From: a virus | Strand: one strand, 5' to 3' | Length of the DNA: 40,392 nucleotides | IMG/VR virus record: IMGVR_UViG_3300034104_004776 | Span: 1-40,392 of that record | Shown: piece by piece, positions 1 through 40,392 of the stretch | Position numbering within the stretch: position 1 is the first letter of the stretch | Layout: each line of letters starts with the position of its first letter | Translations under genes and position numbers: made by a program | The notes under the pieces: model-generated | Told to the model about the DNA's origin: nothing | What the model saw: only the letters and a program-made list of their open reading frames with translations | Database searches by the model: none

Positions 1-127
1 AGCTTTCCTGAGTCCAGACGCAAGAAAGGGAACCCTTTCGGATTCCCTCGCCTTTCAGATTGGATTGAAGGGGAGACTTGCTCCCCCTGGGTTACTCGTC
101 GGCCGGAGTTTCATCCTCTTCGCCAGT
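1..127. repeat. 127-bp terminal direct repeat, left copy
   Basis: This segment is identical to the last 127 bases of the window. Its exact identity and a length equal to a common assembler k-mer suggest a circular contig written with its closing overlap, not a biological terminal repeat. It contains the end of the leftward gene at 92-547 and the convergent spacer shared with the gene ending at 40200. A true short terminal repeat cannot be excluded from sequence alone. Confidence 0.95.
69..87 (-). terminator. hairpin just after the stop of the leftward gene
   Basis: GGGGAG (70-75) and CTCCCC (81-86) form a six-pair stem with a five-base loop immediately downstream of the leftward stop codon at 92-94. 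A second palindrome, GAAAGGGAACCCTTTC, lies further on at 24-39. Neither is followed by a clear T-run on the leftward strand, so this is only a probable terminator region between two convergent genes. Confidence 0.5.
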
Positions 128-547
128 GTCCTGAGCAGCCACCGACTTCAAAGCTTCAAGCAAAGCAGGCTGCTTTGCAATCGCGGCCAAGATGCTACGC
201 CGCTTCGCTTTCTTGTCCGTGATCGAAACGTGAGGCGGGACCATGCCAAACGCCGAGAGGAAAGCCGCAACTGGTTTCGAGTTGCTGACATACATCGGAT
301 TGTCGGTCCCCAGGGTGAGCCGAGCGGAGAGAACCGTATCGCGGCGGAGTCCCAGATTGCAGGCTTTCAGAGCGGCCTCGGTTGACTCGAAACGGGAGAG
401 GAATTCCTCGATCGAGGAAACCGGACGGTGCTTGACGGTCCCCGTCAACTTGACGTCAGTGAAGGTTTCCAGAGACAGGACGTTGCGAGATACCTCGATC
501 TCTTCAACCTCGGGAGCGGGAGCGGGATTCACTTGAGCAGTGGCCAT
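92..547 (-). CDS. hypothetical protein, first leftward gene
   Basis: A 151-residue protein that I do not recognise. It has a Pro/Glu-rich N-terminus (about 1-20), a mixed central part, a basic patch with DKKAKRR near residues 110-116, and an acidic tail ending EEDETPADE. There are no cysteines in a metal-binding pattern and no membrane segment. It is a lone leftward gene that diverges from the rightward early operon across the 971-base non-coding region, and it ends convergent with the gene at 40015-40200. The start ATG at 547 has a modest AAGGA about 11 bases upstream. Its place at the edge of the putative control or origin region would suit an early regulator or replication accessory factor, but that is inference from position only. 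Confidence 0.7.
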   Translation of the reverse strand: MATAQVNPAPAPEVEEIEVSRNVLSLETFTDVKLTGTVKHRPVSSIEEFLSRFESTEAALKACNLGLRRDTVLSARLTLGTDNPMYVSNSKPVAAFLSAFGMVPPHVSITDKKAKRRSILAAIAKQPALLEALKSVAAQDTGEEDETPADE

Positions 548-728
548 GATGATTGTATCCTTAGCTGCATTGCAGCGGTTTGATTTAAGAGAGGCTTAGT
601 CTCTACTCTTCTAGATTAGCACAATTTCGCTCGATTGAACCTACTTTCTTTCAACTTTCTTCAATCCACCCAGGGGGTGAGCTATGGCCAGTGGCCAGCT
701 ATACAGAAGGTAACGCGCGCGGGACGGG

Positions 729-944
729 TTTCCTGAAAGTCTTTTCATGAATCACTTTTCCCCTTGCAATTTCTCTTTTTCTATGAAACTTGTTTCTTGC
801 CACCTAGGAGCCCCGCCAGCGAATCAATCTGGATTTCCGCTACTGCCCCCCTCGGAAGGCAATTGCCTAAAGTCGATCTGATTAGTAGACTGAAAGTGAT
901 TTCAGTGTGAGTAAACCCCTCTGGGGATTGTCTTTCCTGAAAGT
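729..944. repeat. two copies of TTTCCTGAAAGT
   Basis: The 12-mer TTTCCTGAAAGT occurs at 729-740 and 933-944 on the same strand. Its core TTTCctGAAA is itself a dyad. A related dyad, CTGAAAgtgaTTTCAG, lies between them at 890-905. The arrangement resembles repeated operator sites for a dimeric DNA-binding protein. Confidence 0.5.
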
Positions 945-1202
945 GAGGTTTAGAAATCTGAAAAGACTTTCATTTTTTGACCTTGGTAGCAGAGTTCTCG
1001 GGAAGTTGCTACCAATCCCAGCATGGCAGGGGAACGCTCTCAGTATGGGGGGCAAGTGAGGGCGATATAGTTGGGGAATCTGCTACCATGAGCTAACTCG
1101 AATAGATTCAATAGGTTAGCTGGAAATGCTACCATTCCCCCCATGCCACGTCGAAGTCACCTCCTGGGGGTAGAGATCTCCCCCCCACTGAATCTAAAGG
1201 GG

Positions 1203-1269
1203 TTATTTTTCTATATATTTATTGATAATATATTATTATATAAAAAAGAGAGAAAAAAGACAATGTTTA
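1203..1269. other. strongly AT-rich tract, possible unwinding element
   Basis: About 65 bases made almost entirely of A and T, with alternating TATATA/ATTATTATATAA steps, then an A-rich purine run. It is flanked by G/C-rich hairpins (1165-1187 on the left, 1294-1323 on the right) and by GCTACC sites. The contrast with the rest of the genome is sharp. A DNA unwinding element of an origin is the simplest reading; a promoter UP element is an alternative. Confidence 0.55.
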
Positions 1270-1293
1270 CAAAAATATCCCCCCATTTGGACC

Positions 1294-1323
1294 CCCCTCG
1301 TACACCCCCAGGGTACAGAGGGG
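1294..1323. other. strong non-coding hairpin
   Basis: CCCCTC (1294-1299) pairs with GAGGGG (1318-1323), and the stem continues past a small bulge with TAC/GTA. It is not followed by a T-run on either strand and follows no gene, so it is not a normal terminator. It sits about 25 bases to the right of the AT-rich tract. Confidence 0.55.
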
Positions 1324-1447
1324 CAATCGGGCTCGATTGAGCTAAATCGTTGATTTTAGGGCAGATATAGTGCTTGCTACCATGCTGGGACCGTGATACC
1401 ATCATACCTGGGGCATCCTGGGTTCACTCCCCCGCCGTGCTCCATGC

Positions 1448-1477
1448 GGTAGCAGAACTGACCTATACTCTGCTACC
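1448..1477. promoter_or_regulatory. inverted repeat enclosing a TATACT box upstream of the early operon
   Basis: The perfect nine-base inverted repeat GGTAGCAGA/TCTGCTACC brackets TATACT at 1464-1469, one mismatch from the sigma70 -10 consensus. No good -35 is present. The site is 42 bases upstream of the first early gene. A protein bound to the two arms would cover this -10-like box. Confidence 0.4.
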
Positions 1478-1518
1478 TAAGAGAGACTCACCCGAAAAGT
1501 AAATGAGGATTAGAAACA

Positions 1519-1767
1519 ATGATGCATATGAGCGAAATCCCCACAAAGCAAGCAAATTCGATGGAAGGAATTTGGGATATCCTATCTAACCCGCTGATAG
1601 AAGTAATCCTGCCTGACGATTGTCTCTTTACTGATAATCTGGCAGTAGTTCCAGCGGCTGAAACGATTGTTCCTAAGGGGGAGACTATCCTTTATAAGGT
1701 CTACCCTGATTACGCTCTCTTTATTCGGAAGGGAGTTTCCGGAAACATCGTTATTGGACGATACTAG
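1519..1767 (+). CDS. small hypothetical protein, first gene of the early operon
   Basis: An 82-residue protein that I do not recognise. Its N-terminus is Met-rich (MMHMSEIP), and the sequence is mixed without a membrane segment, cysteine pattern or coiled coil. The C-terminal half alternates hydrophobic residues (LYKVYPDYALFIRK), suggesting beta structure. A GAGGA lies about nine bases before the start. It is the first rightward gene after the large non-coding region, a position usually held by host-takeover or regulatory genes in phages. Internal ATGs close to the start (1522, 1528) make the exact start uncertain by a few codons. Confidence 0.65.
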   Translation: MMHMSEIPTKQANSMEGIWDILSNPLIEVILPDDCLFTDNLAVVPAAETIVPKGETILYKVYPDYALFIRKGVSGNIVIGRY

Positions 1768-1844
1768 ACTTCCCCCAGGGAGATAACTTCCCCAAATGGA
1801 TAAACTCTCACAGAAGAGAATCCCTAAACCCAAACCACTATAGC

Positions 1845-1864
1845 CTGAGCCTAGCTCAGAGGAG
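1845..1864 (+). promoter_or_regulatory. small hairpin abutting a ribosome binding site
   Basis: CTGAGC (1845-1850) and GCTCAG (1854-1859) form a six-pair stem with a three-base loop. The right arm runs into the AGAGGAG ribosome binding site of the gene at 1875. When folded, it could limit access to that site. Confidence 0.35.
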
Positions 1865-1874
1865 ACAACCTTAA

Positions 1875-2144
1875 ATGAGTTTCGATACAGAAAACAACCC
1901 ATGGAAACGAATCAGAGAAGAGAATCGGGAGCTAAAACTCCAGATTGATAAATTGAAGGAAAAAGAGATTCTCGCTCCTCAAATGAGAGAGCTAGAGAAA
2001 GACTTTCTCCTATTTGCCCTCCAGTCTGATACTGGCCGTAAGATGCTACACATGATGATTGATAGTGTCTCTCAACGATACTCTCCCCTACTGAAGGAAA
2101 CCATCGCTCAATCAATCGCCCAGTGGGAGGCTATCACCAAATGA
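1875..2144 (+). CDS. small coiled-coil hypothetical protein
   Basis: An 89-residue protein that I do not recognise. Residues 10-45 (RIREENRELKLQIDKLKEKE onward) are charged with leucines or isoleucines at heptad spacing, the pattern of a coiled coil, followed by a helical segment containing DTGRKMLHMM. It has a good AGAGGAG site about ten bases before the ATG. Its stop overlaps the start of the next gene as ATGA, so the two are probably translated together. A role as a small oligomeric or scaffold-like early protein is inference. Confidence 0.7.
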   Translation: MSFDTENNPWKRIREENRELKLQIDKLKEKEILAPQMRELEKDFLLFALQSDTGRKMLHMMIDSVSQRYSPLLKETIAQSIAQWEAITK

Positions 2145-2704
2145 AAAAGACTCTAACCCTGAATCAACTCCTGAATCAACTTCCCCCTCTGGAGACTCAG
2201 ATTCAACCAAAGAATCCGGACGAACCTCTCTTCTCTGAGGGAGACTTAACTACTCTAAATCTTTTCCGACTCGGGATGGTTCGTGTGATCTATGATCCTG
2301 AAAAGCAGTACACTAAACTAACCGAGATTGGCGGTACCATGGAGCAAGTGGGAGCGGTGACAATGCGTTCCGCTATTCACTCTATGGACCCTGCCCAAGT
2401 TTCCCGCCTGAGGGGATATCTCCTAGGGATGATTTCCACCATCACCCAGGAATTGAAACGCGGTGAAGAGAAGAAGGTAGCGGACGGAAAGAAGAAGATT
2501 CAGAAAGAAGTTGCCGATCGGGATGCAGCTAAGGTTAAGCAAGCGATAGCCGATCGGGAGACTCAACCCAAGATTCTCCCCAAACCGGGAAAGAAGAAAC
2601 TCTCCCCTGAAGAGAAGGCAATCGCAGCTATGATGAAAGCCGGACTCACAGCGGAGTATGCCAGAGAACTTCTGAAAACCCAGGGGGGAACCAATGCTAA
2701 CTAG
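2141..2704 (+). CDS. hypothetical protein with Lys-rich helical region
   Basis: A 187-residue protein that I do not recognise. The start at 2141 is chosen because it forms an ATGA overlap with the preceding stop and has GGGAGG about 11 bases upstream; an upstream GTG at 2123 is less likely. The N-terminal half is globular. Residues about 105-160 are a charged, Lys/Glu-rich helix (EEKKVADGKKKIQKEVADR), and the last 25 residues look like a small UBA- or HTH-like helical domain (AIAAMMKAGLTAEYARELL). It overlaps the helicase gene by 11 bases, and translational coupling suggests a partner of the helicase or another DNA transaction. Confidence 0.7.
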   Translation: MKKTLTLNQLLNQLPPLETQIQPKNPDEPLFSEGDLTTLNLFRLGMVRVIYDPEKQYTKLTEIGGTMEQVGAVTMRSAIHSMDPAQVSRLRGYLLGMISTITQELKRGEEKKVADGKKKIQKEVADRDAAKVKQAIADRETQPKILPKPGKKKLSPEEKAIAAMMKAGLTAEYARELLKTQGGTNAN

Positions 2705-4145
2705 CTCCGCTTCGCCAGTCTCTTCTAGTCACCAGAATCTCTCTGGTAGCAAGACTCTTCGCCACTATCAGGAATCCGGCGTAGACTTCCATCGCTCCCG
2801 TCCGATCTCCCTGAATGCAGACGATATGGGACTAGGGAAGACAATCCAATCCTTAGTTGCCATGAAGGATTGCAAATGTATCCTAGTCATTGTGAAGGGA
2901 GTGACAGTCTACCAGTGGATCAAAGAGATTCAGGATTGGCTAGACTCTTCAACACTAGCTTGCTTCCCAATCACGTCTAGCGCCGTCCCCCTCATCCCTG
3001 GATTCCGTCTGTATGTAGTCTCCATGGATACATTCTCCCGCCGGAAAGACTTGTATACCAATAAGACTCTCTTCGATGGGGTTATCGTTGATGAATGCCA
3101 TTCATTCAAGAATGAGAAATCCATGCGCGGGGGAGCCCTCGAAACCTTCTTCAAAGCGAATCTGCTTACCCTGAGGGAATATCGGTTCAAACGGGTTATC
3201 TTTCTCTCAGGGACCCCGATCAAGAATCGAGCGGATGAATTCTACCCGATCTTCCATATCATGGACCGTGCGAACTATCCCAGCAGAGCGCATTTCACAT
3301 CACGCTGGCTGATTCAAGATGAGAAAGGGAAGTATTCCCGAATCGCTCCCTGGAAGGAGGATTCCTTCTATCAGGAACTTTCTCAATTGATGATACGCCG
3401 CCTCAAAACAGAAGTCGCTACCGATCTCCCTCCCTTCCAGCGTTACTTTCTAGATGTCCCAATTGAAGACGGCGAGATTAAGAATTCTTACAATCGGACT
3501 CTTGATCTCTTTGACAATTGGCTACATGCTGAGAAAGACCTAGGGGCAATCCAATGCGATTCACTCCTGGGATGGCTTAACAAACTTCGATCAATCACAG
3601 CCAGAGCAAAAGCTCCCGTGATGGCAGAGATTGTAAATGAAGCGATGCAAGAACTACCCGAGGGGGAGAAACTCTGCATCACTCTTCACCATAGGGACCC
3701 ACTGGATATCCTCATGTATATGTGCCGTGAGTGGGATCCACTCTCTCTCACTGGGAGTGATTCCAATGAAGCAAAAGCCGAGATTGCCAGGGTCTACACT
3801 GATGACCCTTCCAGAAAGCTTCTATTTCTCTCTCAATTAGCTGGAGGTGTCGGGTTGAATCTTCAGGTTTGCAATAATGTCTATGCACTTGAAAGGCAGT
3901 GGAATTCTGCCGACGAGGAGCAAGTGGAATCTCGATTCAATCGCATCGGCCAAACTCGGCCTGTCTCCTACTGCTACTGCATTGCCCCCAGGACAATCGA
4001 TCAATATTTCTCTGATATGGTGGAAGAGAAACGGCAAACCTTTGCTCAGGTAGTAGACTACGGCTCCATGCAATCCTTTGACGCTACCCAGGACAAAGGG
4101 TTTCTCATGGAGCTAGCTAGCAGGGTTCTCTCTTCTCGGCTTTAG
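2694..4145 (+). CDS. SNF2-type (superfamily 2) DNA helicase
   Basis: A 483-residue superfamily 2 helicase of the SNF2 type. Visible motifs are Walker A DMGLGKT (44-50), a DECH box (133-136) in VIVDECHSFKN, motif III LSGTPIKNR (about 172-180), and the C-terminal helicase motifs GGVGLNL (about 383-389) and RFNRIGQTRPV (about 418-428), the last being the classic SNF2 motif VI. DECH is a variant of the usual DEAH or DEGH. Such ATPases translocate on double-stranded DNA and in phages often serve replication or recombination. It is the largest protein of the early left half, overlaps the preceding gene by 11 bases and is followed by a terminator hairpin. Confidence 0.93.
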   Translation: MLTSSASPVSSSHQNLSGSKTLRHYQESGVDFHRSRPISLNADDMGLGKTIQSLVAMKDCKCILVIVKGVTVYQWIKEIQDWLDSSTLACFPITSSAVPLIPGFRLYVVSMDTFSRRKDLYTNKTLFDGVIVDECHSFKNEKSMRGGALETFFKANLLTLREYRFKRVIFLSGTPIKNRADEFYPIFHIMDRANYPSRAHFTSRWLIQDEKGKYSRIAPWKEDSFYQELSQLMIRRLKTEVATDLPPFQRYFLDVPIEDGEIKNSYNRTLDLFDNWLHAEKDLGAIQCDSLLGWLNKLRSITARAKAPVMAEIVNEAMQELPEGEKLCITLHHRDPLDILMYMCREWDPLSLTGSDSNEAKAEIARVYTDDPSRKLLFLSQLAGGVGLNLQVCNNVYALERQWNSADEEQVESRFNRIGQTRPVSYCYCIAPRTIDQYFSDMVEEKRQTFAQVVDYGSMQSFDATQDKGFLMELASRVLSSRL

Positions 4146-4167
4146 ACTTTCTCCTATAGTGGACTCG

Positions 4168-4197
4168 GGAGGGGAGGAAACTTCCCTCCCACTTTTT
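4168..4197 (+). terminator. Rho-independent terminator after the helicase gene
   Basis: GGGAGGG (4168-4174) pairs with CCCTCCC (4185-4191) across a ten-base loop, followed by ACTTTTT. It lies 22 bases after the helicase stop and would end or attenuate the first early transcript. Confidence 0.75.
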
Positions 4198-4206
4198 CAC
4201 CTAGGA

Positions 4207-4323
4207 CCCAGTAGTACTAGACAGGCTAGTCTTCCCAGTACTTCTAGTACTCACGGTACACTTAGTACGCCCAGTACTTCTAGCCTACCCAGTACTCCCA
4301 GTACGACTAGTACTCCTAGTACC
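4207..4323. repeat. degenerate 9-bp tandem array, 13 units, core AGTAC
   Basis: Thirteen consecutive nine-base units with consensus YYYAGTACT. Units in order include CCCAGTAGT, CCCAGTACT (three times), TCTAGTACT, CTTAGTACG, CCCAGTACG, ACTAGTACT and CCTAGTACC, with a few degenerate units between them. Most contain AGTAC, whose extension AGTACT is palindromic. The array sits between a terminator and the next gene. One frame reads Pro-Ser-Thr triplets, but it would have to start inside the terminator hairpin with no ribosome binding site, so I do not call it a gene. An origin-type iteron array or a multi-copy protein-binding site fits best. Confidence 0.85.
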
Positions 4324-4461
4324 CACTATCTCCCCCAGTTTCTATCTTCTTCTTCCTTTAAGGTATGGAGAATTCAGAAACCGGAAACGAGTTTTCAAAC
4401 TTTTCATTTCCGCCTTTCAGGAAGTGGAATCCAAAGCGCCGAAAGGCAAAGGCAAAACTGA

Positions 4462-4776
4462 ATGCAAAAAGTAAAAGACTTTCTCACGAGGGACAATTGG
4501 GCCAGACACTTCCAGGGAAGAAATGCTCAGGGTCAAGCATGTTTCTACAATGAAGAACAGACTGTCTCATGGGATCTCTATGGAGCAATCATGCTCTGCT
4601 ATCAAGGACGACCCTTGGAGAAAATTAAAGCTTTCGAGGATGTTAAGGCAGCGGCTGAATTACTTTATCCAAACCTTACTGAAGCTCACCCAGACTCACT
4701 ATTCTCATTAAATCTTTTCAACGACCTTTCCACCTTCGAAGATATTCAGGCAGTGCTCGAACTCGCAGACATATAA
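4462..4776 (+). CDS. DUF6197-like small protein
   Basis: A 104-residue protein whose pattern resembles the DUF6197 family: an N-terminal W..HF.G....GQACF stretch, a central DLYGAIML segment and a C-terminal LFNDLSTFEDIQAVLELA segment. The function of that family is not established, though its members are common in phages and actinobacteria. The start ATG at 4462 has AAAGG about nine bases upstream. It is the first gene after the helicase terminator and the 9-bp array, so it may be read from a promoter in or after that array. Its stop overlaps the next start (TAATG). Confidence 0.7.
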   Translation: MQKVKDFLTRDNWARHFQGRNAQGQACFYNEEQTVSWDLYGAIMLCYQGRPLEKIKAFEDVKAAAELLYPNLTEAHPDSLFSLNLFNDLSTFEDIQAVLELADI

Positions 4777-4958
4777 TGCAAACTACACTTCTAGTTTCAG
4801 GTCAATTTCTCTACCGAGTACCTCTTACAAAACGCAAGTATGTAGCAGTTAGGCTAGTAGATAAACTAGTCAACAGTTACATCCTTCGAATCAAGAATAC
4901 TCGGGAAATGCGTAAACTTATCAAACAAGCTCAGCTCTGGCCAGTAATAGACATCTAG
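4776..4958 (+). CDS. small basic hypothetical protein
   Basis: A 60-residue basic protein that I do not recognise. Hydrophobic strands (LLVSGQFLYRV, YVAVRLVDKLV) alternate with basic patches (LTKRKY, EMRKLIKQ). It starts on the last base of the preceding stop (TAATG), so translation is probably coupled. There is no membrane segment long enough to span a bilayer and no cysteine motif. The size and beta-rich pattern would suit a small nucleic-acid-binding or inhibitor protein, which is inference only. Confidence 0.6.
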   Translation: MQTTLLVSGQFLYRVPLTKRKYVAVRLVDKLVNSYILRIKNTREMRKLIKQAQLWPVIDI

Positions 4959-4968
4959 GAGAAAAGAC

Positions 4969-5385
4969 ATGCTTCAAGTAAACAAACTTCAATCACAGTA
5001 TCCCATCGAGACGCAGAAAGTCATCATCCGGATCCACAACTTCGACTTCTCCAACCCGGCCAAGACTTTCCGGGAATCTTCCATCCTCTTCAAGGAACTT
5101 CCCTCGGAGGGTAAACTCCCTTCCTTCAAAGTAGAACTCTCCCAGAGATTCACCACTGGAGATCCAATCAATCCCCACGACTACCTTCTCACAATCACTT
5201 CCGCCTTCCTAGATCCCTACGCCTGGGAGAAACCCCTAGAGGATCTTATCTCTCTGGTGGAAGTCTATTTCCAGAGATGGATGGAGAAACTTCTCTCTGA
5301 AGGCGAATCTGCCTGGCCAGTAGTTGAGGCCGATATGGAACTCTTTGAACTTGCCTACTGCTCGGAGGAACTTCCCAAATGCTAA
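4969..5385 (+). CDS. hypothetical protein, early operon
   Basis: A 138-residue protein that I do not recognise, with a good AGGAG site eight bases before the ATG. It has a beta-rich N-terminal half (TQKVIIRIHNFDFS, PSFKVELSQRF) and a helical, acidic C-terminal half with several tryptophans and aromatics (LVEVYFQRWMEKLL, WPVVEADMELFELAY). No signal peptide or membrane segment is present. It overlaps the following tiny membrane-protein gene by seven bases. Confidence 0.7.
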   Translation: MLQVNKLQSQYPIETQKVIIRIHNFDFSNPAKTFRESSILFKELPSEGKLPSFKVELSQRFTTGDPINPHDYLLTITSAFLDPYAWEKPLEDLISLVEVYFQRWMEKLLSEGESAWPVVEADMELFELAYCSEELPKC

Positions 5386-5528
5386 ACACTTTCAACCTGC
5401 TCTGGAATGTCTACTGGGAGATTTGTGGTCCCTGGGGGATGATTGGCCTGATTCTCTTCGGGCTCGCCGCTGGAGACTACCTATCCGCACTTGTCTGCTT
5501 CCTGCAAACTAAATGGAGACAGAGATGA
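5379..5528 (+). CDS. 49-residue predicted membrane protein
   Basis: A short gene encoding 49 residues. Residues about 17-42 are hydrophobic and rich in Gly, Ile and Leu (GPWGMIGLILFGLAAG then LSALVCFL), enough for one membrane helix, followed by a basic tail TKWRQR. The start overlaps the previous gene (ATGCTAA), with CGGAGG about ten bases upstream, and the stop overlaps the next start (ATGA). Such overlaps on both sides support it as real. The function is unknown; tiny phage membrane proteins include holins, superinfection-exclusion and anti-host factors. Confidence 0.7.
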   Translation: MLNTFNLLWNVYWEICGPWGMIGLILFGLAAGDYLSALVCFLQTKWRQR

Positions 5529-5656
5529 GCCTCTTCGAAACACTCACCTGGTATCAGACTCTTTCACTCTTTGTCTTCTTCGTCTGGTTCTTTACCAAGA
5601 TAGAGGATCTTCTCGACGCAATCATCTTCCGATTGAGAAATGGAGGGAAGAAGTAG
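5525..5656 (+). CDS. 43-residue predicted membrane protein
   Basis: A 43-residue protein with an aromatic hydrophobic helix at about residues 8-24 (TWYQTLSLFVFFVWFF), then an amphipathic segment and a basic tail RLRNGGKK. The ATGA overlap with the preceding 49-residue gene couples the two, and the next gene starts two bases after this stop. The pair could act as a two-component small membrane system, but no family is recognised. Confidence 0.68.
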   Translation: MSLFETLTWYQTLSLFVFFVWFFTKIEDLLDAIIFRLRNGGKK

Positions 5657-5657
5657 A

Positions 5658-6086
5658 ATGCAAGTCTTCATCCCCCACGAGACTCTCATCTGCTCAGTTT
5701 CAGTTCTCGACAATAAGAGACTTGGCAAGCAGAGAGTTGAGTGTCTACAGATTCTCCGGGCCATAGAGATTCCCGGCTACGGGTATAAGAATCATCCGGT
5801 AAACAACATGTGGCGAGAGCACACAGATGCCCTCAAACACTACGCCAACCTTTGCATTCTGGAATGGATCTATCGCGGATTCAAAAACACAATGCAACTC
5901 TACGAACTCCCGGCGGAGATAGAGATTCCAATCTTTCGCCCCGAGGTCTACCAAAGTCATCGCTCGAACTTACTCCGCAAGCTTCCAGAACACTACGGAA
6001 ACTACTTCGAGCCAGATCTAACTCCCGACCTCCCCTACTTGTGGGAGCCACCAATTTCCAGCGAGAGGAGTACAATTTCATGGTAA
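5658..6086 (+). CDS. pyrimidine-dimer DNA glycosylase-like protein (MSMEG_6728 type)
   Basis: A 142-residue protein with the hallmarks of the small MSMEG_6728/pyrimidine dimer DNA glycosylase-like family: MQVFIP at the start, LDNKRLGKQRVE (about 16-27) with LQILRA following, a conserved NHP...MWREH segment (about 43-54), and YQSHRSNLLRKLPEHY (about 105-120). Annotation of the family as a UV-damage glycosylase is by similarity to endonuclease V and is not well proven. The start at 5658 is preferred over 5640 because GGAGG lies 12-16 bases upstream and the family begins at this Met. It overlaps the next gene by seven bases. Confidence 0.8.
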   Translation: MQVFIPHETLICSVSVLDNKRLGKQRVECLQILRAIEIPGYGYKNHPVNNMWREHTDALKHYANLCILEWIYRGFKNTMQLYELPAEIEIPIFRPEVYQSHRSNLLRKLPEHYGNYFEPDLTPDLPYLWEPPISSERSTISW

Positions 6087-6532
6087 ACACTTCAGCGATT
6101 GCAGAATGCTCAATGCAGAATATCCGCAGGTGGAAAGTCTTCCATCACGCGGTAGATTCGATGCTGGGGAAGAAGAATCCCGACGGGACCCAACTCTTCT
6201 CGATGAATTCAAGTTCCACAGACTTCTCCTACTTCATTGCAGAAGCTCTAGGGATGGATTTCAGTTGCTGTATCTTGAATGAGATCAGGCTAGAGCTAGG
6301 GCTAGACATTGATCTCTGGATGTATCTCATCTATGGTTATATATTTCTCCCAAATGTCCTCACCATCGGAAGTGAAGTTGGGGATGAACCGGAGCTTCTA
6401 GCAAGTCATGAAATTCCAAACTCTGATCTAGTTCACTGTATCGAAGTCTTCCGGAGAGTAATCGCCCGGCAGAACAATCGGGACTGGGCGCGCGCGATTC
6501 AGGAAAGCCGGGAGGAGAAAGTAAATGGCTAA
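6080..6532 (+). CDS. hypothetical protein, Cys-pair family member 1
   Basis: A 150-residue protein. The start at 6080 overlaps the previous stop (ATGGTAA) and has GAGAGGAG about ten bases upstream. It contains FSCCI near the middle, and its C-terminus VFRRVIARQNNRDW closely parallels the ALRQIVAAQNSRDR of the next gene, which also has SCCI. I infer that these are divergent paralogs. Members of the wider group carry a short Cys-x-Ala-Gly motif common in phage and bacterial hypothetical proteins, with no known function. It lacks the Ala-Gly that the next gene has. The stop overlaps the next start (ATGGCTAA). Confidence 0.7.
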   Translation: MVNTSAIAECSMQNIRRWKVFHHAVDSMLGKKNPDGTQLFSMNSSSTDFSYFIAEALGMDFSCCILNEIRLELGLDIDLWMYLIYGYIFLPNVLTIGSEVGDEPELLASHEIPNSDLVHCIEVFRRVIARQNNRDWARAIQESREEKVNG

Positions 6533-7007
6533 AGAGATTCAACTCGGAAAGATTTCCATCTCAACCAGAAATCGTAGGATGGGGAAAACGATTCAGCTCA
6601 TGAAGAAGTTTGAAAAGAACTTTGACATGAACTATGAGTTTTATATTCCTATAGATGGCATGAATCGGAGATATACCCAGCCACTCAAAACAGTTCTGGA
6701 AGCTGATTGTGGAGCCAGTTGTTGCATAGCAGGGTTTACTGTCACGGCTAACTTTCCTCAGATATCCAGAGATAGGATCAATAAAATTCTAGATGTAGCC
6801 CAGGAAGTTCTTCAATTAGATCATGATCTAAAGGAACTACTCTTCATGAACGAGAAAGTCACTCCAGAAGCTTTTCGACTCGCAGCTAAACTCCCTGAAG
6901 AGCACACTCTCTACAACAAAGATGTATCCGTCGGGATCAAAGCTTTGCGGCAAATAGTCGCCGCTCAAAATTCACGAGACAGGAAGGAACTCAAATGCCT
7001 AAACTAA
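6525..7007 (+). CDS. hypothetical protein, Cys-x-Ala-Gly family member 2
   Basis: A 160-residue protein with DCGASCCIAGFTV near residues 61-73, the motif of a widespread uncharacterised family in which a CGTTAC-x-AGW-like stretch is followed by helices and a C-terminal segment of the type seen here (IKALRQIVAAQN). It resembles the gene before it at its C-terminus and the gene at 8110 at its motif. It overlaps both neighbours by several bases, in a tightly packed set of small genes. The cysteines could bind a metal, but no full site is visible. Confidence 0.7.
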   Translation: MAKEIQLGKISISTRNRRMGKTIQLMKKFEKNFDMNYEFYIPIDGMNRRYTQPLKTVLEADCGASCCIAGFTVTANFPQISRDRINKILDVAQEVLQLDHDLKELLFMNEKVTPEAFRLAAKLPEEHTLYNKDVSVGIKALRQIVAAQNSRDRKELKCLN

Positions 7008-7174
7008 CCTGGCAGGAAGCCCAAGATATCATCGACCAGAAAGTGAAGGAATTGCAACAGCTCCCCGAGAATCAGTTCCCTCAGAACGCAAGTCGCCTGA
7101 AGCCAAGTAAGACTCTCATGAGACTTCTCCGTGAGGAGAGAGGAGGCAGCCGTGAAGTTAGCAACAGGGATTGA
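6995..7174 (+). CDS. 59-residue basic hypothetical protein
   Basis: A short charged protein of 59 residues, not recognised. The N-terminal half is a predicted helix (WQEAQDIIDQKVKELQQL); the C-terminal half is basic (SRLKPSKTLMRLLREERGG). The start at 6995 overlaps the preceding gene by 13 bases, with AGGAAGGA about eight bases upstream. It overlaps the next gene if that starts at 7152. Confidence 0.6.
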   Translation: MPKLTWQEAQDIIDQKVKELQQLPENQFPQNASRLKPSKTLMRLLREERGGSREVSNRD

Positions 7175-7355
7175 GATCGTACTAGCGATTCTCCGCCTGA
7201 TCCCACTTTACCTGAAGCATTCACTTCTGGTCTGGCGGGAAGTCTGGTCAGAACTCTCTTGCAGGCAATTCTGTTCCCCGCGAAGTCTAACTCGCCCGGT
7301 GAATAGAAAGTGTATCTGCCTGGAATGCGGTCGGGAGTGGAAAACCCCATGGTAG
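7152..7355 (+). CDS. small membrane protein with C-terminal Cys-x2-Cys
   Basis: A 67-residue protein with a GTG start at 7152, chosen because AGGAGG lies six bases upstream. Residues about 8-25 (IEIVLAILRLIPLYL) are hydrophobic and could span a membrane. The C-terminus has CICLECGREW, a half zinc-ribbon pattern, with another Cys pair region upstream (SCRQFC). No family is recognised. Its stop overlaps the next start (ATGGTAG). The combination of a membrane helix and a possible metal site suggests a small adaptor at the membrane. Confidence 0.6.
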   Translation: MKLATGIEIVLAILRLIPLYLKHSLLVWREVWSELSCRQFCSPRSLTRPVNRKCICLECGREWKTPW

Positions 7356-7510
7356 AAGAAATTGCAGGGCTGAAACAAGCTATCTGGGTACTTATCTGGG
7401 TAGACGTTCTCATCTTTCTACTTATCCTAGGTATGGGAAGTAACCTGGATAAAGTAAACCAAGCCATCCGAGAGATTCGCAAGGTTCTAGGTCTGCCGGA
7501 CCAAGAGTAA
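7349..7510 (+). CDS. 53-residue predicted membrane protein
   Basis: A 53-residue protein with one strong membrane helix at about residues 11-29 (AIWVLIWVDVLIFLLILGM) and an amphipathic C-terminal helix (LDKVNQAIREIRKVLG). It starts inside the previous gene (ATGGTAG) without a strong ribosome binding site of its own, which points to coupled translation. Holin-like topology is possible but unproven, and its position in the early operon argues against a lysis role. Confidence 0.65.
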   Translation: MVEEIAGLKQAIWVLIWVDVLIFLLILGMGSNLDKVNQAIREIRKVLGLPDQE

Positions 7511-7544
7511 ACTCGATCAAATCAAATCAACAGGAAACTACTAA

Positions 7545-7889
7545 ATGACCAATTACGAAATCGCTTCAAAGATTCTGATGGCTAAATCAGATCCTGAATC
7601 TATGATGCTTTGTTACCATCATTCAGATTTGGTAGTAGCAATTGCCCTCTTCGGACTAAAGATCCCAGGTCCAATCTACGACTTCTTTCAAACTTCCATG
7701 GATAAAAGGGCTGGTGGATGCCCCCACACACTGCCAGTTTTCATCCGAACCATTCTCCTCGCCGCAATCTCTTTGCACAAGGCAGGAGTGATTGACCTGG
7801 AGAATCTCCCCATCCCGGAGGAGACTCCCGCCGCGACCGAATCTACTAATCAGGAGGTAGAAGAGTTGAAAAGACTCTTCAAGATGTAG
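7545..7889 (+). CDS. hypothetical protein, early operon
   Basis: A 114-residue protein that I do not recognise. The N-terminal 75 residues are helical and moderately hydrophobic (DLVVAIALFGLKIPGPIYDFF); the C-terminus is acidic with a predicted helix (NQEVEELKRLFKM). It starts 34 bases after the preceding stop with CAGGA about ten bases upstream, and the next gene begins two bases after its stop. Confidence 0.65.
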   Translation: MTNYEIASKILMAKSDPESMMLCYHHSDLVVAIALFGLKIPGPIYDFFQTSMDKRAGGCPHTLPVFIRTILLAAISLHKAGVIDLENLPIPEETPAATESTNQEVEELKRLFKM

Positions 7890-7891
7890 AG

Positions 7892-8113
7892 ATGAGCACC
7901 ACGGAGAAAGCTAAGCAGAGGATTATTCAGAATCAACTTCTGGAAGATGCTGAAACTGAAATTGCCCACTACACTTCTTGGCTGGCAGACTTGGAATCCA
8001 GACCAGAAGAAAGTGAATCCATCAAAGCATACATTCAAGCAAGACTTGCCGAAGCTAAGGAAGCCTTGGAGACGGTAAAGCAAATCGTGAAAGACATGGA
8101 GGAGGAAGGATGA
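7892..8113 (+). CDS. small coiled-coil protein
   Basis: A 73-residue, highly charged and almost wholly helical protein (EKAKQRIIQNQLLEDAETEI, then IQARLAEAKEALETVKQIVK) with a predicted antiparallel or dimeric coiled coil. No cysteine is present. Its stop overlaps the next start (GGATGA). The function is unknown; phage proteins of this sort often bind and inhibit host enzymes, which is inference only. Confidence 0.65.
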   Translation: MSTTEKAKQRIIQNQLLEDAETEIAHYTSWLADLESRPEESESIKAYIQARLAEAKEALETVKQIVKDMEEEG

Positions 8114-8589
8114 CTATCTGCCAAAGGAACGCACGAGTTCAACTTCTGATTGAACAGATTCAGAAGGAGCCGAAGAGATTCGACTATGACTTTGTCTTCG
8201 GAGAATTTGCTAGGGTATTTCCGGATTGCCCAGGGTCACTTCAAGAGGCTAAGAAATACAATTGCTCCGTAGAAGAGTTCATCCAAGATTGTACCACCAC
8301 TGCTTGCTTTGCCGGGTGGACAATTGCTCTCTTCGCTTGGAAGGAAAACCTGGAGGATCTCTACTCGCCCAACTTTAACTCTGCCCTAAGTATGGGAAAC
8401 TGGATGACTAAAGCAGCGGAACTCCTCGGGCTAACTGAAGAGGAGGGAGAAACACTCTTCGCTGGATCTAAGAAGTCTTGCAGAAACTTTGAGGAAGCAA
8501 TTACTTTTCTCCAGAACTTCATCAACGAAGTGAATCAGAGGCAGCAGGATAGAGAGGAGGAAGAAAGTGAATCCAACGCAGCAGTCTGA
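8110..8589 (+). CDS. hypothetical protein, Cys-x-Ala-Gly family member 3
   Basis: A 159-residue protein with CTTTACFAGW (about residues 55-64), the best match in this genome to the common uncharacterised CGTTAC-x-AGW family, followed by the usual AAELLGLTEEEGETLF segment and a C-terminal helix. It is related to the gene at 6525 and more weakly to that at 6080, giving three family members in about 2.5 kb. The C-terminus is very acidic (REEEESES). It overlaps the following nuclease gene by 23 bases. Confidence 0.75.
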   Translation: MTICQRNARVQLLIEQIQKEPKRFDYDFVFGEFARVFPDCPGSLQEAKKYNCSVEEFIQDCTTTACFAGWTIALFAWKENLEDLYSPNFNSALSMGNWMTKAAELLGLTEEEGETLFAGSKKSCRNFEEAITFLQNFINEVNQRQQDREEEESESNAAV

Positions 8590-9502
8590 TTCTCCCCAGC
8601 AGATAGTAATCACGCTGGATGCTTCTCAGGTCAAGCAGTTTATGATTTGCCCAAGGAGTTGGTACTGGAAATACTTCCGCTCCATCATCCCAATCGGCGG
8701 CCATGTTTCTCCTGCTCTCTCCTTTGGAACCGCGATGCATGGACTTCTCGACTGCCACTATGTCGGCCTGAGCAAGAAACTCCCGCCGATGGAAAGTCAT
8801 GCTCTGGCAATCGACTACGCCAAGAAACACTTCAGCCCGAGCGTTCCCGGAGGTATGGATAAACTGGTTTACCAGAAACTTATCTCCAAATTCACAACCT
8901 ACGTCATCCAGTATCAAGACTCGGACTTCCAGCCGATGGTATCCCCCGGAGGCAAGATTTTTGTCGAGCTGGGTTTCTCCTACGTCCTCTTTGAAAGTGC
9001 TAAGTATAAATTCATCCTGGAGGGGAGAATTGACTTGGTAGACACTTCTACTGGGGCGCCAACCATCGTGGATCACAAGACGCAGAGTTCAAAGTATCTC
9101 CTGCACGAAAGAGATCCTCAGCCGCTCACTTACTGCTTCGTAGCAAATGTCAGGAACGCAGTATTCAACTACATTGGAACTCAGGACAACTACAAACGGG
9201 AGTACAATCACCGCCAGCCATTTCACTTCTCTCGGATGACACTTGACTGGTGGGGAGAGAAGCTCCTGCGCAACTTTGAAAAGGTGGCAGAAGCCCTGGA
9301 GAGCGGGGACTTTGAAACCAATGAAACACAGTGTATGGGTAAGTTCTCCCCCTGCGAGTACACTCGGCTCTGTCGGGTACACTCTAACTGGGAGACAATT
9401 GTCCAGCATTACTACCAGCCAAAGCAAGAGTGGAAACCGTGGACACTCGAGGAGCTGGGAGACAATCCACTGGTACAGATTGAAGGAGCAGAGAATGGTT
9501 AA
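8567..9502 (+). CDS. RecB-family PD-(D/E)XK nuclease with Fe-S type cysteines (Cas4/AddB-like)
   Basis: A 311-residue RecB-type nuclease. Visible elements are FGTAMH (53-58), the core GRIDLVD (D156), IVDHKT (D169, K171) and the QPLTY motif (185-189), which together define the PD-(D/E)XK RecB/Cas4 group. Four cysteines, C28 in CPRSW and C256, C263 and C269 near the C-terminus, have the spacing expected for a 4Fe-4S cluster clamp as in Cas4 and AddB. It starts with GTG, supported by AGAGGAGG six bases upstream. No cas1, cas2 or repeat array is near, so a recombination or end-resection role with the Sak4-like ATPase downstream is more likely than CRISPR adaptation. Confidence 0.9.
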   Translation: MNPTQQSDSPQQIVITLDASQVKQFMICPRSWYWKYFRSIIPIGGHVSPALSFGTAMHGLLDCHYVGLSKKLPPMESHALAIDYAKKHFSPSVPGGMDKLVYQKLISKFTTYVIQYQDSDFQPMVSPGGKIFVELGFSYVLFESAKYKFILEGRIDLVDTSTGAPTIVDHKTQSSKYLLHERDPQPLTYCFVANVRNAVFNYIGTQDNYKREYNHRQPFHFSRMTLDWWGEKLLRNFEKVAEALESGDFETNETQCMGKFSPCEYTRLCRVHSNWETIVQHYYQPKQEWKPWTLEELGDNPLVQIEGAENG

Positions 9503-9821
9503 AAGAGGAAGACCTCCCGGTACGACAAGAGTTCTCCAGAAACCTCCTAACCCGCCGGACAGGAGAAAGATCCAGAGGACAACTCTTGCACAGGAGAAAG
9601 TGATTCGAGATGATCTCGCCAGAGGTACTTTCACTCTGAAGAAACTTCTCTACTACCTGAACACTCACGGCGGCGCAAGTGCAATGGCCTTGGCAACTGG
9701 GCTGGAGTACAATTTCGTTAGGTCCTGGAGAAGGCCCGATAGAAAGATTGACTTTGAAGAGAAGTATCGAATCTTCTTGGAAGCTTGGAGGAAGTCTCAA
9801 TGCCTTTCCTCTTCCGAATAG
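9495..9821 (+). CDS. AT-hook plus helix-turn-helix DNA-binding protein
   Basis: A 108-residue basic protein. KRGRPPG at residues 3-9 is a good AT-hook, a minor-groove binder of AT-rich DNA. Residues about 60-80 (GASAMALATGLEYNFVRSW) have a helix-turn-helix pattern. The start overlaps the nuclease stop (AATGGTTAA context). It could bind the AT-rich tract at 1203-1269 or regulate early genes; both are inference. No named family is recognised. Confidence 0.72.
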   Translation: MVKRGRPPGTTRVLQKPPNPPDRRKIQRTTLAQEKVIRDDLARGTFTLKKLLYYLNTHGGASAMALATGLEYNFVRSWRRPDRKIDFEEKYRIFLEAWRKSQCLSSSE

Positions 9822-9925
9822 CCATAATCACTCTAGGACTATTCATTGGCTACCTTGGATTCTGGTTAATTTGTCTCTTCTGCACTGCACTTGCAATAGC
9901 AGTAGGAGATAAGGATGAAAGCTAA
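9800..9925 (+). CDS. 41-residue predicted membrane protein
   Basis: A 41-residue, almost entirely hydrophobic protein (IAIITLGLFIGYLGFWLICL in the middle) with a short charged end GDKDES. GGAGG lies about nine bases before the ATG. It overlaps the preceding gene by 22 bases and the following zinc-ribbon gene by 11, consistent with coupled translation. Function unknown. Confidence 0.65.
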   Translation: MPFLFRIAIITLGLFIGYLGFWLICLFCTALAIAVGDKDES

Positions 9926-10316
9926 CCCGAAGCAGCACTATCACACGCTGGAGAGAGTTGCCAAGAGTCAGAATCAGTTCCGATGCAGAGCCCCTGAGTG
10001 CAACTTTGTCTGGGTGAAGAAGTTTCTCATCGGGAAGAGAGTTCATTGCAACCAATGCACTGAGCTATTTCTCCTGGACACCTACTCCCTGAAGCTAAAG
10101 CATCCAATCTGTAAGAAGTGTTCCACTGCGAAAGGATACAGTGAAAACACAGCGCACACGATGGAATCTCGCAAAACCGAACAAATCATTCAGGGGATTT
10201 TCAATCTCCATGACGCAAAGCTTCCCCTCAAAGATCCGGAAGAGCTACCTGATTTCAGGGAAATGTTTCCGGACTCGAAAGAGGATGACGAAGACCAGGA
10301 TGAGCTGGTATTCTAA
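9915..10316 (+). CDS. zinc-ribbon protein
   Basis: A 133-residue protein with cysteine pairs typical of zinc ribbons: CRAPEC (about residues 24-29), CNQC (about 45-48) and CKKC (about 66-69). The C-terminal third is acidic (DSKEDDEDQDELVF) and may mimic DNA or bind a basic partner. It lies in the replication and recombination module between the nuclease and the Sak4-like ATPase, so a DNA-binding accessory role is plausible. Confidence 0.75.
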   Translation: MKANPKQHYHTLERVAKSQNQFRCRAPECNFVWVKKFLIGKRVHCNQCTELFLLDTYSLKLKHPICKKCSTAKGYSENTAHTMESRKTEQIIQGIFNLHDAKLPLKDPEELPDFREMFPDSKEDDEDQDELVF

Positions 10317-10358
10317 AACGCCTTAGAGGCAAACCTTCGAAAGAAGAAAGGACTAGAT

Positions 10359-10571
10359 ATGGAAGAATATCCAATTTGGAAAGCTCCAGAGGGGGACTCG
10401 ATCAAAGAGTACTATGTCCCCCGAGACTATTCCCAGACCATCACAAAACAGATGGAGAAAATCTGGAAACCTGGGGTACTTGACGTTCGAGAGAGGTACA
10501 ACCCAGGGACGAAATCTGTCCGCGGATTCACTGTCTGGGTAGACTTGGAGAAAGCTCATGGTGTCTATTAA
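10359..10571 (+). CDS. small hypothetical protein preceding the Sak4-like gene
   Basis: A 70-residue protein, not recognised, rich in aromatics (YPIWK, EYYVPRDY, FTVWVDL). AAAGGA lies about six bases before the ATG. It overlaps the next ATPase gene by 14 bases, so the two are probably made together and may work together. Confidence 0.65.
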   Translation: MEEYPIWKAPEGDSIKEYYVPRDYSQTITKQMEKIWKPGVLDVRERYNPGTKSVRGFTVWVDLEKAHGVY

Positions 10572-11373
10572 CAAGATAGATCCTTGGGGAAGGTTCTTTG
10601 GCCTCTTCCTCGGGAAGTCCGGCCATGGAAAGACTTCTGCCGCCTGTTCTTGGCCTAAGTCAGTAGTGATTGACTCAGACCTAAGAATCCGTGGAGCACT
10701 TGCCGCCATCAATGGTTGGAACGTGCACAAAGATGTCTTCGTGGAGACAATCCCACCAGGAGGAACTTGGAATCAGCTGGAGAAAGCTCTGGAGACGATT
10801 CTGAATGACATCCAGAAAGGGAAGTCGGACAGGAAGACTCTGGTGATAGACTCTGCCACTACGATTACTCGTCTCCTGCGGAATGAAGGGACCCTACTTT
10901 CAGGTGGTAGCCGAAAGAATGAGTACAAAGATGAAAGGGGGATTATGGTGAAGTCTAATCTAGCGATTGCTTCCCCGACTGCCTACGGATACGAGTCCAG
11001 TGGTTTGGATGAGTTAGTAGACATTCTGAAAGCAATTCCCGGCATCAATGTAATCTTTACGGCGCATATCACTGAGAGGTATGGGAAGCCGCCCGGAGAC
11101 GGGAATGAGTTTGCGGAAAACATTGTCATCGGGGAGAGAATCACCCTGAGAGACAAAGTTGCAGAAAACCTCTTAATTCACTTCGATGAAGTCTATCGGT
11201 TTGAAGCTAAGGAATCAGCCGGAAAGATGAAGCACTTTGTGAACTTCAGATCAGATCTGGCTCGAACGACTTTCACTAGTCTCCCCATGAAACCTGTGGA
11301 GATTACTGGCAAGGATTTCTACACTATGTGGAAAGAACTCAGTGGGGCACCAAGCTCCCCTGACGAGAAGTAA
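10558..11373 (+). CDS. Sak4-like recombination ATPase (AAA_24/RecA-core)
   Basis: A 271-residue P-loop ATPase with Walker A GKSGHGKTS (19-27), Walker B TLVIDS (94-99) and a later TAHITER segment like sensor motifs of RecA-core proteins. Its size and its context, next to an SSB-like protein and a RecB-type nuclease, match the Sak4/AAA_24 phage proteins that stimulate single-strand annealing recombination. It starts inside the preceding small gene. Confidence 0.85.
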   Translation: MVSINKIDPWGRFFGLFLGKSGHGKTSAACSWPKSVVIDSDLRIRGALAAINGWNVHKDVFVETIPPGGTWNQLEKALETILNDIQKGKSDRKTLVIDSATTITRLLRNEGTLLSGGSRKNEYKDERGIMVKSNLAIASPTAYGYESSGLDELVDILKAIPGINVIFTAHITERYGKPPGDGNEFAENIVIGERITLRDKVAENLLIHFDEVYRFEAKESAGKMKHFVNFRSDLARTTFTSLPMKPVEITGKDFYTMWKELSGAPSSPDEK

Positions 11374-11407
11374 ATCCCCGAAAGGGATAAAGGAATAAGG
11401 ACACTTT

Positions 11408-11833
11408 ATGGCACTGCTTAAGATTACTCGTGAACAGATTCTCGCGACGATGGACATTGAAGCGGGAGTTTATACTCTCCGCATCCGCTCAATCAAGGCG
11501 GAAGAACACAAGTCCAAGTCGGGGAATGCTACCCTGAAAGTGACTGTCGTGAATGAAGTCACCGGACCGAAAGACTCCGAGATGATGGGCCGGACCATCA
11601 CTCAATCCTACTATATGAACTATCTGGTAGGATTTCTCCCGCTGGTTTCAGTTGTCACCGGGGAGAAGTTCGATGATGTGGAAGAGATGGAAGAGGAACT
11701 CGATCTCGACACTGATTCCATGGTCGGGAAAGAGTATGTCGCCCGTGTTACCATGAAGCCCTATGAAGGGAAGAACCGTCCGGAAATCTCGGATGTTTTC
11801 CCCGCGGGATTTGAAGTCGGCGAGATGTTCTAA
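11408..11833 (+). CDS. probable ssDNA-binding protein (DUF669-like)
   Basis: A 141-residue protein with an OB-like beta pattern (YTLRIRSIKAEEHKSKSG, TLKVTVVNEV, YVARVTMKPYEGKNRPEI) and an acidic C-terminal half (VEEMEEELDLD). Proteins of this kind (DUF669-like) are usual companions of Sak4-type ATPases and are taken to be phage SSBs. A terminator hairpin follows directly. Confidence 0.7.
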   Translation: MALLKITREQILATMDIEAGVYTLRIRSIKAEEHKSKSGNATLKVTVVNEVTGPKDSEMMGRTITQSYYMNYLVGFLPLVSVVTGEKFDDVEEMEEELDLDTDSMVGKEYVARVTMKPYEGKNRPEISDVFPAGFEVGEMF

Positions 11834-11851
11834 CCCTGGCGTAGCCAGATT

Positions 11852-11893
11852 GCCGGGGGGCCTAGCAAACCCTCCGGCTGATTTACTTTTTCA
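11852..11893 (+). terminator. Rho-independent terminator after the SSB-like gene
   Basis: GCCGGGGGG (11852-11860) pairs with CCCTCCGGC (11870-11878), nine pairs with one G-T wobble, followed by TGATTTACTTTTTC. The T-run is slightly delayed. It divides the recombination genes from the nucleotide and replication genes and may act as an attenuator. Confidence 0.75.
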
Positions 11894-11905
11894 GGAGACA
11901 ATTCT

Positions 11906-12892
11906 ATGCCAGACTACATTGAAGGTGCAACTTTTGGGATGTCAAGTTTAGACGTTCCAGATATTGGGGATAAGACTTTCTACTGGGATAAGAACCTCAA
12001 GGTTTGGTTTTCCAGTTTTGCAGCCTCTGATGATCCTAAACATATCTCTATGCTCATGGCAGTTATAGATCATGGGGATACTTTTGCTCCCTCCGGAATC
12101 ATGAAAGGGTTGGCGGAAACTAAGTGGAAACCCAGCTTAGGACTTTGTAGCGAAGATGTGAAGATTGACATCTGGATTCCTCAGTGGCTATGGGAGAAGA
12201 AACCTTCTTACCTAGCCACACTGGAGAAACTTCGGAACATTGACTTATCTTACCCAGATTTCACTTCCTGGGTAAAGAAAGGGGTCTTTGATCCGGCTGT
12301 GAGGAGAGAGATTCCCTGGGATATTTTCATTCAAGCGGAGAAACTGGGACTTCAGATTCCAGGATTGACAGTAAAAGATGTGACAGGAATTGGATTAGGA
12401 GGAGACAAGATGGCAGAGGAAGAGATGGTAGCAAAAGAGAGGATTCCGCATCCAGTCCCTCTCCTAGATGATTTAGTCCAAGCAAAACTTCAGGACTCGA
12501 TTCTCTACAAACCAGGAGTAACCATGAGCCAAGTAGAGGAAGCTCGACAGAGAGAAGGTGGGGCAGAGATTGGCCGCGCCGGGTCAATTACTCCTCAGCC
12601 CATGATGTCTTTGATGGACATTCCCTACTATAGTTTACTTGCCATCTCCGAGCAATTCCAGGAGGGAGAGAAAGGTAAGTATGGCAGAAACAACTGGAAG
12701 AAAGGTGTCTGCGACCCAGAGTATCAGCGCAAGCGGAATGCAAACGCCATCCGACATTTGATGCTGTGGAGCAACGGCGACCGATCGGAAAACCACTTGG
12801 CGAAAGTCGCTTGGTTTTGCGTAACTCAGCTCGAACTGGAAAGACTCGAAAGAATTCAAATCGACCCGAATCAACTCTCCCTAGGAATCTAA
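11906..12892 (+). CDS. protein with C-terminal DUF5664 (dATP/dGTP diphosphohydrolase-like) domain
   Basis: A 328-residue protein of two parts. Residues 1 to about 165 are an unrecognised domain rich in Trp and acidic residues. After a Glu/Met-rich linker, residues about 232-318 match DUF5664: a KYGRNNWKKG stretch followed by NAIRHLMLWSNGD and a final HLAKVAWFCVTQLELERL helix. DUF5664 is linked to dATP/dGTP diphosphohydrolase. The family is usually short and stand-alone, so the long N-terminal domain is unusual. An AGGAG site is about ten bases upstream. MazG follows two bases later, which fits a nucleotide-pool module. Confidence 0.72.
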   Translation: MPDYIEGATFGMSSLDVPDIGDKTFYWDKNLKVWFSSFAASDDPKHISMLMAVIDHGDTFAPSGIMKGLAETKWKPSLGLCSEDVKIDIWIPQWLWEKKPSYLATLEKLRNIDLSYPDFTSWVKKGVFDPAVRREIPWDIFIQAEKLGLQIPGLTVKDVTGIGLGGDKMAEEEMVAKERIPHPVPLLDDLVQAKLQDSILYKPGVTMSQVEEARQREGGAEIGRAGSITPQPMMSLMDIPYYSLLAISEQFQEGEKGKYGRNNWKKGVCDPEYQRKRNANAIRHLMLWSNGDRSENHLAKVAWFCVTQLELERLERIQIDPNQLSLGI

Positions 12893-12894
12893 CC

Positions 12895-13293
12895 ATGAAA
12901 AATCACGAATATCAACAGCTTTGTCTCAAGACTGAAAGTAAGCTGACACCGGAGCAGATCCAAGCAAGATTTACTCCAGAGACAGTAAGAGCCCTTCACG
13001 CTGCCATTGGGCTGGCAACAGAATCTGGTGAGTTACTAGATCAGCTCAAGAAACATCTCTTCTATGGAAAGCCTTTGGATAGGGTGAATCTAATTGAAGA
13101 GGCTGGAGATCTGATGTGGTATCTATCCGTTCTCCTAGACTTCCTACTAGAAGGTCAAGAGGACCAATTCGAGTTTGTGCAGTTTATCAACATTGCCAAA
13201 CTTCATAAGAGGTATGGGGGAAGCTTTGATGCCATTAAAGCAACTCAGCGGGATCTTTCAGCCGAGCGGGAAGTACTAGAGAAAAATAAGTAG
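12895..13293 (+). CDS. MazG-like nucleoside triphosphate pyrophosphohydrolase
   Basis: A 132-residue protein with the MazG metal-binding pattern: E43-x2-E46 in ATESGELLDQ and E69-x2-D72 in NLIEEAGDLMWYL. Such all-alpha enzymes hydrolyse (d)NTPs to monophosphates and are frequent in phages, where they may alter dNTP or ppGpp-related pools. The ATG at 12895 has TAGGA about nine bases upstream; a longer frame from 12766 would run through the previous gene and is not needed. The DNA polymerase gene begins five bases after the stop. Confidence 0.88.
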   Translation: MKNHEYQQLCLKTESKLTPEQIQARFTPETVRALHAAIGLATESGELLDQLKKHLFYGKPLDRVNLIEEAGDLMWYLSVLLDFLLEGQEDQFEFVQFINIAKLHKRYGGSFDAIKATQRDLSAEREVLEKNK

Positions 13294-13298
13294 GAAAA

Positions 13299-15812
13299 AT
13301 GTCCAAACTATCAAAGCACAAAGAACAAGTCCAGAGCCTGATTGCCCCGTCGGGGAGAGAATCCGCATCCCTAATGATAGTTGGTGACTGGGGCTTTCAG
13401 GACGAGTTCAAGCGGGGGGAGGCATTTTCCTCCCCGTCCGTTACAAATCACTGGCTAGGAATGTTTAACGACGCGGGATTCCGAGGGCTCTATACTTCCA
13501 CCTATCGCACTTATCTCTACAAAGTAATCCCTCCACCGCATTCCAGGAAGGCCAAAGATAAGAACTCGGCTCTAAGAATCGCTGAGGCAATTGTCTCCGA
13601 GCTGTCGGGACATTCCACCACAGAACTTCTCCATCAGGAGGTAGTAGAAACCAAGCCGAGACTAATCCTCGCGACGGGGCCAGACGCCCTGAATGTACTA
13701 ACTGGCTACAATAAGTTTACCAAGCTGAGAGGAAGTGTTCTCCCACTGAGATCCGACTGGGCGAAAGAAGTTGGCCACCCGGTTCGCGTCGGAGCAGTTT
13801 ATGGCCCCAAGGAGATTTGGGTGGACCATGCAAGTCGCTTCTACACAATCAATGACCTGAGGAAACTAATTCCTCACCACGAGAACTTCACAGAGTACAA
13901 AGAGCCTGGGAATATCTGGATCTGCAAAGACTCTACTAGCTTGAAGAACTACCTGAACCGGTCTATCCGTAACTTCGAGTTCTCCACCTTCGACATAGAA
14001 ACTCTCTACGGGATTCCTACCTGCATAGGACTTTGCTTCGACGGAAAAGAAGCCGTCTGCGTGCCACTTCTCGACCGGAAGATAGATGTCGCCCATGCAA
14101 CCCTGATGTGGATGGACATCGGGAAGTACCTAGCTTCCTCCAAGATTCCAAAGGTGAACCAGAATATCAAGTACGACCAGACAATCATGGAGAGATTCTT
14201 CTTCCCAGTGAATCAAATCGTAGGCGATACAATGCTGGCGGCGCACACCCTCTACCCGGAGTTTCCCAAGGGGCTAGACTTCCTGACCTCCCTCTATACC
14301 GACATGCCTTACTATAAGGATGAGGGAAAGGAGTTCGATCCAGAGATCCACTCGAAGGAAAGACTCTACATCTACAACGCTAAGGACGCGCTGGTAACTC
14401 ACCAGATTTACTCTGAGCAGCAGAAAGAGTTGAAGGAGGAGGGACTCTGGGACTTCTATCAAGATCGTGTGATGCCACTTTACTTCCTGTACAAAGACTT
14501 GGACGGGCGGGGATTCCAGGTGGATACAGAAGTTCAGGCCCAGCTGAGAGATCGCTACGAGATCATTGCCCAGTCCAGAACACTTGACATCCAACTTACA
14601 ATCAACATTCCGGAGTTTAACCCGCTCTCGCCTGCCCAGTGCAAGGAAGTGATTTATGAGATGCTTGGCTTCAAGAAGACTTACCGCAAGAATGCAAATG
14701 GGGAGCTGGCGCTGTCCACTGACGAAGACACTCTGGATCACTTAATCATCCATGAGGGGGAGAATAACAAGTATGGAAGTCAAGGGCTACAGATTCTCCG
14801 CAACATCTCAAGTATTCGCAAGATTTACAAAATCCTTCAGATACTTGATATTGAGCTGTATCCTGACGGCACCTTCAGGTCTTCGGCCAAACTACATGGC
14901 ACCGAGAATGGAAGAACGTCTTTCGGAAAGTGTATCGACCGTCTATTCTCTTACCATACAAAGAAAACGGGCAAGAGGGTTCTTCGGGTAGGTGACTACC
15001 TTGGCAATACGTATCAATGTATTCCGAAGCATGGTTTCAAGATCGACGGAGTTCGCTACGGGAAAGACATTCGCATGATGTTTGTTCCCCGCCGAGGACA
15101 TGCTTTCATCGAGGTAGATAAATCTCAGGCGGAAGCTCGGGTGGTGGAAGTACTTGCTGACAACCTAGACTTCCTCCCAGAGTTTGATCGGAAGCCGGGA
15201 GTTCACTGCCTCACCGGAAGTTGGCTCTTCGATTGTGCCCCGCAGCAGATTATAAAAGGTACGGACGAATATGCCGATGCGAAAACCTTTCGTCACGGGG
15301 GAAACTACGACATGGGCGTGAATACTCTTATGCTGATGACTCAGAAGCCGAAAGAGTATTGTGCCCCGCTGCTAGTAAAGTTCCATGAGTTTAGTCCCAG
15401 AACGCGAGGAGTCTTTCACCAAGAGATAAGGGACCTCATCCGGAAGAATCGCCAGTTGATTACTCCCCACGGCCGGAGAAGGCAGTTCTTCGGAAGAGTA
15501 GACGACAACCTTTTCAAAGAGGCATTTGCTTGCATCCCTCAGGGAGTTGTCTCTGACGATGTTAAGTTCTCAGCACTTAGAATCTCGGAGAAGACAGATT
15601 CGCACAATTTACTTCTTTACGAAGGGCATGACGCTCTGCTCTGGGATGTCCCAGTGGAAAACATAGGGAGGCATTTAGAAATTGTAGGCAAAGAAATGAC
15701 CCAACCGATAGACTTTCGGAAGGGTTCAGTTTACCGGGACATCGAATTAGTTATCCCCATCGAGAAAGAGATTGGTCGGCAGAATTGGTATCACATGGAG
15801 CACATTGACTGA
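13299..15812 (+). CDS. UDG-like / 3'-5' exonuclease / family A DNA polymerase fusion
   Basis: An 837-residue replicative polymerase. Residues 1 to about 210 resemble a family 4-type uracil-DNA glycosylase fold (IVGDWGFQDEFKRGEAF near 27-43, PRLILATGPDALNVLTG near 119-135, then KLRGS), but the GExPG and HPS catalytic motifs are replaced (GDWGF; YGP). The exonuclease is complete: D232/E234, N289/D293 and Y359/D363. The polymerase has motif A VDKSQAEAR (D607), motif B K662-TFRHGGNY670 and motif C GHDA (D778). The E. coli Phe762 position is His666, and the Arg754 position is Tyr658. An insertion of about 25 residues splits the GRTS...QCIP segment. It overlaps the next gene by one base (TGATG). 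Confidence 0.93.
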   Translation: MSKLSKHKEQVQSLIAPSGRESASLMIVGDWGFQDEFKRGEAFSSPSVTNHWLGMFNDAGFRGLYTSTYRTYLYKVIPPPHSRKAKDKNSALRIAEAIVSELSGHSTTELLHQEVVETKPRLILATGPDALNVLTGYNKFTKLRGSVLPLRSDWAKEVGHPVRVGAVYGPKEIWVDHASRFYTINDLRKLIPHHENFTEYKEPGNIWICKDSTSLKNYLNRSIRNFEFSTFDIETLYGIPTCIGLCFDGKEAVCVPLLDRKIDVAHATLMWMDIGKYLASSKIPKVNQNIKYDQTIMERFFFPVNQIVGDTMLAAHTLYPEFPKGLDFLTSLYTDMPYYKDEGKEFDPEIHSKERLYIYNAKDALVTHQIYSEQQKELKEEGLWDFYQDRVMPLYFLYKDLDGRGFQVDTEVQAQLRDRYEIIAQSRTLDIQLTINIPEFNPLSPAQCKEVIYEMLGFKKTYRKNANGELALSTDEDTLDHLIIHEGENNKYGSQGLQILRNISSIRKIYKILQILDIELYPDGTFRSSAKLHGTENGRTSFGKCIDRLFSYHTKKTGKRVLRVGDYLGNTYQCIPKHGFKIDGVRYGKDIRMMFVPRRGHAFIEVDKSQAEARVVEVLADNLDFLPEFDRKPGVHCLTGSWLFDCAPQQIIKGTDEYADAKTFRHGGNYDMGVNTLMLMTQKPKEYCAPLLVKFHEFSPRTRGVFHQEIRDLIRKNRQLITPHGRRRQFFGRVDDNLFKEAFACIPQGVVSDDVKFSALRISEKTDSHNLLLYEGHDALLWDVPVENIGRHLEIVGKEMTQPIDFRKGSVYRDIELVIPIEKEIGRQNWYHMEHID

Positions 15813-17044
15813 TGAATTTCATCAACGCCTATCTGTCCTATACAGACGAATTAGAATCCCCTGGCTCCTTTTTTCTCTGGAGTGCTTATGCAGCCGTGTC
15901 TGCTACACTCAGAGACAATTGCTACCTGAACTTAGGTAGCATGAACTTGTATCCCAACATCTATGTAGTTCTCCTAGCAGACTCCGCCGAGCACCGGAAA
16001 GGTCAGGGATTAGCAATCACCCACCAGATACTTTCCGGGGTGGGCAATACTAAACTCATCCGGGGAAGATCTTCCATCCAAGCAATTCTGGATGACATGG
16101 CAGGAACTAACCAGAGCACTAATAAGTCACTGGGAGCTTTGAAAGGTGGGAGCTGTATCATCGTAGCAGAGGAACTTGCCGCCGCGATTGTAGAAGATCC
16201 AAGCGCAGTTAGAATCCTGACAGACATCTACGACTTCAGAGAAGAGTACACGGTCAATTTGAAATCCACGGGGAAGATTCACATCAAGAACAACTGCGTC
16301 ACCATGCTGGCGGCCAGTAATGAAACTTACCTGAAAGATGTCTATAACCAGGGAGCTATCTACGGAGGACTTCTCGGCCGAACCTTTCTCGTCAAGCCAA
16401 ATGAGTTTCGAGCAGCAAACTCTCTTCTCAGGGTAGATCCCGTCAAATATGACAAGAAGCCTCTGATAGCAAGTCTGACAGACATAGCCAAGTTGAAGGG
16501 GAAGTTTTTACTGCACGAAGAGGCTATTCAAGTTTACGAAACTTGGTATTCAAACTTGCGGGAGAGCTATAGATTGAAGAAGGATCGGACGGGGGTGATT
16601 GGAAGGATTCACACGGGGGTTCTGAAGCTGGCGATGATTCTAGCTGTGGGAACTAAAACCTGCCTGGAGATCACTAAGGAAGATATGCAGGAAGCGATAG
16701 AGCAGTGTACGACACTTATTCCAAACTACGAAAGCTACGCGATGGTAAGTGGGAAGAGTGAATTAGCGGATATCGGGCAGATGTTCTTGAACGATTTGAT
16801 CCAGTGTCCAGACTACACGATGGACAGGAAAACCTTCCTGGCAAAGCATCTCGGGGATACAACTCCCGAGCAGTTCAAACAGTTGGTCCAACTACTTGTC
16901 GATGCCGGAATGATTCAGGAAGCATACGGAATTGGTTATGCCGCATACTCCCTGACCAATCAAGCTCTGGCTATTTACAAGTTACCGCCGAGAGATTCTT
17001 CCAAGCGGAAGACTAAGCGGCGGCAGGACGATTCTGGGCTCTAG
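15812..17044 (+). CDS. DUF3987-type replicative helicase/primase-associated ATPase
   Basis: A 410-residue ATPase of the phage DUF3987 type. The P-loop is the divergent ADSAEHRKGQ (K63) seen in this family in place of a canonical GxxGxGKS, with a Walker B-like CIIVAEEL (E120/E121), a sensor-like MLAASNE, and a possible arginine finger in GLLGRTFLV. Such proteins sit next to phage polymerases and are thought to be replicative helicases. The C-terminus is basic (SSKRKTKRRQ). It ends tail to tail with the late operon, sharing CTAG. Confidence 0.82.
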   Translation: MNFINAYLSYTDELESPGSFFLWSAYAAVSATLRDNCYLNLGSMNLYPNIYVVLLADSAEHRKGQGLAITHQILSGVGNTKLIRGRSSIQAILDDMAGTNQSTNKSLGALKGGSCIIVAEELAAAIVEDPSAVRILTDIYDFREEYTVNLKSTGKIHIKNNCVTMLAASNETYLKDVYNQGAIYGGLLGRTFLVKPNEFRAANSLLRVDPVKYDKKPLIASLTDIAKLKGKFLLHEEAIQVYETWYSNLRESYRLKKDRTGVIGRIHTGVLKLAMILAVGTKTCLEITKEDMQEAIEQCTTLIPNYESYAMVSGKSELADIGQMFLNDLIQCPDYTMDRKTFLAKHLGDTTPEQFKQLVQLLVDAGMIQEAYGIGYAAYSLTNQALAIYKLPPRDSSKRKTKRRQDDSGL

Positions 17045-19056
17045 AGGATTTCTACCTCATCAGGAGTCTCTTCGCGAGGAAGTACCTCCCCCTCGGGGGT
17101 AAACTTGACAGGTACTTCCTTGTCCGAGCCCACTTGTCTTCCCATCCCAACTACTCCCGCCCGGCCTAGAATCTTCACGATCTCAGTTGGCGGAGCAGCT
17201 TTTGCATTCTTCTGGAGATTCAGCCCGAGCCGGATAAACTCTGGATCTTTCAGAAGTTTGGGAAGCTCTTTCTGGGCCAGAGTAAATCCAGCGAAGAGGG
17301 CAGTTCCTGTCCCAACAAATGGACTCATATTGCCAGATGCAGCCCCGGCAATTGTAGCTCCGAGGAGAGAAAGAGCGATGTTCCCTTTCTTGTAGGTCAG
17401 GAATCCACTGCCCTTATCTACTGTCTTCGGGTCAAGACTCTTCAGCAGCGACTTGAAGTTCTCCACATCCTGTTTTTTCCAGTTGGGTGGAATCACCGCA
17501 TCAAAGACTTCCCGCTTGGTCTGATCCTGCATCGAGGAAAGAAACTTCTCAGCAGAGAGTGTTCCGTCAGTGCCAGTCGCTGCCTGAAACTCTTTCGCTA
17601 AGAATGCTTCCGTCAGATCCTCGTGTCTTGCCCCAGCTCGAAGTGCCTCCCTAGCATTCTCCGGCTTGGCAATACTCTTTCTGAGGACTACTTCTGGTGC
17701 TTGGTTGGGAAGTCCCTTCTTGAGATTGTTTACCTCCTGAGAAATTGAATTTGCGATAGACTTATTCCCCTCACCGGAGGGCAGCTTGTAGAGGTTCAAT
17801 TTGGCCTGTTGAGCTGCTTTAGCCTCTGCTAGAGCCTTCCCAGCGCCCGGTTTCCAGCCCAATTGGCCAGAATTGACGCTATCTAGCTCTGCCTGAGAGA
17901 TTCGTCCTACAAGCTTTCGGATCTCACCCTTTACTTGCCGGGACATCTTATTGTCCCCCGCTAGAGACATTAGCTCGTCGCGAAGTCCTTTCAGATTCTC
18001 AATCCCCGCAATAGCAAGTCCGCTCGGCTCATCTACCAGAACCTGATCTAGATATCTCTGGATCTTCTTTCCCTCCTTCGACATCTTCAGTGTGACGTTT
18101 CCCTCACCCGCCGAGACAGAGAGAATCTCGTCAATAGACTTCCTCACGTCGTCAATTACCGGGGTGACATCAATTGGTCCCTGAATCTCTACTTGCCGCG
18201 GGACCATCTTCTTCGTCGCCGGAGAGACTTTTCCGGTGAGAGAGTTCTTGGTGCCTGGGACTACTTGCTCCTCCATCAGAGTTACCGGGTAGACAGTTTG
18301 ATCTCGGAAGTTAGCATTGAATTTACCATACTTATCTTTGATTGTCTTGTCTATTGCTTGACGAACTCTCTGCGCCCTCTTGGTTACTTTTTGGGCGGTA
18401 GTAGCTGTGTCGGCTCCTACATTCACCCCCCTTCTTTGCAATTCTCCCTTAAACTGATTCACTAAAGCTTGCTCTGCGGCCTGTTCTGCTTCCTGCATTT
18501 CAGGACCAGCCGCAAAGTTTGCAATGTTCCGGAGAGAACTGCCGTCACGGGCAAAAGTGGTTGCAGGGGCTTGTACTCCCCGAGCGATTAAATCTTGGTA
18601 GAGTTTATCTGCTCCAGGTACTGCATTCTTTCCAAGCAACCTCTTAGCTGCAACTTCCTTCAGCTTCCCCTTCCCCGCTTGCAGGACTCCCGGTACCTCA
18701 GGAATTGCCATCAGTGCAGTGTCTATTCCGGTAGAAAGTAGCTTCCCCTCAAAGTCTTCTGGAGGCTTTCCAATCGGCTGGCCGGGGATTCCTTCTCGGA
18801 TCATTTGAGAAGCAAGCCCACCAGCAATTGCTCCAGCAGGAACTGCTATCACCTTGGAAAGTCCTGGAGCCCGCATTCCCAACTTGGCACCAAGTCCCAC
18901 AGCGGCAGAGTCTGCTGTTCCGCCAACCATATCGGCTAGAGCTTGACCATCTGTGGATTCTATTGTGCCAAAAGTTCCTTGAGTAGCTTGTCTCCTTCTC
19001 TGGACTTCTTCACTCTCACCGCGAAGTACTTTCATCAGTTCGCTAAAGAAGCTCAT
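17041..19056 (-). CDS. internal virion (ejection) protein, large
   Basis: A 671-residue protein, last gene of the late operon. It has Gly/Ala-rich hydrophobic stretches near residues 50-85 (VIAVPAGAIAGGLASQMI) and again around 560-600 (IALSLLGATIAGAASGNM), separated by long charged helical regions with coiled-coil potential. This architecture, and its place after the fibre gene with two other helical proteins, matches podovirus internal proteins that are ejected with the DNA and form a channel. No lytic transglycosylase motif is evident. Start ATGA overlaps the previous stop. Confidence 0.7.
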   Translation of the reverse strand: MSFFSELMKVLRGESEEVQRRRQATQGTFGTIESTDGQALADMVGGTADSAAVGLGAKLGMRAPGLSKVIAVPAGAIAGGLASQMIREGIPGQPIGKPPEDFEGKLLSTGIDTALMAIPEVPGVLQAGKGKLKEVAAKRLLGKNAVPGADKLYQDLIARGVQAPATTFARDGSSLRNIANFAAGPEMQEAEQAAEQALVNQFKGELQRRGVNVGADTATTAQKVTKRAQRVRQAIDKTIKDKYGKFNANFRDQTVYPVTLMEEQVVPGTKNSLTGKVSPATKKMVPRQVEIQGPIDVTPVIDDVRKSIDEILSVSAGEGNVTLKMSKEGKKIQRYLDQVLVDEPSGLAIAGIENLKGLRDELMSLAGDNKMSRQVKGEIRKLVGRISQAELDSVNSGQLGWKPGAGKALAEAKAAQQAKLNLYKLPSGEGNKSIANSISQEVNNLKKGLPNQAPEVVLRKSIAKPENAREALRAGARHEDLTEAFLAKEFQAATGTDGTLSAEKFLSSMQDQTKREVFDAVIPPNWKKQDVENFKSLLKSLDPKTVDKGSGFLTYKKGNIALSLLGATIAGAASGNMSPFVGTGTALFAGFTLAQKELPKLLKDPEFIRLGLNLQKNAKAAPPTEIVKILGRAGVVGMGRQVGSDKEVPVKFTPEGEVLPREETPDEVEIL

Positions 19057-20303
19057 TTCTTCACCTCAGACTTTCTTCGGCTAGGGACAAATGTCAGTGA
19101 TCCAGAACTCTTTGACCGCCCGATAAATCTCCGAGACTTATCTCCTGACGAATCAGCAATGATGTCATTCAAGACTCTTCCTGCCTCATCATTATCTATC
19201 CCATTCACTTTCAACTTGCCAACTAAATCGGTCCCGCGCTCCCGGATCATAACTTCAATTGCATTCTGGGCTTTCTGGGGAGTCATATTGGTATTGGTGA
19301 CAAAGTCATCCATCAGCTTCTCTTCGTTGGCGGTAAGAGATGCTCCCAGCTCTGCAAGTTGCTTAGCCTGAATTCTAACCTGACCAAGTATGTTGTTATA
19401 CTCAGTTTGCTCTTTAGAGTTCCTGCCCAACTTCTCATTGATTCCAACGATAAAACTCCCACCCCAAGGTTTGTGAACTGCCCAGCCAGTCTTCTCCCCA
19501 AGATCCATTAATCGGTCAAGAGTCCCGATAAAGTTAGCAGTCTTTTGAACAGCTTCTCTTGTCCTCGCGGGAGCTTTCTTGAAAGGATCTGGAGCCGAAC
19601 CATCTCCCTTCGCTGCCCTTGAATTAGCAGCAGCAATCCTTGCAGCGTTATTCTCCCGCGAGACTTGCTGATTCCCCCGAGCAATCTCTTTCTGGGCCGC
19701 AATTCTCTCCCTGGAGAGTTCTGCCTGCGTCTTGGCTCTTGTCTCCTGTGCCTTTCTATTCTCCTCAGCAATTGCAAACGCGTTGGAGAGTTTCTCCTGG
19801 ACAACAGGCATTTCAGCCGCAACTTGAGCTTCACGAAGTTTCCCAGCCCCATAGGCTTTCAGATCAAACATCTCCTCCGGGGTGGCAATTTGCTCCGATG
19901 GAATCTCAATTGGAGAGTCTCCGAAGGGGTTGGGAACACTTTGCATCGGGGTAAGAGTCTCCACCGTAGTGGGTTCCCCCACTCGGAGGAAAGCTCCTGG
20001 ATTCTGGGTCGACGAGTTAAGAGATTGCTGGGTAGAGGGTTTTAGCCGGCCGGAAGTAAAGTCGTCGATGGCTCGATTCCGGATAGTTTGTTCCTGCAAA
20101 GCTCTTTGAAACTTGATTTGAGCATCCTGGAATTTATTCCTGTCCGCTCGATCTTGAGCCTCCGCCTTCATTCTCTCTTCAAACTGCTTAATGTCATTGG
20201 CCTCTTTCTGCCTGGCCAATTCAAGTTGCTGCTGCTGTCTAAAGTCCTGACTGGCCTGATCTCTCGCCTGGATGTATGCTTGGATGATTGGATGTAGGGC
20301 CAT
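19053..20303 (-). CDS. internal virion (ejection) protein, helical
   Basis: A 416-residue protein, Gln/Glu/Arg/Ala-rich and mostly helical, with long coiled coils at about 10-85 (FRQQQQLELARQKEAND) and 175-225 (ENRKAQETRAKTQAELSRER). The C-terminal part (LDRLMDLGEKTG...KLMDDFVTN) looks globular. AAGGAGA lies six bases before the ATG. Similar helical proteins in this genome position are ejected core proteins in podoviruses; no specific family is assigned. Confidence 0.65.
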   Translation of the reverse strand: MALHPIIQAYIQARDQASQDFRQQQQLELARQKEANDIKQFEERMKAEAQDRADRNKFQDAQIKFQRALQEQTIRNRAIDDFTSGRLKPSTQQSLNSSTQNPGAFLRVGEPTTVETLTPMQSVPNPFGDSPIEIPSEQIATPEEMFDLKAYGAGKLREAQVAAEMPVVQEKLSNAFAIAEENRKAQETRAKTQAELSRERIAAQKEIARGNQQVSRENNAARIAAANSRAAKGDGSAPDPFKKAPARTREAVQKTANFIGTLDRLMDLGEKTGWAVHKPWGGSFIVGINEKLGRNSKEQTEYNNILGQVRIQAKQLAELGASLTANEEKLMDDFVTNTNMTPQKAQNAIEVMIRERGTDLVGKLKVNGIDNDEAGRVLNDIIADSSGDKSRRFIGRSKSSGSLTFVPSRRKSEVKK

Positions 20304-20312
20304 AAAGTCTCC

Positions 20313-20951
20313 TTAGACATCAATATCTGGGCCACTTGGTTTAGACCCACTCTTCAATTGCTTCATTCTCTGGTTGTATCCAAAAGTACTCGCAAGTCCT
20401 TGTCCCGCCCCAGCAAACATATCTGCGATGGAAGTATTCGGGCTAGTGCCAACTGTTCTCTGGCTGGAGTCTTCCTTCCCAGAAGTAGATTGTCCTCGCG
20501 GCATCATTCCAAAGAGTTGCATCGCCTGCGAGAAGTCTCCCCGCTGCTGATCCATCATTGCCAGAGGAGCTTCTGCCCTGAACTGGGCAATCTGTTTCAA
20601 GCGACTTTGCTCTGGAGCAAAAGAAGCAAAGGCAGCGGCAGGTCCACGGATTCCTCTTTCTGTCAGCATCTTCTGGACAAGCTGATTCTGAATCCCAGCA
20701 TTGTCATTTATCTGCCCAACTCCTGCATCGACGTAGGAGTTTAGGTTGGCGCGGGCACCCTCCGTCCGACCGAGAATCTGCTGCATGAGACTTCTCATGA
20801 AGGCATCTCCTTCCGGCCCGAGAGTCTCTTGGCTCGCGGAAGAGAAGTTGCGGCTGCCAGCTGTCTCCTGGGTCTGTTGCCTTGGCTTGCCGCCAAAGAA
20901 TCCAGCCAATCCAGAAATTGCAGGGATAATTAATGATTCGAGTCCAAACAT
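20313..20951 (-). CDS. internal virion (ejection) protein, small
   Basis: A 212-residue protein with a hydrophobic Gly-rich N-terminus (LIIPAISGLAGFFGG at about 6-20), then polar, Gln/Ser-rich helices and a Gly-rich tail. It resembles the small member of podovirus ejection-protein sets, which often insert in the inner membrane. AGGAG is six bases upstream of the ATG. Together with the two following genes it gives a set of three. Confidence 0.65.
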   Translation of the reverse strand: MFGLESLIIPAISGLAGFFGGKPRQQTQETAGSRNFSSASQETLGPEGDAFMRSLMQQILGRTEGARANLNSYVDAGVGQINDNAGIQNQLVQKMLTERGIRGPAAAFASFAPEQSRLKQIAQFRAEAPLAMMDQQRGDFSQAMQLFGMMPRGQSTSGKEDSSQRTVGTSPNTSIADMFAGAGQGLASTFGYNQRMKQLKSGSKPSGPDIDV

Positions 20952-20958
20952 ATATCTC

Positions 20959-22284
20959 CTATGTCGCCAGAAATACTGCGGTTATGTTAGAGTTTGTCGC
21001 GTCCACAGTACTAGATCCTGTGCCCGAGTTCTTTTTCACTTGCAACTTAGCTACCTTTGGCTGACTTGTCACTGACTGAATCCAAGATCTCGAACCAGTA
21101 GATCGTATGAAAGTTGCTGAGCTGGCAGCCATTCTTATGATCCCAGAGACTGCCGAGCCGTCATAGACATACTGGGCTTGAATCTCATCGTCATTCAGTT
21201 CTTTGCTGCCGACAATGTTTGCAGTGATTAGCCAAGTGCCATTCTTGTTTAGGGTTACAGAAGCTCCCGATAGGTCAGCAAAACTTGTAGTGAGAGTTGG
21301 GCTCGCAGAAGCATTTGCGCTGAGAGAAGTATTTGCATCGGTGGAGGGAAGAACTCCGGTGATTGTCCCGGAGACATCAATATCTACTGCCCAGAGTTTT
21401 CTCACCCGCTCGGTGGACCTTCCCAAATCCATCGTGTTTGTAATATATGGGATAATATGTCCATCAGCTAGATAAACCCATCGTATCCCAGAAGCTCCAG
21501 CTAGGTTAGTAGTAATCCACTGAGTATCTCCAGCCACCACGCCAACTCCTGTGGCTACAGCATATGTATCCCAGTAGTTTACATTTCGGTAGGCTCCAGT
21601 TCGATAGCCCTGGAATACAAGTGACCCGATTCTATCTCCATTCAAAATGTCTGTAGGGGCTGCGTAAGTTCCCCGAGCCCGTCGGACATTTATGGTATTG
21701 GCAGTTCCTGCGGTTGCTCCGTAGTAGGTGCTTAGAATCTGTTTTCGAGTAGTCTCTGCATCTTGGTTAATATTCCCAGCGAAGAAAGAGTTCTTCCAGC
21801 GGAGAGAACTATTCCCATTATCGAATGTGTTGTCTAAGGTGGGTGCAACTATTCCCCCGATGGTGACAACTCCCGCCGGGTCGATAAAGAGATCAAAGTT
21901 TAAACTTGGGTTGCTAACACTTCTATGCTGAAAAGCAAGATCGACCCTGGAGTTTAGAACCGTACTGATTGTCCATTTGCCATCAGAAGGTTCCCCGGGA
22001 AGGATAAGTCCCGAGTCAGAAAGAATCGGTTCGCGGAAGTAGTGTCTCAGGTTGTGATACACCACAGAGTTCTGTACGTTAGAGTCTGTGTCATTGGAGA
22101 GACTCGGTAGCGTGACTCCCCGCTGAGCGAAAGACAATTGGGCCAGCTTAGTATCTAGCTCTGAGCGAGTTACATACTGCAAAAGATCCTGGGAATTTGC
22201 GCCCTCCCTACGCATCTTCCCAAGCTCATTTAGTATTTGGTTGATAGAAAGTTCAGCGTCGCGGATTGTCCTGATGACACTCAC
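20959..22284 (-). CDS. tail fibre-like protein
   Basis: A 441-residue protein with an N-terminal helical segment (about 1-55), a beta-rich shaft with the fibre motif DNTFDNGNSSLRWKNSF (about 150-166), a further NTMDLGRSTERVRKLWAVDI copy of the same motif (about 281-300), and a C-terminal TNF-like jelly-roll pattern (about 320-441). The GTG start overlaps the preceding stop as GTGA, with GGAGGG 7-12 bases upstream. It is likely a receptor-binding or accessory fibre. Confidence 0.75.
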   Translation of the reverse strand: MSVIRTIRDAELSINQILNELGKMRREGANSQDLLQYVTRSELDTKLAQLSFAQRGVTLPSLSNDTDSNVQNSVVYHNLRHYFREPILSDSGLILPGEPSDGKWTISTVLNSRVDLAFQHRSVSNPSLNFDLFIDPAGVVTIGGIVAPTLDNTFDNGNSSLRWKNSFFAGNINQDAETTRKQILSTYYGATAGTANTINVRRARGTYAAPTDILNGDRIGSLVFQGYRTGAYRNVNYWDTYAVATGVGVVAGDTQWITTNLAGASGIRWVYLADGHIIPYITNTMDLGRSTERVRKLWAVDIDVSGTITGVLPSTDANTSLSANASASPTLTTSFADLSGASVTLNKNGTWLITANIVGSKELNDDEIQAQYVYDGSAVSGIIRMAASSATFIRSTGSRSWIQSVTSQPKVAKLQVKKNSGTGSSTVDATNSNITAVFLAT

Positions 22285-25200
22285 TTATTCCCTCCTACCT
22301 TAATCCTCTTCTTCTCGGTGTCATTCCCAGACTCAGAGACTTCGATCTCGAAACCAAGTCGGTGGAATGGACTTGCAGCTTGGAGTTCTAATCTCAGGGT
22401 GTAAAAGTTGATATACTTGGGAAGTTGAACCCTATACCTAACTTCCTTGCCCGGGGTTGTTGCGAAGTTTCCAACCGAGATAGGGACATCATTGTTGTAG
22501 ATTCTATAGTTCATCACAGAACCCTCGCAGAGAGCCCAAAGTGAGAAGGAATAGAGTTTACCGTAGCGATTGAATTCCATCGGACCAATTTGATCCAGCC
22601 GTTTCTGAATCGGTAAGATCTCCACCACGGCGGGACTAAACAGGTCGTAGAATTCAAAGTCAGTGGGAGAAGAAACCTCCAGCCGGAGATCGACACCAAA
22701 TACATCAGTGTCGAACATGTAAAACATGGTACGCGGTTCTGTCGAGGAGAAAGTCTCCGTAGGATAGGCAACTCCGTCCACGAATGGAGCGAGAGTTACA
22801 GTTCCTCCATTCGAAAATAACTTGAAGGGAAGAGTTCTGATCCGCTTCTTGTTTGGGCTGCCGAAGTTAGTTTCAATCTGGAGAAACTTAGACCTAGCGG
22901 GTAGCTTCTCAAAGACATTCTCCGCTGGATCTAGGCCATAGAACTCAAAAGGATTTGCCCCTTCGAGAACTCCCCCGATGTCAATTCCCTCGGTTAGGGA
23001 AGTAAACGTGTAGATTACTGTCTGCTTCCGGTTAGTATTGATGACCAGCGGAGTCTGGTTCACCCCATCTACAATTGGAGTGAGAGTGACATTGCTGCCG
23101 CGTGTGTCGATGACAATTGCATAGCGGACGAATTGCTTTCTGGAGATAGTTCCCAGGTTGGAGTAAGGTATCCGCTTATACTTTACCGGGTCAGGGAGTA
23201 TTTCCACCTCGCGGGGCTGAATCAGGTCATAGTACTCGAAGACGCCAGTTGTCGCTTGAAGGAAACCGCCAATAGCATATCCTGCCACGTCAGTTGTGAA
23301 TAAGTGAGAGTAAGGCAGCGCGTCGATTGTATTCACTACCGAAGTAGGTTGGGCTACCGCATCTACCCGTGGGGTAAAAGTAACATTGTTTCCTAGAGTG
23401 TCGATGAGGAATGGAAACTCAGGGATTCTCTTTCTGCTAGGAGTTCCCCAGTTGGTCGGAGGAATCCTGAGGAAGTTTGTCTGGGTCGGCCGGAGTTCTA
23501 CCACGAAGCCAAACTGTTTGATGTCAGCTTTGGTTACCCCGTCGGTAGAGTAAAGTTCAACCTGATATCTCTTGCAGAGCCCAAGTGGCGAGAGGTCAAT
23601 CGTCTTTATCTCAGGACCTGCGAAGACCAGACTACTTGAGACGGTGGAGATTGTCCCAGTCTGGGTAAGTCCGCTCACCGCTAATTGCACCGTAGCAGAA
23701 GCCCCGAAGTCAGCTTCTAAAGCTAGGGTGAAAGAGTCCTTCCGGTTATTTGGGGTCCCCAGGTGATCGAAGACGGTGAGGAATCTAAAGGGGAGAGGAT
23801 CTGCCTCGTCAATCAGAGTTCCTGTGTCATACTCCCTGAGATTCAAGTCTCCCGTAGCCTCAGTTCCCGCTAGGAGAGTTCCATCGTCCTCGGTGTAGAT
23901 TACAATTGGAGCGTTAGCATTCGGCCTGTTGGGTCCAGCATCCCAAAGCTTTTCCATCCGCCAGACTTTGTTCTTGAAAGAGAAGCACTGGAGAGATCTT
24001 CCGAAGTCCCCGGTATGGGGGGATGAGATGATAAACTCCCCCTTCCTGAGTGTACAGGAGAAAGTTCCGGAGTATTCGATAGGAGTGATTCCATGACATT
24101 CAAATCCGTTGTAGAGATTGGCTAGGCCAGAAGAGATCTCCTGGTCAGAAGTCCCCACCCTGGCTCTCCACCCATTAGCGGTTAGATAAATCAGCGAAGA
24201 GTCTTCTACGATGAAAGCTTTCGACACCGGCGGGTTTGCCACCTGGAGATTCGTGACCGAGTAGTCAAGTAACCCGTTGCCGAGATCCGAGAACTTGCCA
24301 GAGATGACGATGATATCTTTCGTCGTCCCCACCATGATAACACCTTCGGAGACTTGCGCTGCGAATAGAACATACTCAGTCTCAGAGCCGGACAGAGTAA
24401 AAGAAGTCCTAGGATCATAGATTTCTGGGTCATCCTGAAGTGAAGGGTAGCAACTGGAACGGGTGAAATAGAGAATCCTGCGATTAATCGGTAGTGCGGC
24501 TACGATGTCGAAAGGAAGTGCATCCCGAAAGACATTTAGCGGTTGATTGAATGTCTTAGCGTCAATGTCTGACAAGGTATCTGTGAAGGGGGAGATATTG
24601 ACATAGGCCAATTGTCCCGTGAGAGCACCGAAGCTAGACGAGTTTACCGGGATGGAGAAAGTGTTTGCTGAGAGAACAGTTACCACCCGCGAGCCATTTA
24701 CTGCCGCCCAGTTTGCAATCCCCGAGGAGAAGAAGACTGTGTTGCCGGAAGTCAATCCATGGGCAGTTTTAGTGATAACCGCAGCAGCCGCGTTGGAAGC
24801 ACTTTCTACATACTGAACTTGATTCTCCTTGACCAAGTAGTAGCCCGGAAGAGTTCCACCAGAGCGGTAGATTCTCACAGTGTTTGCCTGGGCATTGGGA
24901 ACCGCCGGGGTGATAGTAACCGAAGCCGATCTTAGTTCCTGCTCGGTAGACTCTGCACCTGAAAGACTTTCCGTTAGATACTCGGTTTGCCGGCCAGAAG
25001 TCTGAACCCACTTGTAGTATCCGGTCAGCGGGGAAGTAACGCCGCCCTCGAAGAAGAGATCATTGAAGACAATTTCCACCGAGGAAACACCGTTGAAGCT
25101 GACTCTAATCCCCTTGACATTTGTCCAGTTCTTCGAGTCATCTGTCCCGACACGATTAAAGTCTCCCCGCTTAGCTTGCAGCAGGGACCAGGTGTTGATG

Positions 25201-26174
25201 CCGAGGCGGAAACTCGGGGTATAGACAATTCCAGATTCCAAGTCCTGATTGGCCAAGTTTACTTCATCGGCGGAGACTTCAAAGCCTACATTGTCTACGT
25301 TGGCCCCACCAAGTGAAATCGGAGCAGATTCTCTAGCATTCCACTCATACCAGTAGTAGTTTAGCACGTCCTCGGTAGTGGTAGCCGGAAAGACTGGTGT
25401 ATCGAGGAGAAACTCTAGACGGACGGAGATTAGGACGGAAGTATCTGAGACGCGGACATTCCACTTGAACATATCGTCCCCAGTATCTCTTCCTGAGACA
25501 CCAGAGAAATTGGTAGTATCCAGAGTAAGGGTCGAGGCAGATCCTACCTGAGCAACTCCCCGCAGGGTGGAAGAGTTTGCATTGATTTGTAAATAGTCAG
25601 AGGTATCTACAAACGTCCCACCACTTTCTACCGCAACCCAATCTGAGAAGGTTCCAGCATTCAGGGCAGAGCAATTCACGCTGGGAGGAGCATTTACCGA
25701 GATAGAAGGAGCTGCTGGAGCAGGTACTCCGATATCATATTGCTCCAGCCCATTGTCTTTCCGCTTGACAAGTCCTGTCAGCATGTAGACATGCCCGTAC
25801 ATGGAGACAAACGCTGACTCCAGTAAGTCTCCACCGGAAGCAACCAGCGTCTCAAAGTCTTCTAGGGACTTAAAAGTGGGGCCGTAGTTGCGAAGGATGG
25901 TCCCGTTAAGTAAATGGACGTACCTTACTTTAGCACTGGAGGGATAGCCCGACCCACCATAAGTGCTGAGATTAAACTTCTGGGTGTAGATTTGAGTGAT
26001 TTGAGCAGAAAGAGGCCCGCTGGAGACAATCTTGGAGCCCCGACAAAGTGTCAGAGCTCCTTCTTTATTCCAGCGGAGATTGTCTGCCCGAAGAAGTCCC
26101 TGGGGGGAGCCATTCTTTCCGTCCGAGTTAGGTGTCCAACCCTCAGGCCAGACTGCACGAATCACTTCTTGCAC
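22281..26174 (-). CDS. very large tail nozzle-like protein with four C-terminal repeats
   Basis: A 1297-residue structural protein, the largest in the genome. The N-terminal part (PQGLLRADNLRWNKEGALTL near 23-42, ALTLCRGSK) resembles T7 gp12/P22 gp10-type tail nozzle proteins. The C-terminal 400 residues contain four similar beta-rich repeats beginning near residues 904, 1004, 1101 and 1198; the first three share (N-x-G-x-x-x-(R/K)K), a VT(F/L)xPxVD centre and an FE(F/Y)Y(D/G)L end. The fourth is divergent. A GTG start directly abuts the preceding stop with GGAGG nine bases upstream. Its size exceeds usual nozzle proteins, so the repeats are probably an added tail-tip or host-binding region. 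Confidence 0.72.
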   Translation of the reverse strand: MQEVIRAVWPEGWTPNSDGKNGSPQGLLRADNLRWNKEGALTLCRGSKIVSSGPLSAQITQIYTQKFNLSTYGGSGYPSSAKVRYVHLLNGTILRNYGPTFKSLEDFETLVASGGDLLESAFVSMYGHVYMLTGLVKRKDNGLEQYDIGVPAPAAPSISVNAPPSVNCSALNAGTFSDWVAVESGGTFVDTSDYLQINANSSTLRGVAQVGSASTLTLDTTNFSGVSGRDTGDDMFKWNVRVSDTSVLISVRLEFLLDTPVFPATTTEDVLNYYWYEWNARESAPISLGGANVDNVGFEVSADEVNLANQDLESGIVYTPSFRLGINTWSLLQAKRGDFNRVGTDDSKNWTNVKGIRVSFNGVSSVEIVFNDLFFEGGVTSPLTGYYKWVQTSGRQTEYLTESLSGAESTEQELRSASVTITPAVPNAQANTVRIYRSGGTLPGYYLVKENQVQYVESASNAAAAVITKTAHGLTSGNTVFFSSGIANWAAVNGSRVVTVLSANTFSIPVNSSSFGALTGQLAYVNISPFTDTLSDIDAKTFNQPLNVFRDALPFDIVAALPINRRILYFTRSSCYPSLQDDPEIYDPRTSFTLSGSETEYVLFAAQVSEGVIMVGTTKDIIVISGKFSDLGNGLLDYSVTNLQVANPPVSKAFIVEDSSLIYLTANGWRARVGTSDQEISSGLANLYNGFECHGITPIEYSGTFSCTLRKGEFIISSPHTGDFGRSLQCFSFKNKVWRMEKLWDAGPNRPNANAPIVIYTEDDGTLLAGTEATGDLNLREYDTGTLIDEADPLPFRFLTVFDHLGTPNNRKDSFTLALEADFGASATVQLAVSGLTQTGTISTVSSSLVFAGPEIKTIDLSPLGLCKRYQVELYSTDGVTKADIKQFGFVVELRPTQTNFLRIPPTNWGTPSRKRIPEFPFLIDTLGNNVTFTPRVDAVAQPTSVVNTIDALPYSHLFTTDVAGYAIGGFLQATTGVFEYYDLIQPREVEILPDPVKYKRIPYSNLGTISRKQFVRYAIVIDTRGSNVTLTPIVDGVNQTPLVINTNRKQTVIYTFTSLTEGIDIGGVLEGANPFEFYGLDPAENVFEKLPARSKFLQIETNFGSPNKKRIRTLPFKLFSNGGTVTLAPFVDGVAYPTETFSSTEPRTMFYMFDTDVFGVDLRLEVSSPTDFEFYDLFSPAVVEILPIQKRLDQIGPMEFNRYGKLYSFSLWALCEGSVMNYRIYNNDVPISVGNFATTPGKEVRYRVQLPKYINFYTLRLELQAASPFHRLGFEIEVSESGNDTEKKRIKVGGNK

Positions 26175-28061
26175 TTAGCGAATCCTCCACTTGGAATCAA
26201 TTGCATCCCAGATAATTGTCACTACTTGACCTGCGGCCGAGGTAGTTAGAGTATTTGCGATGTTTCCGGCCACGCCAAAAGTCAAACCAGAGGGACAAAA
26301 CAGGTAGCGAATGTCTCCGCTGCCGACGGAACCATTGATCGTGTTGATTGTGGTCGTGCCCGTGATTAGGTAGCTGCTACGAAGTGAAGCGACACTGATA
26401 GTAGCAGCGGATGCAATCGTGGGACGCTCCGTAGTCAGCCCAGCATTTATTCCCTGGGTCGAATTTGTGATCGTGGCCAGATTGTTGATTGGGTCGAGTA
26501 AATTGTTCTTAAAGACATTTCCGCTAAACGCCATCAGGTTGATAGCGCCACCAAGAACTAGCCCATACTGTTGCAGGGCAGGGGTTCTTGTATCTTCAAA
26601 AATATTTCCAACGACGGTTAGAGCAGTGCAGTTTATAATGCTAGCTCCAACTCCGGTAGAAGACAGCCAGTTTGAGTTTGCGATGGCATTTCCCACCAAG
26701 GCTAAAGTGTTAACCCCAGTGATGCTCATGTTGTTTTTATTCCCGTTGGCAATAACGCAGGCTACGAAAGAAAGACCGAAACGGACAGTTCCCATGGAAG
26801 TAGTGTCCACGACAATCATATCCACGTCCTGCATGATATTGCCGCCCAAGATGTGACAGTTCACAAATTGGACATTGGAGAGAAGTGCCGGAGGATTGAG
26901 AGGAATTGTGCCAATGGCAATATTCTGCTCGCGGCATTTGTCAATGATGCAACCCTCAAAGAGAGCAGTTCCAATCTGACCACCAGCGGGAGGAAAAATT
27001 CCTACCCCGACATTCGCTCTGATGTGAGCACCGTAGACAGTAAGACCATCTAACCCGGTAATTCTGATTCCGTAATCAGTCATATTCGGGTTATTAATCT
27101 CGGCGCACATAAATACACCGCCAATGATTGTGATATCCCCAGGGCTTCCCGACATCAGGACAAGATCCTGTGCGTTGGGATTCGGGTCACCATTCACATC
27201 GCAGTTCAGGAGAGTTACAAAGTCGGAGTTGTCAATCCAGATACCAATAAAGGCTTGGACGACACGAATGTTTTGGAGAACTGGGTAGCCGCCAGTATTG
27301 TCTTTCAGGTGGAAGACTGCCCCGCTGGTGTGAGTAACTCCTGGGCCGATTGAGAATTCGAAGAAGCCAATTAGCTGACTACTATTATCGCAGTAGAAGA
27401 TGTCTCCAGCGGCAAACATCCCGACGACCGTAGTAGCTTGCTTCCCGGCGCCAAAGATTCCCACCGCAGGAACACCTTTCAACCAGATAGTCTGGTAGAC
27501 ATACATAAGGCCGTAGTCTAAATGTATCCCGGCTCCGTCTGGTTGAAGCTCTGCCCATTTGATAGCTTCTTGAATTCCGTCGCTAGCACTTACGATGGTG
27601 TAGTTTGCCGCCGAGTGACTTAGCGTGGGGGTAAAAGTAAACGTAGTAGCAGTTCTTGCCGTGATGAGAACTGTCTCGTTGCCGCCAATTGCATCCACGA
27701 TGCGGACATAGTGCTTGCTAACACTATCAGCGGTAATCCCATCTGGCATCACCGCAGGAGTGATGATAGCAGAAACTCCGGCCGTAAGATTTGCAACTCC
27801 GGGGATTGTAAACTTAAATTCAATTGCCATCACCGGGGTTAGCCGGGTGAATTGGTAAACATTCGCAGCTGCATTTCTGGCAGCCTGGAGAAAGCTCCCC
27901 TTGTTTGCAGTCGAAACCCCTACAATTGAATTGGAAGAACTTCCGACTAGAATTCCAGTCTCATCTATTACGTGGGCCTCGTTCCAATAGTTTCTGCTTA
28001 CAACAGTTGGGTCAGCACTCTGAGGAAGAGGACTAACGTATGAGTGAGTTATGTTTCCCAT
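26175..28061 (-). CDS. tailspike with right-handed beta-helix (pectate-lyase-like fold)
   Basis: A 628-residue protein. The N-terminal 30 residues end in VVSRNYWNEAHVI, a pattern common at the heads of phage fibres. Residues about 160-520 show repeating short beta strands (LQNIRVVQAFIGIWIDN, VTLLNCDVNG, ITIIGGVFM, LTVYGAHI, ALFEGCII, VQFVNCHI) typical of a right-handed beta-helix. The C-terminal about 100 residues form a separate beta domain, likely for trimerisation. It probably binds or depolymerises surface polysaccharide, but no catalytic residues can be assigned. Confidence 0.82.
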   Translation of the reverse strand: MGNITHSYVSPLPQSADPTVVSRNYWNEAHVIDETGILVGSSSNSIVGVSTANKGSFLQAARNAAANVYQFTRLTPVMAIEFKFTIPGVANLTAGVSAIITPAVMPDGITADSVSKHYVRIVDAIGGNETVLITARTATTFTFTPTLSHSAANYTIVSASDGIQEAIKWAELQPDGAGIHLDYGLMYVYQTIWLKGVPAVGIFGAGKQATTVVGMFAAGDIFYCDNSSQLIGFFEFSIGPGVTHTSGAVFHLKDNTGGYPVLQNIRVVQAFIGIWIDNSDFVTLLNCDVNGDPNPNAQDLVLMSGSPGDITIIGGVFMCAEINNPNMTDYGIRITGLDGLTVYGAHIRANVGVGIFPPAGGQIGTALFEGCIIDKCREQNIAIGTIPLNPPALLSNVQFVNCHILGGNIMQDVDMIVVDTTSMGTVRFGLSFVACVIANGNKNNMSITGVNTLALVGNAIANSNWLSSTGVGASIINCTALTVVGNIFEDTRTPALQQYGLVLGGAINLMAFSGNVFKNNLLDPINNLATITNSTQGINAGLTTERPTIASAATISVASLRSSYLITGTTTINTINGSVGSGDIRYLFCPSGLTFGVAGNIANTLTTSAAGQVVTIIWDAIDSKWRIR

Positions 28062-28087
28062 GGGTTTCCTTACTCCTAGATAGAGAA

Positions 28088-28108
28088 GGGGCAGCGATTA
28101 ACTGCCCC
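28088..28108 (-). terminator. hairpin between head-adaptor genes and tailspike
   Basis: GGGGCAG (28088-28094) and CTGCCCC (28102-28108) form a seven-pair stem with a seven-base loop, followed on the leftward strand by TTCTCT. It lies about 25 bases after the stop of the preceding leftward gene and about 25 bases before the tailspike start. It is a weak terminator or attenuator. Confidence 0.55.
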
Positions 28109-28132
28109 CACCTGGTTAGTCTTTGCTCGGCG

Positions 28133-28486
28133 TTAGTTGATGGCATTCTGAAGAACGCAATTCAGAACTGCGCCAGAGGTTTGATTCACTGGAGAAGCAG
28201 AAGTCCCGGAGCGAATCCTCATGTAGTTGAAACTTCCCATGACCCGGACATCAAGCCCACCGAAGTATTTTCCAGCAACGGCAGGAATTGTGAACTCATT
28301 CCCCGCCTGATCCCGAAGATCAGAGTAGGTAACTCCGTCCGCTGAGACAGAGAAAGTGATGGAGGCAGAAGTCCAGACAGCGGGAATCTGAATCGCAATT
28401 ACATTCGATTTGCTCAAAGTAACTACGTCGGAAAGAGAAGCTCCAGCGGCAATTGTAGCCAGCAGGGAACCAAATTTAATAGCCAT
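28133..28486 (-). CDS. small beta-rich virion protein
   Basis: A 117-residue protein. The ATG at 28486 is chosen because CAAGGAGA lies seven bases upstream; a longer frame starting upstream at 28588 would run into the adaptor gene. The central stretch (IQIPAVWTSASITFSVSADG, then SFNYMRIRSGTSA) is a pattern frequent in small phage structural proteins with a beta-sandwich fold. It sits between adaptor and tailspike genes and so is probably a connector or tail accessory. It is followed by a hairpin. Confidence 0.65.
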   Translation of the reverse strand: MAIKFGSLLATIAAGASLSDVVTLSKSNVIAIQIPAVWTSASITFSVSADGVTYSDLRDQAGNEFTIPAVAGKYFGGLDVRVMGSFNYMRIRSGTSASPVNQTSGAVLNCVLQNAIN

Positions 28487-28487
28487 T

Positions 28488-29267
28488 TTATCTCCTTGTG
28501 GGTGTCCAGTACCGGGATGGAAGTTGCGGCCGGGGTGGAACACTTTGGGCTGGAGAGTTTCCTCCCAGCTGGCGAATCCTTGACACAAAGACTCCCTCGT
28601 TGACGAGAGTAAATGTATCTAAAAGTTGTGTGTAGAGCGCAGAGTAGAAGTTAGCCATCTCTAGGTTCTGGGTATCCCCCTCGCGCTCGAAAGACTTCCA
28701 GAGAGTGTAGTTGCGAAGCAAGAGTCTTCTGACGTAGGAGGGAATCTTCACCGATTCATTCGGTCGCTGGAAGTACTGGACAATCAGTTTGTCCTGGATG
28801 TCAGGCCCCCAGAGATTTCCTCCCCCGGTAAGAACTTCATTTGGGGCAGGGTAGAACCTGATCGTGTTGAATTGCTCCCGATTGAAGAAGTATCGCTCGG
28901 GTTTTCCTATATAGACCCCGGAGATCCCGCCAGTGTCAAATACTACCGGGTCAAAGACAAATGGGTCAAAGACTCCTTCTCCGGCAACGGGAATGTCATG
29001 CGGCGAGAACTTCTGGTAGTCTTCAAATCCGATTGGAACAACTGGATACCCCTTCCAAGTGATTGCCATGATGCCAATCAAGTCTTCGGGGAGAATGTAG
29101 TCCCGCTTATTCACAGTTGTCGGAAGAGCAACCCTGGCTACGAGACATTTGACTAGCTGAGAGACTTCCAGCTCGGCCCTTGCCCACTGAGTACTTAGGT
29201 AGGAGTCGGTGAAGTTTACCGAGTCATTGAGATATCTTCGAACATAAGCTAGCTCGAGACTTGTCAT
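28488..29267 (-). CDS. head-tail adaptor-like protein 2
   Basis: A 259-residue protein with an N-terminal helical pattern (LELAYVRRYLNDS...ARAELEVSQLVKCL) like the gene before it, a beta-rich middle, and a C-terminal helical part (YVRRLLLRNYTLWKSFERE). Position after capsid and before tail genes and the shared N-terminal pattern suggest a connector ring protein, paralogous to the neighbour. The ATGA start overlaps the preceding stop. Assignment to a named adaptor family is not certain. Confidence 0.65.
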   Translation of the reverse strand: MTSLELAYVRRYLNDSVNFTDSYLSTQWARAELEVSQLVKCLVARVALPTTVNKRDYILPEDLIGIMAITWKGYPVVPIGFEDYQKFSPHDIPVAGEGVFDPFVFDPVVFDTGGISGVYIGKPERYFFNREQFNTIRFYPAPNEVLTGGGNLWGPDIQDKLIVQYFQRPNESVKIPSYVRRLLLRNYTLWKSFEREGDTQNLEMANFYSALYTQLLDTFTLVNEGVFVSRIRQLGGNSPAQSVPPRPQLPSRYWTPTRR

Positions 29268-29902
29268 GTCATTCCTTGCGGCCTGAGCTGATAAATCCTG
29301 TCAGGCAATTGTCTATTGTTGGCCCTAGACTTTGCAGACTTAAGTCCTTTGAGGAACTGAAGATACCTGCGTTGAAACTTTTTCAGTTCAGTCTGCTGAG
29401 CCAGCAAGTCTCCAACGACATACTCTATATAGCCCTGATCTAGTTCCGTCGGGGTAAGTAAGCTGGTCGCATCAGAAGTCAGCTCGGGGGCTTTCGCCCG
29501 ATAGTTAATTGTAAGTGTGCCCTGAGTAGTGACCGGGCGAGGAAAGATCGCTAGATAGCGAAAGTTTAGTGGAAAGAACTTACGAGGGGTTCCAGTTGCA
29601 AGCTCCCAATCTGGGCGCATTTGCATTAACTGGAGTGAAGAAGTGGGGGTGAGAAATTCTCTCGTTTCGGGGTTGAAGACTGAAAAGGTCGCGTAGTGAT
29701 CCGGGATAAGAGTCTCCAGATCGTAGTAAGTTAGATTGGCTTGGAGATTGATGGTAGCCGACTTCTCGATCGTAGCGGAGAGTACGGCGGAGAGATTGTA
29801 GGAGTCCTGGACCGATTCATTCAAATCAGTATCGGTCCAGTAGATTGCCGCCGGCTCACTAAGTGCGAGACGAACTTGTGTTTTTAGATCGCTTCTTGTC
29901 AA
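29264..29902 (-). CDS. head-tail adaptor-like protein 1, TTG start
   Basis: A 212-residue protein. The N-terminus (LKTQVRLALSEPAAIYWTDTDLNES) has the helical, W-x-D-x-D-L pattern of phage head-tail adaptors. The middle is beta-rich (NLTYYDLETLIPDHY), and the C-terminal helices contain QTELKKFQRRYLQFLKGL. The start is TTG at 29902, supported by GAGGTGAT a few bases upstream; no ATG occurs in frame until far into the protein. It overlaps the methyltransferase gene by 44 bases. Confidence 0.65.
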   Translation of the reverse strand: MTRSDLKTQVRLALSEPAAIYWTDTDLNESVQDSYNLSAVLSATIEKSATINLQANLTYYDLETLIPDHYATFSVFNPETREFLTPTSSLQLMQMRPDWELATGTPRKFFPLNFRYLAIFPRPVTTQGTLTINYRAKAPELTSDATSLLTPTELDQGYIEYVVGDLLAQQTELKKFQRRYLQFLKGLKSAKSRANNRQLPDRIYQLRPQGMT

Positions 29903-30422
29903 AAATCACCTCTTGAAGCACATCTTCTTTCGACCTTGGCTTTGTCACCTTCTCGGCTACCAGAACTGTGTTGTAAGGTTCTCCCAGCTCAGGACTCTGT
30001 TTCAGGATACGAAATCCTGCCTCGACGAGTAGTTTGGTGAAGGAAGAAGTGTCCATCAGGGAGACATGGAACTCGTAGGGAGAAGTCCTCCGGCCGTAGA
30101 GAGTTGCCTCCCAGAAGTCTTTCTGCCCACCCTCATTCCTCAGATATCTCTCCGCGCACTCCCGAAACTCTGGGTAGGAGATTACTACCGTCCGGCCAAA
30201 CTTGAGCACCCGCCACATCTCTTTCAGGATAAACTTGTGATGGCCGGGGGGAACATGCTCAATCGTGTGCGAGAAGATAATCTGATCGGCTGACTGATCC
30301 TCGATTGGCCAATCTTTCGTGAAGTCAAAGACTTTGTCCGGATTGTTTGCCGGGTTGATATCACAATTGATCGCCTTCTCAATCCTGTGGCTGCCACATC
30401 CAATGTTATACAGTTTCCACAT
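29859..30422 (-). CDS. class I SAM-dependent methyltransferase in the head operon
   Basis: A 187-residue protein with motif I YNIGCGSH (5-12, a GxG SAM loop variant), an acidic CDIN (D21), and a post-motif SHTIEHVP (51-58) followed by LKEMWRVLK, the order of the Methyltransf_11 group. The substrate is unknown. The start overlaps the glycosyltransferase gene by 17 bases and its end overlaps the adaptor gene by 44, so these are translated together in the head operon. This points to modification of a virion or sugar target rather than DNA, but that is inference. Confidence 0.85.
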   Translation of the reverse strand: MWKLYNIGCGSHRIEKAINCDINPANNPDKVFDFTKDWPIEDQSADQIIFSHTIEHVPPGHHKFILKEMWRVLKFGRTVVISYPEFRECAERYLRNEGGQKDFWEATLYGRRTSPYEFHVSLMDTSSFTKLLVEAGFRILKQSPELGEPYNTVLVAEKVTKPRSKEDVLQEVIFDKKRSKNTSSSRT

Positions 30423-31152
30423 CGGGATCTCCTAGAGTGATACCATTCCTTTCGAAGTACTCTTCTCCCCGGTCAACAGGTTTGGGCAGCAGGGTAGGAT
30501 CTGTCTCCTCTGCGATTTCTTTTAAGCGCTTTGCATTCCGTGGAGTCAAAATTTGAGGGTCAAGAAGATGTCCGGTGGGGACAAGTGTGTCGACAAAGAT
30601 TTCCGCTCCAGCCTGAAGTGCCTTGAGGCAGAAGTAAACGTCCTCAGTATTCATTGCCCCGGTAACAAAGTATGGCGGAGACATCTTCCGGATCACATCT
30701 ACTTTGATGAGAGTAAAGGAGCATCCGACGGCATCTACTTGTACCAACCCATCTGAATCTGTAGCTTTTTCATACTCTTCAAAGATTCCCAAGGCACCTT
30801 CAGAAGAGAAGCGGAACATCATGGGGCGATAGGGATATCCCCGGATCATTGTCAATCCCGCGATGATGTCTTTATCTCGATCGATTAACTGCTTCAGGGC
30901 AGTCGCTTCGAGGAGGATGTCATCGTCGATGAAGAGAAGATAGTCGTAATCATTCTCTACGGCAAGCTTTGCCGCCATATTCCTCATTGTGTCAATGGAG
31001 AATCTTCGGGGAGTAAAAAGAGATACCTGCCCGCGGGGGTATTCCCTCCCTAGCTGTGTAAAAAACTCCAAATGATTCGAGTAAACCATGGAGTTGATGG
31101 TGGAAAGAGTATTGATTCCGATGAAGATTTTAGGATTTTGTGGTATGGGCAT
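30406..31152 (-). CDS. GT-A type glycosyltransferase in the head operon
   Basis: A 248-residue protein with a GT-A fold pattern: an N-terminal strand (KIFIGINTL), RNMAAKLAVENDYDYLLFID, and an acidic DDD at 76-78 expected to bind the metal and nucleotide sugar, followed by GLTMIRGYPYRP and a later TEDVYFCLKAL segment that contains the usual catalytic-base acidic residue. The partner methyltransferase overlaps its end. It follows the capsid decoration gene after a terminator-like hairpin. It may decorate capsid or tail proteins. Confidence 0.82.
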   Translation of the reverse strand: MPIPQNPKIFIGINTLSTINSMVYSNHLEFFTQLGREYPRGQVSLFTPRRFSIDTMRNMAAKLAVENDYDYLLFIDDDILLEATALKQLIDRDKDIIAGLTMIRGYPYRPMMFRFSSEGALGIFEEYEKATDSDGLVQVDAVGCSFTLIKVDVIRKMSPPYFVTGAMNTEDVYFCLKALQAGAEIFVDTLVPTGHLLDPQILTPRNAKRLKEIAEETDPTLLPKPVDRGEEYFERNGITLGDPDVETV

Positions 31153-31162
31153 AAAGTCCTAA

Positions 31163-31182
31163 GGGGGAGACTAAGCTCCCCC
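31163..31182 (-). terminator. hairpin between capsid genes and the glycosyltransferase gene
   Basis: GGGGGAG (31163-31169) and CTCCCCC (31176-31182) form a seven-pair stem with a six-base loop, followed on the leftward strand by TTAGGACTTT and then the glycosyltransferase start. It lies about 20 bases past the decoration gene stop. It probably attenuates transcription after the highly expressed capsid genes. Confidence 0.6.
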
Positions 31183-31202
31183 GGTAGGTTTGGTGTTTCG
31201 AG

Positions 31203-31715
31203 TTACAGGAGACGAAGCCAGACTTTCGTGATGGTTTCGATCCGCAGAGCAGTTTGTGAAGTAGCCGAAGCAGCGCTTGCCAGTGAAGACATGCTTTCTG
31301 CCAAAACCATTGCAGGGAAGAAACCCGAGACAGCGAGAGAGTTTGCCGACACAGACAAAGCATTGCCAGCAGTATCCACCTGAAGGATTGCACCGGCCGG
31401 AATAGAAGCTGCCGACGCAAAAGAGTCTGTCGAGGCGGCACGAACTTGCCTGGTGACAAGTGCGTACTGACAAAAACCTCCTGCGATAGCAATTCCAAAC
31501 GTGCCGGGTTCAATGTCCTCAGCAGCAATTCCAGCAAAAAGAGAAGTTGCCAAAGCAGCTCCTCCCGTGCCGGGAAGTACTACGTCCTGACAAGTACGAG
31601 TCCCATCTACATTGAAGCAGACAGGACGCCCTACGCCAATTGTGACCGACGCTTCATGACTTCGGACCGTGGTGATTCGCCGCTCGGGAGCATTTCCAAG
31701 GGATTTAATATTCAT
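31203..31715 (-). CDS. capsid decoration-like protein
   Basis: A 170-residue Ala/Ser/Gly-rich protein. The first 80 residues (VTIGVGRPVCFNVDG...AGIAAEDIEPGTFGIAIAGG) show the beta-rich pattern of small capsid cement/DUF2190-type proteins; the C-terminal half is Ala/Ser-rich (SFASAASIPAGA). It lies 30 bases after the major capsid gene, with GGAG about nine bases upstream of the ATG. The assignment is from pattern and position. Confidence 0.65.
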   Translation of the reverse strand: MNIKSLGNAPERRITTVRSHEASVTIGVGRPVCFNVDGTRTCQDVVLPGTGGAALATSLFAGIAAEDIEPGTFGIAIAGGFCQYALVTRQVRAASTDSFASAASIPAGAILQVDTAGNALSVSANSLAVSGFFPAMVLAESMSSLASAASATSQTALRIETITKVWLRLL

Positions 31716-31745
31716 TGTGTGATTCTCCTTCCTTCGAAATGTCTA

Positions 31746-32813
31746 TTAGCTCAGGCTTCTCGCGATCTTGCCAAGAACTCCCATCTTGCGACGATTGCTG
31801 GGGCAGTTGTTACCCATCCAAGCAAGATGTCCAATCCGAGAGTCTCCGTTGTGCGGCTTCTGGAATGCCTTTCCGTTTTCGTCGGTGAGCATTTTGAAAT
31901 CCCGGCCCTTGAAGTAGCGGGTACGCCAGAACTTCATGGAAAGGAAGTAAGCCGAGCCCCAAGTCGCCGTCGAAATCAGATTCGAGAAGGCATCGGGGAC
32001 AAGCTGATCCGGAACAACTCGCGCCTTTTTGAACATAGTGTTCTCGAAGGGGAAAGACTGATCCGAAGTCGTCTGCCGATATTTCTGATACGCCGCGAAA
32101 ACAAAGTTCTCGTAGGAATCAAGATCCATCGGAATCAAATCCGGGACGCCGCCAGTATCGGCCGCAATTTGATTGTAGATCCGGGAGATCTCTCGCAGAA
32201 AGCCTTCATAGGTGGTTGCCGTAGAAGTGACCGACTTGTTTCGCCACCAGGGATAAGTGGCTTGGTTGATGTTTCCCACCGCGGTAGAAGTGGTCGGCGT
32301 AAAGTCAACCAGCTCGCCCATGGGTTCGATGCCCTGACTTCCATTGACGGGAGAGACTTTCGGGCTACGAAGTGCCCCATTGCCATTTCCTCGCCACATG
32401 GACTTTGCCCAGCCCTCGGAGAATCCGATTTTGGCCTGATCAATTTTCGAGGTGGCAAGATCCCGCAAACCATCTTGGTTCTTGAGAATCTCTTCCATCG
32501 AATAAGAAACAGGCACGGCGAGCTGTCGCCACTCGTACATCGCTTTCGTGATGCCATCAATTGTTGCCGTGGAGAGTTCATCGTACCCGGAGTACGAATC
32601 CATCTCGGCAAGTTGATACATCAGGGGGATTCCGATGAGGATTCCTTTGGCGGGTTTGTATTGTCCCGACTTGAGAATCAAATTCATCGTGGGAACTTCG
32701 ATGCCGATAGCATCAACCATCTCGTTTTCAGATTGCTCGATGGATTGAGTGATAAGGGCGTCGAAATTTTTAATCAGTTGTGAGGGAGAAGGACTCCCAA
32801 CAGTGATACTCAT
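31746..32813 (-). CDS. major capsid protein
   Basis: A 355-residue protein, called as major capsid from its position right after scaffold, its length and its pattern: an N-terminal helical arm, WRQLAVPVSYSMEEILKN (about 94-111), a central glycine-rich insert, and C-terminal RTRYFKGRDFKMLTD. This resembles uncharacterised HK97-fold capsid proteins of podoviruses. AGGAGA lies six bases upstream of the ATG. A long open frame on the opposite strand (31446-32783) is a shadow of this gene. Confidence 0.82.
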   Translation of the reverse strand: MSITVGSPSPSQLIKNFDALITQSIEQSENEMVDAIGIEVPTMNLILKSGQYKPAKGILIGIPLMYQLAEMDSYSGYDELSTATIDGITKAMYEWRQLAVPVSYSMEEILKNQDGLRDLATSKIDQAKIGFSEGWAKSMWRGNGNGALRSPKVSPVNGSQGIEPMGELVDFTPTTSTAVGNINQATYPWWRNKSVTSTATTYEGFLREISRIYNQIAADTGGVPDLIPMDLDSYENFVFAAYQKYRQTTSDQSFPFENTMFKKARVVPDQLVPDAFSNLISTATWGSAYFLSMKFWRTRYFKGRDFKMLTDENGKAFQKPHNGDSRIGHLAWMGNNCPSNRRKMGVLGKIARSLS

Positions 32814-32828
32814 TCTTTTCTCCTGAGA

Positions 32829-33596
32829 CTAAAGTCCCAGCTTGTCAGCAATTGCGTTCACAGTGTCTTCTGTAGTGCGGGACTTAGTTGACTTGGAAGT
32901 TGTTTCCTTGGAACTAATCCCGTGTAGCCGATCCAATGGATTGCCAGAATTTTGCTTCTGCCTTTGCTGCTTAGCTGCTTTTGCTTGGCGCTCGCTTTCT
33001 TCTGCCTTGGCCAAGCGGTACATCTTGCGGAGATAAACTTTTGGAGTGTTATTCCCCACTGGGGTTTCTTCCATCAGTTTCATGATCGTAGATTCGAGTT
33101 TGGCGAAGTCGCCTTTTGTTTCTCGATTTAGTTGGTCCCGCGCTTCTTGAGCTTGGGCTCGCAACTGGTTTTGGTGAAGGACTCCCAGGGCGCCGGAGAA
33201 TTCACTCCGAACGCCATCCAGGAGCTTCTCAAGAGCAGGCCCGAGGGCTTCTGCAAGGAAGAAGAGTTTCTCGTCTTTCAATGCTTCTCGGAGGACATCT
33301 GCGACAGCCTTTTTTGCTTCCTGAGTAGTTAACTCCGGGTCAGCTTTCTTGGCCGTGGCGGTAAGTTGATCCAGCAGGGCTTTCGCCTGAGCAGGATTCT
33401 TTAGCGCCCTCGCAAGTGTTTTCGCCTGCGCAAGTTCTTCTTCGTCAACATCATCTTCAGAATCAGAATCATCAGAATCTTCATCGTCAGACTCAGATCC
33501 ATCCTCATCAGAAGTTTCTTCGTCAGCAGTTTCTTCTGCGTCCGTAGTCTCTTCAATCTCGTCAAGTTCGGTACTGGTCGTGTCTAGTTGAGCCAT
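32829..33596 (-). CDS. capsid scaffolding protein
   Basis: A 255-residue protein with a very acidic Asp/Glu/Ser N-terminus (about 10-55), a long helical middle (AKTLARALKNPAQAKALLDQ), and a Lys/Arg/Ser-rich C-terminal part that would contact the capsid shell. This composition and position just before the major capsid gene are typical of phage scaffolds. GAGGAAA lies about five bases upstream. No protease domain is visible. Confidence 0.82.
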   Translation of the reverse strand: MAQLDTTSTELDEIEETTDAEETADEETSDEDGSESDDEDSDDSDSEDDVDEEELAQAKTLARALKNPAQAKALLDQLTATAKKADPELTTQEAKKAVADVLREALKDEKLFFLAEALGPALEKLLDGVRSEFSGALGVLHQNQLRAQAQEARDQLNRETKGDFAKLESTIMKLMEETPVGNNTPKVYLRKMYRLAKAEESERQAKAAKQQRQKQNSGNPLDRLHGISSKETTSKSTKSRTTEDTVNAIADKLGL

Positions 33597-33624
33597 TGTC
33601 TTTCCTCTAGCGGGGGTTTGAGAT

Positions 33625-33732
33625 TTACTTCTTCTTCATCATCGAAGCGAGTTTGGCAGCCACGGCATTCTTGGCCACCTTGCAAGGCTTTTTGTCTTTC
33701 TTCTCTTTCTTCTCTTTCTTCATGTATTTCAT
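33625..33732 (-). CDS. 35-residue Lys-rich protein between portal and scaffold
   Basis: A 35-residue protein whose start forms an ATGA overlap with the portal stop. About 16 of the 35 residues are Lys (KKEKKEKKDKKP near the start, MMKKK at the end), with one cysteine. It lies in the 130-base gap between portal and scaffold, ending 28 bases before the scaffold start. The strong charge could bind DNA or counter the acidic scaffold; that is inference. The overlap supports it as a real gene. Confidence 0.55.
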   Translation of the reverse strand: MKYMKKEKKEKKDKKPCKVAKNAVAAKLASMMKKK

Positions 33733-35540
33733 TGCATCAGTTGTCCTTGAAGTTGGTTGGTGATTTGCTCCTGGGTGTTAGGAGTCTGCTTGGCGACAAT
33801 TCGTTGAGCAGTTGCATCTCCCTGACCCTGAGATTGCTGGGCCATCATGGAAAGGAGGGCTGCCTGTTGCATTTCGCGAATCACTTTCTCATTGCGATAT
33901 CCTACCCGGTAGGCGGCTTCTCTTATCAAGATAGGAGAAAGCCCCAGCGCCGGGAAGTTTTGCAGGAGAGAGATAAACTCGATGAACTTCCTCTTTTCAA
34001 CTTCTGCCTGAAGCGGCGAGAGAGAAACTACGTCGATGGCTACTTTGTAATCATAGCCATCTTGGATGTCAGCGGGAGAGAGAAGTTTGTAGGAAGAGCT
34101 AACCTCCTGAATCTCCTCACCCAAACCTTCTGACACGTCAACAGAAGTTTGAATCCAGACTTCCTCTGTGAACTTCAACTCTGCGATGGCGAGAGTTCTT
34201 GCGGCTATTTTACAAAGCCAACTTTGGATAAACTCTTGCTCGTAATTCTCTCTAGAGGAAGCCCTTCCCTCTTGGATGCTTGCTTGGGTGGCGGTAGTTC
34301 TGTCTGCCATCCCTTGCATTTCCGCTGAAGTACCGGAAACAATACGAAAATCATCACGAGAGGAAATAAAAGATTGCTGTACAGAAGCGCCGAGATCGGC
34401 ATTTTCAATAGGACGTATTCCATTCATATCTCCTACGAATACGACTGTCCCATCCCCTCCAGTTTCAAACTTCACTAGTTCTGCTTCGTCAATAGTTCCC
34501 GTCAGAGCTTGATACTTTCGGACAAATCGTCTTCTATGGTTTCTAAGTTGCTCCCGAGTCTCATTGATTTCATTCTGCGGAGAAATCCACTGAAAAGCAG
34601 GAGGAAGAGGGTAGAAGCCTTCGAGATCCTCATCTAACCGGAGATCAAAGATGTCCTGACCAGTGATTGGCTCACTGAAGAGAATATCTCCTGTACTTCC
34701 TAGAATGAGCTGTTTCTCTCTGGCACGGTTGTCCCAAATCTTCCAGACTTTCACGAGCTGGCCAGAAGCATAGAGTTCTCTTTCCAGCACGGAGAGATCA
34801 CTTGAAGCCACTGAAGAGTTTAAGTTGTCAAAGATCGAGGAGGTTATTGTATTGTCTGGGAGTTTAATCCCCGGCATTGCTTCGAGATCGGATTTGTAAA
34901 CCAGCTCCCAGTATCCGTACCAGTCAAGTTGGTCGAGGTAGAAAGCATCTGATGTGGAGGTTCTGAATCGACGAAAGTTAATCCGCTTGAAGTAGATTCT
35001 CTCATCCTGGGGAACTTCTGCCGGTTCAGAAACCACCGGATCCTTGTCTTTCGACCCCGGTTGGTAGTTGGGGTCAGTCATTGACTTTAGGAGAGGTTTC
35101 TGTGTATTCGGATTCAGAATCCAATCAGCGGCATACCCTACTTCGAGAAGTCCAAATCCCAGCAGAGAATCTATGAAGGCCCGACGAATCTCCTCTGCGA
35201 ACTTAGACTTGGGATGGTTAATCAAATGCTCCAGCAAATCTTGTTTCAGCTGAGCAGATTTGATGGCCGTTTCTAAATCCCAGTCAAAGAAAGCCGGCTT
35301 GGGGGAAAGATTGAACTTCGGGTTGGCAAACAGGTAGGAAGCAAGTTTGCTCTTGACTGTAGAGTAGAACTGATTTACCGTATAGGGATTGTAATCCGAA
35401 TCGGCAGTCTTCCACTGAAAGCCTCTATAGTAGTCGGCCAGTTGAGACACCTTGTAAAGTGATTCCCAGCTGGAGTAGTACTTTTCGGCCTGTTCTATTT
35501 GAAGCTTTCTAACTCCTGGAGTTACTTGTTTATTCTTCAA
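33729..35540 (-). CDS. portal protein, TTG start
   Basis: A 603-residue podovirus-type portal. The N-terminal helices (LADYYRGFQW...YNPYTVNQFYSTVKSKL) and middle beta part (PPAFQWISPQNEINETREQLRNHRR) match the pattern of portal proteins, with a long helical region near 385-450 (DDFRIVSGTSAEMQG) and a Gln-rich C-terminus. The start is TTG at 35540, overlapping the terminase stop as TTGA, with AGGAG six bases upstream; no ATG occurs in frame for well over 100 codons. It sits directly after the large terminase. Confidence 0.85.
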   Translation of the reverse strand: MKNKQVTPGVRKLQIEQAEKYYSSWESLYKVSQLADYYRGFQWKTADSDYNPYTVNQFYSTVKSKLASYLFANPKFNLSPKPAFFDWDLETAIKSAQLKQDLLEHLINHPKSKFAEEIRRAFIDSLLGFGLLEVGYAADWILNPNTQKPLLKSMTDPNYQPGSKDKDPVVSEPAEVPQDERIYFKRINFRRFRTSTSDAFYLDQLDWYGYWELVYKSDLEAMPGIKLPDNTITSSIFDNLNSSVASSDLSVLERELYASGQLVKVWKIWDNRAREKQLILGSTGDILFSEPITGQDIFDLRLDEDLEGFYPLPPAFQWISPQNEINETREQLRNHRRRFVRKYQALTGTIDEAELVKFETGGDGTVVFVGDMNGIRPIENADLGASVQQSFISSRDDFRIVSGTSAEMQGMADRTTATQASIQEGRASSRENYEQEFIQSWLCKIAARTLAIAELKFTEEVWIQTSVDVSEGLGEEIQEVSSSYKLLSPADIQDGYDYKVAIDVVSLSPLQAEVEKRKFIEFISLLQNFPALGLSPILIREAAYRVGYRNEKVIREMQQAALLSMMAQQSQGQGDATAQRIVAKQTPNTQEQITNQLQGQLMQ

Positions 35541-37036
35541 GACTGACTCCTGTGGGCGGGCATTGCGTTAATTCGCTTTTTCTCAGCGAGCAAGTATCGC
35601 TGGAAGGAGAGTTTAGGCGGAGCTGCTCTTTTGAGAGGCGATGCTTTTCCATGAGCTGCCACAAAGTAGCGGACAGGATCATAAGCATGGTCAACAACAG
35701 TACTTTCCCGCTCGTCCGAGTAGATGGCTTTACCATTGTCGTCTCCTATTTTCTTTTTCCGCTGAAGTCCTATCTGGATGATTGAATGTTCGCACCCGTT
35801 TGGATACTCTGGAGACTTCTTGATGAAGTAGAGACTTGGCGACGGGGGATAGTGAAGTTCCAGGGGACTTGTATTCGGGTGACGAACTCTCGGGTTCAGG
35901 GCAAGTAGTTCGTTGATTCTATTCCTTGTGGCCAATTCATTGTTGTCGGCAGGAATCCAAGCCAGCGGAGGACCATCTACCTCGGTGGTAGAATACTCCA
36001 GAGCAGTTGTCCAAAAGGATCCATTTCTCTGCTGGTTCTTGTGAAAGATGGAAGGATCTGCATAGTTGGCGGCATACTTCTCAGCGCCAGAAAGTGCTGC
36101 GATGTTCTTTCTGTGCGTCGAGATAAGTGCATTGGGCATATAGTATTCCCGATACACAATGTAGATTCCGCGCCAAGCTGCAATCCAAAGACAACAGGTG
36201 GGAGAAGCATCTCCGTGGTCAAGTGCTCTGTACAGAGTTCCTTCTTTTAAGATCTGTTCTAAAAGTTCAGGGGAGTACTCCAAGATGGATTCATTTCGGA
36301 GGTTATGAATCTGACTTGTCGAAACTCCCCACTTCCCCCTAATAAATCGGTCCACCCACTCTGGGTCCCTGCCGAGATTCTCCCGGTGGGTTTCTTCCGA
36401 AGTGAGAGACGGATCGGATTCCGCCTCCACCATTATATGTAGTGGACGTCGTTCGAGAGAATCTGGGTGATACCTTCTGTAGCCCCAGTGAAAGATATTG
36501 TCGGGGTTAAAGAGAAGCATCATGTAAGTTGGGACCAGATAGTGTCCCAGCGGATGCTTTGGCCAGTTGGGATTTGCTTTCAGCAGGTGTTCTGGCACCT
36601 GAGCTTTGTCCCAGCGACCGATACGAGAATCGAGGACTAAGTAAGTCGACTCATTTATTTCTTCTGCCTGGTCTACCAGCGCCGAGTTAATCTCTAGGCC
36701 GCGGAGAGACTTTTCGTCGAACTGATCTAGATGCTTCCAGAGAATCTCTGACCCGTTCAGAAACCTCATGTAGCCAGATTGCTGCTCGAACTGAGCGATG
36801 AAACTGGCGGGGCAAATCTTCAGGAAAGTCTTTAGAGTTGTGTCTTTCAGGTCCTTGAAGGTCTGCCGAGCGAAAACCATTCTGTATCGAGGGAAAGTAG
36901 TGAGCAGGCAGAAAGCTTTCATGCAACCTACATAGGTCTTTCCATTATTGATGCCGCCGGAGAGTGCCTGGTTTCTTTCTGTTTTCCAGAAGAACTCTTG
37001 CTGGGCCTCGTTTTGGAATTTGAAGTCAATCTGCAC
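35537..37036 (-). CDS. terL: large terminase subunit
   Basis: A 499-residue packaging motor with an ATPase domain, Walker A SGGINNGKT (26-34), Walker B ALVDQAEE (119-126), and a C-terminal RNase H-type nuclease with Asp in LDHGDAS (about 276-282), in YADPSIF and in VVDHAYDPVRYF. It starts with GTG at 37036. The portal follows with a four-base overlap. The family places the phage among tailed phages; the packaging type cannot be told from this alone. Confidence 0.93.
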   Translation of the reverse strand: MQIDFKFQNEAQQEFFWKTERNQALSGGINNGKTYVGCMKAFCLLTTFPRYRMVFARQTFKDLKDTTLKTFLKICPASFIAQFEQQSGYMRFLNGSEILWKHLDQFDEKSLRGLEINSALVDQAEEINESTYLVLDSRIGRWDKAQVPEHLLKANPNWPKHPLGHYLVPTYMMLLFNPDNIFHWGYRRYHPDSLERRPLHIMVEAESDPSLTSEETHRENLGRDPEWVDRFIRGKWGVSTSQIHNLRNESILEYSPELLEQILKEGTLYRALDHGDASPTCCLWIAAWRGIYIVYREYYMPNALISTHRKNIAALSGAEKYAANYADPSIFHKNQQRNGSFWTTALEYSTTEVDGPPLAWIPADNNELATRNRINELLALNPRVRHPNTSPLELHYPPSPSLYFIKKSPEYPNGCEHSIIQIGLQRKKKIGDDNGKAIYSDERESTVVDHAYDPVRYFVAAHGKASPLKRAAPPKLSFQRYLLAEKKRINAMPAHRSQS

Positions 37037-37064
37037 TGCTCACTCACTTCCTGTCTAAAAGACT

Positions 37065-37301
37065 CTACTGCGTCGAGCGATTTGTGATCCCGTGAACTTG
37101 GGGGCGATAGGAAACTTCCGCCGGAGTTCCATCTGGGTTGGAGTGAAGTGCAAGCAGCGCTTGAACTCCCTGAAGGATTGTCACCGTCGCGTGAACTGTC
37201 CCCTGATACTCTTCTGGGAAGATGGGAGCAAACTGAATTGCAACAGCACTTGTTTGGAAAAGGATTGTCTTTAGCGTAGACATCCTGAAAAACTTTCTCA
37301 C
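37065..37301 (-). CDS. small protein upstream of terL, GTG start with strong RBS
   Basis: A 78-residue protein. The GTG at 37301 is chosen because a near-perfect AGGAGGTGAT lies seven bases upstream; ATG at 37283 is six codons in. The middle is moderately hydrophobic (ILFQTSAVAIQFAPIF, TILQGVQALLAL), followed by HSNPDGTPA. Short proteins with this end are seen in some phages, where a holin role has been suggested, but the hydrophobicity here is limited. Function unknown. Confidence 0.6.
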   Translation of the reverse strand: MRKFFRMSTLKTILFQTSAVAIQFAPIFPEEYQGTVHATVTILQGVQALLALHSNPDGTPAEVSYRPQVHGITNRSTQ

Positions 37302-37335
37302 CGGATCACCTCCTTTGGATGCCCCTCGGACTTTC

Positions 37336-37722
37336 CTAGCGAACCTTGTCGTACTTCCAGGAAGGGACAAAGCAGTTGTTGATAAGCATCTCATTGAAGA
37401 GAATTTGGATGCCCATCTTTTGCCCATGGCGCCGAATGTTGTTGATGATCATTCCTGCGTTGCACATGAATCCATTGGCAAATCGGAGCAGGTAATGCTT
37501 TTCTCCCTCGTCATCTCCATCCGAGATATTCACAAACCCACCGTCGGGAATGAAGTGCTCGGGACTCTCTCCATATCTCTCCAGAGTTTCCAGGAGGATT
37601 TCCAGCTCTTCGGGGAGAAGAAACTGGTCGTCGTCTTGATTCATCTCCTGGATTTCTTTCCTGAGAGGAACATTTACCTCCAGGGGATTCTTCTTCGGGC
37701 TAGATTTCGGTTTAAACGGCAT
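37336..37722 (-). CDS. hypothetical protein, late operon
   Basis: A 128-residue protein that I do not recognise. The N-terminus is basic (FKPKSSPKKN), the middle is acidic (QDDDQFLLPEELEILLETLE; DGDDEGE), and the C-terminal half has aromatics and a GMIINNIRRHGQKMG segment. It overlaps the previous gene by 11 bases. Its place between the putative small terminase and the large terminase suggests a packaging or head accessory role. Confidence 0.65.
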   Translation of the reverse strand: MPFKPKSSPKKNPLEVNVPLRKEIQEMNQDDDQFLLPEELEILLETLERYGESPEHFIPDGGFVNISDGDDEGEKHYLLRFANGFMCNAGMIINNIRRHGQKMGIQILFNEMLINNCFVPSWKYDKVR

Positions 37723-37975
37723 CTTCTTCGTGATCCTTCTTTTGTTCTTGGACGTCTAAGTTTGCCAGGAATTTCCGAATCACGATGAATCGGTACCCCA
37801 TGGCTTTACAGTGTTCCTGGGCTCTTGCCTGAGCTTCCTGGATAGTCCCCGGGAAGTAGAAAGTCTTGTCCTGCGGTTTACTGTAGTTGATTTTGTAGTA
37901 GAGGGTGTAGAAGTGATCTGGGTTGGTTCCAAATCCCTCCGACTTTCCTTCTGGCTGTTCGATTGCTTTACTCAC
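37712..37975 (-). CDS. hypothetical protein, GTG start
   Basis: An 87-residue protein, not recognised. It has beta-strand-like aromatic segments (HFYTLYYKINYSK, KTFYFPG) and a helix (IQEAQARAQEHCKAMG), then a strand (YRFIVIRKF), giving a small alpha/beta fold. The start is GTG at 37975, overlapping the preceding stop, with GAGG about ten bases upstream. Acidic tail (KKDHEEDAV). Confidence 0.6.
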   Translation of the reverse strand: MSKAIEQPEGKSEGFGTNPDHFYTLYYKINYSKPQDKTFYFPGTIQEAQARAQEHCKAMGYRFIVIRKFLANLDVQEQKKDHEEDAV

Positions 37976-38345
37976 GGTTTGTTTGCCTCGGCGTTAAGAT
38001 TGAGTTGAGGGAGGCTATTTCACCCCCACCAACTATATTGATATTGACTACTGGAGCAGCAGTCTCATTGTCTTGGATGATTGAATGAATGCTGAGAACT
38101 TTTTCCAGGGCTCGAAATCTCAGAGCTTCATCACTTGCATACTGAGCAGTTTCAATCAACTGGCCAGCAGCTTGCTCCCTGGAAAGTCCTTTGCGGGAGA
38201 GAAGTTCGGATGCGGAGAGTCTTTTCTCTTCGGCCGCACTGGTTGCAATCTTAGCCCTCTGGAGAATCTCCATGGTTGGATTGTGACCGGGCTCGTAACC
38301 TTCTTGCTGAAAAACTGCTTCCACTGGGGGTTTGAGAAGTGCCAT
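37968..38345 (-). CDS. candidate small terminase-like protein
   Basis: A 125-residue protein. The helical middle (AAEEKRLSASELLSRKGLSR, then DEALRFRALEKVLSIHSIIQ) and the end NINIVGGGE resemble small DNA-binding proteins found a few genes upstream of the large terminase, some of which are small terminases. No clear helix-turn-helix is evident, so the assignment is tentative. The ATG has GAGGA about five bases upstream. Confidence 0.5.
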   Translation of the reverse strand: MALLKPPVEAVFQQEGYEPGHNPTMEILQRAKIATSAAEEKRLSASELLSRKGLSREQAAGQLIETAQYASDEALRFRALEKVLSIHSIIQDNETAAPVVNINIVGGGEIASLNSILTPRQTNRE

Positions 38346-38413
38346 GAGTTTCCTCGATTAATTGTCTCGTGAAGGGAGAGAGTTGGACGCGGAGATTAGC
38401 TTGCTCGTGTACT

Positions 38414-38635
38414 TTACTGCTTGCGAACTTTGTTTGGAGCCGGGTAGCAATTGACTCTCGAAGATAATTCATAGTAGCGAGTTTTGAGCTCATCGACATC
38501 CGCCTCCAATTTGTGAATTTTTTCAGTACTTTGGGCCTCAAGAGCATTCAACCGCTGGTAAAGAATTCCAGCCGAGAAGACAATTACGACTAATTGTAAT
38601 CCGAGAAAACTCTTTACAATTTTGAAGATGTCCAT
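38414..38635 (-). CDS. membrane-anchored coiled-coil protein (spanin- or holin-like)
   Basis: A 73-residue protein with an N-terminal hydrophobic segment (about 7-25, VKSFLGLQLVVIVFSAGIL) followed by a coiled coil (LEAQSTEKIHKLEADVDELK), the topology of small i-spanins or phage membrane anchors. No lipobox gene accompanies it, so a full spanin pair is not shown. The ATG at 38635 has only a weak GGGG upstream; an upstream ATG at 38671 would add 12 residues. The flanking 38346-38413 gap (68 bases) holds nothing I can call. Confidence 0.55.
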   Translation of the reverse strand: MDIFKIVKSFLGLQLVVIVFSAGILYQRLNALEAQSTEKIHKLEADVDELKTRYYELSSRVNCYPAPNKVRKQ

Positions 38636-38714
38636 TTTACCCCATGGTATGCCGTGCCCCCAGGGTAGCATGGGCTCGCTGCGGAGTGCTACAGCCTGTC
38701 AGGGGCCTTTGAAA

Positions 38715-38870
38715 TCAACGCTTTACCTTCCAAGGAGCCACCTTCAGGTAGTAGGCCCGGTTCTCGCGTTCGAGAAGTGCTCTTCTTTTCCGTTTCTCTT
38801 CCCGCATGGCTTGTCTTTCCTTCTGGCGAGAGAGTTCATCTTCGATTTTTTTTCTGATACTACTCTTCAT
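38715..38870 (-). CDS. 51-residue basic protein
   Basis: A 51-residue, strongly basic and helical protein (RKKIEDELSRQKERQAMREE followed by KRKRRALLERE). The ATG at 38870 is chosen because GAAGGAG lies seven bases upstream; a longer start at 38906 is possible. It overlaps the preceding gene by 11 bases. Not recognised; DNA or RNA binding is likely from charge alone. Confidence 0.55.
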   Translation of the reverse strand: MKSSIRKKIEDELSRQKERQAMREEKRKRRALLERENRAYYLKVAPWKVKR

Positions 38871-39426
38871 CTGAGGATTCTCCTTCTTCCAGGATTGTAT
38901 CTTCAAAGATTTCTAGGTAGGTGGGAATCATCTGGACCGCTTTCTGGATGAACCGGGAGAGTTGGGGAGGGCAGTTTACTGTCGGATTTGCATAGTTGCC
39001 ATCAGCGGTTTTGACGAAGGAAGTGATTTGGCTCTCTAGGATCCCTCCCTTCCAGAGTTCTCGCCAAACCTCCCTTGTGTAGGCGATCTTGTAGGTCCCG
39101 TCGAAGACTTCTACCCGTCCGGTATAGTTGTCTGGACGGATTAGAACCAGGGGCTGAAGAGTTTCACACTCGGGGGAGTGCTCCTTCGCCCACTTCTCTC
39201 CGTAGACACAAAGATCGCAGGCGATTGCTTCCCCTCGCATTCTGAATCCCTCTCGAACTGAAACAGATAGCTTGGGATTCTCTAGCTGGCGGAAGGATTC
39301 CTGCTGATCTTTTTCATCTCTGGGGCGAGAGACTTTCGGTGAGGTTTTCTTCCTCTCAAAGACAATCTCCTGGGCCATCTTGGCTACGCCCTCGGGGGGC
39401 AGCTGGGCAAAGTCTTTTGCATTCAT
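38860..39426 (-). CDS. hypothetical protein, first gene of the late operon
   Basis: A 188-residue protein, not recognised. The ATG at 39426 is chosen for GGAG about six bases upstream; a TTG at 39549 would extend it by 41 residues but its site is poorly placed. Contains a possible zinc-binding cluster ACDLCVYGEKWAKEHSPEC (about residues 69-87, Cys-x2-Cys and a distant Cys). The C-terminus is acidic (EDTILEEGESSDEE). As the first gene of the late operon it may act in late control. Confidence 0.62.
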   Translation of the reverse strand: MNAKDFAQLPPEGVAKMAQEIVFERKKTSPKVSRPRDEKDQQESFRQLENPKLSVSVREGFRMRGEAIACDLCVYGEKWAKEHSPECETLQPLVLIRPDNYTGRVEVFDGTYKIAYTREVWRELWKGGILESQITSFVKTADGNYANPTVNCPPQLSRFIQKAVQMIPTYLEIFEDTILEEGESSDEE

Positions 39427-39591
39427 GGAATCTCCATTTCTGGCGGAGCCAGAGGTGAGGTATGGTTCATTTGGAATCTGGTTTGGATTCCGGAAAGTTT
39501 GAAGTAGTTTCTGGACAAAGCTTTTTGTGTGGGAAGTAGTATACCCCAATTTAAAGCTGGCCCCTCCAGTTTGGGGGAGTACCGGTACCCT

Positions 39592-39613
39592 TAACGGTTA
39601 AGTAACGGTTAAG
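39592..39613. repeat. two abutting copies of TAACGGTTAAG
   Basis: TAACGGTTAAG at 39592-39602 is followed without a gap by a second copy at 39603-39613. Each is a near-palindrome (TTAAC-GGTTAA type). The eleven-base spacing places both on the same face of the helix. Confidence 0.75.
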
Positions 39614-39656
39614 CTTTTTCCTGAAGAGTACTTGATCGGATAAAGTTCTCTGCACT

Positions 39657-39670
39657 GCAAAGTACTTTGC
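39657..39670. repeat. 14-bp perfect palindrome GCAAAGTACTTTGC
   Basis: A perfect 14-base dyad centred on AGTACT, the core word of the 9-bp array at 4207-4323. It lies between the late start and the rightward gene and is operator-like. Confidence 0.7.
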
Positions 39671-39770
39671 TTCGCCAAGTGATCTGCTAGGGCAAGTGCT
39701 TCGCAGAAGAAAGTGAGCTAGATTAAGAAAGTCTTAGGTTGGATTCCCGGGAACCGTGGTATCTTTGGGT

Positions 39771-39992
39771 ATGATCTCTAATCTAACTCATTCAGTTATC
39801 TACGCAGCTTACAGCGAGACGCTTGTCCCCTTCACAATGGACTTGGCTAGATTCCTAGCCAAGCAAAACATTCAGACTTTTCTTTACTCTATGGGTAATG
39901 GAGGCGAATGGCGCCTTGCAGTTCCGGATAGGGACTATGATCTCGCCCACGCGCTCTACATGCAGTTCACTTTAGACTACAAGTGGGACTAG
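39771..39992 (+). CDS. small hypothetical protein, rightward
   Basis: A 73-residue protein, not recognised. The N-terminal helix (about 8-35, YAAYSETLVPFTMDLARFLA) and a middle strand (TFLYSMGNGGEWRLAVPDRD) give an alpha/beta pattern. Its ribosome binding site is poor, and a GTG at 39756 is an alternative start. It is followed by a good AGGAG gene 22 bases on. The pair is transcribed away from the late operon. Confidence 0.58.
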   Translation: MISNLTHSVIYAAYSETLVPFTMDLARFLAKQNIQTFLYSMGNGGEWRLAVPDRDYDLAHALYMQFTLDYKWD

Positions 39993-40014
39993 TCCCCCAG
40001 GAGACAATTGATTT

Positions 40015-40200
40015 ATGAAACTATTTCCCCGACACGATCATCACATTTGTCTTACCAGACTTTATATTTGGCAGACACTCCAAGACTTGGATCTCCCTGA
40101 CAGTATTTGGAGACGATTGACTCCCTCTGTCAAGAAAGCTATTGCTAAGGAATCTCTCTCCCTAGTCGCTCTGAGAGACAGGATTGAAGATTCGGAGTAG
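40015..40200 (+). CDS. small hypothetical protein, rightward
   Basis: A 61-residue protein with His-rich N-terminus (RHDHHICL) and helical remainder (TPSVKKAIAKESLSLVALRDRIEDSE). AGGAG is about ten bases upstream of the ATG. Not recognised. It is followed by a strong terminator and converges with the leftward gene at 92-547 across the circle junction. Confidence 0.6.
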   Translation: MKLFPRHDHHICLTRLYIWQTLQDLDLPDSIWRRLTPSVKKAIAKESLSLVALRDRIEDSE

Positions 40201-40224
40201 CCTCTCCCCCAGCTTCAAAGAATC

Positions 40225-40260
40225 GCCCTAGGAGACTTCTCTCCTGGGGCTTTTCCTTTT
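40225..40260 (+). terminator. strong Rho-independent terminator
   Basis: GCCCTAGGAG (40225-40234) pairs with CTCCTGGGGC (40241-40250), ten pairs with one G-T wobble and a six-base loop, followed by TTTTCCTTTT. It lies 24 bases after the rightward gene and is the best terminator in the genome. Confidence 0.9.
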
Positions 40261-40265
40261 CCCCC

Positions 40266-40392
40266 AGCTTTCCTGAGTCCAGACGCAAGAAAGGGAACCC
40301 TTTCGGATTCCCTCGCCTTTCAGATTGGATTGAAGGGGAGACTTGCTCCCCCTGGGTTACTCGTCGGCCGGAGTTTCATCCTCTTCGCCAGT
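40266..40392. repeat. 127-bp terminal direct repeat, right copy
   Basis: Identical to bases 1-127. It repeats the C-terminal coding end of the leftward gene at 92-547, so it should not be annotated as a separate gene. Confidence 0.95.

Follow-up and report, generated by a model that had tools for sequence, protein, structure and literature searches.

The polymerase gene and its surroundings

The window analysed in this study, namely the whole 40,392-bp IMG/VR virus record, carries a gene for a single protein in which a uracil-DNA glycosylase (UDG)-like domain, a 3'-5' proofreading exonuclease and a family A DNA polymerase (PolA) are joined (Table 1). In the full-length AlphaFold2 model, built with 47 aligned sequences (pLDDT 92.3, pTM 0.89), these domains occupy residues ~14-200, ~225-380 and ~385-837, and the limits of 1-210 given to the UDG-like part by an earlier sequence-only reading of the window lie close to those of the model. 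Pfam recognised DNA_pol_A in residues 432-804 (E=3.3e-20, 72.8 bits against a gathering score of 34.3) and DNA_pol_A_exo1 in residues 263-378 (E=3.8e-08, above the cut-off), and the match to PHROG 17 (DNA polymerase) spans nearly the whole protein, including its N-terminal part. Residues 201-837 of the model matched the Klenow, Bst, Pol theta, Pol nu and T7 polymerases with Z 29-32. The Pfam score, the Pol I fold and the catalytic residues (the equivalents of Asp705, Asp882 and others) place the protein among the family A DNA polymerases.

Table 1. Genes, domains and residues at and around the polymerase locus, with positions in the window.
Feature	Position	Strand	Remarks
SNF2-type helicase	2694..4145	+	early region
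PD-(D/E)XK (Cas4/RecB-like) nuclease	8567..9502	+	replication/recombination module
Sak4-like AAA ATPase	10558..11373	+	conserved in the polymerase's replication/recombination module
ssDNA-binding-protein-like gene	11408..11833	+	weak match (phrog_378, E=1e-4)
Protein with C-terminal dATP/dGTP diphosphohydrolase domain	11906..12892	+	PF18909
MazG-like nucleotide pyrophosphohydrolase	12766..13293	+	immediately precedes the polymerase gene; uncertain start codon
UDG-fold / 3'-5' exonuclease / family A DNA polymerase fusion, His762 type	13299..15812	+	ATG start, 837 aa
Family-4-UDG fold	13338..13898	+	N-terminal residues 14-200, catalytically degenerate, without cysteines
Degenerate UDG motif 1	13383..13406	+	G29-D-W-G-F-Q-D-E36 (relatives GEAPGxxE)
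R144-G145-S146	13728..13736	+	RG as in family-4 UDGs (ITKVRG)
Degenerate UDG motif 2	13803..13808	+	G169-P170 (YGP), replaces catalytic His-Pro (HPA/HPS)
3'-5' proofreading exonuclease domain	13971..14438	+	D232/E234/D293/Y359/D363 intact
PolA polymerase domain	14451..15809	+	residues 385-837
Tyr658 codon	15270..15272	+	E. coli Arg754, T7 Arg518
His666 codon	15294..15296	+	E. coli Phe762, T7 Tyr526; clade-defining residue
Ala779 codon	15633..15635	+	E. coli Glu883, T7 Glu655; motif C HDA
DUF3987-type primase/helicase-like gene	15812..17044	+	directly downstream of the polymerase

No polymerase other than the fusion protein was recognised in the window. The window also lacks thymidylate synthase (TS or ThyX), dCMP deaminase, DNA methyltransferase and any PF00709 match for PurZ, in a record that may be incomplete; dUTPase was likewise not found in this possibly incomplete record, the dUTPase_2 search being a poor test that gave a faint match in only 1/14 controls. 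The uracil sensing or modified-base use suggested for the enzyme from sequence gains no support from this gene content, and the identity of a phage with hmU- or uracil-containing DNA is not supported, given the lack of dUTPase, TS and dCMP deaminase in the window. Elsewhere, a glycosyltransferase-like gene (30406-31152 (-), PF03452 Anp1 E=1.7e-7) lies near the major head protein gene, and two genes (6525-7007 and 8110-8589), both of phrog_889, a family of unknown function, are possibly paralogues. Four large late-region proteins of 671, 416, 1297 and 628 aa (17041-19056, 19053-20303, 22281-26174 and 26175-28061 (-)) matched none of the families in the searched libraries significantly.

Active-site residues and the UDG-like domain

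Residues were mapped by direct alignment of the window protein with E. coli Pol I and T7 gp5. The polymerase retained D607, E612 (steric gate), R539 and H636, which correspond to E. coli D705, E710, R668 and H734, together with K662, Y670, Q748, H777 and D778 (K758, Y766, Q849, H881 and D882), and the exonuclease retained D232, E234, D293 and D363 (D355, E357, D424 and D501) as well as Y359, the Tyr497 equivalent. The metal- and substrate-binding residues are thereby complete in both active sites, except for Arg754 and Glu883, which are replaced by Tyr and Ala. The placement of His666 at the Phe762 position and of Tyr658 at the Arg754 position, first proposed from sequence, was upheld by this alignment. 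With His666, the enzyme fits none of the F, Y and L types of viral PolA at position 762 (E. coli numbering), and with Tyr658 it departs from the Arg754 triphosphate contact, which is common but not strictly defining in the family.

Motif C had also been regarded as unusual; Ala779 does lie at the Glu883 position, but HDA cannot be counted as an oddity, as it is frequent in phage PolA. Among UDG-PolA fusions with Phe762, HDA was found in 50/77 and HDS in 22, and HDS also occurs in the HMO-2011, phiVC8, SPO1-like and PaBG polymerases. Since HDS or HDA is usual in both UDG-PolA clades, motif C of the window enzyme is ordinary. The view that His and Tyr are peculiar to this one enzyme did not hold either, because His762 is fixed across a large clade and Tyr754 recurs within it. 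Among the matches listed, Arg754 was retained in 72-73 of the 86 relatives aligned, and Tyr was present at 754 in 11 of 86, among them the window enzyme and the majority of its closest relatives; about six changes at position 754 were placed on the tree, making it a variable sub-lineage trait. Compensation for Tyr754 by His762 was ruled out, since His762 is clade-wide while most members keep Arg754.

As a whole-protein PDB fold search returned polymerase only, the N-terminal domain was folded separately, and residues 1-203 gave an AlphaFold model with pLDDT 92.7. Foldseek retrieved family-4 UDGs and UdgX (E 6e-11) for this domain, VIA-align gave Z 19.3 to UdgX, and the comparison with Thermus UDG 1ui1 gave Z 19.1 and rmsd 2.4 Å over 164 residues. 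Because the Z of about 19 to family-4 UDGs compares with about 13 for the next fold group (TDG/MUG), the UDG fold predicted at the N terminus is firmly supported by the model. In profile searches, TIGR00758 UDG_fam4 matched residues 15-190 at E=0.0014 (18.4 bits vs a cut-off of 125.3), and Pfam UDG PF03167 stayed sub-threshold in the 837-aa protein (16.0 bits vs 24.3).

The loss of catalytic motifs suspected from sequence was borne out, with GDWGFQDE and YGP standing in place of GEAPGxxE and HPA. The domain has the family-4 UDG fold and lacks the family's motif 1, GE(A/G)PG, and motif 2, HP(S/A); the asparagine of the TN motif is absent, and residues 1-200 contain no cysteine, so that the four Fe-S cysteines of family-4 UDG are missing. 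His109 in the KRRIH loop of UdgX, which captures uracil-DNA covalently, is also missing, the corresponding loop reading FTKLRGSVL. Given the motif loss and the lack of cysteines, the window protein is probably not an active UDG, and that reading was rejected. Arg144-Gly145 was nevertheless invariant in 87/87 family members aligned, among the matches listed.

This degeneration is a property of certain lineages. Both UDG motifs (GEAPG/HPA) are intact in 55/87 members of the family carrying His762 and are lost in the window lineage and several others; Pfam sees UDG in 43/47 family members, with a best E of 9e-30. Relative to the polymerase domain, the UDG domain evolved 1.5-1.7 times faster in the two larger degenerate lineages, as against ratios of 0.94-1.19 in intact-motif lineages. 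Such a raised rate, as estimated from the sequences, fits a change or relaxation of function, and the fold is kept in the window lineage although mean UDG identity is about 31%.

The His762 clade and its relatives

When the window polymerase served alone as query, the scan yielded two relatives (25% identity). With a six-member alignment as query, relatives turned up on at least 533 IMG/VR contigs, of which 80 were taken from the list; the search patterns lay within the exonuclease domain, so that residue 762 was not selected for. Among the matches listed, His was at 762 in 85/86 family members with that column. The sole exception, mycobacteriophage NoShow, came from another search and is a member of the Phe762 clade. 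All six complete relatives found independently in genome assemblies also carry His762; these matches are metagenome-assembled contigs of 5-50 kb, and a reliable host was not obtained from them. Named members are Microcystis phage Mel-JY34, Vibrio phage VS-ABTNL-3, Caulobacter phage Kuura, Polaromonas phage Tiera and one Desulfofustis phage. A single-protein scan with the Yersinia polymerase returned zero matches, and a scan with the methanogen-virus polymerase returned near copies and one 54% relative only.

In a FastTree phylogeny of 176 sequences (exonuclease plus polymerase, 550 columns), all 87 His762 sequences fell in one clade with support of 0.974, adjoined by the branches of MW202554 (Tyr762) and methanogen virus vir526 (Phe762). 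In an IQ-TREE analysis of 64 sequences with the O-helix columns removed, the UFBoot value of the His clade was 95; the grouping of this clade with MW202554 received 97, and the window lineage 100. On these sequence trees, His762 is shown to have arisen once and to have become fixed in one large clade of UDG-fused phage polymerases, and it persists without reversion in a clade reaching down to about 25% identity. In viral PolA, by comparison, Phe and Tyr are described as commonly replacing each other at 762 (PMC13228545). The Phe762 comparison set was partly gathered by a pattern containing Phe762 and Arg754, so its uniformity is not evidence and a confinement of Arg754 loss to non-Phe762 backgrounds is not claimed; the SPO1-like, PaBG, HMO-2011, E. 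coli and T7 sequences entered the tree independently of that pattern.

Several polymerase genes are interrupted. In one (L073:3197-6598), about 320 residues resembling an intein are inserted into the O-helix after Lys758 and before His762, and the gene is split into two ORFs in VS-ABTNL-3 (L090:2956-6090), Kuura (L091:2977-6381) and MW202554 (L092:1727-4364). Small ORFs lie between the polymerase halves of VS-ABTNL-3 and Kuura, and introns or split inteins are possible in all three.

The neighbours of 89 His762 loci (~5 kb) were compared with those of 83 Phe762 loci (about 4 kb flanks). A DUF3987-type primase lay beside the polymerase in 81/89 His762 loci vs 2/83 Phe762 loci, and a ParB_N-N6/N4-methyltransferase fusion lay upstream, mostly directly adjacent, in 69/89 vs 0/83 (L004:2583-3878, L005:3280-4671, L006:3228-4520, L016:3279-4541 and about 65 others). 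Conversely, dCMP deaminase, TS and dUTPase were found in 64, 58 and 28 of the 83 Phe762 loci, compared with 8/89, 0/89 and 0/89 His762 loci. As the uracil/thymidylate gene neighbourhood thus belongs to the Phe762 UDG-PolA clade, the modified-base idea is not supported for the window. Within that Phe762 clade, three loci (L094:1-5535, L095:1-5523 and L007:736-6226) carry dUTPase, TS/hydroxymethylase-like and dCMP deaminase genes beside polA, a gene content suggesting thymidine hypermodification in those phages. A protein with an Acb2/Tad1 hairpin (anti-CBASS type), recognised by Pfam, lies within 5 kb of polA in one of L028, L039, L046 and L048.

Presence of the methyltransferase accompanied intact UDG motifs (55:2 vs 13:14, Fisher p 5e-7, uncorrected for relatedness). 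On the tree, degenerate UDG domains occurred in 12/14 methyltransferase-less groups, many of which are nested, and a few loci (L011, L037 and L099) are without upstream sequence. The window lineage gave one weak methyltransferase match (L014), unconfirmed by Pfam. We regard this association as a lead only.

The UDG-PolA fusion itself is already known. SPO1-type polymerases, represented here by Bacillus phage SBSphiC, share the UDG-exo-PolA order and an N-terminal UDG-like domain that is also degenerate, but they have Phe762 and Arg754 and fall outside the His762 clade; the database name 'Phage SPO1 DNA polymerase-related protein' for family-4 UDG/UdgX records links these records to the SPO1 polymerase. 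The DNA polymerase I of Pseudomonas phage PaBG and the 'Lupandier' jumbo phages is a UDG-exo-Klenow fusion published in 2020, whose UDG domain was interpreted by the authors as a repair UDG (PMC7412058); it differs from the window enzyme in having Phe762, in being longer and in belonging to another clade. The window enzyme shares with the SPO1/PaBG type the UDG-exo-pol single chain and does not group with it on the tree. Serratia phage Serbin, Yersinia P744, PMBT14, KimJongPhill and GTE2 share UDG-exo-PolA, Sak4 and PD-(D/E)XK neighbours and HDA, but have Phe762 and dCMP deaminase, TS, dUTPase and hydroxymethylase-like neighbours, instead of which the His762 clade has the DUF3987 primase and the ParB-methyltransferase. 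The phiLo family-A polymerase (PDB 9qhs, released 2026-03-25; 1142 residues) is a solved phage PolA with a UDG-like domain, which matched the window N-terminal domain with Z 13.3 and a profile E of 6e-12; no paper on it was found in the literature search. DpoZ, the 2-aminoadenine polymerase of phiVC8, is also a phage PolA with an unusual residue 762 (Leu) and has HDS, but at about 633 aa it is too short for an extra domain, and its model scored 25 bits on the window polymerase vs a cut-off of 500. The Z-genome link hinted at by the MazG neighbour was rejected, as PurZ was not found in the window, a possibly incomplete record.

Surveys of viral PolA recognise F, Y and L at 762 (Nasko 2018 PMC6302109; Keown 2022 PMC9069017; PMC13228545), and these types likewise form clades by residue 762 with distinct replication neighbours, His762 not being among them. 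As Keown 2022 kept only F, L or Y (PMC9069017), the His762 clade was excluded by design. No report of a His762 (H762) PolA was found in the literature searched, subscription papers being mostly beyond reach, and the monophyletic His762 class appears undescribed in that literature.

Proposed role of the enzyme and alternatives

With a probability of roughly 0.68, we consider the enzyme to be an active, proofreading replicative PolA that works with the DUF3987 primase and whose UDG fold serves DNA binding or structure without catalysis. The fusion protein would be the phage's own replicative polymerase, and its partners in copying the genome would be the neighbouring DUF3987-type primase and the Sak4/PD-(D/E)XK/SSB-like module. 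Since Glu710 is kept, a DNA rather than an RNA polymerase is expected. The exchange of Arg754 for Tyr could lower activity.

By analogy with the chemistry of the T7 and Klenow polymerases, His762 would pack on the sugar of the incoming dNTP like Phe or Tyr, and its ring NH could donate a hydrogen bond to the triphosphate or the 3'-OH, as T7 Tyr526 does. From this packing and hydrogen bond, ddNTP (sugar) discrimination between that of Phe and Tyr enzymes is expected. As for the N-terminal domain, analogy and the retained fold suggest that in the window lineage it is no longer a glycosylase and may be retained as a DNA-binding, processivity or structural module; the Vaccinia UDG is a UDG fold that serves a polymerase holoenzyme without catalysis (PMC1936997).

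The raised evolutionary rate of the UDG domain in lineages with degenerate motifs is also the pattern of a dispensable relic and counts against this preferred explanation. Together with the single origin of His762, it agrees with a reading in which the domain is a relic in decay and His762 a founder substitution, neutral or locked in, that behaves like Phe, with nothing functionally special in the enzyme. Because the His762 clade is monophyletic and reflects a single event, the case for function rests on conservation and not on repeated origin; this conservation, with no reversion down to about 25% identity at a position where Phe and Tyr often interchange elsewhere, and the fold kept at about 31% mean UDG identity make such neutrality unlikely.

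The domain might instead still read bases, binding template uracil, or some other base, before the polymerase reaches it and then stalling the enzyme or recruiting repair, much like the read-ahead sensor of archaeal family B polymerases. UdgX, a UDG able to act as a tight uracil-DNA binder, provides a precedent, the family-4 fold is retained at high confidence, and most of the clade has intact motifs. In the window and its nearest relatives, however, neither motif 1 nor the TN asparagine nor the HP motif survives, and the UDG domain is under weaker constraint, while the dUTPase, TS and dCMP deaminase genes were not found in the window and are nearly absent beside the His762 clade, so we judge base reading improbable.

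Rather improbable, too, is an active site tuned to a modified nucleotide, in which His762, Tyr754 and Ala883 would jointly let the enzyme accept a non-standard dNTP or read a modified template. The MazG-like and dATP/dGTP-diphosphohydrolase-domain genes directly upstream are of a kind that serves in clearing dNTP pools, the polymerase of the modified-DNA phage phiVC8 likewise departs from Phe762, and thymidylate/hmU-type genes occur in the Phe762 UDG-PolA phages; yet PurZ, thymidylate synthase, dCMP deaminase and methyltransferase are absent from the window, HDA/HDS is ordinary, and His762 is present whether or not a locus has the methyltransferase and thus does not track one modification. A base-excision-repair polymerase, with the UDG domain excising uracil and the polymerase filling the gap, would agree with the domain architecture and the intact motifs of many relatives, but is highly improbable for a protein that lacks the catalytic motifs and is the only polymerase recognised in the window, placed in a replication module.

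The replicative reading remains the preferred one. Beyond it, His762 may mark a fourth functional class of phage PolA besides Phe, Tyr and Leu, with its own chemistry, a dedicated DUF3987-type primase and a repurposed UDG fold, an extension that we hold tentatively, at somewhat below even odds. Enzymes of such a class would engage sugar and triphosphate by a chemistry of their own, which may depend on pH and permit the loss of Arg754, and the UDG fold would be catalytic in relatives with an adjacent ParB-methyltransferase and a pure replication module in the window lineage.

Residue 762, which governs ddNTP choice as well as speed and fidelity, belongs to the most intensively studied positions in family A polymerases, and phage lifestyle is inferred from whether it is F, Y or L. 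A large monophyletic His762 class, comprising at least hundreds of environmental contigs and several isolated phages, is removed by the F/L/Y filter. Its enzymes are candidates for sequencing and amplification chemistry. In the window lineage, the fold of a repair glycosylase has shed its catalytic residues and is still joined to a replicative polymerase, and the His762 class offers a direct route to the relation of residue 762, primase partner and phage biology.
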